From positions 10,720,183 to 10,784,182 of the forward strand of contig OY987238.1 of assembly GCA_963920705.1 (NCBI GenBank): a stretch of 64,000 nucleotides of DNA. The letters run 5' to 3'. Positions 1 through 64,000 of this stretch are shown in pieces (the first letter of the stretch is position 1; each line of letters starts with the position of its first letter). The notes beneath the pieces were generated by a model. It had not been told where the DNA came from. It searched no databases and worked only from the letters and a program-made list of their open reading frames with translations. The stretch is from Odiellus spinosus. Its lineage: Eukaryota > Arthropoda > Arachnida > Opiliones > Phalangiidae. Both the position numbers and the translations under genes were made by a program.

Positions 1-473
1 GTTCAATTTAGAGTAAGAAGTTTTTCGAAAACCGGGAGAACTCTTTAGAGAGAAAAAAGTCTTGGATAGTTTTTTCGCGTTTCAGCTGCATGCTTTTTTT
101 CTAAGGAAACATCCCGCGCGACTCTGTTAGATTTCGTGAAGAAGGAAATTGCGTTTAATGCCCCCTCTATTTCTATAGTATAGATTTAAACACTTCTTCA
201 CCAAACCCTTTTACAGTTCTCAATTCTTTCCTCTACATTTTTATGGGGTTTTTTGGGGTGTTTTTCGAAGAAGGTTCCTGGGTGCAATCCAGGGAGACTG
301 TACCATTGGAAAGGAGTAGAAAATAACCTCGTTTAAACCGCGTAACGTTTTGTGAGAGTAAAAGGAAAGCCTCTAAAAACTTAAAAGTTAAATCAGGGAA
401 AATCTCGCATATCAAAACTTGCTATCTTGGATGCAGGTAACGTTTACTAAGGGGTAAACGAATCAATCAGGAA
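1..473. other. AT-rich non-coding stretch, nothing recognised
   Basis: No gene, repeat family member or splice-bounded open frame could be supported here. A 60-codon minus-strand open frame at 233-415 has no recognisable domain and no flanking signal. Confidence 0.5.
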
Positions 474-600
474 TACCCATAGGGCTCCCAGGGATCCCAT
501 AATCTCTATAATATAGTATATATATTTTGAAATGATACCTTATAATATCCTATATTAATATTTCAGAAGATCCTATAGACATTATTGGATTCAAATATTA
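474..600. repeat. Possible decayed end of family E element
   Basis: An AGGGCTCCCAGGG-like stretch is followed by repeated CCTATA/TATAATATCCTATA words. This resembles the left end and interior of the better preserved family E copy at 44606-45026. The match is short and AT-biased, so it may be coincidental. Confidence 0.25.
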
Positions 601-1320
601 AAAATCCATGTCAAATTTCGCAAAAATCCAAAATTTTGCATATTTTTAAATATTTGTCTGTTGAAATCGAAACGAAAATCTGACTTTTTTTCGCTTATCT
701 AGAGCGGAAACAAAGCTGTTTTTGAAAAAATATATAAAAAACTTGAGTACTCTAAATGAAATAATTTTAAATAGCGGTTTCTACTCCTGGTATATTCTCC
801 TTCCATTCTTACACGCGTTAATAAAAAAAAAGGGCCAAGCGAACGGGTGTAGTAAAGAGGCACTATAGCCAGAAGAGCCTTTTTGGCATCAACGACAACT
901 TCTAAAATGCATTTAACACCTCTTGTCACGTTAAAGAAAATCGTTCCTAAGCCTGTATTTTTATTTATTTTATTTTATTTTATTTTTTTTGGGTGGCTCT
1001 GATTTTCTTGTTTTGATGTTTTTTTCCTTTCTTTAATTTCAAGTTTGGTATCTCTAGAGACCAAATTATTTTTCGGTCACTGCGTTTTCAAATAGCATAT
1101 TCCTGTATTGATATATCTACTTTCATATTCATTTTAGGTTAGCTTTAGTCAAGTTTTTTCCTCAAAATGTTGTGATAAAGTTACATATTTGGTGTATTCT
1201 CTAAAGACTTGTCAAACCAAGAACACATGAGAATTATATTAAGGAATAACCATAATATCAATGTCATGTTGTATTCTCTCGGCTAAATAATATTAAAAGA
1301 TAAACTTGGAGCTAGTAGGA
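601..1320. other. Non-coding stretch with T-rich low complexity
   Basis: It holds a TTTTA-rich simple tract at about 956-990. A 76-codon minus-strand frame at 699-929 has no recognisable feature. No gene is supported. Confidence 0.45.
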
Positions 1321-1430
1321 CCTTGAGTATCAAACCCCGGCCTATTCTTTTAATTTTAGGACATCCCAAGCGTTGTTGAAGGATGAAGTAATATGATTGG
1401 CCCGAATTTATATTAAAATGTCAATGTTCC
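1321..1430 (+). repeat. Family G dispersed repeat (CCAATCA family), copy 1
   Basis: It shares the words GCGTTGTTGAAGGATGAAGT and AATATGATTGGCCCGAATTT with the copies at 10578-10680 and, inverted, 12605-12820. Divergence between copies is substantial, so this is an old repeat. Boundaries are approximate. Confidence 0.6.
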
Positions 1431-2035
1431 TATTCAAAATCATTGCAGTTTGTGGAAAATGAATTTAAACTTTAACCTAATCTATGGGATTTTAACAATC
1501 AAAATTAATATTTTAGTTTTTTTTATACTTGTGGAAGATTTAGAAATTCTTACCTACTTACCTCTTTTAATTCTTCACATCATAATTATATTTTTTTGCA
1601 AGTGAAATTGTACGTAAAATATTCGAAAACCTATCTCAATTTTTAATTTTTTATGTAGGGTAAAACTGACTCATGACTAAAGGCAATGTTATAGACGGTA
1701 TAAGCAGTTTTTACTTATTCCGTTTCGACCTCCCTTTACGTGGCAGGATAACCATTAAATAAGATTAAACAAGAGTGTATTGTAAATAATCTTATTAATT
1801 ATTTATATCGGGAAAGAAGTGGCTTTTTTTTTTTGTAGTACTTAATAGCCTTTTGATGTTGGAAAACACCCCTTCTAATTATCAGCCCTATACTTAAAAA
1901 GAGCTTGCTATATAAAAGTTGTAGATAACGATTTGGGTCATTAAATAGGTCATGAAGGTATCTTTTCGTTGTTCCTAAATAAAGTCAGTTCTCGCTGGTT
2001 TTTAGAGTGAGATACTGTGGGAATTTTGGCTCTCA
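1431..2035. other. Non-coding AT-rich stretch
   Basis: No gene or repeat is recognised apart from short A/T runs. Confidence 0.45.
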
Positions 2036-2415
2036 GCTAGTGGCGAGACATCTTCTTCTAGTGGCGAGGCATACTTTTTATTACCTTAGAATAATCTATA
2101 GAATGTGTACTTTCTAATGATGCAATCGGTTTATGCCTTGGAGATCCCAGAGAATTGTTACGGCCATTTCCATTTTAATATAAAGCTCAATTTTGGGTTT
2201 TTGCTCGATTTCTATCGAGTGGCGAAACATAATCTTATGATCTTAAAATAATCTAAAGAATGTATGCTTTCTAATGATACAATCGGTTTATGGCTAGGAG
2301 GTCGCGGAAAAAAAGGTTACGGCCATTTCCATTTTAATATAAATCTCAATTTTGGGTTTTTGCTCGATTTATATCGAGTGGCGAAACATCTTTTTCGAGT
2401 GGTGAGGCAAGCCAT
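2036..2415 (+). repeat. Tandem duplication, unit about 157 bp
   Basis: The word GAATGTGTACTTTCTAATGA at 2101 recurs as GAATGTATGCTTTCTAATGA at 2258, giving a 157-bp period. Inside each unit are TTACGGCCATTTCCATTTTA and CTCAATTTTGGGTTTTTGCT. The joint word GAGTGGCGAAACAT (or a close variant) appears three times, near 2039, 2217 and 2375, so there are a little over two units. The copies differ by scattered substitutions, so the duplication is not very recent. Confidence 0.85.
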
Positions 2416-2990
2416 TTTAAAATAGGGATCATATTTGAAATTTTCTGCTCGATTGCAATCAGTTGCGTGGCAAATAAAAAAACTTTTTATTCTCCCACCT
2501 ATGCAGAAATTTTAATTTTAAAAATAAACTAGCCGTCGATTACGTAACATAGTAGTTGTAGTCAGTAATTCGAGCCACATCAAATAATGTTATCAGCACA
2601 ATGTCTTCTTTCTCCCCTTATCTACTTTTCTCTCCTGGTATTACCGTTTAACACTTTATCCCGCCTGTCTCTCTTCTGTCTCGAAACTAGTGGACGGAGC
2701 TTCAGTTTTTTTTTTTTTTTGTTTTTTTTTACTTTGATTTGATAATACGTACAAAGCTAGACTCCTGTTACTTCCAAAGCAAAGATAAAGCAGAGATAAA
2801 GGGTTGCTTTGCTTTGACTATGCTATCAAATCAAGGTAAATATACTGTACTTTATATTGTTAAGAAATTAGATTAAAACGTGATAATGATAAATGATCCA
2901 AACTAAGGAAGCCAGACTGTAATATTGATCCTATATTTCTGAAATGTTCGCTATTGGTTTGCGTAACTATTTTTATCTTGGATGATATTT
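2416..2990. other. Non-coding stretch with poly-T tract
   Basis: It contains an interrupted T run at about 2708-2730 and no supported gene. Confidence 0.45.
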
Positions 2991-3010
2991 TATATCGTGT
3001 ATTAATCCGC
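2991..3010 (+). repeat. Dispersed ATTAATCCGC motif, copy 1
   Basis: It matches the last 14 bases of the consensus AACATTGTGTATTAATCCGC, here TATATCGTGTATTAATCCGC. GTTTGCCAA follows from 15 bases after the motif, similar to the second block of the better copies (TTTRCAAAC). Confidence 0.6.
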
Positions 3011-3132
3011 TTTATGTACGGATAGTTTGCCAATTAATCTTAACATTAATAAGTGCATAATAATAATGAAAACAAGGTTCAATAGGTAAATTTAAAATTC
3101 ATAAAAGCTTATTTTTTTTTCTTTTGTTTTAG

Positions 3133-3213
3133 GTCTCCAGATTAATTGGATCGAAATATTTTACCTCTGGAAATCATTGATTCATTTGGAAAACATTGAA
3201 ATGGTTATTATGG
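3133..3213 (+). CDS. Candidate internal exon 1, protein unknown
   Basis: A long T/C tract ending in CTTTTGTTTTAG precedes this 81-base segment, and GTAAGTAAAT, a strong donor, follows it. Only one reading phase is stop-free: two bases (GT) completing a codon, then 26 codons, then one spare base (G). It reads roughly LQINWIEIFYLWKS, then LIHLENIEMVIM. The final single base fits the candidate exon at 37512-37587, which begins by completing a codon with GA. I recognise no family. Strong splice-like pairs around short open segments can occur by chance in AT-rich DNA of this length, so this rests on the splice signals and phase agreement only. Confidence 0.35.
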
Positions 3214-3724
3214 GTAAGTAAATTTATTATTTTCACATTTTATTCGGTCTAATTGACCTGAATTATTTGACCCAGTTTCTTGAGATTACATTTCGTTTAG
3301 AATCAAAGGCTTATCAGTGTATATTTTTAGAACAATATTTAGAGCTGTTGTTTTTTTTAAATAGTGTTGAAAATTTCGCTTTTTAACACAATATACATCG
3401 CCTAAAAGTAGGCTACTCTCGATACTTACAAGCTCGTATGGTAAAACATTTCTATAGGCGTTGCGTAGTAAATACATTGGATGATTAACCCCTGATTTGA
3501 TTCTTTCCCCTGAACACTGTTATGCGACTTTTAAAACACTTTTAGTACTTATTATTTTGAAACGTATATTCAGCTAGGCTTTTTGCAGTCAATTTTACTT
3601 AACATTAGAACTATAATTAAAAACAAACCAATATTTGAACTGTAGGTCATACTTCAAGTTCTGCATTTTAGTTAAATACTTTCCCTACAAATGCTTTTAT
3701 TAACTACTCTTGCAAAGGTTTATA
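3214..3724. other. Non-coding stretch, possibly start of a long intron
   Basis: It begins with the donor-like GTAAGTAAAT of the candidate exon. Nothing else is recognised; a 63-codon minus-strand frame at 3286-3477 is unsupported. Confidence 0.4.
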
Positions 3725-4045
3725 GACCGTAAGATGGTTGAGAAATGGTTGGCAAATACTGGAAAGGCTAGGATATGATTAACAAAAAGTTTGGGAACTG
3801 GTTTGGAAAACATTTGGGATATAATTGTTAATATAAATGGGAAAAGTTCCCTAAATGATTTGGGAAAAGCATGTAAATTGTTAAGAAATAAAAATGGTTA
3901 GGAAAATGTAGAGAAATTGTTGGAAAAGGGCTGGAAACGGTTGGAGAAAAAAGGTTTGGGAAATAGTTGAAAACTAAAAATATTTTGGAAAATAGACTTT
4001 GGCAAAAGATTGGAAAAGGGTTGGATCTTTTTCCAACCTTTTAAA
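3725..4045 (+). repeat. Degenerate short-period purine-rich repeat (GGTTGGGAAA words)
   Basis: Variants of TTGGGAAAAGG, GGTTGGAAAA and GGAAATGGTTGG recur every 10-25 bases across about 320 bases. The strand asymmetry (G/A on +, C/T on -) and irregular spacing suggest a strongly decayed minisatellite. The complementary composition appears at 35995-36215 on the other strand. The 71-codon minus-strand frame here is a by-product of this composition. Confidence 0.55.
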
Positions 4046-4049
4046 GTGA

Positions 4050-5034
4050 TGTTAATAATATATATTTTCGTAAATTCAATACACTGAATACTTTTAAAAT
4101 AATATAACAACACGTTAAATCAAGTTAAAATATTGTTTTCGTGAATATTTATAATTATAAAGATTAATTTACAAAATTTTTATAATAATTATAACTATTA
4201 TTCTTTGGTTAACTGCAACCAAAACTGAGGCGGAATTTTATTAAATATTAAATCTCGTAGTAGATAAAGTAGTTTCTCAAAATTAATATAACGTCGTGTA
4301 ATAAAATATTACAAATCAAATAAGAAAAATAATTTCCCGATATTTTTATTTTTTTATCATTTTTCCGGATATTTAAAAATTCACGCAAGATCTGTTCTTT
4401 GGGCGTTTTTATTTCTAATTCGAAATTGCATTTGGTTATATAACACGCCTCTTCATGGTAATATAAGTTGAAAGAAATTCAATTCGTAAATATTACACCA
4501 AAAATGTATTTTATCCTCAAATAATAGATGTCGCTTCAAGCTGATATTCGAATTGGGGATATAAAACCAATCAATTTCTAACCTAGTAAACCGACCCCAT
4601 TTCCCATCTCTCGTCTTCTTACCCTCTTCACAATTCTGTAGAGTATTTCACTTTTCAAAGTTTAAGTCTACATGAAAGCTAAACCATGAAAAATAATTAG
4701 AGGCTTCGGAATAGATATTTTTGGTTTTCAAGTATCAAGGCATTAACGAACAAGTAGTTTCTTCAAAATAACTCGATTGATAATTAAAATAACTTAGTTA
4801 CCCTCAAATAAATACTGAAATAGTTGAATATTAAACCACTCTGACATCAATAGTAGACTAAATTCTTAGAAACAAAAACATGGTTTTGATTTAGGGATTT
4901 TCTAGAAAAATGGAAACTCCATTATACGCGAAAATTTCTAAAATAGCATTCTTAAAAATTTAGAATATATTTTCATTTGAAATAACTTAAATATACCAAG
5001 TTTTTACCACTCTTTCCCAGCTTTAATTTGTTTG
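4050..5034. other. Very AT-rich non-coding stretch
   Basis: No gene or clear repeat family member is visible. Confidence 0.45.
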
Positions 5035-5144
5035 CAGGGTTGCCATGAGCTTGTGAGCGCAGTTTTGAACAGATCTGTTTCAAAAACAAACTGCTAGCCA
5101 TTCTCTCTGCTTCAAATTGCGCTCCCTAGTTACTGGCAACGCTG
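5035..5144. mobile_element. Small inverted-repeat element with CAGGGTTGCCA ends
   Basis: The left end reads CAGGGTTGCCA and the right end TGGCAACGCTG, its inverted complement with one mismatch. Inner blocks also pair: GAGCGCA on the left with TGCGCTC on the right. Total length is 110 bp, with a central ACAGATCTGT palindrome. The CAG-G-G start resembles hAT-type termini, but I see no clear 8-bp target duplication, so assignment is tentative. Confidence 0.6.
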
Positions 5145-6040
5145 GGGGAACAGCATTGATCCCTTTAGTGAAAACTATGCATAATAACAACCTTCCAAAT
5201 AAATCTTACAGTTTCACTTCAAATATATTTTCAAAAATATTTAACTTTCATGAGGTCTTAGAAAAGCGATCGAATTTCTAATTACGATTTCTCCTTCGTA
5301 TTCGATTTGAGAATCTCCGGCCAGATTTTCGGTTAAGTGGCATTCTAAACTCATGTTAGTGGAGCGCCTCTTATAATTTATTCTCTGTCGAACGGTCGAC
5401 GGAAGCCAATAATACCCAATTTTCCTAAAATAGAAAAAAAATATTTAGGAAATAAACTGTTAAACCTTATTTTATTAAATCCGAAATTTGTTGCCACGAC
5501 ACTTGTTAAGTTTAAATTAATTAATTCTAACCATTTAATATATTCATATTGAACTGAAATTGGAACATGCAGTGTCAATTACTGGCTAGTTTTAAAAGTG
5601 GATATTTTAATACTCTTTTGAGATCATCATTATGTATTTTAATGCGCTATACAACTTTTTGTTTTCTAACTTTTACACGAACTAACAATATTTTCATTTT
5701 TTGGAGTAGTCTATATAAAAGCCTGTTTGGTTAGTACCGAAACTGTTAGATGGCGAGCCCAGCGCGATATTTTAAAGATATACAGCATTCTAGAGGGTAG
5801 AAACTACGGAGTTTTGGAAGCGAAAGTGTTAAAATAAATAGATTAATGATGCTAAATATTGACGAATAAAAATTTGAAGTGCTGCTGTCATGGGTTTTTC
5901 ACGAATTCCAATTATAAATTCAGCACGATTTTCCGAAAGATCGTTGAAAAAAATTGCAAATATGTTTAGTTACTGGACATATCCTATAATTAATCTTCAG
6001 TTTCGAAATTTTAAATATTTCACGCAATACTTACGTCATC
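5145..6040. other. Non-coding stretch
   Basis: No supported gene. A 115-codon + frame begins at 5890 and runs to 6237. It has no recognisable domain, and part of it lies over the dispersed segment at 6041-6060. Confidence 0.4.
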
Positions 6041-6060
6041 ACTATGGTCGCGTGGCTATT
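6041..6060 (+). repeat. Short dispersed segment shared with 50171-50190
   Basis: The sequence ACTATGGTCGCGTGGCTATT recurs with minor change near 50170. The match hardly extends beyond this core, so it is a fragment of an otherwise unidentified repeat. Confidence 0.45.
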
Positions 6061-6565
6061 GTTAATTGTGCCTACACGTGCTGGCACTTCTTCGATGTAC
6101 AATATAGCTTTTTTTTCCCTGCCTTTGACTGTAAAATTTCACGCGGCGCCACTTTTACCAAAATATCATGTTACTTCTCCAAATATGTGAAACTATCACT
6201 CGTTCGCTACATAAATTTCTATATATGCAATAAATGAAGGTAAAAATAAGCAAACAGATAACTCTATTCGTATATAAAGCTTCTCTTTACCTTTCTCTAT
6301 AATTCCGTGAAAAACCTACGTATCCGGGTAAACCTCGAAGTTTCCAAGACCAAAAGCACGCAATCAACTACGCCTTACACATCAGAGTTTGTCTTTCTCC
6401 TTAACATAGTAAAAAAGCAAAAGAGAGAGTGGATAGTATAAAAAGGGGGTGTATACCCCATCTTTAGCACTAAAACTAATTATTCCTATTGTATATCATG
6501 AGTAGAAATAGTTGGGTGTGTTAAAGGGCATGCCTTGTACATATTGTATAAACTATGACTAACAA

Positions 6566-6694
6566 TAGACACATACCTAAATAGATAAAGATTAATAACG
6601 AGTCCTTTAACGGCAAACAAAGGCAAAAGTAGGAACTAACAAAAACCACGTGCTTGGCTGCTGTGGTTTTATTTATCTATTAAAATATGTGCCT
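6566..6694. mobile_element. Family F palindromic element, short copy
   Basis: Outer inverted arms are present: TAGACACATACCTAAATAGA on the left and TCTATTAAAATATGTGCCTA on the right. The inner block CCTTTAACGGCAAACAAAGG is followed by AACTAACAAAAACCACGTG, which relates it to the copies at 22632, 33793, 38307 and 63655. The second inner arm seen in those copies is shortened here. Confidence 0.6.
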
Positions 6695-6699
6695 AATTC

Positions 6700-7237
6700 C
6701 TGATTTCTCTCTCGCGATTTCTCATTGATTCATGAGATATGGCTGATTTAAATCAGATTCCATTTAGTTTGTACACCTGATTTCACGAGTGACTATCCCC
6801 TCTAGAAGCACCTAAAACTAACCATTAAGGGTCAACTTGCCGCCATTAGGGACTAAATTGTTTAATAAAAACAACGAGGAGAGAGAGTAAGAGATAGTTT
6901 TTCATCGCTTTGCTTATGCTAGACAGTGAGCCTCTATACTCGAGATATTACCGGGAAATCTAAATGGATTTTAAATGGCTGGCTAAATCATACGTTTCAT
7001 TTAAAGGGTATTTTCTTCGAGCAGAGGCAGAATGACCGGTAATTGTAATTATTTGAATTTGGGGTGGTGTAAGTATTTTTTATGAGACTTAACCCTTTCG
7101 TTCTATACTCATCCAGAATACAAACAATCGACTAAATTTTATTCGTGGATGGCGTGTTCCTTTGGGGATAGGCAGTTTTGGGGCGTGTACATATAAACTT
7201 CTAATCAATATTAATTTGCAAATATCCACTGTTTTTA
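6700..7237. other. Non-coding stretch
   Basis: No gene supported. The words GCAGAGGCAGAATGACCG near 7020 recur loosely near 34207 (GCAGAGGCAGAAAGACCG), a fragment of another dispersed repeat. Confidence 0.4.
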
Positions 7238-7281
7238 AACATCATGTATTAATCCGCTCTGACTTTCGCTAGTTTGCAAAC
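7238..7281 (+). repeat. Dispersed ATTAATCCGC motif, copy 2 with downstream block
   Basis: AACATCATGTATTAATCCGC (7238-7257) matches the consensus at 18 of 20 positions. The second block GTTTGCAAAC lies at 7272-7281, beginning 15 bases after the motif end, the same distance as in the 35453 copy. The third block (GCGAAC) is absent. Confidence 0.7.
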
Positions 7282-7544
7282 AATTTGTAGTATCCACCAT
7301 CAACCCTACCGGTAACTCTAAGAAATCATGGTTACATTTAAACCATCCTATGTTTGGACGCGCTGCAAATTCTTAACTGATAATGAAGCGTAGAAGAAAA
7401 CGTCCATCGTTCCATGGCGCCTCTCTTAATTTGGCATTTAAAACTCCTTTATCCCTCTCGTTCCAAAACTTCCTTCGCGTCTCTTTATCTATAGAATCAG
7501 CTTCAAATTTCAGCACGATTTAAAATGTAGGTTATATTCTATCT

Positions 7545-7692
7545 TTCAAGAGCAAGTATCTCGACAAAATCACCAATAATTGGTATTCATTTATTAATAT
7601 AGGAGTATTTGACTTATTGCCTTTACCAAAAGTCAATCACTTTATTCCATGAAAGTAAGCAACGCCCCGTAGCTTAATACTATCAGCAAAGG
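7545..7692 (+). repeat. Family H repeat, copy 1 (inverted partner at 26152-26300)
   Basis: AAAAGTCAATCACTTTATTCCATGAAAGTAAGCAACGCCCCGTAGCTTAATACTATCAGC is the type of block shared here: the core words GTCAATCACTTTATTCCAT, CAACGCCCCGTAGC and TTAATACTATCAGCAAAG recur as reverse complement at 26152-26300. TTCAAGAGCAAG at the start is also conserved in the partner. The middle is diverged, with conserved flanks, as in an old transposon copy. Confidence 0.75.
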
Positions 7693-7829
7693 TCCAGGTA
7701 AACGTACTAATCCATCAATTAAAACTGGACAAGAAAGTCTAGTTTTAATTAATGAGATTAATGGGCAGAAAACATGACTACAAATGTGGCCAATTAAGTG
7801 TGTGATACGCCAGATCACTGATAAGTAGC

Positions 7830-7996
7830 CTAATTTTAGTCCTATATTATCCTATCAAATCTAATTTTATGTCCTGTATGATCCTATATTGTTTGCGGTG
7901 CACCCCCTTAACAATCAAACTGATGTATGATCCTATATTTTGGAAAAAATAATCCTTTATTTCCTATAAGGAATTGAAATTTGGCTGGGCTCCCTG
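7830..7996 (+). mobile_element. Family E element, partial copy (right part)
   Basis: It ends in TTTCCTATAAGGAATTGAAA followed by GGCTGGGCTCCCTG, matching the right end of the fuller copy at 44606-45026. Repeated CCTATAT and TCCTGTATGATCCTATAT words fill the interior. The left terminus is not found, so this copy is truncated or decayed. Confidence 0.7.
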
Positions 7997-7999
7997 TAA

Positions 8000-10577
8000 G
8001 ACGCAATCCTCTTTCTTACCCCCTTTCATTGATGGGGTCGTGAACTTTTACGTGCTAATTAAAATAAAAATATAATTAACAAACCTTCGAATAAAATGGT
8101 AATATCACCACTTAAATATATTATATGATAATCTAAATCTTATCCAGAAATCTTATTTTCTATAAACGAGACTTGTTCTTTCAATGATTTTCTCAAGGGT
8201 TTTAGTTTTAAGTTTTAAAAGAAGATTGCCTATATAACTTTAGTAATGTTGAAACCAAAGGGTGTAATACAATATAAAATTTCGTCCTATCTACCCGTAA
8301 TTACTGCATCTTCAAGGTACCTATATTTCACCGAGTTGGAGCCAAAAGTAGTATATAAGCGCTGTATATATATATATTTCGTAAACAGTAGGGAATCGGA
8401 ACCTTAATTATAACAGAAGAGGAAGTCGCGAACCCTTCCCTCTCATCCTAAACCTATACCTAGCTTCTGCTGCCTCCAGCTCTAGGTAGTTCAATTTATA
8501 CAAATTCAGTACTTCGTATATATCTTCTTTATTTTGTAATATATTTTTATATACGTATCGGGAGTGAATTATCGAAAGTTGACATTTAATATAGATTACG
8601 GAAGAACTACGAGCTGAAATTGAAACCTATTTTCAATTTATTTTCAAAGTCTGAACCCTAAATTATGCATAAATCATAATATATAATTACATACTAAAAG
8701 TATTGGTGACGTAATTAATTTAGACACACCTTTAAATGAAAAACAGCTGAAAAAATATTAAAATTTTAAGAACTTTGAATCTAGATGAGATGACCACCGT
8801 TTTACTAAAACCTTACGCGTGACCTCTCCCTTTCACCTCATCCCAAAATTTTATATCTCTCCTCTGTGATAGTGCCTAGACCCAGCGATATTACTCCCTC
8901 TGTGAGTAGTGCCAGGAGCGAATCATCCGTTTCTTAAATCATAAGGGCTTCCTCTGATCCAGAATTAAATGAACTAGTTAAGCTGGGTTCTATAGGAAGC
9001 AAATAAAATATTTTATCTTGGTCCTTGAAAGAAAAAAACAAGAGACCTAGCTCTCCCGGGGTTAAGATCCTTATTTTTTTAATAAATTTCGGCGGATTTT
9101 AATCAGGGTTTTTAAAAGTATTAAATAAAACTATAAATATTATAAATATACCATCGAAAAAAATGGTAACATTGTCACTTTATGACCAGGGTGAAGTTGA
9201 ATTCGACTTCCACTAATCCTCTTCTATTGCAATATCGGTGTTCCAGACCCTTGGCGGTGTTTGTCTGCATTTTGACGGGGAATTAGTTTGGTTTTAATTC
9301 GACATTAGCCTTTTCGCTTTAAAGCTCTTTCTGTTTCTCAATCGATTGTATTATAATGGCCGGATCGAAACTCCCATAAACTCTCTAACCTCCGGAATTA
9401 GCATATTTACGTTTGTCGGCACCCATTTAAATCTTCTCGGATTTCCGCGATTTTGCATTTCCATTCTGTAATTTTCCATATATTTATACCAGTTCCAGTT
9501 CCTAGGATTTCAAATTTAAAGTTCGAGTAAAAGATAACTCCATCGAGATGTTCTCTTAATTTTTATTTAATGACATCAATTTTTTAATTTAAGTCGTACC
9601 TAACTCCTCTCATGGATTAATTAATAGTAGGGATAGACAGAAGGCAGATAAAGTTCAAAATTGTACAGTCCTAACCTAATCTAGCGGCCGCAATTTATAA
9701 ACTTATGTTTGCTGGATCAAATTGAATGTATAGAAGGACCACAATCCATGGTCCTTGAATTTCACTTTGAATTCTAGACATGAGACGTACTTTTCTTCAA
9801 GGGAAGCTTTTAATGAATCAAAGCTCTTCTTGAACGGGAGTTTGACTTCTTTTAATTAGTTGAAGATTCTTCTTTTAATTCTGTGCCAATATCAGGTTTC
9901 CGATTTTTTTGTACAATTCATAGACTACTCGCAAAAATATTTTATATTTAGATGTACTTAGAATCGATAGAAAATCACTTTACTTTTCTTTCCCCCTCCA
10001 CTTTAATAATTAATTTGTTCGTATTCGCTGTTAATTTTACCTTGAACAATTATCGATTTGCAGAGGCTGAAAGAGCTTTTTTACGGTATATACAGAAAAA
10101 TTCAACTTTATTTTAAGTTTTGGGCTAAATGAATGAATGTTTATCAAATATTAAGAAATTTCATTTTCTCATTGTATACCCTGGCATCGAATATTTTTTG
10201 GAAATTAATCTTTAGGTCGGATAGCAATTTCACCATCTGCTTTTGAATTTCGTATATACCGGTACTAAGAAATCGTTTAGCCAGTCCAGGGATAAATTAT
10301 TATAAAGGAGCATTTATTCCGCGCCCCCCTTTCATTTTCTTTCGTTTATATTCTTTCGTCGTTTCTAGCCAGTAATTGCGTCTGTAATGAAAAATAGGAA
10401 ATGTATCTGATGGAAACAACAGTCGAGTTCACATTGTAGTGTAGAGTTTTAAATCGGTAATTTATTCTAGTAATTTGCGCCTTAAGTTACAGAGGGAAAT
10501 AATAATTACGATTTACTTACCTGATTATTTTAAAAACATTCAGAAACTTGTTATAAAAATCTACTTAGATGACCAAT
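8000..10577. other. Long non-coding stretch, nothing supported
   Basis: No gene, tandem array or clear dispersed family member was recognised in these 2.6 kb. There is a short TA run near 8364-8376 and GC-richer patches near 8460 and 9230-9400. Confidence 0.45.
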
Positions 10578-10680
10578 GTCTTAGGCTTCAAACGCAGGCC
10601 TATTTTATTAATGTTTGGACATTGCAAGCGCTGTTGAAGGCTGAAATAATATGATTGGTCGGAATTCATACTTACTTTAA
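10578..10680 (+). repeat. Family G dispersed repeat, copy 2
   Basis: GCAAGCGCTGTTGAAGGCTG followed by AAATAATATGATTGGTCGGA aligns with 1321-1430 and, inverted, with 12605-12670. Confidence 0.65.
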
Positions 10681-11297
10681 GTTTCCCTATAATATAAAAT
10701 TTTCTTTATAGTGCTGATAGCCCTATAGACAAATTCTATAGGATTTGATAGAGATTCCATAGATAATTTTGTAAGATCATGGTCTGAAGTAACTTGTTCC
10801 AAAAGATTCAGGAAACCCTTGAATGGTCAAAATACCAAAAAAGACCCCTCAACTTCTGTCTAGCGTTAATTTAAAGTACCTTTATTAAAACAGACACGTT
10901 TTATTGTATGGTGATGTGAACCATATCAAATTTATAATATATATCTAGTTGCTAGCCATATGTTAAACAAAAAACGTTTTCCGGATTTGAAATTACCGAA
11001 TCAAAGACATAATTAGAAATGTTTTCGCTTGATTGTTTCTTTAAGCCTTCACCTCTTCTTTTACCCTCAAAGAGGGAGTTTGTATTTTTCGTTAATTAAC
11101 TTTTGCCTGGCAGGGTGTGTGGACTGCGCAGTGCTTTTACACGCTTGATTAGCCATTAGTCGTTTAGCCAAAAAGCATTTCCCAGGATGCTTTTTAGAAA
11201 GCGATTAAATTGGTAGTTACTTCGAGAGACCTTGGTGACTATTTATTCTGTATCAAGAACTAATTTATGTATTTCAAGAACGAAGGAAGATAAAATT

Positions 11298-11378
11298 GAG
11301 CTGTAGTACCGATTTGGTCTGGTTTTCTCCTCTCTTAACTCCTCCCTAGAGATAAATCTTCTAGCGGCTTCTATTGGG
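11298..11378 (+). repeat. Family J repeat, copy 1
   Basis: CTGTAGTACC, CTCTCTTAACTCCTCCCTAG, AGATAAAT and CTTCTATTGGGTT occur in the same order as in 48118-48215, with small indels between. No function is evident. Confidence 0.5.
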
Positions 11379-11399
11379 TTAAAAATTCGACTAAATTCG

Positions 11400-12604
11400 A
11401 CCAGATAAACTAAATTAAATAACCTTAATTCAATTACATTTTAAATTTTGAAATAGTTTTTGTTGAATTCTGGTTAATTTGGTCATTTCTGACCAAATAG
11501 GAAGTTTTCTTATTGGAAGCACATTGAAATGAAAAGTTAAACCTACGTCACGAGATACGCTCTTTCGTTTCGGGAGAAAGAGGGAGAGTTGTTTTCCGTC
11601 GATACATTTTCACCCCCGTAAACGTTAGAATTAAGTTTGGCGCAATATTAGCACCGTTTACTTAGTTCCAATCTCAACCGCTAGAGAGAGCAATTTCGAA
11701 TTCTGTATCTCGAGCGTTTAGAGTTTTTGGATTTTTATCCCTTCTCCTCGGGCGGAAGCTCTCACGACAAAACTTTAAGAACCACGTACCAATAGTAATA
11801 TGCCTTGTTGTAGACTTGAACCATGAGTGTAGTGTGTAAATGAATTGAGTATAAAAACAGTACGATGTGAATAGGGCTTTATTGTTCTTCTTCTTTGTAT
11901 GAAAATGGCAACTCTATTTTGTTTCACGTTGCTTTCAGCTGCAGTCTTTGTTACTATATTGTGATGAATTAAGAGGTATATATTACTATAGAAACTGGTT
12001 CCCGCTCTAACGTTATTTGTCAGATCTTTCAATGTAATATAAGGCTCGTTTTATCAGCGACTCCCCTCTTGACTCATTACTCACGTTCTCCTAATTGTAC
12101 AACCTGATTTTATCAAGATTTTTCGGTGATTTTGCGGGCTTTCAAGTTGTAGCATAGTTTTCGCTGAGGCATTTTAAAAAAAACTCCTATGTAGTTTTTG
12201 CAGCAAAAATGAATTGTATTGCCTGCAGAAGAAAAAATGGTTCAGTGAAAATTAGCCATTAGACTTTATGTACCTTTTAGTTTACTAGGAGTTTGAAAAG
12301 AAACCAAAGCTGGGGCGAAATAATACACCAAAAAACTATAGCTTTGGGTTAAAGTAGTTTCAATTTTTGGAAGAGCAACTCTCTCGTAAATTTTATTAGT
12401 ACCCTTGCACAACCATGCAACTCAAAACTATAGTAAATAATCATTTTTACGATCACAAAATCCCCGTAGCGGGCGTTACTTAGTTTCTTTCTCAATTTTC
12501 TGGCTCGTAGAATAATTTGTGACATTTTTTATTTGATAAAACCTAAAGGGGAGGTGTCATTAAAAAATAATTTATTTCGTTGGTTTTAAGTTTGGCTGAG
12601 TTTG
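11400..12604. other. Non-coding stretch
   Basis: No supported gene. An 85-codon minus-strand frame at 11775-12032 has no recognisable features. Confidence 0.4.
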
Positions 12605-12820
12605 AATGTAAGTGGCAAAGTATAAATTTGGGCCAATCATATTATTTTAGCCTTCAACAGCGCTATCAAAATAGTTAAAAGAGTTTAAAAGTAGTCAGAT
12701 GGCGAAAGCAACGCCTTCAGAATAAGTTGTGATAACTGTACGGTCATTGGGTTCATCTGATTGGTTCGATTTTATACTTTTATTCAAATTTAACCAAACT
12801 TTAGAAATTAATTTAAACAC
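12605..12820. mobile_element. Family G element with inverted ends
   Basis: AGTATAAATTTGGGCCAATCA near 12620 is the imperfect inverted complement of TGATTGGTTCGATTTTATACTT near 12758-12779. CCTTCAACAGCGCT links it to the 1.3 and 10.6 kb copies, and CATCTGATTGG plus TTAACCAAACTTT link it to 19759-19841. Both parts of the family therefore sit in one inverted-repeat unit here. Confidence 0.55.
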
Positions 12821-12829
12821 CTAAAACGT

Positions 12830-13296
12830 ATCCAATAATTAAGGAAAAATTCTGGAATACGTTTTTGGCACGATGATTCCGAAAATAAATTCAAAGTCCA
12901 TTTTTTGCCCAAAGTTTAATGTATTAATTATCTTTTCCAAGTTATTTAAACGATTCGGAAGATATTTTTTGTTACATCCTCTCTTTGAATCCTTGTCTTG
13001 ATTTGGTTTAAAATAAGAGCGATTCGCTGTAAAACTCTGGTAAAATTGTTGGAGGCATTACGTAGCTTTTATCATCTAGCCCGCAGCCGAAGCAAACGAT
13101 AATGGAAAAGTTAATTTCGATAATAAACGGCTCCCTAATTTTTCGCTCTTTTTCGTCTCGGGCCGTTAAAGTTACCGGGATCCCAGCGCGCAGCCTGCCC
13201 TTGGTTGGTTTCTCTAAAGTAGAATGACTATAAATTAAAGAGCAAGTCTTAAATTAATTTCCAACGAAATTGTGTCTATCAGAATAGAAACTATAT
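12830..13296. other. Non-coding stretch
   Basis: Nothing recognised. The GC-richer patch at 13150-13200 shows no coding signal. Confidence 0.4.
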
Positions 13297-13680
13297 ATCC
13301 ATGAGGCCTAATCCACCAGTGAAAAAAAATTACGAACAAATATTAAACTAGAAATAAATTTAAAACTTACCCGGAAAATAGGCTTAGCGGGATTCATGCA
13401 GATCAGCTGATTTCCTCGCGTATAAGGTCTAGCAACCAATCGAACGCGATCGTAAGTCTCGTGGAGATCTCGCGTGAACTACGGGCCTTTGCTCATTGGT
13501 CGCTAGATCTTACACGGAGGCAATTCAGCTGATCTCCATGAATCCCGCTAAGTCTATATTCCGGGTAAGTTTTAAATTTATTTTTAGTTTAATATTTGTT
13601 TTGTAAACTTTTTATTGGTGGATTGGGCCTATTTAAACGATAAGGAATCGATAAAAAATCTCTTATTAGATTGCATTTAA
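13297..13680. mobile_element. Family A foldback element, left end truncated
   Basis: Two arms face each other: GGAAAATAGGCTTAGCGGGA with TTCATGCAGATCAGCTGA on the left, and TCAGCTGATCTCCATGAATC with CCGCTAAGTCTATATTCCGG on the right. The outer part AAACGATAAGGAATCGATAA followed by TTGCATTTAA matches the right end of other copies and finishes at a TTAA. The outermost left end (AGGGAGAATGCAACCTAA) is missing. The core holds GTAAGTCTCGTGGAGATCTC. There is no transposase frame, so it is non-autonomous. Confidence 0.85.
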
Positions 13681-13689
13681 AGTGTTGTG

Positions 13690-14317
13690 GTGGACCTGTA
13701 TAATATATATTCGGAATTATAGAAAATATAAACAATTAAGTATGAAATTAAAATCAAACAACCATTGACGAAATTAAATATGGAAAATTAACTTCAAATC
13801 ACCGCGTGATATGGCTTTACTTAATTGTTTAGTTATCCATTTAAATTCTCAAAATTGGTATATTTATTTAGACCTTCTCTTAAATCTATGTATGAACGCT
13901 TATATTGGAGCCCTGAGTTAAATTCAGCTTTATTTCGAAGCATTTAGAAAGCATGGCGAACCATTATCTCTAAGAATAATTTATTTTAATATAAAGGAAA
14001 CTTAAGGCTTTAGGCGTACTCTAAAAGTTGCTTGAAATTTTGCAGAGGTCGCTTTCTAGAGACTAATAGCCTTGCCCTTCGCTTCGTCGCCTATCTTTTT
14101 AGTGAGAAAGCTATAGTCTCTTTATTTTAGTTTATTTCGGCGCCTCATCTCAACGATGGGACAATTTCTCCTAAGAAAGGATTGTTCTATATTTCTATCC
14201 CGTGATAATGTTGATTTTTAAGGGATGTGGTTAGATTTTTCATGTATGATACCCTAATACCTCTTAACATTGGGATTTAGATGACTAGTTAAGTAATCGG
14301 TTCACGTATTGACCAAA
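13690..14317. other. Non-coding stretch
   Basis: No gene supported. Confidence 0.4.
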
Positions 14318-14597
14318 GCCGCGTTCATACTAGACCTTGGAATCGATTTAACCCGTTATTAGAGGTTTCACTTGAGTCGTGTGAACGGGAAACAGTGTTT
14401 TCTCGAATCGACTTCATTCGAGTACTCGTAACTGCTTCTGGAATCAGTTTCATAACGATTCGGTTTCAACAACCGATAGATGAAGCTAAGATAAACCGAT
14501 TTATAAATGTAACGCGTGAACGCGTGACGCTTAAAACGATTCTAGTCGATTTGAATATCGTTTCAAATCGATTAAGAAATGCTAGTTTGTCCATAGC
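14318..14597 (+). mobile_element. Family C inverted-repeat element, copy 1
   Basis: It starts GCCGCGTTCATACTAGACC and ends with AATCGATTAAGAAATGCTAG, giving imperfect inverted ends that share ACTAG and AATCGATTT cores. It is homologous along its length to 37100-37393 (inverted) and 59423-59715. A 75-codon frame (14395-14622) overlaps it, but the equivalent frames in the other copies differ by many amino-acid changes and are probably not coding. No clear target duplication remains here (CAAA/TAAA flanks). Confidence 0.75.
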
Positions 14598-14599
14598 TA

Positions 14600-15297
14600 A
14601 ATTTTTTGTCAAAAATAATTAAGCAATGAGTTATAAACACGATTAACTAATTAAGTTGAGATAAATATTTGTAATTGTTAGCGAGTTTATCGGTGACAAA
14701 TGGAAAACGCTTGATTAAGGTTGCGTTACCGATATTTCCCTGAAGTATGAACGAAGATTTATTTATCCTAGAATTTCGGCACTTTCTCCGAATTATTCAT
14801 AATCACTTCATTTTCTAACTTATTGTCGTCGACGCGTTGAAAGTGGCGATATGGTCGAGATTTTTGCCCTTTTGAACGCGCCCCCGCCGTTCGTGTCCGA
14901 GTAGAATTTTTCTCTTTTTCTCACCCTGGGAGGATGCGAAAGTGAGTCGTAAGCGGCTGACCATAACGGGCTACCAACTGTAGTTATCTTCACGGATGGC
15001 GAACTCGCAGGACCATAAACACGATGCCTCCTGCCTGATATACAACCTCTCTCCCCTTTTCCCGTAAACGTCCACTATCTCCCAGTTTCACTTCTAGTTG
15101 CCCTTTGTCCCCCTCTCCTCATAAGAGACTTTTAAATAGAGGATCAAAAAGAAAATATTCTGTATCAAAAAATTGGGTAAATAATTGTTTATCGAATCGC
15201 GAACGGTTGACCGGAGGAATTTCTCGAACGATATTTTGGTAATTTTTATTGCTAATGTTGATCATATGAAATTCTATGAAATCAATCCATTTTTTTT
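14600..15297. other. Non-coding stretch
   Basis: No gene supported. The interval 14830-15120 is somewhat richer in C and G but shows no long frame or splice pair. Confidence 0.4.
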
Positions 15298-15313
15298 AAT
15301 TGTCGGTGATATA

Positions 15314-15690
15314 GGGTTGTGACAAAATGAACCAATTGTCTATGATTTAGGGTTGTGACAAAATGAACCAATTGTCTATGATTTAGGGTTGGGACAAAAT
15401 GAACCAATTGTCTATGATTTAGGGTTGGGACAAAATGAACCAATTGTCTATGATTTAGGGTTGGGACAAAATGAACCAATTGTCTATGATTTAGGGTTGG
15501 GACAAAATGAACCAATTGTCTATGATTTAGGGTTGGGACAAAATGAACCAATTGTCTATGATTTAGGGTTGGGACAAAATGAACCAATTGTCTATGATTT
15601 AGGGTTGGGTGGGACAAAATTAACCAATTGTCTATGATTTAGGATTTGATCAATTGAACAATGTCGATAATTTGGGATTCGATCAAATGA
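15314..15690 (+). repeat. 36-bp tandem repeat, nine units plus decayed flanks
   Basis: Units begin GGGTTGGGACAAAATGAACC and finish CAATTGTCTATGATTTA, starting at 15314 and every 36 bases to 15602. The first two units carry TTGTGAC instead of TTGGGAC. The unit at 15602 has a 4-base GGGT insertion. Increasingly diverged units (GGATTTGATCAATTGAACAA) continue to about 15690. Because 36 is divisible by 3, 12-residue repeats are open on both strands (GQNEPIVYDLGL on +, HRQLVHFVPTLN on -). This is an arithmetic result, not evidence for a protein. Confidence 0.97.
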
Positions 15691-15699
15691 ACCCATTTT

Positions 15700-16925
15700 C
15701 GGGAATTAAATTAGACCAGCAATTCTTAGACTCAAAATTCTACGACATTAAGACAATTGATTCTTTATTCGACTCGTTAGATTCCCAAACCAAAATTAAT
15801 TACTTCACCTTAATACTATTTTACTTAATTTGGGTTTGCATATACATCTTGCGTTCATTTTGAGCCCCTCCAAAAGGTTTAGGCGACCAACTGAATCAGA
15901 CCTGTAAAGGGGAATGATGTACTCATGCGCACTGACGTCGATGTTTCATTCACCTTTGCTTGTCTGATTCTGTGGTCAAAATAAACGAAAGAAGTCTATT
16001 GTCCTGGGCTCCAGTCAGCTATCATCTTGAGGAAGATATTCTGCGTTTGCCTTCAACGTTGTTGTTAAATATATAATATTGAAACCTTTGTTAATTTCTC
16101 TTTGATCTTCCCTTTTTGAGGGTGTCTCCTCCTTGTATATGGACGTGCCAGATAAGAGACCCTACCTAATGATCCTTGCCGATACGTCGAAAAGTTCAGT
16201 GTTAATGTTTGTGGCCCCGTGGCTGCCGCGGGCTTCTTGCCCCGTTTTATACACAAATATCCGAATGTTCGCTTCTCGCGATATCGTTTACCCTTCCGAT
16301 CACGATTCAATAGTAAAGAAACACACGTCCCGCGAGACAGGGTTAACAGTATGTCCGCCAATACTTGTCCATCGCACCCAAGCACTGTTCTTTTTCTTTA
16401 TTCGTTTTCAGATAAAAGGCATCGATTATTTTTAAGTAGCCTCTTTTTTTCACGACGTGATGGAATAAGATCAGCGCTAGAGATCTTTAAAATTGTTATT
16501 GCCTGAGTATGTACATGTATTGGAAAGAAAAGTAATAAACAGAACATAACAATAAGATTGAAATCTTCTTTGAGAAATTTACGATTATGATAAGCCTGTA
16601 GTTATAGTTGAGAATAAGTATCGAGAAAATTCTATTTTTCTTTAGCTAAGATAAGATTTCTTTGTTCAAGAATGAATGTCAGACAATTTTCTGATCTGAG
16701 ATCTAAGGTTGTGAATCAATACGCATTAACATTTCATTTTTTTTTTTTTTCTATTCAATTCATCATGAACAAAAGTATGACTTAATATTTAGCTTTAAAT
16801 TAAATAAATTCTTAAAACAATTGATTGGAAGAAGTTACGTCTAGAAAATATCTATAAATTTAGAAGACAATACAAAAAATTTGTAGGCGGTTCAATGAAA
16901 TTGTGTTAACCATATAAAAATTCAT
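15700..16925. other. Non-coding stretch with overlapping open frames
   Basis: Three overlapping frames of 95-106 codons lie at 16065-16506 on both strands in a locally GC-richer patch. They have no recognisable domain and contradict each other. No exon with good splice borders was found. A T run lies at about 16738-16751. Confidence 0.4.
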
Positions 16926-17590
16926 AATTTTCCTCCGATAAAATTCGTAATTTTCCTCCGATAAAATTCGTAATTTTCCTCCGATAAAATTCGTAATTTT
17001 CCTCCGATAAAATTCGTAATTTTCCTCCGATAAAATTCGTAATTTTCCTCCGATAAAATTCGTAATTTTCCTCCGATAAAATTCGTAATTTTCCTCCGAT
17101 AAAATTCGTAATTTTCCTCCGATAAAATTCGTAATTTTCCTCCGATAAAATTCGTAATTTTCCTCCGATAAAATTCGTAATTTTCCTCCGATAAAATTCG
17201 TAATTTTCCTCCGATAAAATTCGTAATTTTCCTCCGATAAAATTCGTAATTTTCCTCCGATAAAATTCGTAATTTTCCTCCGATAAAATTCGTAATTTTC
17301 CTCCGATAAAATTCGTAATTTTCCTCCGATAAAATTCGTAATTTTCCTCCGATAAAATTCGTAATTTTCCTCCGATAAAATTCGTAATTTTCCTCCGATA
17401 AAATTCGTAATTTTCCTCCGATAAAATTCGTAATTTTCCTCCGATAAAATTCGTAATTTTCCTCCGATAAAATTCGTAATTTTCCTCCGATAAAATTCGT
17501 AATTTTCCTCCGATAAAATTCGTAATTTTCCTCCGATAAAATTCGTAATTTTCCTCCGATAAAATTCGTAATTTTCTTCCGATAAAATTG
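16926..17590 (+). repeat. Homogeneous 23-bp minisatellite, 29 units
   Basis: The unit begins AATTTTCCTCCGATAAAA and ends TTCGT. Units start at 16926 and every 23 bases to 17570. The first 28 appear identical by eye; the last differs (CTTCC for CTCCC-type CCTCC) and then runs into unique sequence. Such uniformity indicates recent expansion or active homogenisation, and the copy number is likely to vary between individuals or be miscounted in assembly. Confidence 0.98.
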
Positions 17591-17599
17591 TATTTTCCG

Positions 17600-18670
17600 A
17601 TATTTCAGTTTCTATTTAGTTATTTATATAAAACCTTTATATTTCTTGGGAGATTTTTCCTTTAAATTACATATAATGGTTGTTGGTGCGTAGCCTTTCC
17701 AGTCCTGCCGGAAAGTTTCTAATTGCTCTAACGAATAACCTCCCTAACTTCCGTCGAATGAAAGAGTAATTAGCGTGGCTCCGGGGTCCTTTTGGACGAA
17801 GCCGTCCGCCCTTTATATGTATGTAGAACGACTAAAAGTCCCGTTTTATTCAGGAAGAGATTTTTAGAAAATTGTTGTCAGACACTGTGAAAAGCAATGT
17901 TGTTGTTGAGCGATGAATTTCCGTTTTTAAAGGACACATTCTTATTTATTAGGTCCAATTTTCCTTATAAACTATATATAAAGATGCAGTGCTCTGTATT
18001 TTCCAAAAATAAAAACTCCAATCTGTACGAGAAACATTTCAAATTAGAGATTTTCAAACCCCGTTAGTCGGTAACTTTTGATATTATGTAATGAACCCTA
18101 TATGTCCCTTATAGAACTGTTACAAATTTCTCTTTCAAAACTTTTGACATGGTGTCCTCGAACGTCAAATGATACTCCCACTCAATAAAAAAAAAAAAAA
18201 TCTTTCCAACTCGAACTCTTGTCATCGAGTCGTAAGAATTGGGGCCTTCAAGGCGTCCGCTGCTTTCAAGCAAAAAAGACTTGAAAAATAGTTTCAAAGG
18301 GTCGTTGATACATCAGCATATATGTTTATCTTATTCGAAGCAATAACTTAAAAGATTGATATCGTGTTATCCCCTACTACTGGTTATAACTATTGATCTT
18401 AACTGATTTTCATTGGCTCGTATATTGCCGAAACGGACAGTTCTATGGTAGTATATACCAAGTCAAGATGGGTCTCTGATACTATTTACTTTCGGACTTT
18501 GTTTATAATGGGAAATAGAACAGCCTCTAGCTACGTATAGGATTCTTTAGTCTGTTCGACTAGTAATGAAATAAATTTCGCAGTACAATTTCATTTATTT
18601 TGTAAAATTTGACATAATGGTACATAGTATCGCTTTTCAAAATTTAAATGAGAAGTCTTATAATTTTAGT
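17600..18670. other. Non-coding stretch
   Basis: No gene supported. A 62-codon minus-strand frame at 18109-18297 spans an A run and is not credible. Confidence 0.4.
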
Positions 18671-19100
18671 TTAAGGGAGAATGTAACCTAAAAAGTTTCT
18701 TTATCGAATCCTTATCGTTTAAATAGGCTTAATCCTTCATTAAAAAAATTAGAAACAAATATTTAACTTGAAATAATTTAGAAACTTGCCCAGAAAATAG
18801 GCTTAGCTGGATTCATGGAGATCCTGAATTTCTTCGCATTGAATTGTACTCGTCCAATGAGCGAAGACCCGTCGTTAAAGCGAGATCTTCACGAGGCTTA
18901 CAAAACAATTCGATTAGTCGCTGACCCATCAATGCGAAGAAATTCAGGATCACCATGAATCCAGCTAAGCCTATTTTCCGGGTAAGTTTTAAATTTACAT
19001 ATATTTTAATATTTGTTTTTAATTTTAATGTTGGATAAGGGATATTTAAACGATAAGGAATCGATAAACAAATCACTTGTTAGGTTGCTGTCTCCCTTTA
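18671..19100. mobile_element. Family A foldback element, near full length
   Basis: It runs from TTAAGGGAGAATGTAACCTA to TAGGTTGCTGTCTCCCTTTA, inverted complements. Inside, TTATCGAATCCTTATCGTTT on the left mirrors AAACGATAAGGAATCGATAA on the right, and AAATAGGCTTAGCTGGATTC mirrors GAATCCAGCTAAGCCTATTT. The core (CCAATGAGCGAAGACC to GATTAGTCGCTG) is inverted relative to the 26671 copy, so the element sits in the opposite orientation. No transposase is present. An 87-codon minus-strand frame (18813-19076) is contained in the repeat and is not a gene. Confidence 0.9.
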
Positions 19101-19109
19101 CACAAAACC

Positions 19110-19758
19110 AATCCTTTCTGGTTATTAACTAGGGTACGTGGACCTTCTTTATAGAGAATATTTTCCAGTGGAAGTTGTCCGTTTGATTTAGTAAAGTAAT
19201 ACGTGAGAGATGAGTTAGGCGTATACGCGTACAAATAGGAAAGGGGTATATAACGAACCAACATGCTCCATCGTTTCGGATTTCGGAGTTTATGCGGTTC
19301 TAGGGAGCGCCTCGAGGTTTTTAGCTACTCAGAATGGATGTTACCGTGCAATATATAAACCATACAGTGGAAAAAAAAATCATCCCACTCGCCGGCGGGC
19401 ATAAAACCCACTAACGAGTTCTACAACAAATCGTCCTCCGTGACTTCGGTCAAGAATCTTGTCTCTCTTTGGTGTGCACAGTGTTATGGGACTATTTTTA
19501 GCCACACCCCTCAGAGGCGGTGGTGTATCTCTTGTATTCATTGAGTTGGCGTCGTCGTAGTGTATTTAATTTAGTTAGTAGAGTCAATGATGCCTTGTGA
19601 TCAGCTCCTTTGTTTGGTTAGATTTTAAATTTCAGCGAAAGGAAAAATCGGACCAAATATATTAATCCTGTCTTAAACAGTGTTATATCCATTGACATGA
19701 AGAGAGAACGATGACGTTCGAAAATGATTGGAAGCCTGTGCTGCTGAATTAAGTCTAG
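19110..19758. other. Non-coding stretch
   Basis: No gene supported. An A run lies near 19371. Confidence 0.4.
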
Positions 19759-19841
19759 GGCCGTTTGGATTCATCTGATTGGTCAAATTTTTCATATTGA
19801 AATACACAGCTTAACCAAACTTTTAAAAAAATATTTATCCT
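19759..19841 (+). repeat. Family G fragment, copy 4
   Basis: TTCATCTGATTGGTCAAATT and TTAACCAAACTTTTAAA match 12750-12800 in order. Confidence 0.55.
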
Positions 19842-19849
19842 GTAGAAGT

Positions 19850-21257
19850 TTTTCGATGAAAACAATTTTTTCTAAGAGCAGTTTTCTAAACGAGAGAAAC
19901 CAGAGCCGGATTAAGAAGTTTAGTTGTAACTGATGGCGAAACTATATGGAGCCGAGTGTGTAGACAGTCCGTTTGCGATTTGATTTGAGCTTGAACCTTT
20001 TGGAGAAAAGTCTACTGTATTTAGTGCTTCTGCTACACGAGAAAGTTTATTTTCTGCTTAGGTTTTTAGATTGTTCTTTGTTCTTTTTTTGTTATAGAAA
20101 AGCCATAAACTGCAGCTGACATTTTGGGGGCGGTCAACTTGCCTCCCATGATTCAACCAAACTTTTTAAAGTCCACATGCAGAAAGTCAAAACATAGTAT
20201 TTCCATTCAGTACCATTCTTGTGCGCACATTTAAAGCTTCGAGATTTGTCGTTTTAGAAATGTTTTGAAATCTAATTTTTCATATAACGTCGTCATTATA
20301 AGTATGGCGCATGCGCCACTAATAATTAACTTATTAAGACGATGCCAATATCGAGCTGTTTCTTATTTAGAATATTTCAAAGGGTCAAACTCAATTCTGG
20401 CCTAAATTTAAATCCTGGAAGCCGAGACTTGTCACAGTGGGAACCGCCTTGGATTAAAATGACAAATGATAAAATCGTATTTCGAGGCTCTTTAGGTGCT
20501 GATTGCGACACTAATAATTATCTTATTAAGACGATCCTAATGTCGAGTTGTTCCTTATTTAGTTGTTTAAAAGCAACATTTTTGGACAAATTATTTAGCA
20601 GTCATGTAGTCTTGATAGAATTGGTGGGAAAATCGAAGAGTATATAACCATAGTTCTTTCTATCTAGAGTTGACAACATGACTTTTTAGCTAGACTTACT
20701 GTTATATCTTAAAATTTTTGATTAAGAGATAGAGAGGGAGATGCTTTGCACGTTCTGTCAGCTAAAGTTGGAATACACTGTAGATTTTTTTTTCCATGAT
20801 CGTATAGGAGCTTAAGATCGTTTTCTTTTGGTGGTATTTCTTTTCTCTTTCGGGGCGTAACTCGGCTGCGGCGTCCCTAAACTCCATCTCTTTCTTTAAA
20901 ACGACGTTAATAAAATAACGCGCCTGGTTTCGCTTTGATCCCAACGCTCTGTTTTACGAGTTTACTTAAAATATCGAATAATCGGTAACGTACATAAAAA
21001 GCCTCCGGAATCTGGTGATCTTTTTTTTTTTTTTTTTTAGTGTAACAACCTCGTAATTCCAACGTTTTCTTGAAAATTCTTATACCTCGATCCTGAAATC
21101 GCTAGGGATTACTTCTCTATAAGAGTTACAACAAGTTAAGTTTTTCCCAATTATGAGCATTCTTCTTGTTATGAAAAATTGAAATTAGTAGTAGCATTTT
21201 CACAAAGATCGTTGAAAAACGTTTCAAAACATTATCGTTTTTTAAATCTGTTTTACA
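19850..21257. other. Non-coding stretch with one poly-T tract
   Basis: No supported gene; a 101-codon + frame at 20342-20647 has no recognisable domain. Two related words lie in this frame and its leader: CTAATAATTA.CTTATTAAGACGAT at about 20320 and 20510. They suggest a diverged duplication of roughly 190 bp. A run of 18 T lies at 21021-21038. Confidence 0.4.
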
Positions 21258-21310
21258 CGATAAGGAATCGATGAAAAATCGCTAGTTGTTTTGTTGTATT
21301 CTCCATTTAA
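21258..21310. mobile_element. Family A solo end
   Basis: CGATAAGGAATCGATGAAAA followed by TGTATTCTCCATTTAA matches the outer right end of family A and stops at TTAA (21307-21310). No left partner is found nearby. Confidence 0.65.
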
Positions 21311-21319
21311 CGTGCCATG

Positions 21320-22049
21320 AAATAAGTCTTTTAAAGAATGTTTTTTTAGTCTATTTAATATTATTTTTTTCCTTTTAACCAAATATTTTGTCGTATTTTG
21401 GATTAACTAAAACCAAATATACATTTTTAAATTGTCTTCTACGTCCTTCTGTTATTTTAGAAGTCGGTAATTCTCTTTTTTACAAGATTAAAAATAAAAA
21501 GGAAATCTTTTAATCTAGTAAGGAAATGTTTAAATGAATTTAGTTCATTAAAAAATTAAAATTCTTAACGTGGTTTAGTGCATTATTTATTTAACTCCAC
21601 ATCTAGGGGTCGCTATAAACGTAATCTAGGAAGGAGCTAAGATATCTTCCTACATTCGGGTCCTTAAATGCTATTCGTTTTGCCACTTTTTTGGGAATAC
21701 GACTTCTAGGCAGTCAGGTATCATTTTCGCGTACTCTCTTTTTGCTTCCGCCCGTAAACTTTGACGTTAATCGGAATTGGCCCTTCCCCGCTCTTTTCCA
21801 TCCCCTCCATGAGTCCTAAATTTTTTGGCCCTTATTCTCGGGAAATCGAAAAGACGTTTCGTCTCCTCGCTTTCCCCTATAAATATCTCGGTTAAAGCAT
21901 TTCAGAGATTTTTAATCTTTTAGTGCTGGATGGAGAAGGGTTACCCCTTTTTTTCTGCCATAAAAAAAAAAAGAGAATTGCCTCACAAAATTCTAAATTT
22001 AATTAAAATTAAATAGGCCTAATGTAGTTTTTAGTGTTTTATTTCGCTC
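21320..22049. other. Non-coding stretch
   Basis: Nothing recognised. Confidence 0.4.
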
Positions 22050-22190
22050 TTAAAATAAAAGGAAAATTCAACCTAACAATGTAGGCTTTTTTATCGATTC
22101 CTTATCGTTTAAATATTCCTAATCCACCAGTAAAAAAAAATATAAACAAATATTAAACTAGAAATAAATTTAAAACTTATCCGGAAAATA
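22050..22190. mobile_element. Family A left-half fragment
   Basis: TTAAAATAAAAGGAAAATTC, then ATCGATTCCTTATCGTTTAA and TAATCCACCAGTAAAAAAAA, continue to CTTATCCGGAAAATA. These are the first 140 bases of the family A arm. The core and right arm are missing. Confidence 0.75.
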
Positions 22191-22631
22191 AGTAATAATG
22201 GTGAAATTTACTGGAAAATGATTTTTTTTTTTTTTTTTTCCCAAGATTTTATTTTTATTTCCCAAAGTTGTAATATTGCGCAACTCCTAGATGCAAAGGT
22301 TCGAAGAATGAAACCTTGGCTATTATAATAAGTTTAAATAACCGTAACGCCCCATCGTCGGTCTTTAAATTCAAAATTTCAAGCGTCATAAAACGACTTA
22401 TATTTAAAGGGAAACTGAAATGAAATTTGCTCAAAACAATTTGACTATTGTCGAGAATTTTTATATAATTAATAATCGTATATTTTCTGTTTAAAATATA
22501 AATTTAGTCGTGTTTGTGCTACAGCTACGAAAAGTGGAAAAATATTTTCATTAACTAGAAAACTTGACTTCGTACCCATTACTATCGCCTCGCAATTTTA
22601 ACCTTAGAATTATTATCAGTGGACGAAGTAT

Positions 22632-22843
22632 AAGAAAACCTGGTGTTAAGAAGCGTCCTCAAACGGCAAACAATGACAAATTTATAACAAACAAAACTAA
22701 GTGCGCGTCTGTCTGTACTTTATCCATAGCACAAGGTTTTGTTAGTTCCTACTTTTAAAATATTCTGTCCGTTAGGGGACGATTATGAACGCCAGATTTT
22801 GTTTTTCATCTTTATTAATTCTTTATTAATTAATCTATTAAGG
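22632..22843. mobile_element. Family F palindromic element
   Basis: AAACCTGGTGTTAAGAAGCG, then TCCTCAAACGGCAAACAATG, faces GTCCGTTAGGGGACGATTAT and GAACGCCAGATTTTG on the right. The tip holds GTGCGCGTCTGTCTGTAC. The two arms form an imperfect long hairpin. A 64-codon + frame (22564-22758) is largely inside it and is not a gene. Confidence 0.75.
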
Positions 22844-22849
22844 ATAAAT

Positions 22850-24740
22850 AGTTATCATTGCAACATAACACGATTAAGGTTTGAAGCACTAAGAATGTGT
22901 CATTCTATTTATTAATTCAAATGTGAAGTATTTTCATTTCTTACGCAGTTCCCCTTTAAAGTTTGTCACTTCGTTACGAGCGATTAATTTTGAGGCATAC
23001 GAGAACTCTGGTACTTTAAAGTTTTAATGTTCTCTTAAATCACAAAGAACCAGTGCAACCTAGAGTGGCATGGAGTATTTTACTCGCCCAGATCGAACGT
23101 TCTTAAAGAGTTTTTTCTGATATATACTTACTATTAACCTAAAGGAATAGCCGTTAAGTATTTTTTTTTTTATCCTTAAAGACGGTGTTGTAGTTCTTCA
23201 AATACTAGTAGTTTAAATTTTCGGAAAGATCATTAAAATAAGATTGAAATTAAACGTATGCTAGAGAAAATTATGCAGTTTTTAAATTGGAATTTTTGAA
23301 TCCATGCTAAGTCATGGCTATACATGCATATTGCCCAAAAATTATCTCTCAATTAACAAAGGAAACATTAATTACGTATATTCTTTGCTTCAACTATCAA
23401 GAGGTTGTAATCCAAGTGTGGCTATAATCTCGATTTAGATCTTTATCTGTAGACAAATTTATGATGATGAACGCGTGTAAATTATGGCTTGTGAGTTTTA
23501 CTACAATGAAGATTTTACTGTTATTAAACAATATAAAGAAAAGTGCAATGAAAGTTATTATCTTTTCCGCTGCCCAAACTCTTTTTGCGACTTTGCGCAG
23601 CATCTGGCTAACCTAATAACCTTTTGTTTGACTTTTATATCAGCGTTGGGTATATGAGCTCGTATATTGTGTCGGAAATAGACTGTTCCGAGGGGAGTCA
23701 GGCTTCTGAAACAGGTTTACAGAATTTCGTAATTTCAAAATTGATTTCGGAATTTTTTAACCATTTCGTGGTTTCGTCAATGAATTTGTACTCTGAATCA
23801 AACTATGGTACTTCGTACTTGGTACCATAGTATACAGTTTGGTACCATGATTATTAGGTACCATAACTCAATAGGGTCTAGGAAGGTCATGGCAATTTTA
23901 AAATTGGTTTTGGACTATTTTCTTTAGTATACATCTTAAATATTAAGACGACGGATACGTTTTTATAGTTGTCACTTTTCCAAATACTTAACTTTATCTC
24001 TGGTTCATCTCTATCTATATGAAGTGCTTCTAGGCAAGCCTCAAGCTCTTGTTATAGTAGTGACTTTATTTTGTTAGAATACATTTGTTTTCAGTACGTG
24101 AAAAGCTAAAATCCCTTTTATATCTAACTTAGAGATTTAAGAAGCATATACCTTTGTAAGTACTGACAAGTTCTATTGATTCTCAATTCCATCCTTTTTC
24201 CTCTCTTAACTCTCGCCATCCCCAAAGTAGTTCGTGTCATCAAGGCGTCAGCCCATAAATACCAACAAAATGACTTCATTTTTTTCTTCTTCTTCTTCTT
24301 TTCATCTTTCTATTGAACTTATTTTTCTCTACCCTTTTTTTTATGCGTATTTTTTATCCCCTAAAGAATTTTCCTTCGATTCGCTTTTCAAGAGCTTTCC
24401 GCTTCTCAATTTTTTCTCTTTTTATGTATTTCATTTTCTATTGACAGCGCGTAGAAGTTTAGGCTGCTTCTTATCTCTAAGATATATTTTTAGTTCAGAA
24501 GGGATCCTAGCTTTGTTGGTGGTGACAGTTAAAGATTGAATTTAGACTATATTCTTATAGCTTCGATTGGGATTCTTCGAAAGAGGGGAATGATCTCTTT
24601 GATAAGAGTTATTCCTTTTCTTTAAGCCTGTATATATATTACGCGGCATACTCAAGGCTTTCACCATTTTTTCGTAGGCCTATTCGTAATATTGTTTAGT
24701 TTTTACATAGTTTCTAAAACTCATATTTAATTTATGAAGA
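22850..24740. other. Non-coding stretch with GGTACCAT words
   Basis: Three GGTACCAT words lie at about 23820-23865 with an inverted ATGGTACTTCGTACTTGG just before them, a small cluster of unknown meaning. No gene supported; the 101-codon frame at 24234-24539 is compositionally biased (S/F-rich) in a pyrimidine-rich tract. Confidence 0.4.
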
Positions 24741-25224
24741 TTAAAGGGAGAATGCAACCTAAAAACAAGTGATTTTTTATCGTTTAAATAGGCCTAATCC
24801 AACAGTAAAAAAATATATATTTATATATATATATATATATATATTAAACAAGAAGCCAATGAAACCCTCCTTTGAAGTCTATTACTCCCGGGTCTTGTCT
24901 ACCCCTCTCTGTATGGGTTAGTTTCAAAAAGCGCGATTCGTACGCCTCCTAACGGTAGATATTTTCGGAGCGGGAGTTCGTCGAGCGAATATCTCTAGCA
25001 GCCTCGAAGTTCGTCAAAAAAACGTCGTCGTTTGCGGAGAGAGAATTTCCAAATTTCTGTAGACAGGGGGGTATGAAGTAGGACCCCTCCGATCTCGTAA
25101 AATTGGGAGTTTTACCCATACAGAGAGGAGCGCTATATGGAACATTACAGTAGTAGACTTCAAATGAGGGTTTCATCGGCTTCTGATTAAACTAGAAATA
25201 AATTTAAAACTTACCATCAAAATA
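24741..25224. mobile_element. Family A left half, interrupted by family B
   Basis: Family A sequence starts at TTAAAGGGAGAATGCAACCT (24741). It passes GTTTAAATAGGCCTAATCCA and an expanded TA tract, and is broken at ATTAAAC (24843-24849). It resumes after the insertion with ATTAAACTAGAAATAAATTT and ends near 25224. Other copies show ATTAAACTAG uninterrupted at the same place, so the insertion is certain and post-dates this copy. Confidence 0.9.
24850..25185 (+). mobile_element. Family B element with 7-bp target duplication, copy 1
   Basis: The 336-bp element begins AAGAAGCCAATGAAACCC and ends GGGTTTCATCGGCTTCTG. It is flanked on both sides by ATTAAAC (24843-24849 and 25186-25192). Subterminal CCCCTCTCTGTATGGG and CCCATACAGAGAGGAG also pair. 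The core is not palindromic. There is no transposase frame; the minus-strand frame at 24949-25176 is also open in another copy but shares no known domain. Confidence 0.93.
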
Positions 25225-25229
25225 AAGAT

Positions 25230-26151
25230 GACGTGGTAATATTTGTTCGAATCTGATTAAACCACGGCTAATTACGGCTCGTCTGAAGAGGGTATTATCC
25301 TTTTGAAGTATATGTAGACCGAACTTCTATCGGAAATCGATATTCAGTAAATTGCAGTATAAAACTTATGATATTACTATTAAAGCTTGCAAAAACCTTT
25401 AGTTTTATTCAGGTTCCAAGCCTGAGAAATTATAATTCATATATTTGGAAGGATGTAATTAATACCAACGCCCCACAAAAGACCGTATAGAAATTTGGAC
25501 GGGGTCGAAGAGGAATTTCTGATATTTTTTCCCTTTTGACATATATACTCGATTACTTTCTTGAAAAGATCATAAATTCGTCATATAAAAGATTGTTTCC
25601 CAATGTGAAATGTGACCAATCTCAGGGTGTAATAAGTACAGACAGAAATATAATTCTTTGCGCCGGGGTAAGTCTTTGCTCAATGCGCAAGAGAATAGAC
25701 AATATAAGACATTCTTTTTTTTTTTTCTTCACCATTCTCCATTTTCTCCCGCTTTTTTCTTCATTTTCTCTTTTCATTATATTATCTTTTTTATTAAAGG
25801 ACACGTCTCGCACCTAATTACAAATTTTTATTATTTAATTAGTGAAGTTTCTAAATAAACTTCGTTTTAATAGAAGTAACACACGGACACCAATCACAAT
25901 AGAGAAACCACAAAAATTAACAATGATATGCAAACAGTTACCAGTTGGTGTAAATATTGAAATCGGAAGCGCCACTCTTTGGAGAAATTCCGGAGTTGGC
26001 GGGAAAACAATATAGCGAAGCGCGGCCCGCCTAAATTATGACCGTCTCTAGTGAGTCAAAATATCCAGGAAGAGTCCAAACCACTCTAGCAAGAAAGGGG
26101 TGATGAGTTTTTGGCTATTTTTAAGTGATCGGCTAGTACTTTGACCTTTCC
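25230..26151. other. Non-coding stretch
   Basis: A T run lies near 25711-25723. Overlapping frames at 25536-25858 on both strands have no recognisable features. Confidence 0.4.
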
Positions 26152-26300
26152 CTTTGCTGATAGTATTAAGCTACGGGGCGTTGTTTACTTTTATGGAATA
26201 AAGTGATTGACTTTTGTTAATACGTACTCTAAAATATTTATGTAGACACTTATTAGGTATATCATATAATGTTTATTTCAAGATAAGACTTGCTCTTGAA
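26152..26300 (-). repeat. Family H repeat, copy 2 (inverted)
   Basis: CTTTGCTGATAGTATTAAGC, TACGGGGCGTTG and ATGGAATAAAGTGATTGACT are the reverse complement of 7545-7692, and CTTGCTCTTGAA closes it as in copy 1. About 70 bases at one end are nearly identical, while the middle is diverged. Confidence 0.75.
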
Positions 26301-26309
26301 ATAAGAGTT

Positions 26310-26670
26310 CAAGTAATAGAGGGTTTATCCCTTTTCATTTCTGGTCCTTCGCACTCTCTCTCTCTTTCTCTTGGCTTTCAACGCCCGGAACTTATCAAGG
26401 ATATTCCAGGAATTTTTCCACCGTACCACTAACCTTTCACCACTCGGGACTGAAAGGGATATTAATTCCATTCCCAGAAAGCTTTACCAAGCGGGTTGGC
26501 CCTCGTCTAATGGGGTGCGCCGTAATTGTTTCCGGCTTAGACCGTAATTAGAGATATATAAGAGCCGAGATTAACAGGACTCTCTTTCCCCCAGTGTTAC
26601 GCCAAGTACAACGTCGTATATGAGACATATATTCCATTTTCCTGATTTAAACGTTGAGTTTTCCACCAAT
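26310..26670. other. Non-coding stretch
   Basis: Nothing recognised. Confidence 0.4.
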
Positions 26671-27073
26671 TTAAAGGGAGAATGCAACCTAACTACATGC
26701 GATTTTTTTTTTTTAATTAGGTAATCCACTAGTGAAAAAATTGACGAACAGATATTAAACTAGAAATAAATTTAAAACTTAACCGGAAAATAGGCTTAGC
26801 GGGATTCATGGAGATCCTGATTTCCTCGCGTATAAGATCTAGCGACTAATCGAACGCGATTGTAAGTCTCGTGGAGATCTTGCGTGAACAACGGGCCCTT
26901 GCTCATTGGTCGTTAGACCTTACACGGAGGCAGTTCTTGATCTCCATGAATCCCGCTAAGCCTATTTTCCGGGTAAGTTTGTTAGTTTTGTAAACTTTCT
27001 ATCGGTGGATTAGGCCTATTTAAACGATAAGGAATCGATAAAAATATCACTTGTTATTAGGTTGCATTATTCT
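26671..27073. mobile_element. Family A foldback element, near full length
   Basis: It begins TTAAAGGGAGAATGCAACCT and ends near AGGTTGCATTATTCT. The inner arms CCGGAAAATAGGCTTAGCGG and GATTCATGGAGATC pair without a mismatch with GATCTCCATGAATC and CCGCTAAGCCTATTTTCCGG. The core GATTGTAAGTCTCGTGGAGA is the same orientation as at 13297. The right terminal TTAA is not preserved. No coding capacity. Confidence 0.9.
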
Positions 27074-27079
27074 ATATTA

Positions 27080-28766
27080 TTAGAAAAGGTATACGGTAAC
27101 CTATGGAACATTTATAAAATTGCATTGCTTTCGAATATAGATCGCAATTTAGATCTGTAAACGTAAGAAATCGTGTCGGGAATTCTATTTTTCATAAAAG
27201 TTATATTTGAATTCCTCTTCTCGTTTTTTCTCTGGTATTCCAGGCTTGGTCTCGCCACGGCTGGATTGAACCGTGGGTTACATGAGAGAATGAGAGCCGA
27301 ATAAGAATCCCATTCTTTATTGAAAATATATCCCCTTTCCTACAAACAAGATCGCTCAAACAACTTCAAAACCCTTGAAACAATTCGGTTATATTCCAAA
27401 ACAAAATTTAAGGCTTATGCTTTCTTAAACTATGAAGTACAGCAGACTGTAATTTATTTATTTTTGTAAGTTTGTTTAAATAATTAAGTATTTCTTTTGG
27501 CAATGTTTTAGTATTTTTTGGCCTTTTCAAGAAGAAATTATATTTCTAACGTAAAACTTCATTCATAAAGCGTTAGAGATGAACAAATTGTTTTGTAAAT
27601 CTTGTAATTATTGAGGAAATCGCAAAATTTATTTTCATATTTGAAATTTTGAAATCCTCCCGTTTCTGTTTCGTATGAGATTCCCTGTGACACAAAAATA
27701 TTTTAACACCCTTGTATTAAAATCTTTAGGAATCTTATAAAGTTTTTTGTGTGAAGGGAAACAATAAAGGAAATGCAAAAACCGCGGGAACCCTCGGGTT
27801 TCTTTTTATCACATTTGGTTATTTTGACAGAAGCGCGCGGAACGCTCAACTGAAGCAGAGAGATAGTAAATTCTTTTGTACCGAATGACATAGAAAAAAT
27901 TCTTATACCTTTTTATAAAATATTCGGTTTATATAGTAAACATATAAACACAAACTTGAGTTTTAACAATGTAACCTATAACACAGCTTTCTCCTCTAGC
28001 CTTGCAGGGTGAATAAGTTTTATTAAAGTTCGTAATTAATTCCTTCTTAGGACTAAGAAGGGAGTTTGTGAAAGTTTTCTCACCCACGCATTTTAAACTT
28101 CAACGTGGTAGTTACTACGTTAGTTGGGACATAAGTTTCCTTTAAAAGAGGCATCATTCTATGGAAATTTAGGTGTTTTTCAAGGTTGAAACTATAAGGG
28201 TATTGTATGGTCTAGTTTCTCATTGTCCTCGGGAGAGTAAAATAGGGTTAAGGTTTACAAGCAAGGAGTATGTAACGAACAAGAGTCGTATTTTAATTTT
28301 TTTTCGTGTGGTGGCGCTACTTGGAGGGTTAATTTTTAATACAGAAAGCCAAATTTGATTTCAGTCCCTGTTTCAATATACTATCTCTTTATCAAAGACG
28401 ATTTTTATAGAACCCTGAGTTTATCGAGACTGTATATGTCATTGAGTAAGAAATCTCTTTCTCTACAAAGAGAAGTTAAGGACACTGCACCCTTGCAAAG
28501 TACTGGTAGTTTTTGGTCCCTGTTCTTGTTAAAAGTATAGCTGTAGACGGATTACCAGAAGAAGTAGGATGTTGAAGAAAAATTCTCTTTTCCGAAACCC
28601 TTGTTAAATTCTAGTTTACGTTCTCAGCACGTTTCAATTCTTACGGTTCCTCTTATCTCTTTGCTTTTGTTTCTAATAGAGTCTACCTTTATTCCGACTG
28701 CAAACTTGAATTGAATTAAAACAATACTATTCTTCATGAATTGTTTGCAATTCAACGAAAACTAGA
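27080..28766. other. Non-coding stretch
   Basis: No gene supported; frames of about 60 codons at 27703, 28173 and 28355 have no recognisable domain. Confidence 0.4.
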
Positions 28767-28786
28767 GCGGATTAATATATATTGTT
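28767..28786 (-). repeat. Dispersed ATTAATCCGC motif, minus-strand copy
   Basis: GCGGATTAATATATATTGTT is the reverse complement of the motif (AACAATATATATTAATCCGC). Reading on the minus strand, ATTGCAAAC lies about 16 bases downstream (28743-28751), matching the second block. Confidence 0.65.
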
Positions 28787-28789
28787 GAA

Positions 28790-31447
28790 ACTCGTAGAAA
28801 AAAAAGTAGATTTTTGAAAGGGTATGTATATGTAGGCTTAATGTTTTTTCTTCCGCGAATGGTGCACGGGGTTTATCAGGTCTTAAAGCCGAACTATAGA
28901 CGACTGTTTAGTTTCAGGTATCGCTAGTTACTTCGAGCCATAGGTGGAGTAAGTGGTTTTCTTATGGACTCCTTTTCTAAAAGATGGAGAGGTTGTATCC
29001 AATATGAACTTATCTAGAAAAATACCATTGAGACAAAATTCGTGTTACTGAGTTAGGATTTCTCAGTTATATCCAGAGAGGTATAGATTAAAGCTTGCAG
29101 CCTAGCTGTCTTTACTCAAAACCGTTGTCAAGGCGTAAAAATATAGACTTGTATACAGATAAGCTTGGACATGGCTTTGTTACTTGGTTTTTGATTGTAA
29201 TATGGAAGAGGCTTAAGTATTCTAAAGCAGCTATATTTTATGCCAGATTTTATTATCTACGCAGACTATTTTAATTTTTTAAGTATAAAGCTTGGTGTAT
29301 TGTAGTTATTGGCTTTATTTTAAACGTTAGTTTAACACAAATTAATTTCAACAAGTTCTATAAGAGTCTCGAGGTTTCCGGTAGAATATACTATTTTGTT
29401 TTAAAGAATCTGAGATTTTAAAGTTGAAGATCCTTCTACATAGTACCAAAGAACTCATCCAAACCAAAATTTTAAAATTTTAGGAATATATTTAAGCCAG
29501 CCATAATCTAATCTGTGCAATAGGTCTAACTCTATCTTAAGAAAAAAACGCGCTTTTTTTTGCACGTTGAATCTAGTCTTAGAATCCCCAAAAAAATATT
29601 TGAATATTTTTTTTTTTTTATTGAATATTTTTTTTACTCGGAATATTTAGAATCACTTTGACCTATTTGTAAAAGAGTTGGGAGTTGAGAAGAGGAATTG
29701 ATTTCTAGAGCAATTTTTAAAGGGGAAGTTTAAGTTGCACTTATATTTTCTGACATAAATTCAACTGTGAAAATTGTTGTAAACTATAAAAATAATTTGT
29801 ACGATTACTTTTCCATTACATGATTTGGAAGTTTAAGAACTAACATGACGTGGTAGACATATTTGTAAAATTACCTTAAATTTGGTAATATATGTCACTG
29901 TACCTTTAAGAAAAAACAACTCTTTATTTTTCCCTATACGCTTTAGCTTCAATGGAAAAAAAAGTAAAAAAAATTAAGAAATAACTTTACCTTTTTCGAT
30001 TTTTATTGATCGAGTTCAATTTGATATGTTTCCAGAGGTCCATTTTCCATTATTCTTAATCTCGTTCCAATTTAAAAGTCTACCCTCCTTCGAAGGAAAA
30101 ACGGTAAAAACTACATATGGGGTAGGTTGAAGGGGATGAAAACCATTTTATTCTAACACGAATGAAGCAAAGTCTTAAAAAAAAAAAAATAGGAAAGAAA
30201 TTAATGAGAGAAGCATCAATTACTCCCGTTAGATAAAAAGAAATAAGAGAAACCAGTTAGAAACCAGATACCGTGAACGCGACCATCCCTGGATTTCTTG
30301 TCTGTCTCTTAGATTAGAAGCAATTGAATAAAAGGCTGGGATGTAAAGACTTGATTAAAGGTAAACTATCACATGATTTTGGGAAACATTATAATATTAC
30401 TGTAGGGCTGTGGTATGGCCAAAGATTAGTAGGCCACGAAGGCTATAGACTATTATTTCAATTCGGACCCCAATAAATTAACTTATAGGACCCAGAAAGG
30501 CAAGCCCATAATTATAGGTAAAGCCAAGCATAATTTTATTTGTTATACACTTGAGTTGACATGAGTTCAACTTGTGAACTCTGTTCAGCCTTAGCAATAC
30601 AATGAGTTCAAAAATTGTGCACAATAGTGTTCTCAAGTGTCTGCTTCCTCGCGCAGTAGGTCAATTCCTATACCTTAATGGCAGATTTCGAAAATGTTTC
30701 AGAAGGCCCATAATTGGAAATTTGTGATCCATTATCAAAAATAAGGGGGTCATAACTCAGTGGTGGTCGGCATAAATCTTGGGTAGCCACTGTGGTATAG
30801 AACATTTGGGGATCTAAAATATGTTTCACCAAAAATCGACTTTTCTATATCCGAATTTCATCCATTTGATGACGTCATAGTATTGTCGTTCGATATATAT
30901 CGGTACTATAAGCTTTTGTTTTTCGTTTATGCTTAAGCCTAGGCTGCACATTAACCAAAGTTAGGTTATGCATTCCTTTGCACAATGGAATTAGTTTTGC
31001 AATTTTGCCCAGTTAGTGTTACTATTCCTTTACAAAGGTCTTTTTTTTCTCAGTTTGGACTCTATTGCTTCTAAGTTAGTGGACGATTATAGTAAAAGTC
31101 AGTTCGAGTTTACACAGCACGAATGTATTAGGTTCCCATAGTTATCTAAGTAATTAAAAGTATTTGGAATATAATGCAGAATAACCTTGTATTCGCTGAA
31201 AACTGATGATTGATACTGGTTGGATTGTGTTTTTTGTTACCCCGGATATATAAATTCATTCTAAACGACTCAACTAGGGGGTTCAATTACTTAATGGGAA
31301 CAGTCAAGGAAAATTAATTGTTTTGAATTTATTTATCGTACGGTGTCTTATAAATTATTTTAAATTGTTGTAATAGAATTACCTACGGTAATCTATTTTC
31401 TATGGTGATTTGATATTTTTGTCTTTGTTTGTATAATTTACATTCAA
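28790..31447. other. Long non-coding stretch
   Basis: No gene or family member recognised in 2.6 kb. It includes T- and A-rich runs near 29610-29620 and 30178-30190. Confidence 0.4.
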
Positions 31448-31789
31448 AGCCAACGGAAAGCTCTTTTAAAATGAGTAGCCAATGAAAGCTTTTTTAAAAT
31501 AAATAGCCAATGAAAGTTCTTTTAAAATGAGTAGCCAATGAAAGCTTGTTTTGAAATAAGTAGCCAATGAAATATTTTTTAAATGGCGAGTAGCCAATGA
31601 AAGCTCTTTTAAAATGAGTAGCGAATGAAAGCTTTTTTAAAGGAGTAGCCAATGAAAGCTTTCTTTTAACAATGTAGCCCATGGAGAGTTTTATTTTTAA
31701 AATGTAGCCATTGGGGAGCTTTCTTTTAAAAAAGTAGCTAATTGAAAGCTTTCTTTTAAAAAAAGTAGCCAATATTGCTTTCAAGAGTA
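31448..31789 (+). repeat. Degenerate 28-bp tandem array carrying CCAAT boxes
   Basis: Twelve units of 27-31 bases are visible, typical unit AGCCAATGAAAGCTCTTTTA then AAATGAGT. Six units retain AGCCAATGA exactly, which fits the NF-Y CCAAT-box consensus (RRCCAATSR), and another retains AGCCAAT. Units 7-11 are more diverged. The 96-codon minus-strand frame here reads repeated KRKLSIGYxF-type blocks and follows from the array. Confidence 0.92.
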
Positions 31790-33792
31790 TCTAGGAAGAA
31801 AAAAATGTTAAACTCCATTTATCACGACAAAGTTTATTGTGCTCGAGTCTTGAAAATACCTTTTGTTCCAACGGATAATATAGTGATATGTCTCGTATTT
31901 AAACAAATATACTAATTAATCTTCTCCCTGCGGGGTGTATTATACAACATAGACTTGTATGGAATTGCAGGAACTTCATTTTAAAATAAGCCTTATTCGA
32001 AACCGAAGTCTGTTTCATGTTTGTATAAAAGTATAGAAACCTTTGCACAAACCAAAGTATATCTAAAGTACGCCCATATTTAAATTAGTTTTAAAACAAA
32101 GCAAAACCAGATTTAAATTTAAAGGGTGTCAAAAGCATTTTATCGTTCCGCCCACTGAAAGATTTTCACCACGCAGCGGAACACGAAGACAAATATCGTT
32201 TAAAAATTAAAGGGAAACTGCTACAACAAAGCTAATGGTGTCAATTTTACTATTATTTACCGACTGGTAATACCAAGGGTGTGTAGAGGAGTGTGTTTCT
32301 TTCATTACAACTCTATGTATCTAATCAGAGAGAATATAAGCATGAGGAGGGTTTGTGGCGTTCTCCTACTTTAGGAACAACAGAAAGCGACGTGATTGGT
32401 CATAGAATTTTGTTCCATTACTTATTTTTACATGCAGCTGATTCTGGAAAAGAATATTATTTGATATTTCATTAAGTTTCGGTTTATATTTTCCCTTTAA
32501 GTTTTGAGGTCCGATAGTTTCGTGTATATACATATTTTTTTACGTATTCACGCTATGAAACGATTGTCCACGCTTCGAAGGTTTAACCAAATTAACATCG
32601 ACTCTAATTATTTTTGCCTTCACGATCATCCCAATCCTTCCTTTTCCTAATTCTTCCCGGAAGAATAAACATTTCAAGCTATCCCTTTTTAAAGTTCAAC
32701 TACAAGATTATCACGGATTTATGAAGAGTAAATTAACTGAACTTTATCTTGACATTGTGTATCTATCCGCCCTTCTTCCTGAACCAAAAAAATCGATGTA
32801 TGAGAGCAAAAGACATTTTAAGCCCCTTATGTTGGTCTTCTCAGTGCACACTGAAGCACTAAGGTTGGAACACTTGTACAGGTACACTTAATGAATAGTT
32901 TTGATCAGTGAACATTACAACCAAGGCTAGAGATAATTTTTGACATACAGAAACCTAGTTTTCCCTTAATATTGTTTAAATATTCAAAATTATTCAAGAA
33001 ACGAAATTAAATATTTTAAAAATTAATAAAATAACAAAAATTCCATACAAAACACATTCTTAAAGACTCGTGATACAGGCAGCCAATAAAATTCCTTTTC
33101 GATGAAGTTTAACGATAATAAAGATTCAATATCTATAGCTAGCATTGTCACCATCCCTTTATGTCAATAATTTTAAATTTATCTTGCACTTGGTCTTATT
33201 CAATTCTTATTCGTAACTGTTTGAGATTAGAGCACGCTCAAAGTTGCGTAACGTTTTATCTCGTGTAATTTTATTTATATGGAATTTAACTTCGTCCCTA
33301 CTTTTACCAAAACCTGATCGTCTTTCCTTTGTTATCTTTTCTTCTTTCGCGTTCTCATCCTCTACTTAGAACTCGGATATTTTTAAAGAAAAGTCTTCCG
33401 CGAAAATTCGTTTGCCGCCTAAACCCAATTAATATTCATGAGTTTGCGGGTGCTTCCGCTACTCAAAATTTTAATTCAATAACGCCTTTAAGGCAAGCGA
33501 GGCGTAGCGACGTGAAGAAGGGTGAAGAAAGGGATATAGGCTCCTCTTTTTAAATTGGCCGTGCCGATTTTTTGATCAAAGAAGATTTGAAGCTTATAAA
33601 GATCTAAGGGAGAACTCTGCAAACTGTACTACAGAGAATACCTTTTTGGGTATTATGGTATACCTTGGTTTCTTCGCTCTGTTTGTTTTTCGCAATAACA
33701 GAAGTCTATAAAATCTCACTTTGGGCGGGATCTCTTTTCAACTCGAGATAATCCATGAAACTTAAGAGTTTAATCTAGGACTATTAATGGAG
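31790..33792. other. Non-coding stretch
   Basis: No gene supported; a 74-codon frame at 33329-33553 has no recognisable domain. Confidence 0.4.
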
Positions 33793-34015
33793 TACACCTA
33801 TTTTAATAGATAAAGAAGAATAACGTAAACCTGGTGTTAATAAGCGTCCTCTACTGGCCAGCAGTGGTAAAAGTAACTAACAATATTTCGTGCGTGTCTG
33901 CCTATTCTCTATCCATAGCAGCAACGCACAAGGATTTGTTAATTACTTTTGCCACTGTTTGCCGTTAGAGGGCGATTATGAACGTTAGATTTTGTTATTA
34001 ATAATAATCTATTAA
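33793..34015. mobile_element. Family F palindromic element, well preserved
   Basis: The left arm TACACCTATTTTAATAGATA, AACCTGGTGTTAATAAGCGT and CCTCTACTGGCCAGCAGTGG pairs with CCACTGTTTGCCGTTAGAGG, GCGATTATGAACGTTAGA and TAATCTATTAATTG. The tip includes CGTGCGTGTCTGCC. The element could fold as one hairpin of about 100 bp per arm. Confidence 0.8.
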
Positions 34016-34019
34016 TTGT

Positions 34020-35452
34020 TAATAGTTAGAGGTAGTTTAAAATCGCTGTTTCAATTTGGTTTACACCGAAATTATAATTTTACCGTGACACCACAGATTA
34101 TAGATATTAACGGGAAAGATTACCTAATCCAAATGGATTGGATTGGCTTAATTTGCTATATCACGTGTCTTTATATATATATAAGGCTGTGCTTTCTAGG
34201 GTAAAGGCAGAGGCAGAAAGACCGTTAGAATTACTAGATATATATTTATATATTTTGTTAACTAGTTATATGTAAATATATATATATCTTACTCCATGGT
34301 TAATTAACTCTGGTTTAGTTTAAAATAAGTTCTCACGTCTCTCCCCTTAATTTAAAACTAGCTTTCATAGCCTAAACAAAAGGCACGTTCGATAGTTTCG
34401 GGTATAAAATTTTATACCGCAGAAAGAAACTTAAAATTTACTTAAACAATTACCTGCAGTCAAAGGTTTTATTATGATCTACCAGCTTTGTTGAATTTAA
34501 TGTTTTAAAACCGTATCCCATAAAACTATAGGCTATGAATCAATTTTAGTGTTCAGCACGGGTAAAGCAAGCCTCCGTTATATTATATGGGGAAAATATA
34601 TATTCAAGTAATAGGGAATGTATGTTTGTACATACTGACTGATAAATCGAAACTGATTCGGAACTCTATAGTTCTAGACTAGTATATGCTTTTTAAAATT
34701 CCGGGCAGACCACAATAGCTTGATTTTTATTCGCGATGGTACGGAAACCTTTCAAACAAAATGGTTGGCCGCATTTCGTTCCACTTAAAATTAGTTTTCG
34801 GTACGGTTATTTTAAAGGAAGGATGAGAAGGAAAATCAATTTTTTGATATTCATTTAAAGTGATTTTCGAAATTTCTAAAAAAAAATTCCAGGGAATGAT
34901 AAAGTTGCTTTCGCGTAGTCTTTTTCGTAAAATTACTTAATGCAGAAAGCCCCATCTTTCGTATGAAAATTATCGTTGGTTACGCTACATTAGGACAAAA
35001 AAAAAACACATTTTTAATGTGAAATTTCAAGGTAGAGGTATAAAATTTTGAATATGATGTTTTAATAGTATGATAGAACTAAAAATATTATTGTCATAAA
35101 AACTCGTCTACTTTTTTCCAAAGAAATTTAATCAACGCTAACATCGAGCTTAAAGTTTAGCGTTATTGTCGGACAGACAGATATTGTTGCAAAAAGAATT
35201 ATAGAATTTGATCTTTTACACCTTCCATTTAAATTTAGTTTACGAGTTCTTTTAAAAAGGGATGGAAGTGAACTTGTTTATTCTGTCTTTTCCGTCCTCT
35301 TCGGTGACTGATTTCGTAAAGCCTTCTTAGGAAACTTTTATTCTAATTCCCTAAAGATCCTAACAATTCCCACCAACCCTTCTCAGTGGAGAATATATTT
35401 ACATGTACGCGAACAGTATAAAAAATCTACTTCTAGTCTCTAATGAGGTTTA
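34020..35452. other. Non-coding stretch
   Basis: TATATA tracts lie near 34175 and 34265. No gene supported. Confidence 0.4.
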
Positions 35453-35508
35453 AACATTGAGTATTAATCCGCTTCATTATTAACTGGTTTACAACATTGC
35501 TCGCGAAC
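35453..35508 (+). repeat. Dispersed composite motif, complete copy
   Basis: Three blocks are present: AACATTGAGTATTAATCCGC (35453-35472, 19 of 20 consensus positions), GTTTACAAC at 35487-35495 and GCGAAC at 35503-35508. The third block lies 31-36 bases after the motif end, the same offset as in the 43868 copy. Confidence 0.8.
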
Positions 35509-35994
35509 AAAGTGTATATATATAGAAAGACCAAAGGAAAGACTGATTTCTCTTAGCTGATGGCTATGATTCTCTTTTCTTAAAATTCGCCTCCCTCATC
35601 CGGCAATCATCTTGTATTTGTCCCGTTCTGAGCGTTCTCTGAACGAAACTGTAGGATATATGCCCCGAAGGGATTGGCGCAAATGTCCGAGTCATTCAAT
35701 TCTCAGCTCACGAAAAGTTGAAAAGCTTTTTAGGACTCGTTTAAACTCTCGATAGAAATTTGTCTCCGGGTTGCGAACTGTCAAGTCAAGTACTGATATC
35801 CAATCGGAAAAAAAAAAAAAAGTACGATCAAGAAAAAAAACATTCCTAAATATATTTCGAAACTATTATTTTGTAGCTTTTTGTCGTAATTGTCGATGTA
35901 GATAAGATTTAAAATTAATTTGAAATTTCGATTTCTAAAATATGGTACGTAAGCTTTCTCCGACAACATCTATTATTTTACAACTAAATTCGAA

Positions 35995-36215
35995 CCTAAT
36001 TTTCCAATTATTTTCAAAAAGTTTCTTAACCTCTTTTCAACCATTTTTCTACCTTTCCAAAAGATTTCCAGCCTTTATCCAATCTCCTAACCAATAACCA
36101 ATTTCAATTTTTTTCTGTAAAGATTTTCAACCTTTTCCCATTGTCTCAACCACTTAAAACTTTCTCAATCGAGTCAATCCTTTCACCAACCCTTTTCCAA
36201 CCTTTTTACGTACCT
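35995..36215 (-). repeat. Degenerate pyrimidine-rich repeat (CCAACCTTTTC words)
   Basis: Words such as TTTTCCAACCTTTTT, TTTCAACCATTTTT and CCTTTCACCAACCC recur irregularly. They are the complement of the GGTTGGAAAA words at 3725-4045, so the same decayed repeat probably lies here inverted. Confidence 0.5.
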
Positions 36216-36653
36216 ACTGTGAAAGCGGACTGATGAAGGTCTTAATTTCACCTACTCCATGCATTTCTTCCTTTTATAAATTTTTTAAAATATTACTGTA
36301 CCATGGATTCAAATTTTAGAAAATTCATAATAGAATCTTTTTATCAATAACATCTTTGTTTTTTAAAATCGTTAGAAAATCATGATAAAATAGCTTTTAA
36401 TTTAATGGTTTTAAGCTTTGATATAATGTCACATCTGGGTAAAACAAATTAATTCTACTTTACCATCTTGTCAATGATATTAATCCCGATTTTTCGCGAT
36501 GTCCCGATGTCGGTGTATAGAAAAAAAGGCTTCATCTTCCAAATGACCGTCTCGTTTTTCCCCAATGGGGACATCCCTATATAGGTCCTTTTCGTTTATA
36601 TCTAGAGCGAAAAGGGGTCAGATGTCCAAATGGGAAGAAAAAAAATATCCACT

Positions 36654-36674
36654 TTTTTTTTTTTTTTTTTTTTT
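36654..36674. repeat. Poly-T run of 21
   Basis: Uninterrupted T run. Shorter A runs occur near 36830-36845. Confidence 0.95.
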
Positions 36675-36679
36675 GACCC

Positions 36680-37099
36680 GTTGAACTATGGAGAAAAATT
36701 GGAGGTACTTTATTTTAGACGATAGGTCACTTAAAACTCTCAAGGCGATGGTTTATAGAAGACGAAAATACGAGAGATTTAACCTCCTCGGGGTTTAGTA
36801 AAACCAACGTACTTTGAAAAGACCCGATAAAAAAAAAAAAAAAAATAGAAAAAATGATGATTCAACCTTTTTGATCATTGTCCCCGATTTAAGATATAGA
36901 GCTTATATAAGCGGCTTAATCCTAGCCATTTGGGAAATCAGCTAACCAAGAACAAATTTTTGTAAGTCAAGAACACAGGGAAAGAGAATTGGGAGCGACA
37001 TGTTGCCAAGATTTAGTATGTCCAAATTACATCTTACATTTCATTTTTTAATTATACTCATTTTGATTAGAAAAGTCCTATAAGGTTGATTTTAATTAA
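36680..37099. other. Non-coding stretch
   Basis: Nothing recognised. TTAA at 37096-37099 is the left flank of the following element. Confidence 0.4.
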
Positions 37100-37393
37100 G
37101 CTACTATCACACTAGCATTTCTTAATCGATTTGAAACGGTAAAATCAAACCAATATTCAAATCGTCAGGAATCGTTTTAAGCCTCACATGTTCACACATT
37201 ATCTTTATAAATCGATTTATTGTAGCTTTACTTATCGGTTGTTGAAACATAATCGGTATGAAGCTGGTTCCCGAAGCAGTTTCGAGAAATCGAATCAAAT
37301 CGATTCGAGAACAGACAGTTTCCTGTTCACAATACTCCAGCGAATCGTTTTGAAACTGTTTAATTCGATTCCAAAGCCCAGTATGAACGCGGC
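37100..37393 (-). mobile_element. Family C inverted-repeat element with TTAA flanks
   Basis: This 294-bp copy lies between TTAA (37096-37099) and TTAA (37394-37397). Ends read GCTACTATCACACTAGCATT and AGTATGAACGCGGC, imperfect inverted complements with ACTAG and AATCGATTTGAAAC cores. It is homologous to 14318-14597 and 59423-59715 in the opposite orientation. TTAA duplications fit piggyBac- or Kolobok-type integration. The open frame at 37122-37421 lies almost wholly inside and is judged non-coding. Confidence 0.85.
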
Positions 37394-37511
37394 TTAAGTG
37401 TATTAACTGAATATTGAACAAGAATATAAAGTAGATTACTATTTACATTTTTACAATCGGTAAATAAAATTAAATTTTTTAACAAATTTTTTATTTTTCT
37501 TTTTTTTTTAG

Positions 37512-37587
37512 GAGAATACAGACTTTTAGTTCAATTATATCTCTGGATCAAACACTTTGAATTATGTGGATACGATATATCTCAGTG
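37512..37587 (+). CDS. Candidate internal exon 2, protein unknown
   Basis: A T-rich tract ending TTTTTTTTTAG precedes the segment and GTGAGT follows CAGTG. One phase is open: GA completing a codon, 24 codons, then TG left over. It reads EYRLLVQLYLWIKHFELC followed by GYDISQ. Its start phase matches the single base left by 3133-3213 (G+GA gives Gly). Both segments contain YLW in a similar hydrophobic setting, which could mean duplicated exons or chance. No family is recognised, and no convincing next exon was found; 45470-45541 and 55096-55118 were weak candidates. Confidence 0.35.
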
Positions 37588-37594
37588 GTGAGTC

Positions 37595-38306
37595 GCATTT
37601 TTAAATACTTTCTGTGAATGGTTATCGATTTCAAAATTGATATCGATTAATTAAATAATATAGACGTGAGAACAAATCTTGGGTAATATTAAGCTGGTAC
37701 ATTATATCATTTACCTACCATAATTATTTTGTTACCAATATTTTTGGTACAAACCATTTTGAAAAGAAATTCTTATCCTCCCCTTAAGAAATTTTTATAC
37801 AAACATTAATTAGAAGCATATGTCTTTGCTCCGTGAAAGATAGACTGACCGCGAAAGAAATTTCAATGCGTTGAAATTAAATACTTAATTACTACATTTC
37901 TAAGATATTTGTCAGCTAAGATTAAATATAATTAAATCTGATTGGTTTATTGGTTATTAATTGACATAACCAAATTAAACCTAAGTGGAAAATGAATTTT
38001 CATTTAAATTAGTTCAACCAATAATTCAACTTCTCATTTTGAGGTCTCGTCTTAAATAGAATTTGGTTAAAATATCGACATAAATTTATAGCTCAGTTCG
38101 CTATGCAATAGATGAATATTTAATATTTTAACTGTTCAAGCAAAATATAAAATGTACTTAAACCCACCCAACCCCTCCCCAAAAATTTGGATTGTGTTAA
38201 GCAAATATTAGGTAGATCCGGGCATACCTGGGCTTACGTTAGGCAAGTTTCTTGTCTTTCGGTTTTCACTTTTTTGGGATCATTAAAATTTATGACTTTA
38301 AGTTTT
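37595..38306. other. Non-coding stretch
   Basis: Nothing recognised apart from the donor at its start. Confidence 0.4.
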
Positions 38307-38505
38307 GATACATAATTAATAGATAAATGTTATTAACAAGAACAGGCGTTCATAAACGTCCTCTCACGTCAAACAGTGGTTAAAGTATCTAACAAAACCT
38401 CGTGTGTGTCTGTTATGTTCTGAGCATACGTGGTTTTGTTAGTTTCTTCTTTTGCCACTGTTTTCGCCGTTAGAGGACGCCTATGAAGGCCATTTTTTGT
38501 TAATA
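38307..38505. mobile_element. Family F palindromic element, well preserved
   Basis: AGGCGTTCATAAACGTCCTC, CAAACAGTGG and ATCTAACAAAACCTCGTG face GTGGTTTTGTTAG, GCCACTGTTTTCGCCGTTAG and AGGACGCCTATGAAGGCC. The outer AATTAATAGATAAATG matches the 33.8 kb copy. The two arms fold back over most of the element. Confidence 0.8.
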
Positions 38506-38509
38506 GTCC

Positions 38510-39508
38510 TAGCTACTTGAAGATTTTTATCAGTACTTCATATTTCCTTTAATTTCGAAACTGACTGCGTGTTGTTACAGTCTTGAGTGAAGTTACTTAA
38601 GTCTTCAGTTCTCCCAAATACCCAAACTGTAGCACATGTTATTGATAGGGTTTAAAAAAAGTATGTTTGAAAATAAATCAATTGAGGGCCCAAGAAGAAG
38701 AAGAGTGAAATGCGCGAACCAAGCCATTGCTTAAACCTTTTGTTTTTATTTTTATACACATATGCTTTGAAATAAGAAGGATGGTTTTGTGTAGAACTGA
38801 TGGGCCATTCCATTTTTTAACCAGACGTGTGTACGTTTACATCGTATTCACTGACTTAGAAGAAATGTCCCTGCCTTTCACTGAATTGCCTCTGAGATTT
38901 TAACTTATTCTAGTGAAAATATATCTTAAGTTCATATATTCAACTTCGAGAAGATAGCGGAGAGATGTTAGGGGAAGGATAAATATGGAGAGAAAGATAC
39001 CAAGATGAAGAACATAGAGATGGAGCTTAGTAATAATGCTTGCTATCTTATGACTTCTGGTTAAACTGACTGTGTTTTGAATTATTTTCAACTCGTATAC
39101 CGTAAAAGAAAGCATTGGCATACGATTTTAGTCCTAATGCTTTACCAATTTTCTTGATAGCTAGAACAATGCCTATATAACCTTTTTTATGTTCGGGCAT
39201 TCTAACAGGAGATAGTTGATACAAATATAGGGGAAAATGTGCTGGGAAAAATACAGTCAGTTTTCACTCCATGAAAAACCAACAAGGTTTAGTTTTTAGA
39301 AAGTTTAGTTCAGACTTAACTTGTAAAATTTTGTCTTAAAACAAGATGGGTCGTGAACCACGACAGTTACGCTCATTACGTCACAGTTTATAAATGGGCA
39401 ATTGCATACCCTATAGAATGTCTCCCTTAACTAGCCGGTATTGATATTTATTTGGGATCCTCAGAATGTTTACACTTATCAATTTAAAATTCAGGTTATA
39501 AACGCAAT
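38510..39508. other. Non-coding stretch
   Basis: No gene supported. ACGCAAT at 39502-39508 is the left target duplication of the next element. Confidence 0.4.
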
Positions 39509-39847
39509 CAGAAGCCGATGAAACCCTGCTTTGAAGTCTACTACTCCAATGTTCCATATAGCGTTCCTCTCTGTATGGGTAAAATTCCCAATTTTACGAG
39601 TTAGAAGGGGTCCTACTTCATCCCCCCTGTCTACGGAAAATTGGAAATTCTCTCTCTCCACAAACGACGACGTTTTTTTTGGACGAACTCCAAGGCTGCT
39701 AGAGATATTCTCTCGACGAGCTCCCGCTCCGAAAACATCTACCGTTAGGAGGCGTACGGATCGCGCCTTTTGAGAATAACCCATACAGAGAGGGGTAGAC
39801 AAGACCCGGGAGTAATAGACTTCAAAGGAGGGTTTCATCGGCTTCTG
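39509..39847 (-). mobile_element. Family B element with perfect 7-bp duplication, copy 2
   Basis: This 339-bp copy runs from CAGAAGCCGATGAAACCC to GGGTTTCATCGGCTTCTG. It is flanked by ACGCAAT on both sides (39502-39508, 39848-39854). The core is in the opposite orientation to the 24.9 and 46.9 kb copies. Copies are highly similar, so the family has been active relatively recently. Open frames on both strands inside it (39491-39853, 39531-39773) have no recognised domain. Confidence 0.95.
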
Positions 39848-39859
39848 ACGCAATTGGGA

Positions 39860-40480
39860 AAGCTATGGAAGAGAAAGAAATTATTTTGAATTGTTTGATA
39901 TACTCAAATAGGTTATATTTTCATTCATATCTTTTTTTTTTTCTATTACGCGAACTCTTTTTATTTAAATAGAAGTATATACAGGACGTTAATGAAGCTC
40001 AATATAATATTTGTTTGGAAAACCTATAAATGAACGGTTAGGTATAAATCTGGAAATGAAAGATATTTCAAAGAACAATTTGCTTGTGCGTTAACCCCCT
40101 AGAAAAATTGAGCTTATGATCCAATGAAAGATAATCTATGGGTTTCATAAGAGTTACCAAAATAATTCTAGAAATTGGCGAATCCGAACAAAACTTGATA
40201 TGGAAGAAAATAAAATTTTAAAGCTTTTAACTCTCGATCCCCTTTCGTTGGTTGTCGGTTTTTTGCGAAGCAAGAAAATTGTTTACGTTTCGAAACAACC
40301 AAGCGTGCCTGAGAAAAGAAAATAAGATTTTTTTTCCCCGCTTTTTCTTTTATTATTAGAAGTTTTCTATGCCCCAAGAGTGGTGATTTCGAAATGTTTT
40401 TCTGTAAAAAAGTGCTATCTAGAGACTACTGTTCGCCATCAATATACATGGAAAGACTACGTTTTTCTCCTATGTGATTT
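39860..40480. other. Non-coding stretch
   Basis: Nothing recognised. Confidence 0.4.
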
Positions 40481-40535
40481 AACATTGTTAATAAATCCGC
40501 ATTACCTTTCCATACATTACAAACTTCAAGCGAAC
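40481..40535 (+). repeat. Dispersed composite motif, diverged head but all three blocks
   Basis: AACATTGTTAATAAATCCGC (40481-40500) is a diverged first block. ATTACAAAC follows at 40516-40524 and GCGAAC at 40530-40535, within one base of the offsets in the 35453 and 43868 copies. Confidence 0.7.
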
Positions 40536-40754
40536 GAGGTTCTTTAGGACAAAAGGTCATCGTATATGTGTGTATAGGATTGACCCGTCCATCGCTTCAC
40601 CTTTTATATATATAGAATCATTCCTTATTCCTTCAAGTTTGTAGGAATAGCTTAGAGGAAACGCTGACTGCTTTATAGTGTTTTGAAGTAACGAAACCAT
40701 ACCACGCATCTGTCAGAGTATGTGCCGGTTTTTGCTTCCCTAGTAGTTGATCAG

Positions 40755-40796
40755 TTCGAACGGGGTCCCCGATTCCTCTTCGAACGGGGTCCCGAT
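40755..40796 (+). repeat. Two-unit 24-bp direct repeat
   Basis: TTCGAACGGGGTCCCCGAT at 40755 and TTCGAACGGGGTCCCGAT at 40779 are separated by TCCTC. This is a local duplication with one C deleted in the second unit. The surrounding 73-codon frame is not recognised. Confidence 0.9.
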
Positions 40797-41192
40797 ATAA
40801 ACTGGAGTCCAAAATCTTCGTACACATTTTTTAGAGATATCTCCGTGAAAATGGACAGTCGGGGGTACTCTACCATATTCCTCCTAGCTCCAAGTACGTT
40901 TCTCGCGTGGTGGGCGAAAGTTCTGAACCAAAAAAAAAAATGACATCCATAAATTTTAAGTATATATATATAGTATAGTTTCTATTTATTTCCTCTCGGA
41001 GTTAGTCTTAGTGTTTTTATCGGCAATTTCTTGAACAGTTGGGAGTTTGTGAGGTTGCGTTTCGGGTTTTTTTTTTTGTGTTAACACGCAATTTAGTGTG
41101 AGGTGAGAGGATGATAAATTGAAGAAGAGGAACCGCTTCATTCCTTATTTAACTTTTATACATGTATCAGAGGAAAGTTTAAGAGAGATTTT

Positions 41193-41212
41193 TACATTGT
41201 GTATCAATCCGC
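41193..41212 (+). repeat. Dispersed ATTAATCCGC motif, copy
   Basis: TACATTGTGTATCAATCCGC matches 18 of 20 consensus positions. It lies only 0.7 kb from the 40481 copy. No clear second or third block follows at the usual spacing. Confidence 0.7.
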
Positions 41213-41375
41213 TCAACATTTTCTGTTTCTGATTAATATTTTTTAAACAATTTACTGGATTGCAATTCTTGCTCTCGCCTTTTCTCTTTTATAAAACCGC
41301 AAAATATATTATAATCATATGTCATAGTCCTGGCGAATTAAAATTAACCAAATTTGATTAAAAAGGCTTACAGTA

Positions 41376-41450
41376 AAGCTCATAAGCATCCTCTAACAGT
41401 AAACAACATGTGCTTTTGCTAATTACTATTTTTACTATTACATATATCTC
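41376..41450. repeat. Diverged family F fragment
   Basis: GCTCATAAGCATCCTCTAAC followed by AGTAAACAACATGTGC is a weak match to the family F left arm. The right arm is unclear. Confidence 0.35.
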
Positions 41451-41469
41451 TCTAATATTTATCATTCAT

Positions 41470-43867
41470 TACCAATGAATATAATCAGAATACATGTTTT
41501 ACCGAATTGTTTAATTAACTAAAAAAATTAACGATAAATTTCTTTGAAAAATAAATCTCGTATCTCTGAAAGCCAATGCCTGGTAAATATTTAATTGCCA
41601 CTGATAATTTCGAAAGTATAATTAATCTTTTTGACCCTTAAGAGAAGCCCAACCATTTTTAACGGTATCCTAGTAAGCGGCTGGATTTGAGTGTATAGTC
41701 AGTTTCACCTCGAATTGATCGCACGTGCAACGATAGACTACTTGTTACCTTCAAGATATTATTAGCAAGAGTCATTACAGCCTATATCTTTATCAGTGCT
41801 GTCAATTAGAGGTGGAATTGCACTATAGTAGAACAATTTCTAACAAAGGATTAGCTCGGTGACGGTCTCATTCCCAAATGACTATACCAGAAGTTAGACA
41901 AAAAAACTTTTTCCATTTTCTTGACTTTTTTAATGTCCCTGAGAATGCTACGAGAATGCAGTAAGCGATCTAATTTCCCGGCTAGTTGCGTCTTAAAGGG
42001 AGTATAAACCAATTTGGAAAATCGTCTGCTACTTTAACGTGACGTCTTATTACCTAACGTAACCAGCTGATTGTGTTTTAGTACTTATTTAGGCATTATG
42101 TTTAAATTATGCCTTGGAATCCTTTCATGACTGTCATTTTTCGATTTGACGAATAGTTGTTAATATTCACAATTGCCAAAATGTTTTATGACGTTATTTT
42201 TAAGGATAATGTTACATAATTTGGTGGGTTGAACAAGTTGGGGAAGGCCAAAAAATTGGTGTAAAGTTACCCCAGGTCCCACGGTCAGGGGTGATTTAGT
42301 ACCAGCTTCCGACTTCACTGTCGTCTAGTGTGCCCCTTGCTTTAGTGTTCTTTCCTCTAAGATTCCGCGTCAATGTTTATAAAGTACGCCGCCATTTATA
42401 ATTGCCAAAAGGGTACTACAGGCTAGGCATTTTCTATCCTATTCCCAGGTCATTAAAAATAGATTTCTCTTCCATTCGGGCGCGAGAAACTAGAAACCGC
42501 GCCCTGACTCCTTTGCCCCGCGAGCTATATTAGGGCCGGTACGGTTTTCCTCGCAAGTAATTCGGAAATATCGCGTCCCCTAGCGAGTTATAAAATGTAT
42601 GACGTAAATAAGGTTACTCTTGATTACACTCCCAAAGTCTTTTCTTTTTTGCCTTTAGGCCTTTAAGCCTTCTTTAAAGGGTGGTTAAAAAAGATAGTAT
42701 TATTCTTTATCGACTCTTATACAAATACCTTAGAGGATAATGAATTATTCAAAGCACATAATGACGAACCACATTTTTTAAAGAAGAGACTCAATTCGGG
42801 CCTTGTCAAATTTATTTCGCGCCAAGCGACAGGAATGCAATCTTTTTAGAAATTGAAATATTCTCTATCCTTTTTTACGTACGCGTGACGTCGGTTTTAC
42901 TTTATATTTCATTATGCTCCAATAATATAACGAAAGAAATCGACTTATCCAATGAGGTACAAGCTTCTAAATTGATCAAAAATGATCGTAATGAAAAATT
43001 TATTTTAAAATAAGTCAAATGAATTCTTTGAGTTAGTTTTGTTTCTGGTTGAATTCATTCATGGTGTGGTTTCATAATTAACCTTTTTCACCCTCCCTTT
43101 TCGCCTTTTTCATGAAAACTAGAACTTCTTGATGAAGAAATTGTGTAAGCTCGCATATAATAAATTTGATGGGTTTATGCTCCCACCGGGAATAAATATA
43201 TATTTAAAAACAAGTATTTTTTCGCAAACACTTAGTATGATTATTATTTTATATGGCAATATAAGCAAAAAGATAATCTAACTTATTTCATGAATTTAGA
43301 TTATTTTTCGAGTACGTGCTCTTAGAAACAACCCGGGTTTTTATATCTTAATTAAGTTACAACCTTAAAAGGATCGTACTAAATTATCTTAAAAACTTGG
43401 AATCTAAATCCTAAGTTGTTAAAGGGATACTTAACTATGATTAATAGTTATTTGTTGTCCAGAAAGTCCTACGTTTCGTACGAAAATTATCGGTAGTTAC
43501 GTCCCAGAAATAAACTTTGTCAAGTAGCTAAAAACAAGATGGTTAAGTTCATAACAGACGCCACACCCCGTGAATCCAATTGTGACCACAGTCGCCGAGT
43601 TAAAAATATCCAAAAATCATTTTTACAAAGTATGTTTGTGGCCCAATTGAGAGACAAATCATTTCTGTTTGAAGTTTCTTAAGATCGCGACACCTAGAAG
43701 TACAAAATTACGAATTAAAACTAAAAATATAATCCATAGGTTTTGGAAAAAAAGGTGATAGTTAACTTTAAATCTATTCTACAATTTCTAATGCTTTTAC
43801 TCTGAAATTATTGATGTGAAATCATTAGACAGTCTATTTTCTACAGATTTTATACCCTATTTGATTT
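41470..43867. other. Long non-coding stretch
   Basis: No gene or repeat family member recognised in 2.4 kb. Slightly GC-richer at 42290-42570, without a usable frame. Confidence 0.4.
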
Positions 43868-43923
43868 AACATTATGTATTAATCCGCCTAAGTTATGAAT
43901 ATATTACAACACAGTGCGCGAAC
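43868..43923 (+). repeat. Dispersed composite motif, complete copy
   Basis: AACATTATGTATTAATCCGC (43868-43887, 19 of 20), ATTACAAC at 43903-43910 and GCGAAC at 43918-43923, at the same offsets as 35453-35508. Confidence 0.8.
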
Positions 43924-43929
43924 GACAAC

Positions 43930-44605
43930 ATATAGATTTCGCGTAAATTAAAATGTAGATCAAGATTATCTCTTAAATTAATGTTTAGAAGTCGGCTTCA
44001 TTCTTCCGGAACATTTTTCCAAACCAAATACTCTTTGGAAAGGATTGAGAGCCTATTTTAACGTCAAAATCTTTAGTTCAGGATGCCGTGCGCCCTTTGA
44101 ATCTCAAGAGAAAAGCTTGGGCTTTGGTAACGCTATATCGCGCTTACTTAAGCGTAAGACGGTCTTGACCATCGCATAGGGATGGTTATTAGAAAGACGG
44201 CGTGGCGAAAGAATTCATTCAGCGTGATTAATTGATGTCATCGTCACGGGGCTTTAGCTAATGACATATCTATTAAACATATAAGTATATATATGTATAT
44301 ATCTAATGGAATAACTCTTGAAATTAGGGAAAGTAGATTGCCACAACTATTATTAATTCGTATAAGGATTTAGGTAAGGTCTTATTCGCTTCAGCTTTAG
44401 ATAGTATGCAAACTACTATTGTATCGAAAAAGTTTTAAACCAAGGAAACTTCGTTTTCGGGGATATTACATTGACCAACAAGGGTGGATATTTTTTTTGT
44501 TAGTCTATCAGTTTAATTTCAACGTTTGCAGTCTTAACTACGAAAATAGTTCTTATACTGAGGCTCTCCACTTCGAAGCTAATTTCTCACATCTAAGACT
44601 ACTAA
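43930..44605. other. Non-coding stretch
   Basis: Nothing recognised; a 69-codon + frame (44419-44628) is unsupported. Confidence 0.4.
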
Positions 44606-45026
44606 CAGGGAGCCCAGTGGTCTTATAATTCCTATAAAATCCTATATTTTCAAACATGTCCTATATTATCCTATATAAATATAGTCTTATAATTTTGAGT
44701 TAGACATTTTGGGATCCAAAAAATATCGCCACGCCTCCAAAAACTTAAATTTTTTTGCATAAAGCAGACCCTATTAGCATAGATTTGTATATTGCTTCGC
44801 GCAATTAGAGGCGGAGTATCCTTAATGAAGTAGTTCTTTTATAACTGGAAATAAAGCATCATTTTTAAAAGGTCATTTTGTTGAAATTTACCCTATAAAA
44901 TCCTTTATTTGAGATAATTTGTCTTATATTATCCTATAAAACTTAATTTTTGTCCTGTATAATCCTATATTTTGGAAAAATACTATATTTCCTATAAGGA
45001 ATTGAAATTTACGGCTGGGCTCCCTG
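44606..45026. mobile_element. Family E inverted-repeat element, full-length copy
   Basis: It starts CAGGGAGCCCAG and ends CTGGGCTCCCTG, perfect 12-bp inverted ends, total 421 bp. Subterminal arms pair: TTATAATTCCTATAAAATCC on the left with TATATTTCCTATAAGGAATT on the right, with many CCTATA words between. CAGGG ends are typical of hAT elements, but 8-bp flanks (ACTACTAA, TTTGAAGT) do not match. There is no transposase frame. Confidence 0.85.
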
Positions 45027-45153
45027 TTTGAAGTTTATTCTTAAAGTTGTCAAAAATATAATTTTTGAATAATTATCTTTCAATATTAACGAATGTTGAG
45101 ATATATCGCCTATTACACCATCTTGTTTTTATTATTCTTGATGAATAGGAGCT

Positions 45154-45178
45154 TATATGGAAGAGTATCTTCCATATA
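45154..45178. other. Perfect 11-bp-stem hairpin
   Basis: TATATGGAAGA, loop GTA, TCTTCCATATA. No T run follows, so it does not look like a terminator, and its role is unknown. Confidence 0.6.
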
Positions 45179-45179
45179 C

Positions 45180-46277
45180 GATATTGATTATTGAATTCCG
45201 CTTATATAATCAAATAGCCATCAATGGAGAAAAATGAAATAAATTAGGGAAAACTTCCGATAAATTCGTTTTTGATCAGTTTATATCGAGCTAGCTCGGC
45301 TATTCGAATTCTGGTTTCCATCTCTGATGGCCCTCATCGTCAAATATGGTCTCAAAATTAATATTCATAAGGACTTTCTTAATGCGCTTCGGGTTTTTTT
45401 TTTCTGAAACAATAAAAGATGGTAATTTTTAGTTCCCCCCCCCCCTCACTCAATCTCCCCTTTGATACTCTTCTAGGCCTTCTACTTCGGATCATTCTAT
45501 TGATTTGATTTTTCTTCATCCCTTAGCAATCTACTCTATGGGGTGAAGATTTGAAATATGGGTATATTTAATAGGGTATGACCTCGGAATTAGGTGAGCA
45601 AAACTCGAGATAATTAAGCCCCTTTTTCAATTAACGTTTTTTAAACTTTTATTATTATTTTTTATTTTTTTTTTTTTAATTTTCCAAGAGAAGCTTTTAT
45701 CAAATTCATTTAAATATCTGCTATGTTTCATTTTTGTTTTGGGGCAAAAACTTGATTCTTGGTCCAAAATCTTGATTGAAAACGCGACTTTACTGAACTT
45801 ATCCGCAAATTAATTTTTATTTTTCGATAGTTAAACATTTTCGCTGAGAAATTTCGTATATATTTAATACTATAATCATTTCAACAGGTTTGAACTAAAC
45901 TTATTCGTTGATTATTTTCACGTTGAAAATCTTTTGATTAGTCACAGTTCTCCTTTTAATTGAATATCAAAGTCTGCATCTTTTCCGATTTTTTTCCACG
46001 CCATTCAGAGTAATTTCCCAAATATTTAATATGCAAATAAGTATTTCTTAAAAACGTTAAATATATAAAGGTATATATAGTTAAACTTTAAATTCCAGTG
46101 GATTTCTTTTTTCAATGTATGTTGTATTAGGCCTATAGCTCTTTTAAAACTTCATATGGCGACTTAAAGCCACATTCTTTGCACTTACCCAATTAATTAT
46201 ACCCTGGAAAGTATGATGATTATATACTTTTATTCAATGGAAATTGGATTAAACTACTTTCTTCTTTATGAAGTATT
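45180..46277. other. Non-coding stretch
   Basis: It holds a C run at 45436-45445 and T runs near 45660. A possible acceptor at 45469 with a short open segment to 45541 is weak. Confidence 0.35.
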
Positions 46278-46297
46278 AACAAAGAAGATCAATCCGC
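46278..46297 (+). repeat. Weak copy of dispersed motif
   Basis: AACAAAGAAGATCAATCCGC keeps the AACA start and ATCAATCCGC end at the right spacing, but the middle is changed. Confidence 0.35.
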
Positions 46298-46299
46298 CT

Positions 46300-46909
46300 T
46301 AGATTATCCCATTACTAAGCAATCGTAATCTTTCTTATTCACCTAAAACGATCGTTATAATCAAAAAAAGGGTTGCCAAAAAAAAAGGGGGTGCAAGAGA
46401 TATGTAGGGCGGTGGTGTAGGAAAGCATCGTGATAGGCTAACTATTATATGTATAGCGTCAGCTGATGTTCTTAACGCGCAAGTCTTTCATCGATTATCG
46501 ATGTTCCAATGCCCAGTATGTTTTCCATCTTTTTTTCGCTTATATACAAGTTCCTTTAGTCACGGGCACTCTTTTGCATCTTTTAGGACTCTTCTTTGAT
46601 GGAGAGCTTAAAGCTTGATGCTCAGGAGTTGCATCAGCCATCATTTGATGAAGGATTACGAGTTACTATTGTGCCAGAACAATGTAACTTAGTATTTCCT
46701 CGATAATGGCAAGAACTAATTTATGAAAACTGGGAACTTACAAAAACGGATATTTTGTTAACATAAGTCTGCTATACTCAAAATGACTCGAAATAAAAGT
46801 GATTTATCCAAACGATATTAGATGAAAATAGTGACCAAAATTTTAAAAATAGGAACCAACACGAAAGTGGGAACCGTTTTTCAAAAGTTCTACCACTCTT
46901 TGGTATTTT
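46300..46909. other. Non-coding stretch
   Basis: Nothing recognised. Confidence 0.4.
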
Positions 46910-47246
46910 CAGAAGCCGATGAAACCCTCCTTTGAAGTCTATTACTCCCGGGTCTTGTCTACCCCTCTCTGTATGGGTTATTCTCAAAAGGCGCGATTCG
47001 TACGCCTCCTAACGGTAGATGTTTTCGGAGCGGGAGCTCGTCGAGCGAATATCTCTAGCAGCCTTGGAGTTCGTCCAAAAAACGTTGTCGTTTGTGGAGA
47101 GAGAGAATTTCCTATTTTCCGTAGACAGGGGGGATGAAGTAGGACCCTTTCTAACTCGTAAAATTGGGAATTTTACCCATACAGAGAGGAGCGCTATATG
47201 GAACATTGGAGTAGTAGACTTCAAAGGAGGGTTTCATCGGCTTCTG
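46910..47246 (+). mobile_element. Family B element with 7-bp duplication, copy 3
   Basis: A 337-bp copy from CAGAAGCCGATGAAACCC to GGGTTTCATCGGCTTCTG. Flanks are GTATTTT (46903-46909) and GTATTTA (47247-47253), matching at six of seven. Same orientation as the 24.9 kb copy. Several 70-80-codon frames inside are shadows of the repeat. Confidence 0.93.
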
Positions 47247-47249
47247 GTA

Positions 47250-48117
47250 TTTATTAGTAAATAGATCGATTTAGTGAAACAAAGTATAGTTTAAGGATGT
47301 TATGATCCTGGCTTGATTTTGGTCATTAATTTTGTAATCTGAAAAGAATTAAACTCCAATATGATTAAGCTCTTTTTTTTCTTCTTTTATGCAATGTTTC
47401 TTCTCTTCACATCCCAATTTTAAGCCTCGTCAATTAAATTAGTTAAATTAACTAGCCGGTTCCCTTTTTGTTCCCTAAAACTTTATTCGCTGCGCTTGAA
47501 CGCTGTTTGTGTTTCAATTTTCCGCAAGCTTTTGTTATTCGAAGGGAAAGTATCGACAGAGATTTTAGAATTGTTTCGAAATAGCCTTTCGAATAGTATG
47601 AAAAATTGCTGAGTCATTTAAGAGAAATAACCGCAACTTGATTAAAAACATTTGAGCTATTTATTAATCCATGATGTGTGGTTCATTAGATAATTCTCAA
47701 GGTCAAATTAGTTGAATAATTACGTGTGAAACTTTACCTTTAAAAAAACGCAAGAGTATATATGTATGTGCGTGTAAAAACGAATCAACTAGGCAAAGGC
47801 ATATTACTTGGGATTAGCAAGTAATATGAATCACCATTTTTGACATATTACTCTTGTATATCATTAATTAGGCGCTGTGGGATTTTTTTTTTTTTTTTTA
47901 CTTTTTTCTTTCATCTCCTTTCTCTTTACTTTGATAGATGTGCTTTCTTTCAGGGATACATATAGTATTTTTTATTATTTATCGAGAAAAACCACCTCTT
48001 CTAATAAATACGTTATCTTTTTCCCTGTAGGGTAACCGTATGTTTTTATTACGTTTTTATTTCGTGTAAGGATTAAGAACTGATACCAAAAACCAATTGA
48101 AGTCCCGGGAATGTACT
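47250..48117. other. Non-coding stretch
   Basis: A T run lies near 47883-47899. No gene supported. Confidence 0.4.
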
Positions 48118-48215
48118 GTAGTACCATACGTCAGGTTTTTTCTTCCACCCTAATCATTCTTCTCTCTTAGTTACTCCCTAGAGATAAGCCCGCAGTGACC
48201 TCTATTGAGTTCTTT
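48118..48215 (+). repeat. Family J repeat, copy 2
   Basis: CTGTAGTACC, CTCTCTTAGTTACTCCCTAG, AGATAAGC and CCTCTATTGAGTT match 11298-11378 in order. Confidence 0.5.
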
Positions 48216-48219
48216 CTCT

Positions 48220-49909
48220 TCTAAGATAGAAAATTAGGGCAGTATTTAAGAGTTTTCTTTTTTTTTTTTGTCATCTATATATTTTGAATCGTGTTTTTAA
48301 TTAACAATCCCTCTGAAAATGCTACTCAAATTTTATTTGAATATGTGTCACAATAAAGTATCAACCCAAAAGGTGTACAATTTTAAATATATCTTTGAAG
48401 ACTAAGCCCTCATGTAGGGGTTAATACTTCAATGTATTTTCTACCAGCGCCTGTAAAAATGTTTCCACCTGCGCGCTCTCGCGTCCAGGAGAAAGCCAAC
48501 TTTCAGGGTCATTAATTTTTAAATTTAAAGGTAAACAAATTGATTCCAAAATCGTGGATTTTGAGCTTTAAAATATACCGTAAAAACTAATCAAGAAAAA
48601 ATATACCTTTTTTTTCTACATCAGAATTGGTTTAATATCTAGAATTAAACAACACCGATTTCAAGAGGTTTGATCTTACTTTCTCCCTTTAAGGGACTGT
48701 ATCCCTTGATTTAAGTTATCCAGGCTTTAAAAAAGTTGTAATTAAATTAACCCAAAGTCTGATCGTAAGCGAAAGTGATCGAATCTTTCTGGTTTTACTC
48801 AAGTATATAAATACTAATACTTTGACATATCCAATAACATATTCCTATAAGTAAGAAATTGGGTTTCACCGTTATTCCAAACCCAATTCGTGTTGCGTGT
48901 CTTGTCAAACGCAATTACTCCTCTTGGCACGAGCTGCTGTTCAAGGCGACTTGACCGATTACTACCGAACGTTCGTTTGCTGTTATTTTAATAGAAAAAC
49001 CTCTTTCCTACGCGTTTTTTTTATACATCTCGAGCAGAGAGACATATAAGATCAACGTTAAGGACTTACCCGGAAAGGCCTACCAAGGAGACTTGGAGAG
49101 AAAAAATGAAAGTACTCCAACGTAAAAACTTTTCCCCTTGGACAGCAAAGACCCTTCTGGTTAAAGGTGTCTTGACAAAAGATTTTGTTTTCGATTCCCT
49201 ATCAAAACATATTAAAATTTATCTTGTAGCTGCTTGTAGAATGGATGAAAGTTTTGCTAAGTTTCCAGATTTGTTTTGCAAAAATAATTTAGTTAGAATA
49301 TCGAAAGTTTGGTGTGGTTTACAGGTTTGGTTTTCAAATATTAACTGGGCCAACTTAAGAGTGAGATACAGATTTTGTTTGTCTTATTTTTAGAAACATA
49401 ATCATCAATAATAATAATAATTTATCTACCTCACACTTATTTAAAGAATGATATTTAGTTGAAAGAAATCACTTGTTGTTTATAAATCTTTTTGAACTCT
49501 CGTGTTTCGTAAAGGCGCCTTTAGAACCGCGATATTTCGTGATGTGGCCTGTGAGTAGGATGTATAAGAAGGACCCAAAAGTGATCGAAGAAAAGCCAAT
49601 GTGAGAAGCAAATTGATTCGCGGTCAAAGCCTACTTGGCTAGCCATAACTCAAAATGTCTTTCTCCGATTCCCCCGTCCGTCCCTCTATTCCAACTACGG
49701 GCCACTCGATGGCCCAAAACATTTTCTTCCGCCTCTTTTCACACGCAACTCTGACAAAATAGGGCCATTGCAATGCCCACCTCATTTCCCGATCGAATAA
49801 TTGATAGTTTTAAATTATGGCGAAGTGCTGACATATTTCAATATATTTCTGAATATTAAAGCCGAGGCGTTAATCCCTTAAAGTCATCCATAGATTTGAC
49901 TGTACTAAA
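48220..49909. other. Non-coding stretch with an unsupported 95-codon frame
   Basis: The frame at 49106-49393 starts MKVLQRKNFSPW and ends RYRFCLSYF. It has an A-rich leader but no recognised domain, signal peptide or repeats. It could be a small orphan gene or, more likely, chance. Confidence 0.35.
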
Positions 49910-49945
49910 GTGATTACGTAAGTGATTACGTAACTGATTACGTAT
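49910..49945 (+). repeat. Three 12-bp units with TTACGTAA cores
   Basis: GTGATTACGTAA twice, then CTGATTACGTAT. Each unit carries ATTACGTA, and the first two the full palindrome TTACGTAA, the consensus core bound by PAR-bZIP/E4BP4-type factors. Whether it is bound is unknown. Confidence 0.85.
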
Positions 49946-50170
49946 TTAGCATTGTCAAAGGCTGTAATCGCATAGTTGGTTTACAATCAAATGATTCCCT
50001 GTTTCAAGAATATAGAATTTTAATTTTATAATTATCTGTCAGAATGGTATCAGATTTCCTTACACATTGTTAAATTATACCTTCACGAATTTCAGTAGAA
50101 TATTGCATAAACAGTAAAAAAATATTTAAATTATCTTAGAATTTTTTAAAACAAATATTACACGTATTCA

Positions 50171-50190
50171 CTATATGGTCGCGTGGCTAT
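50171..50190 (+). repeat. Short dispersed segment shared with 6041-6060
   Basis: CTATATGGTCGCGTGGCTAT differs from the 6.0 kb copy by an inserted TA. It is an isolated fragment. Confidence 0.4.
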
Positions 50191-50648
50191 TATAGACCCA
50201 ATATATACTTGATTAGAGTTGCTTTCGCTCGGTCTTTTACGTGAAAGTACATGTACTTATCGTTAGTCTGATATTTTACTCGTTATACGTCATCAAGTTG
50301 GATAAAATTAAATTTATTTATTTTTGGAATTTTAATTTTGAAGTTTCTAAAAAACTCGTCAACATTTTGAAGTATTCTAAAAATTAGGTCATGGTTAAAA
50401 TTTTATCGAGTTTAAATTTAATTATTATCAATCTCTGTCTTCATATTTTTGCATCATCACTGGCTCAGACAGTTCTCAGTCTTTGTATTTGAATCCACCA
50501 GAGTAAGCAATATGGCCCTTATAAATCATGGTGTAGAAATATATGATTAGTAGGGTTGACCGTATTGAAAATTGCTATCAAACCTGTACGGTTCTTTGTC
50601 ACATGCACTTTAATTCTTGAGCAGTTTACATTATAGATCTGATTAGAG

Positions 50649-50668
50649 GCGGATTAATACATAGCGTT
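50649..50668 (-). repeat. Dispersed ATTAATCCGC motif, minus-strand copy
   Basis: GCGGATTAATACATAGCGTT is the reverse complement of AACGCTATGTATTAATCCGC (17 of 20). A TGTAAAC block lies downstream on the minus strand near 50624-50630. Confidence 0.65.
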
Positions 50669-50679
50669 AAACTATATAG

Positions 50680-51744
50680 GGATATAAATAGTTTTCTCAA
50701 ATTAATCTAGAACAAGAATACAGCTGGTCTACCTGCGAAAATAAAATAGCGATGATTGATTGCAAAAAAGCCTTTTGGTTCTTCTACTTTTGTGTGTCTA
50801 TCCCTGAGAAAGACACGCGTCTGTCAATAGATTTTTATCCGAAGATATTGCGGCCATTGGGTTTTTTTCTATCTTTAAAGAGAGGATGTTAAAGAAAATG
50901 AAAATTAATACCTCAATAAAATCTATATTTCGTTTTTGGAAAAGAGTCTAATTATGAAATAGAAATCATGTCTACGAAATTATAATGACGTCACTAGGAA
51001 TCCTCTTTAACAGCGTTTAGTAATATTTCGTCCTAATTTTACAAGTTAAGATCCAACACTTAATAGTGTGTTATTCAAAGGTGAATTTGCCTCGAACGAT
51101 TTTAGCCACTAAGATTATCGTTAAAGGGATAATGAAATCCGACATTGTTATTCCTAAGCCTAATTCACTCATAACTTATTTTCCGTTAAAAATGTATTTT
51201 TTTCACTTACTTGGAAAGTAGGCTTGTTTCCTCGTGACTTTCTATTTTCCCTTTAAGATGTGGGATCGCCTCTTAGTTCTATTATTCATCGTCCTTTTCC
51301 TGAACGTCAAGGTTTTTCTTTTTTCTCTTTTTTTCTTGGTACATGGCTATGGTTCCTATGAATAATGATCAATAAGCTAGTTCATCATAGACATCATTCA
51401 TGGTTTCCATGACGGGGAAAAGCAAATGATATATTTGTATTCTTTTTGTTAAATCTTTTGTTGGAAATTTGGGCCAAGTTTTTATCAATTTTAATTTAAT
51501 TTTATTATTAATTCAGAATTCATCGAATCTAAATGTATCGAAATATATCTACAATTTTCTCTAAATCCTCTTCTAGCTAGGATTATTTAGTTATCACAAT
51601 TTAGGAAGAGATAAGCAACAGAAATTGATGATCTAATGTAACTAACCAAATCTCGCGGATGTCTGCCGGGAGTTACAAAGTAGCCAAGGCTTAAGAAAAT
51701 AGAGAGAAACACTTAAAATAATTTATCGCGACATACCTTGAGTT
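50680..51744. other. Non-coding stretch
   Basis: Nothing recognised. Confidence 0.4.
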
Positions 51745-51897
51745 TTAAATTGGTAATTTATGCGGTAAATTACCAGGATAATTGTAGATATAATTTAAAA
51801 TTTTTGAATTAAATGTGAACAGTTGTTTATACAGGTCAAAGTTCAACGTTTAAAACCTACAAGTCTTTACTTTTCTATAGTTTGTCGTCTTTTAAGG
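51745..51897 (+). repeat. Family I repeat, copy 1
   Basis: GTAAATTACCAGGATAATTG, GTGAACAGTTGTT, AGGTCAAAGTTCAACGTTTA and TTTGTCGTC align with 57283-57438. The reverse complements occur at 53931 and 55528. Confidence 0.7.
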
Positions 51898-51899
51898 AT

Positions 51900-52832
51900 G
51901 TGTAATCGTAATTTTTCAAGTCAGAGTCACTTTCTATTTACCAACTCCTCTTGATCATAAATATTCGTGATATTGAAACCGTTTCGAATATGTGGGTGTG
52001 TTTGTGATTATGAAACTAGATTTCTTTATATTAATAGTAAATCCGAAATTCCGTACGTGACTTTTAAGAGGAAATAGAATTGAATTTTTCTTTTTCCCAC
52101 GTTTGTATATTTCCTCCTTATTCGAAATTGAAAATGACAACGTATTTTTATCCGAGAATAGGGAATACACCCTTGGGCGTTATTTGTACACGGTATTGGT
52201 ATAACCATCGCTTCGAAACGAGAATTCTCACAGTCACATACTTTTTTATTTTATTTTATACGTCAGCTTTATGTAAGTGTAAGTAATCATAAGTCTATAA
52301 ATTTAAGTCCCTGTAAGCTATAGATGGATTCGAAAATTCCCTCTAGAGATAGGCGCCCCTAATCCGTCGCTATACTAGGTAATACTCGAGAGGAAATGAA
52401 AAACATAGATGGTGCTCCTCCACGTATCTTTCTTCCTTGAGTCCTCTTCCACCCCTCTGCCGATGGCTCTCTCCCTCTAAGATTACCTTTTTCAACTTAA
52501 TTTCAAACTACAATGGGTGCATCTCTGTAACCTGTTCTTTGTCTATTTCCTAAAATAAGCTGTCTTTAATAACGAGGTAAACTTATGGGAACTTTTATAT
52601 CATAGGCATATGATAAATTAAAAAAAAAGGTTAAGGAAAAATATTCGTATTCCAATTTGTTGCTTCTGAGAACTTTAATCATATATATATATATGCTTAG
52701 AAAGTATGGATCTGGGAAATGAAAAAGGATAAATCTAGGTATACTTCCCTTTCCCCTCCTCATATTTTCAGTTACGCAAAAATTTGTTTTTCGTGATTAT
52801 ATCGATCATTCTAGTTTCCGACGACGTCACGA
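51900..52832. other. Non-coding stretch
   Basis: No gene supported; overlapping 60-71-codon frames near 51955-52286 are on both strands. Confidence 0.4.
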
Positions 52833-53076
52833 ACCCCCCGGCCAGCACCGGATTAATCGATTTGACGCCCGGGGGCAAAAATTATACGCGCCCCTAATTT
52901 GAAAATTCAATCATCGCGCCCCTCAATAGCTTCGCGCCCAGAAATTATTTCAAATTTAATAACTAACGTCAAGTTGTTCAAAATTTTAATAAAATATGGG
53001 TATCACCAGATTTCTTGGGCGCCCCCATTTGTCTTGCGGTCGGGGGTAGGTGCCCCTATGCCCCTTATGTCCCAAA
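52833..53076. mobile_element. GC-rich decayed element with GCGCCCC words
   Basis: CCCCCCGGCCAGCACCGGAT and GACGCCCGGGGGCAAAAATT on the left, then GGGCGCCCCCATTTGTCTTG and GCCCCTATGCCCCTTATG on the right. These stand out in an AT-rich setting and resemble the CCGGATT/GCGCCC termini of some hAT-type elements. The match is from memory of general appearance and is tentative. Confidence 0.4.
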
Positions 53077-53142
53077 AATTTCAAAAAACTTCGTTCGTGT
53101 AAACAGTTTTTGCGTAACTACTGTAGCCTGACGGACCATCTT

Positions 53143-53143
<1 letters not shown>

Positions 53144-53173
<30 letters not shown>
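53144..53173. repeat. Poly-T run of 30
   Basis: Longest homopolymer in the window. It is followed by GTTGATTTTAG and a short segment ending in GTGAGTACG, an acceptor/donor-like pair that does not keep the phase of the candidate exons. Confidence 0.97.
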
Positions 53174-53656
53174 CGTTGATTTTAGAAACTTAGGACATTT
53201 TACGATAACTGTAGATTGGAAAATGTGAGTACGTGCCGCTCTGGGACAATTTTTTTTACCCTTATTCCCTCTAGAGTATATCCTTCCTTGCGAAAAAAAA
53301 TAGAAAAGCAAAGAGTTTAGCTTGGAAATTTTTAATTTAGACCTTTACAGAAGTAACGGAACAAAATATTTGCCCGACTTGTATTAGCAAAGTTCAGTAT
53401 ATATTTCAGCAAAATAATTTAAACCCAGTAATAAACTACAAATCACAACAGAAGCATAGGAATGATGACCACCTCTATTCTTATAGAAAACTTCCAATAG
53501 AAATGGACCATCTGGAAGCGAACTGAAATACTACATAAACTTGGAAAGTTTCGTCTTCTATACCTCAGGAAGTCAAACTACTAAAGTTTATGTAGATTTA
53601 TCTCAGTTCGTTGAAATTAACTTTTAATTAAATCGTAGGCATCGAGGACCTTGATT

Positions 53657-53674
53657 AACTGTGTATCAATCCGC
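53657..53674 (+). repeat. Dispersed ATTAATCCGC motif, copy with 2-base deletion
   Basis: AACTGTGTATCAATCCGC lacks two bases after AAC relative to the consensus but retains the 11-base core TATCAATCCGC. Confidence 0.6.
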
Positions 53675-53930
53675 CTTGTAGCCCATTTATTACGGTGAAA
53701 TAATATTGAATGTATTTATTAAATCAGTGTACCGTGTCCTCATCTACTTCTCTTAGTCAGATTTTAAAGGGATAATGAAGATTAGTAACACGTTATTTTC
53801 ATATATTTGAAGCGTTGAGTTCTAAAATTCCCTTAAATTTGAAAATTGGTAAATTACGTTGTAATTTATTGCGTAATTTATCGTCCCACGATAATTTCCA
53901 AAATTATTTCTATTTGAATATGTCCTTACA

Positions 53931-54115
53931 ACGACGCGAAACACGAATCACTATTGAAAAGTAAACTTATAGACGATTTAAAACGTTGAATTTTAACCTG
54001 TTTTAGCAATTTGTTCGCTCTTAATCCAAAAAGGTTTAACATGAAGATCTAGTTAATTTTACCGGATTAAACACTAAATTACAATTACCCTGGTCATTTA
54101 CAAATTTAGAACAAA
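53931..54115 (-). repeat. Family I repeat, copy 2 (inverted)
   Basis: ACGACGCGAAACACGAATCA, GACGATTTAAAACGTTGAAT, GTTCGCTCTTAATCC and TTACAATTACCCTGGTCATT are the reverse complement of the 51.7 and 57.3 kb copies. Confidence 0.65.
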
Positions 54116-54119
54116 TTTT

Positions 54120-55527
54120 GAATCGTTTTTTAACCAGCTTTAAGTAAATTATACTAAAATTCAATTAAAAATGCGTGAAAAATTCGTATCAACCTCATTA
54201 ATTCATGATATTAATCAGCTTCATTATCACTTTAAATCAAAGCGAATACGGCTTGGACCTAAATGGATTCAAGCTTGTTGTTTAACCTTTAACATGTTTA
54301 AACTCATGTTTGTTCTCGCAGTCAATAGCGGATACCGGGTGGTGTAATTCGATCAATTGGTTGGCTTGTTCGCTTGCTTGCTTATGTCAACATCTACATA
54401 TAAGCATATATTGCAGTTTCCGCTAAAAGCTTCGAAAGAAACTTTTCGATCAATATTTGCCATTGAATCACATGCTTGGTTTTATTTTTTTTTAAAGAAG
54501 TGAAATCCCTAGAGATTAGCGAACAAATTTTTGTAAATTTTATGAAGCTATTTTAAAACCCTAATCCAATTTAATTTAATATGGTTAATTAACACCACAA
54601 ATTAATTTAATTTCACAATTAAAGTGAACCTGTCGCCAATTTGAAGGATCAAATTCGTTCAACCCTGGATATGGTTTAAACTTCAAAAGTTGAACCTTTT
54701 TGAGAGAGTTTAACACGGAAGAAAGATTTTCCTGTTTTATTGGAAATTAATATTTTATTTGGATATGATTTAGATCAGCTCCTCCGTCACTTGTTTCGAC
54801 GGAAGAGCTGACCTAATTTGGCCATGGCAGGAAACATTCTCACCCGATGTAACTGAGCATAGTTTCTGATCGAATACATATATCGATATAATTAAAAGTA
54901 ATAATTGAAACCGCAAATCTTTGTCCAATAAAAACCTCTAAGCAAGTTCCTCAGGTTTTGAATTTCGAACTGTGGACCAAAACACCTATATAAACCCCTT
55001 CAATTCTAGGAGTGATGTACTCTAAAGCTGAGAATAAAACAGAAGGATAAAATCTTGTCTATTGACAAGTAAATCTTTAACACCCTCTTCCCCAGGTCAT
55101 CCGAACAAAACTTGGGGTAAAGCCTACCCTTATTTCGAAGGGGATATAGACTAAATAGACACGTACTTCAGGGGTGCCACGCTGAAGAGATGAAAGTTAG
55201 AAGAGTTTAGAAGAGCTAGGTTCAAGGTACAAGTTAGTTTGATATATAAGCACGTACAAGACTCGACTTTGTCTATATGATAATCTTTCTTTTCTTGAAA
55301 AATTACCTATAATATCCTATATACAGCTTGGTAAAAGTTGAAATCTATTTTAGTTGACTTTGCGGAGGAACTAAGGTGTGGTAAAGTGTAGGAAAATATT
55401 TTGACTTGGCTATTATATTCAAGTCGCTTCTTTGGATTAATATTAATCAAATTCGGGAAAAATTTTAATATTACGGTAAATATTTTAACGATAGTCTCCA
55501 AATGATTTGAACTTGAATTTCTGTGTT
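54120..55527. other. Non-coding stretch
   Basis: No gene supported. A strong-looking acceptor at 55095 (CCTCTTCCCCAG) is followed by only a very short open segment. Confidence 0.35.
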
Positions 55528-55735
55528 TAGCGACGCTAACAGCGAACAATTATTCAAAAGTACACTTGTAGATGATTTAAAACTTTAAACTTTGACCTCT
55601 TTTAGCCAAATGTTCACTTTTAATCCAAAACATATTAAGTTAAAAATTATCTATTCGGTAATTTTACCAGGGAAAACCGTAAATTACCATTACTCTGGTA
55701 ATCGGGATAAATTACGAAAATCTACAATATTAGGC
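55528..55735 (-). repeat. Family I repeat, copy 3 (inverted)
   Basis: GATGATTTAAAACTTTAAAC, TTTGACCTCTTTTAGCC, GTTCACTTTTAATCC and CGTAAATTACCATTACTCTG match the reverse complement of 57283-57438. Confidence 0.65.
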
Positions 55736-55739
55736 GTCA

Positions 55740-56516
55740 TCTATCGGCAATCTATGGCTAAAGTAGTAACTTAAAAAACCACCCGCATGTCTGCCAGATC
55801 TTAGATTCATTCTCATTATATTGTACACAACTCGGAGACACTTACTGAAGCAAACCATGCTTATTTTGAATGCCAAAATTGATGAAAAAAATCTGTTCTC
55901 TTCACCCTCCCTTACAAAAAAGTGGCATCTATCTGTGAACCACGCACGCGAGAAATCGGAGAAATTTTACCATTCCGAAACGAAGCCTGGGTCCCTGGAG
56001 TTTCCCCAATTTTGGGAACAGAGATGAGGCTTAGCTACCTCGGAACTGAAGCGTGTTAAAAAATGAACGTTATATTACCTCGCTTACAGAAAAAAAGGAA
56101 GGAAATCGATGGAAAAGAACTGAAACTAGAAAAGGAGCGTGGTTTTTCGGGAGGAGGGGCGAACTTAGTCATTGAGAGAAAAGCTAAGAGGGAAGATCCC
56201 TTGTATATATAGACTAAGATGCGAAAGAAGAAATGAAAAGGGTGTTTTTTCTCCTGTTCCTCAATCTCTTTTTTTCTTCCGTCCTCCGTATCCAACCCAT
56301 ATCCTCCTACAAATAGTTTTTAAATCAGTGAAAATTAAGGGATTTCAGGGTTATTTATTATCAGGTTGCTTAAAAACGACGTAACTAGAGAAATATATGC
56401 TTTAGTTATCTTCTTATAAACCCTATCCATTGAAGTATTATTTGAATTTTTTTGAGCTACGAACCATTAATTTTAAAATACCTGAAAACATAAGATAATG
56501 GTGTTCTGATTATATG
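55740..56516. other. Non-coding stretch
   Basis: Nothing recognised. Confidence 0.4.
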
Positions 56517-56709
56517 AAGAGCTCTGAATTCGTATAAATTTTATTAATTGGATAAAATCTACTAAATTCTGATGTATATTATCTGTTTGATTAAAAATAG
56601 ACTATTTTTCAATCGAGTTAACTTACTCGAAGATAAAGTAAAAAACATAATCCATATCCGTTTTTATCCAAAAATGGCCTTATCTTAGAATATTAACCGC
56701 GTTATTCCG
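56517..56709 (-). mobile_element. Family D (hAT-like) fragment
   Basis: It starts AAGAGCTCTGAATTCG and continues with TTATTAATTGGATAAAATCT and ATGGCCTTATCTTAGAATAT, the reverse complement of the right 200 bases of the 58281 and 61449 copies. The remainder is missing. Confidence 0.8.
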
Positions 56710-56714
56710 TCTTA

Positions 56715-57282
56715 TTTATTAGCAAGGGTTTTAAGTTAGATTTGTGATCTTGTTAACATCCGTCTGCCCATCATATAATAGCTCAACGAAGCGGGTCAAG
56801 TTTTTTTCTTTTCTTTATTTTCCTTTTCTTTTTTGTAATAGAAACAAAAGATGTTTATCCAAAGATTTTTGTTGTAAAGGCGCTGACATAATAATAGACT
56901 AGTTTTCCGTAGCCAGAAGGGGTTAGAAGTGAAATAACGGGAAATAAACCGCTATTCTATATATCGACATTTTAATAACAAAGTGGGAGAAATTTATGGT
57001 TTAGTTCACTTTCAATTTGTAACATGTACGAACCAAGGTTACCAATCATATCTATGATATTTGTCCTTAGAAGTAGACGGGCATTAAGCCTTTTTCACGC
57101 TGAAAGACGGATCAAATTATCGACTTCTTTTTCGCAAAACGGCAGAAACCTCATCTCGCTAAAACCCAAACTCAAACATTCTTTAGTTTCGAAAATCCCT
57201 GAAAATTGATTTTTACTCTCTCTTTCTCTAACGCTTCACTCTTACTATTGTTATTTTCAATGTGGGTTAAACCTAGTACTGA
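56715..57282. other. Non-coding stretch
   Basis: Nothing recognised. Confidence 0.4.
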
Positions 57283-57438
57283 ATCTGTAAATTACCCTGG
57301 TGAATTAAGCCGTAAATTACCAGGGTAATGGTAATTAAAATTTTACATATTGATTAAAAGTGAACAAAAGAGGTCAAAGTTTAATGTTTTAAATCGTCTT
57401 AAAGTCTACTTTTTAGTAGTAATTAGTGTTTGTCGTCG
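57283..57438 (+). repeat. Family I repeat, copy 4
   Basis: GTAAATTACCAGGGTAATGG, AAAAGTGAACAAAAGAGGTC, AAAGTTTAATGTTTTAAATC and TTTGTCGTCG. It abuts the TTAA start of the next family A element exactly. Confidence 0.7.
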
Positions 57439-57595
57439 TTAAAGGGAGAATGCAACCTAATAACAAGCGATTTTTATCGATTCCTCATCGTTTAAACAGG
57501 CCTAATCCAACAGTAAAAAAAATTACAAACAAATATTGAACTAGAAATAAATTTAAAGCATACCCGAAAAATAGGCTTAGCTTCATTCATGGAGC
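57439..57595. mobile_element. Family A left-half fragment
   Basis: It runs from TTAAAGGGAGAATGCAACCT through ATCGATTCCTCATCGTTTAA to AAATAGGCTTAGCTTCATTC and ATGGAGCC, then stops at the start of the core. Confidence 0.8.
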
Positions 57596-57599
57596 CTTT

Positions 57600-58280
57600 T
57601 TCCCTGTTAATCGTATGAATAAGTTATCTGTAAACCCAATGATCAATAGGGCTTAGTTTAATTAAGTACTAATAAGTACATTTTAATTCAGTAAATAAAT
57701 GAATCTGGAGTTTCAATTTTATTTCCTTATTCATTTTTCATAGGCGTAAGTACAATACATATTAAAAGAACGTGAAAAACATTTTAAAAATATGATTCTC
57801 TTGTTATCTATTGTGAGAAGAAAGCCCTGGGTGACATAACTGCCTTTATATGTATGGAAAGTTAAGAATTTTTTTTAGAAGCTCTTCATTCATCTTTTTC
57901 TATATTTTTGATGGATGATGATGATCCCGTGGCAGCTTACATTTTTTCTCTATCGCTCTTTTAACCGTTATCCATCTATATAGTCTTTCATTAATAATAT
58001 ATTGTAAAACGCACGAAGGGCCATTAGAATTCCACTTTTAGACAAAATAACCAGCCTCTAGAGAGTGAACTTGTGACTTAACCAGAAGTATTTTAAGAAT
58101 TCCTTCGGGGTACGCGGAGAATTTCAAAGAAAAACGTCAGAGTACGTGCGCGGAGAAGAACTTAACTTTGACAGTTTAAAGGAATCCTTTACGTTTTAAT
58201 AATGGAATCGTTAAACACAGTCTTATTTCCTAACTTGTAAAAGACCCAATTAAGTTTTTATTTCTTTATTAATATGTAAT
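57600..58280. other. Non-coding stretch
   Basis: Nothing recognised. Confidence 0.4.
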
Positions 58281-58801
58281 TATAGCTCGGAATCGGATAT
58301 CCATTATCTTCTGTTATTCGTATATTTTCAGATATTTTATTTTCGGATAAATTTGTAACTAAAAAATGATTTGTATATTCGAATAATTGTTAAATGTATA
58401 AGGTGTACCCGAAGATAAGCGGTTGCCGCTTTATATACGAACAAATTACTCGAATTCAAACGTATAACAATGGATAAGAAAATTTACATTTCCAGAATTA
58501 GTCTAAAATATAAGAAAAATATTTCAAATTGACTTTTAATTTGAAGAATATAAATAAAACAACGAAACTAAGATTTTAAATCATCTTTTTATTCGTTATT
58601 TTTCAAGAAAAAATATTTTTTATCAGAACGTATAACGCGGATAATATTCTAAGATAAGGCCATTTGTGGATTATGATTTTTACTTTATCTTCGAATAAGT
58701 TAACTCGAATGAAAAATAGTATATTTTTAATAAAATATAATATACATCAGAATTTAGTAAATTTATCCAATTAATAAAAATTATACGAATTCCGAACTCT
58801 A
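58281..58801 (+). mobile_element. Family D hAT-like element, copy 1
   Basis: 521 bp, from TATAGCTCGGAATCG to CGAATTCCGAACTCTA. Flanks TATGTAAT (58273-58280) and TATATAAT (58802-58809) match at seven of eight. It contains ACCCGAAGATAAGC and AACAAATTACTCG, shared with the 61449 copy throughout. No transposase frame, so non-autonomous. Confidence 0.9.
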
Positions 58802-58809
58802 TATATAAT

Positions 58810-59422
58810 TATGCTAATGAATTGCAAATCCTCTATATCTACTTAAGCCTTTATTTTAGTTATATTCTTTATGCTATAACAACTCATCACTGGAAATAAA
58901 TATCGCGTACTACCATAACGGCAAGCAGTGGCCTCTATAACTATAATTTTCTTTAGCGTATCCCATGACCGTGTGTCAAAAGAAATCTCCTACGACCGCT
59001 GTTATTAGACTATTATACCTAAATTTTGTTTTACATATAGCTTTCCTTGCCTGTATAAAAACCATTAAGCTTTATATGGTTTAGACTTCAAGGGAAACTG
59101 AATCTCTAAGTAAAAAGGAGCGGGTTAAATGTTTTTAGACATCAATAACATATAAGCATAGCCGTGAATTTTGGGCATTTTTTTCTAGTTCGCGACTATA
59201 CAGTGTTTGGTGGGTGACGCAATTAATGAGACCACTACTTTAGTAGTAATAATTAACTCGGGTTTTATTATGAAAAACATAATTAGTTAAATTTATCAAT
59301 TTACAAATTATAATCGACATTTTGAAAACTGTGAATCATCCACAAGTCTCCCACAAGAAACGCCCCCTATAATACTTTGACCTATACCCCCTAGAGATGT
59401 TAAAATTCAAATGTCAATATAT
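58810..59422. other. Non-coding stretch
   Basis: Nothing recognised. Confidence 0.4.
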
Positions 59423-59715
59423 CTGTGTTCATACTAGGCCTTGGAATCGATTTAAACCGTTTCAAAACATTTCGTTATGTTCGTGTGAACTGGAAACGTC
59501 TTTCTCTAATAAATTTTATTCGATTTCTTGAAACTGCTTCGGGAACCAGTTTCATACCGATTCGGTTTCAACAGCCGATAGATGAAGCTACAATAAATCG
59601 ATTTATAAAGATAATACGTGAACACGTGGCGCTTAAAACTATTCCTGGCGATTTGAATATCAGTTTGATTTTTACCGTTTCTAATCGATTAAGAAATGCT
59701 AGTGTGATCGTAACT
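59423..59715 (+). mobile_element. Family C inverted-repeat element, copy 3
   Basis: GTTCATACTAGGCCTTGGAA and TCGATTTAAACCGTTTCAAA on the left, TTTCTAATCGATTAAGAAAT and GCTAGTGTGATCG on the right. Most similar to the 37.1 kb copy. A 108-codon frame (59425-59751) spans the repeat. Its counterpart frames are open too, but nonsynonymous changes are frequent and a +1 T indel occurs, so it is judged non-coding. Confidence 0.8.
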
Positions 59716-59719
59716 TATG

Positions 59720-60090
59720 TCATTAATTACCGCGAAACCTTTGAATTTTAATGATCTTTTAACGCGTGACTTAACTTTCAAAATTGATTGAAAATATCTG
59801 GTTATTGATTTTAATAATTTTTGATATATTTTAATATTTAGCTTATATTATCCCTTTAACGGTATACTAAGCTGAGCCCTTCTATCTTTTTTATCTGGGC
59901 GTCCATATTTTTTTGCTTTTCCGGGAGTATAAGTGCCTTTTTGTAACGAGACCCTTGGGAGAGTGAGTGTCTGGAGCATTAGCCTCTCTCCCTCTATCCC
60001 ATGGTCCTAATAACGCTACAAAAGAGGCTCTCTAGCACTCTCTATATGATCCTGTACTACCCTAAACTACTTTCAATCCCTATGTAAATT
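59720..60090. other. Non-coding stretch
   Basis: Nothing recognised. Confidence 0.4.
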
Positions 60091-60146
60091 AACATTTTGT
60101 ATTAAACCGCATCAGTCCTCACTATTTTGTATCTCTGATAGCGAAT
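60091..60146 (+). repeat. Dispersed composite motif, copy with third block
   Basis: AACATTTTGTATTAAACCGC (18 of 20), followed at 60141-60146 by GCGAAT, offset 31-36 from the motif end as in the 35453 and 43868 copies. The second block is not clear. Confidence 0.65.
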
Positions 60147-60149
60147 GAA

Positions 60150-61225
60150 ATTGTAATCAGAATCAGTTCTAGTTTTCAATTGGCTCAAAGCTAGAGTGTC
60201 TCTAACCCTCTGTTTTAGTTTCAAAGAATTAAAAGGCGTGTATAACCTTTAGATTTGTGGGCGTTGAAAAGTCATAAATGAATCGAATCCTTTGCTTTGC
60301 TAAATAGCCTTATCTCTTTTCTAGTTTTGCCCTTTTTTTTATCATACCGTTCTGAGAGCCGCGCAACGTTTATAGAATCTGTTCACTGGCTTAGAGACAA
60401 TATAGTCATAGGCAAGATGAAAAAGGGTAATTTTAATTATGTAACGATACTAGAAAAGGAAGAGGAAGTTATTTTAGAATAATTAATTGTTTTAAAAGTA
60501 TTATTATCTAAAGCCCCGTTTTCAATCAAATTTTTTCTAAAATTTGTTTCTCTAGATGCCCATTTTTTGGTTATTTAAACCAGTTAACTTAAGTCAAGCT
60601 TAAAGGGATACTATCAGCTATAACTAAGTATTTTGTTTCTGATTACTTTTGTAAAAATATGCCCTACTGAATTTCTTCATAATTTTTGAAGTAGTTATTT
60701 TATCAGAATTTAAGTTTTATCTTAAAGGTGTGATTGAATTTCGCTATGTGATTTCTCGTCCAATCAGCGGTCGCGTTAAAAGACAGCATGGAAATAATAA
60801 TAAATTGTCTCGTGGCTTTTTTTACACGCGCTCTTTTTCAAATTCAATTTTTCCATTTTAAATTTTAGGCTTAGCGCGAATATGGATCTCTCGCGTGCTG
60901 AAGTCATGTTAGAGACTTTTTGCTCATTACTTTCCTTGGGTTCATCTTTTAAGGTCACGAAAGGGACTGTGTGACACAATTTCTCGAAAAAGGGGTCGTT
61001 TCTTGTGTAGGCTTTTCGTATGTGGTGGCGCTAGTAATAACATTACAGCTATAAAAGCATTTTCCCTTGCCTTGCACGCGTTGACCCTAATTACCCTTCA
61101 CGTTTCTCTGGATCCAAAAAGCTGACTTTTTCTCTAGGGGACGTATTTTTTTGGTTCCAATTAGACACGACGGCCAAAGTCCGTGTCCAAGGGATAGAAA
61201 GATGACGTGATAGTAAAAATCTCGG
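60150..61225. other. Non-coding stretch
   Basis: No gene supported. Confidence 0.4.

Positions 61226-61254
<29 letters not shown>
61226..61254. repeat. Poly-A run of 29
   Basis: Uninterrupted A run. There is no retroposed gene body immediately upstream and no polyadenylation signal that would make it a processed-transcript tail. Confidence 0.97.
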
Positions 61255-61256
<2 letters not shown>

Positions 61257-61448
61257 ATCCCAAAATCTGTCATATTTATTCCGATAATAACATTATTTAT
61301 GATAATTAAATATAAATTTTACACGAACTTCTAGTAAATTAAAATCATTATTGTATTTAAAATCAAGATTAAGTTTATAATTAAAAAAAAAAAAATCTTT
61401 TGATTTTAGGTTAGTTATGTTTCAAGATCTTGTTTAGAAAGTATAGAA

Positions 61449-61940
61449 TAGAGCTCGGAATCTTCTGTTATTCGTATATATTCAGATATTTTCGGATAAA
61501 TTTTTTGTAACTAATTTCTATATTCGTATAATAAGGTTTACCCGAAGATAAGCCTTTGGCGCTTTATCTACGAACAAATTACTCGTATTCAAACGTATAA
61601 CGACGGATAAGAAAATTACCATTTCTAGAATTAGTCTAAAATATAAGAAAAATATTTCAAATTGACTTTAAATTTGAAGAATATAAGTAAAAGAACGAAA
61701 CTAAGATTTTAAATCATCTTTTTATTCATTATTTTTCAGGAAAATAAATTTAGAATAACGCGAATAATATTCTAAGATAAGGCCATAAAAAACGGATATT
61801 GATTATGTTTTTTTTTACTTTATCTTCGAATAATTTAATTTAAATATAAAGTAGTCTATTTTTATCAAACAGAATATATATACATCAGAATTTAGTAGAT
61901 TTTATCCAATTAATAAAAATTGTTCGAATTCCGAGCTCTA
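61449..61940 (+). mobile_element. Family D hAT-like element with perfect 8-bp duplication
   Basis: 492 bp from TAGAGCTCGGAATC to GAATTCCGAGCTCTA. GTATAGAA occurs immediately on each side (61441-61448 and 61941-61948). The TAGAG start fits the hAT terminal consensus (T/C A A/G N G) and 8 bp is the hAT duplication length. No transposase frame. Confidence 0.95.
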
Positions 61941-61949
61941 GTATAGAAA

Positions 61950-62518
61950 AAGGAGTGTATAGAGTTGTTAAAAACGTAAAGGTCCTTGGAAAATATATTT
62001 CAAAGACTAAATCTTAACATATACGTTTCATACTTCTTATAAGTCACATAATCTTCCAATATAGATTTCTGACTTAGAGCCCTCCAGCAAAATCGAGCAA
62101 AATAGTGTTTCTGCGAAGGGGTTTGATTCGCTTCCGTTTTCGGCGCGGAACAAAAATGGCAGAGAGTAATTAGATCCAGCTTTTCTTCTTTCCGGCTGCC
62201 TCTCGCGAGATCCTTCTAGCTCCCAAAGTCTTTCATATCCGTTTCTAGAATAAGAATTATATACTCTTGTTCGGGTTACGTTTTCCCGACTAGTTTTTTC
62301 CTTGTAAGGTTTAGCATTTTGTATCAATACGTCTAAAGTTCTAACCATGGCATTACGGTACCAGAACTCCCCTTCAACAGGAGTAAAGTCATTCCATCTG
62401 CAATTGGCAGCGCGTGGTAAACTATGTATAAACTCCCTTTATCTCAGAGTCAACAAATCATAGGTGCTGCTAGTTCGAGATGGAATTAACTAGAGGATAT
62501 GGCAAAAAGAGTAATATG
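61950..62518. other. Non-coding stretch
   Basis: A 103-codon minus-strand frame (62037-62348) is charged and unrecognised. The weak motif-like TTTTGTATCAATACGTC lies at about 62317-62333. Confidence 0.35.
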
Positions 62519-62660
62519 TTAAAGAGAAAATGCAACTCTAAACCTTTTTTTTTCTTATATATCGATTCCTTATAAGATTTAAATCAACCTAATCATATTT
62601 ATAAACAAATATTAAGCTAGAAATAATGTTTAACTTGCTCAGAAATTTATTAGGCTTAAC
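62519..62660. mobile_element. Family A left-half fragment, diverged
   Basis: TTAAAGAGAAAATGCAACTC, ATATCGATTCCTTATAAGAT and ACAAATATTAAGCTAGAAAT continue to ATTAGGCTTAAC. The core and right arm are missing. Confidence 0.65.
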
Positions 62661-62664
62661 AAAG

Positions 62665-63175
62665 AACAATGGGGAGTTTTATATTGTCGTTATCTCTGCG
62701 TCGAATCATGCCCTTTAAACCGATGATAAAATGTTTCAAATTAGGCTTAAGACTCCCGCGCTTTTAGTTGTTGTACTTTTGTTATATCAAAGAATGTATA
62801 GCTAAGGAATGGAAACTGTGATTAAACACACCTTTAGGGCTAGCGTTCCTTATCATTTCAGGTGAAAATCACGTGATAAAGGGGCGTGTCTTACGGTTTT
62901 TGGATTAGAAATTGAAACGATTTTGCGAAGGTATTGGGCCGAGAGCGTTTCCATTCTTTAGCTATATTTTCTTTGGTCAGATATTCTGCTGTTCCGAGTT
63001 AGAAATCTATAGAAAATCACTTGTTTTCGGACTGCATTCTGCCTTTAAGACGGACAGTGATATGAAACCCAAGCATTATACGTATTGTCAAATCAATGTG
63101 AAATGTAGTAAATGTTTAATACATGCTCCTGTATGCGATTAATTTGCCAAACTCCTTTATAACCTATGCGTTTTT
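62665..63175. other. Non-coding stretch
   Basis: A 76-codon + frame (62912-63142) is unrecognised. Confidence 0.35.
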
Positions 63176-63195
63176 AACATTGTGTATTAATCCGC
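63176..63195 (+). repeat. Dispersed motif, exact consensus copy
   Basis: AACATTGTGTATTAATCCGC, used as the reference form, preceded by TTTTT. The downstream second and third blocks are not evident. Confidence 0.75.
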
Positions 63196-63654
63196 AATAT
63201 CATTCGCTGTACTACGATACTGATCGTGTATAATTGTATAGATTTTTCTCGTTACATTGGATTTTTTTTTTCTTTTCCTGTTCCTTTTTATTTCTTTCTC
63301 TGGTTCGCACCCAAGGTGTGCTATGTCTCCTTACCATGGTATGAGGGTCGTTTGATTGGAAGGGATCTTTCAATCAATACCAGCTTGAGTTAGCAACACG
63401 TAAAAAGTATGCAAATGTCTTTCTAAATTGATGTAAAAACCCAAAATCGTTTCACCTTATTTAAGCCCTTTAAAAGCTCTGATTCAAACTGAAGCGATGG
63501 AACAGTTCAAATATAATTGAAGGGTTAGTTAGCTCTTTATATTTAGGTTCGTTATATAGCAAATATCTTAATTTTTTCATAAATTTCGTTGTAAATGAAT
63601 TTATTTTAAATCGTCCACATTGTTGAGATTTTTTTAACCTAGTTCTATTACCAA

Positions 63655-63760
63655 TGGACACCTATATTTATAGATAAACATGAAAAACAAAACCTGGCCT
63701 TTTATAAACGTCCTCTAACGGTAAACACTGGCATTTTTACTTTTCTAAGCGTAATTCTTT
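63655..63760. mobile_element. Family F left-arm fragment
   Basis: GGACACCTATATTTATAGAT, AAACCTGGCCTTTTATAAAC and GTCCTCTAACGGTAAACACT match the left arm of the 33.8 kb copy. The right arm is not seen. Confidence 0.65.
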
Positions 63761-64000
63761 ACAACATGTGGGTACATACATTAACGCGTAACAGAAAATA
63801 GGTGCAATAACCTTTTGAAATCTGTAACAAGATGCCCAGTTAAAAAATTCTCAAAGAATCCCACGTGACACGGTCGACTTCCGTTCTTCAATCCGTCCTT
63901 TTCTTTAAGCCTAATTCCTTTTCTTAATTTGAAGATATCTCACGAGAATTACACGGGACGCCAAATTTCCCTCGGTTCCTTGTCTGATAAAAATCTCCGG

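What the first reader, a model, noticed from the sequence alone, without database searches (positions are those of the whole stretch)
35453..43923. Dispersed 20-bp motif with two further blocks at fixed spacing, about a dozen copies in 64 kb
Seen: the core TAT(T/C)AATCCGC occurs unaltered at about 3000, 7247, 35462, 41202, 43877, 53664 and 63185 on + and 50649 on -. Diverged copies lie at 28767 (-), 40481, 46278 and 60091. The fuller consensus is AACATTGTGTATTAATCCGC. In the copies at 35453, 40481 and 43868 a TT(A/G)CAA(A)C block starts 15-16 bases later and GCGAAC 30-31 bases later; 60091 has GCGAAT at the same place, and 7238, 28767 and 2991 have the second block. The copies lie outside the transposon families, and the spacer sequences are not conserved. 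By chance an 11-mer of this composition should be nearly absent in 128 kb of strand. Inference: a spacing-constrained promoter-like element, for example of PSE type for small non-coding RNAs, or the relic core of an unknown short element.
Basis: partly seen in the sequence, partly recalled or inferred. Interest (0 to 1): 0.78.

Follow-up and report, generated by a model that had tools for sequence, protein, structure and literature searches.

The report
Ancient palindrome-ended repeat, not a promoter
The scattered 20-letter motif is the best-preserved middle of an old, roughly 120-letter, mini-transposon-like repeat that occurs many times in this arthropod-like genome; it does not look like a promoter of small-RNA genes, and apart from a puzzlingly well-kept centre it looks ordinary.

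Summary
TATYAATCCGC occurs 9 times in the window (0.06 expected); TGTATTAATCCGC occurs 859 times in the 443-Mb genome against 9 for the reversed control. The promoter reading does not hold. Copies extend into one repeat of about 121 bp. In 20 whole-element matches, identity falls to 0.39-0.40 just outside the element. A profile from those 20, none from the window, finds 16 window copies at E<0.01 and 0 in the reversed window. The 40 best-scoring genome places are only 79-90% identical to the consensus (40 scored of 2810 candidates), so the family looks old. The 110 bp before 11 U1, U2 and U6 genes hold no significant core match (P 0.19-0.99). I call it an extinct MITE-like family; target-site duplications and a transposase partner were not shown. 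Left over: the 23-bp centre is 90% conserved against 76-77% for its neighbours, and places on C1 are strongly clustered.

The parts
2944..3044 (+). element copy (core 2991-3010)
   Evidence: profile of 20 non-window copies, E 2.6e-11
   Evidence: E 7.8e-7
7191..7288 (+). element copy (core 7238-7257)
   Evidence: E 2.6e-12
   Evidence: E 9e-8
19863..19914 (-). possible decayed fragment of the element
   Evidence: E 0.0013
28724..28818 (-). element copy; 11-base core unaltered
   Evidence: E 1.6e-15; exact TATTAATCCGC
32751..32772 (+). weak core-only match
   Evidence: E 0.018; 3 mismatches in 20
   Evidence: E 4.4e-13
40420..40539 (+). element copy with diverged core
   Evidence: E 1e-12
41190..41222 (+). 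core-centred fragment
   Evidence: E 0.0001; exact TATCAATCCGC
43847..43933 (+). element copy
   Evidence: E 6.4e-11
44331..44423 (+). element copy with eroded core, found by flanks alone
   Evidence: flank-only profile E 0.00027; full profile E 7.6e-7
46219..46305 (+). element copy with diverged core
   Evidence: E 2.4e-5
50601..50722 (-). best-scoring element copy of the window, near full length
   Evidence: E 3.2e-17
53658..53677 (+). core-only match
   Evidence: E 0.038; exact TATCAATCCGC
60064..60130 (+). element copy with diverged core
   Evidence: E 1.8e-7
   Evidence: E 2.3e-9
63120..63241 (+). near full-length element copy with the consensus core
   Evidence: E 3.5e-13; exact 20-mer

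Best explanation
The motif is the centre of an old, apparently inactive, dispersed repeat of about 121 bp. The repeat has inverted-repeat arms of about 35 bp: TATATA..TGTTCAAGAACAGTTTGCAAAA on the left, and the reverse complement of nearly the same on the right. In anatomy and numbers it works like a MITE: a short element moved in the past by a transposase encoded elsewhere that recognised its arms, then decayed in place. The 'two further blocks at fixed spacing' are TTTGCAAAC and the GAAC end of the right arm, and their spacing is kept by common descent. Shown here: one common consensus, inverted arms, sharp edges, many copies, no young copy among those scored. Inferred: movement by a transposase acting in trans. 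The higher conservation of the 23-bp centre I attribute, without proof, to sequence that the lineage had to keep while it was still moving.
For: A common consensus is recovered from core-selected copies and works as a query: 2810 first-look candidates, 40 scored, 43 matches, of which 40 are 79-90% identical, one neighbouring copy is 75%, and two are arm-to-arm self-matches; two matches span positions 1-121. Edges: consensus identity about 0.39-0.40 outside and 0.64-0.90 inside. Inverted arms: 30 of 35 positions and the self-matches. The profile from 20 non-window copies finds 16 window copies against 0 in the reversed window, and 0 at E<0.05 in 7 U2/U6 loci (about 22 kb) not chosen on the element. 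A core-masked profile and an arm-only pattern (22 places against 0 control; 14 of 22 with a recognisable core) find the element with decayed cores. Strands 402 and 457. No Rfam family at gathering score in the window or at E up to 2 in four loci. No significant snRNA promoter match.
Against: No target-site duplication could be read by eye: the ends run into TA-rich sequence. No transposase with these arms was found, and none was searched for. Single-strand folding of 8 copies is no better than shuffled sequence (z from -1.41 to +0.92), as expected of decayed arms but no support. Uniform decay does not explain why the 23-bp centre is 0.902 conserved against 0.770 and 0.764 for its neighbours (site-level p 2.7e-4; the 20 copies are top local-alignment matches, a choice that favours the middle), or why 35 13-mer-selected copies keep TTTAACATT at 71-83% per site. 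A MITE family would be expected to keep its ends best; here the centre and the inner part of the right arm (0.895) are best.
Confidence: 0.78

Rival explanations
1. The core is now a host-used protein-binding site carried around by the repeat (exapted regulatory or chromatin site), so that it is kept under selection while the rest decays.
For: Core 0.902 against 0.77 and 0.76 for its neighbours in 20 copies not selected on the core alone; the excess is seen at A/T and at G/C sites. 86 exact 22-mers of the core survive against 22 exact 18-base arm patterns, with two arms per element. Places are concentrated regionally: 4 against 96 of the first 100 on C1, p 4e-34. In the long >3-kb family the element block is 87-94% identical where the 300 bp on either side are 35-88% and the next 300 bp 37-90%, in the six pairs without L086.
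Against: None of the 22 arm-selected places keeps the exact 13-mer (sequences), and only 14 of 22 have a recognisable core. L086 of the long family has a damaged element: 0.71-0.74 against 0.82-0.86 downstream in three of its four pairs; in the fourth, with L001, the element is 0.84 against 0.77. The right-arm palindrome is as well kept as the core (0.895). Regional clustering is also usual for old transposable elements (recalled).
Confidence: 0.13
2. A PSE-type (SNAPc-dependent) promoter of small non-coding RNA genes.
For: Length and apparent block spacing. Two of five U1 genes fetched have an element copy on the same strand within 350 bp upstream (both were fetched because exact 22-mers lay near them), and four of the 86 exact 22-mers lie within 120 kb around a U1 cluster on C11, all on the minus strand.
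Against: 11 of 11 snRNA upstream regions (5 U1, 3 U2, 3 U6; some of these may be pseudogenes) have no significant core match (P 0.19-0.99). The four C11 U1 genes share another proximal block at about -66 to -42, one of them only partly (by eye), near the ~40-60 bp upstream place known for the fly PSEA (PMC4227766, passages). The two U1-linked copies sit at different distances and match the element profile well beyond the core. Conserved sequence extends on both sides of the motif.
Confidence: 0.02
3. A palindrome-ended repeat that is not a DNA transposon, for example a dispersed satellite monomer or part of a longer unknown element such as the >3-kb family.
For: Three cores spaced 163-164 bp in tandem at C1:32858468-32858807. 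The long family carries the element inside it.
Against: The 20 whole-element copies aligned have sharp edges. Outside the element, L001 of the long family matches only L002 and one 35-bp stretch of the window among the loci compared, so the long family does not flank the other copies.
Confidence: 0.07

Closest known systems
MITEs (miniature inverted-repeat transposable elements), perhaps Tc1/mariner-type with TA target
   Same: Short, no room for a transposase gene, inverted-repeat arms, many copies on both strands; ends lie in TA-rich sequence. For comparison, a beetle mariner MITE of 496 bp with 24-bp arms is described in PMC6082228 (passages).
   Different: No target-site duplication and no related transposase shown; the asymmetric centre is better conserved than the arm ends.
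Proximal sequence element (PSE/PSEA) of snRNA genes
   Same: About 20 bp and apparent extra blocks downstream.
   Different: No significant match at 11 U1, U2 or U6 upstream regions; embedded in a two-sided repeat.
C. elegans-type piRNA gene motif (recalled, not tested)
   Same: Many short motif copies gathered in broad chromosome regions.
   Different: Here the motif is inside an inverted-repeat element with edges on both sides; no RNA data are available.

Membership tests
MITE | short element (under ~600 bp) with one genome-wide consensus and sharp edges | tested here: met
   about 121 bp; identity drops to 0.39-0.40 outside
MITE | terminal inverted repeats | tested here: met
   arms 30 of 35 identical at the best offset; self-matches on the opposite strand
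MITE | high copy number, dispersed | tested here: met
   859 exact core 13-mers, 2810 first-look candidates; very roughly 10^4 copies by a simple decay model
MITE | no coding capacity | tested here: met
   at 121 bp it is too short to hold a transposase gene; copies differ by many substitutions and gaps
MITE | target-site duplication | tested here: inconclusive
   ends merge with TA-rich sequence; none could be read by eye
MITE | autonomous transposon with matching arms | not tested
   no search for a transposase between such arms was made
PSE promoter | present about 40-60 bp upstream of the species' snRNA genes | tested here: not met
   0 of 11 upstream regions with a significant match
PSE promoter | transcription starts at a fixed distance downstream | not testable with these tools
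   no RNA data

The most novel reading that the evidence does not exclude
The 23-bp centre is a host protein-binding site kept by selection in thousands of dispersed copies of a dead repeat, in particular chromosome regions. It would be a transposon-delivered network of chromatin or regulatory sites, visible because the carrier has rotted away around it.
Probability: 0.12. Interest if true: 0.62.

Novelty: new member of a known kind. Interest (0 to 1): 0.22.

Why it matters
As an old MITE-like family it matters for repeat annotation of this genome: the motif would otherwise be mistaken for regulatory sequence. If the centre turns out to be under selection, it would be an example of a mobile element seeding thousands of binding sites, testable by comparing orthologous copies in a related species.

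Tried and rejected
Rejected: PSE promoter. Known RNA family (nothing). tRNA-related (nothing). Hairpin that folds as a single strand (no better than shuffled). Protein content of the three ORFs of at least 120 aa outside the tandem repeat (no Pfam family at E up to 1). Motif in print: a full-text search for TATTAATCCGC gave 17 papers; of the 10 listed (listing and abstract starts only, none opened; 7 not seen) 8 concern faecal-contamination markers, one Ewing sarcoma methylation and one a horse-virus assay, none of them this repeat. Arthropod MITE and snRNA-promoter papers: listings, passages of PMC6082228 and PMC4227766. Selection bias: the first conservation profile used core-selected copies and exaggerates the core; I therefore used flank-selected and whole-consensus-selected copies. 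The gapped flank identity (0.64) is weak evidence because the random control already reaches 0.52-0.53. Arm-pattern places: 8 of 22 have no core above the z>2 cut and are counted as misses; four of the 22 fit better as left-arm matches, one of them among the misses. The self-comparison was cut in the output; only its L001 and L002 rows were seen whole.

Full report
OBSERVATION. TATYAATCCGC occurs 9 times in the window, 7 on + and 2 on -, against 0.06 expected. The 20-mer AACATTGTGTATTAATCCGC with up to 3 mismatches occurs 11 times against 0.00. The window lies at C16:10720183-10784182 of a 443-Mb, 286-contig genome, in which TGTATTAATCCGC occurs 859 times (402 + and 457 -) against 9 for the reversed control. 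The 22-mer TTAACATTGTGTATTAATCCGC occurs 86 times against 0. So the motif is real and genome-wide.

EXTENT. Alignment of 41 copies (11 from the window, 30 loci) and of 64 copies shows a conserved stretch on both sides of the motif. The extended consensus is about TATATACTCTTGTTCAAGAACAGTTTGCAAAACTACTTTTATCCCTATGAGGTTTAACATTGTGTATTAATCCGCCTCAGCTTTCGCTAGTTTGCAAACTGTTCTTGAACAAAAGTATATA. Its two ends are reverse complements of each other: 30 of 35 positions at the best offset in the consensus of 20 copies, and positions 1-31 of the typed consensus hit the opposite strand of two of the same places. In 64 core-selected copies the best placement of TTTGCAAAC is 15 or 16 bases after the core in about 29.5 of 64, and of TCTTGAACAAA 26-28 after it in about 25 of 64. 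I take the spacing to be conserved because the copies descend from one element.

INDEPENDENT TEST. To avoid choosing copies by their core, I searched the genome with the whole 121-base consensus. There were 2810 first-look candidates; 40 were scored and gave 43 matches: 40 of 79-90% identity, one neighbouring copy of 75%, and two arm-to-arm self-matches; two matches span positions 1-121. In these 20 the consensus identity is about 0.39-0.40 outside the element and rises at both edges. A profile built from them, with no window copy in it, finds 16 copies in the window at E<0.01 and 18 at E<0.05, against 0 at E<0.01 (best 0.89) in the reversed window; 7 U2 and U6 loci of about 22 kb in all give 0 at E<0.05. 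The six others are at 4217, 12267, 19863, 32751, 44331 and 62255.

AGE AND NUMBER. No candidate among the 40 scored is young. A simple decay model through the counts gives very roughly 10^4 copies: 3,300 for a core identity of 0.90, about 24,000 for 0.77; the 22-mer count fits the low end of identity best (0.78, about 21,000). The implied arm identity is 0.66-0.73. This is a rough estimate; it treats sites and copies as alike.

THE CENTRE. In the 20 whole-element-selected copies the 23-bp core is 415 of 460 (0.902) identical to consensus; the left inner stretch is 308 of 400 (0.770), the right inner stretch 227 of 297 (0.764), the right palindrome TTTGCAAACT 179 of 200 (0.895), the left arm 321 of 434 (0.740) and the outer right arm 154 of 240 (0.642). 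The core exceeds the inner stretches plus the right palindrome at the level of sites (p 2.7e-4). These 20 are top local-alignment matches, a choice that itself favours the middle over the ends. Against strong constraint: of 22 places chosen by an exact arm pattern, 14 have a recognisable core, averaging 18.9 of 23, and none keeps the exact 13-mer (sequences). A core-masked profile also finds copies, outside those chosen by the core, with only 12-20 ungapped matches of 23 at E<0.01, some of them at chance level. I read the excess as constraint while the lineage was still moving, or weak later selection; the data do not separate these.

PROMOTER TEST. U6 (5 matches), U2 (46) and U1 (17) genes were found; all three searches scored only 42-48 of thousands of candidates, so the counts are lower bounds. 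The 110 bp upstream of 11 of them (5 U1, 3 U2, 3 U6; U6 with the start set by position; some may be pseudogenes) have best core matches of 10-13 of 23, none significant against shuffles (P from 0.19 to 0.99). Four U1 genes on C11 share another proximal block, by eye GGGCYATA..GTCA.TTTTA at about -66 to -42, one of them only partly; the U1 copy on C4 does not show it. Two of the five U1 genes were fetched because exact 22-mers lay near them; they carry elements at about -180 and -315 on the same strand, matching the profile over positions 35-109 and 38-94. The three others have none within the roughly 250-325 bases seen upstream. The density of 22-mers around the U1 cluster on C11 (4 of 86 in 120 kb) is notable but unexplained.

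PLACES. On C1, of the first 100 places listed (of 859 in the genome), 4 lie in 0-20 Mb and 96 in 20-32.9 Mb (binomial p 4e-34). Window density of exact 13-mers is 6 in 64 kb as entered (one search lists 5 exact ones: 2998, 7245, 43875, 50649 and 63183; so 5 is the right number and the Poisson values printed, for 6, are somewhat too small), against 0.12 expected from the genome mean and 0.48 from the dense part of C1. The 86 22-mers lie on C1-C8, C11-C16 and two small contigs, none on C9, C10, C17 or C18. Protein-kinase matches (148; 124 of 537 candidates scored) occur both inside and outside the element-rich regions, so these are not gene-free.

LONG FAMILY. Two copies near the start of C1 share their context, and a search with one of them showed a >3-kb family without a long reading frame that carries a whole element inside it. 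Its element block is better conserved (0.87-0.94) than its surroundings (300 bp on either side 0.35-0.88, the next 300 bp downstream 0.37-0.90) in the six pairs that leave out L086; L086 holds a damaged one (0.71-0.74 against 0.82-0.86 downstream in three pairs, 0.84 against 0.77 with L001).

CONCLUSION. An extinct MITE-like family; new as a family as far as I looked (one full-text search for the core), ordinary as a kind. The PSE reading is not supported. The well-kept centre and the regional clustering are the parts worth a second look.

Noticed in passing
L085-L088, L002 (C1:0.15 and 2.36 Mb, C18:9.4, C5:21.8, C2:34.06 Mb): A >3-kb multi-copy family with short tandem repeats, well-conserved blocks and no long reading frame, its C1:0.15 and C2:33-34 Mb copies near contig ends; it carries the small element inside it (contig lengths).
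   Followed up: partly
C11:16.1-21.5 Mb: 16 of 17 U1 matches lie on C11, with an unusual local density of exact element cores; two U1 genes have an element within 350 bp upstream on the same strand.
   Followed up: partly
C1:32858468-32858807: Three exact cores in tandem, 163-164 bp apart, suggesting a local tandem array that contains the element.
   Followed up: no
window 16779-17745: 23-bp tandem repeat array, perfect over much of its length and open in several frames on the minus strand.
   Followed up: no
window 24851-25188, 39506-39848, 46909-47246: A younger dispersed repeat of about 340 bp, 92-99% alike between aligned pieces of the copies.
   Followed up: no
C17:2.0-2.8 Mb: 41 of 46 U2 matches, all with the same score, many about 11.6 kb apart; C17 also holds several mitochondrial cox1-like stretches.
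   Followed up: no
C286 (L039, L040): Mitochondrial genome of 16,074 bp with cox1 and cox2 adjacent, and glutamine and isoleucine tRNA genes beside a leucine tRNA gene.
   Followed up: partly
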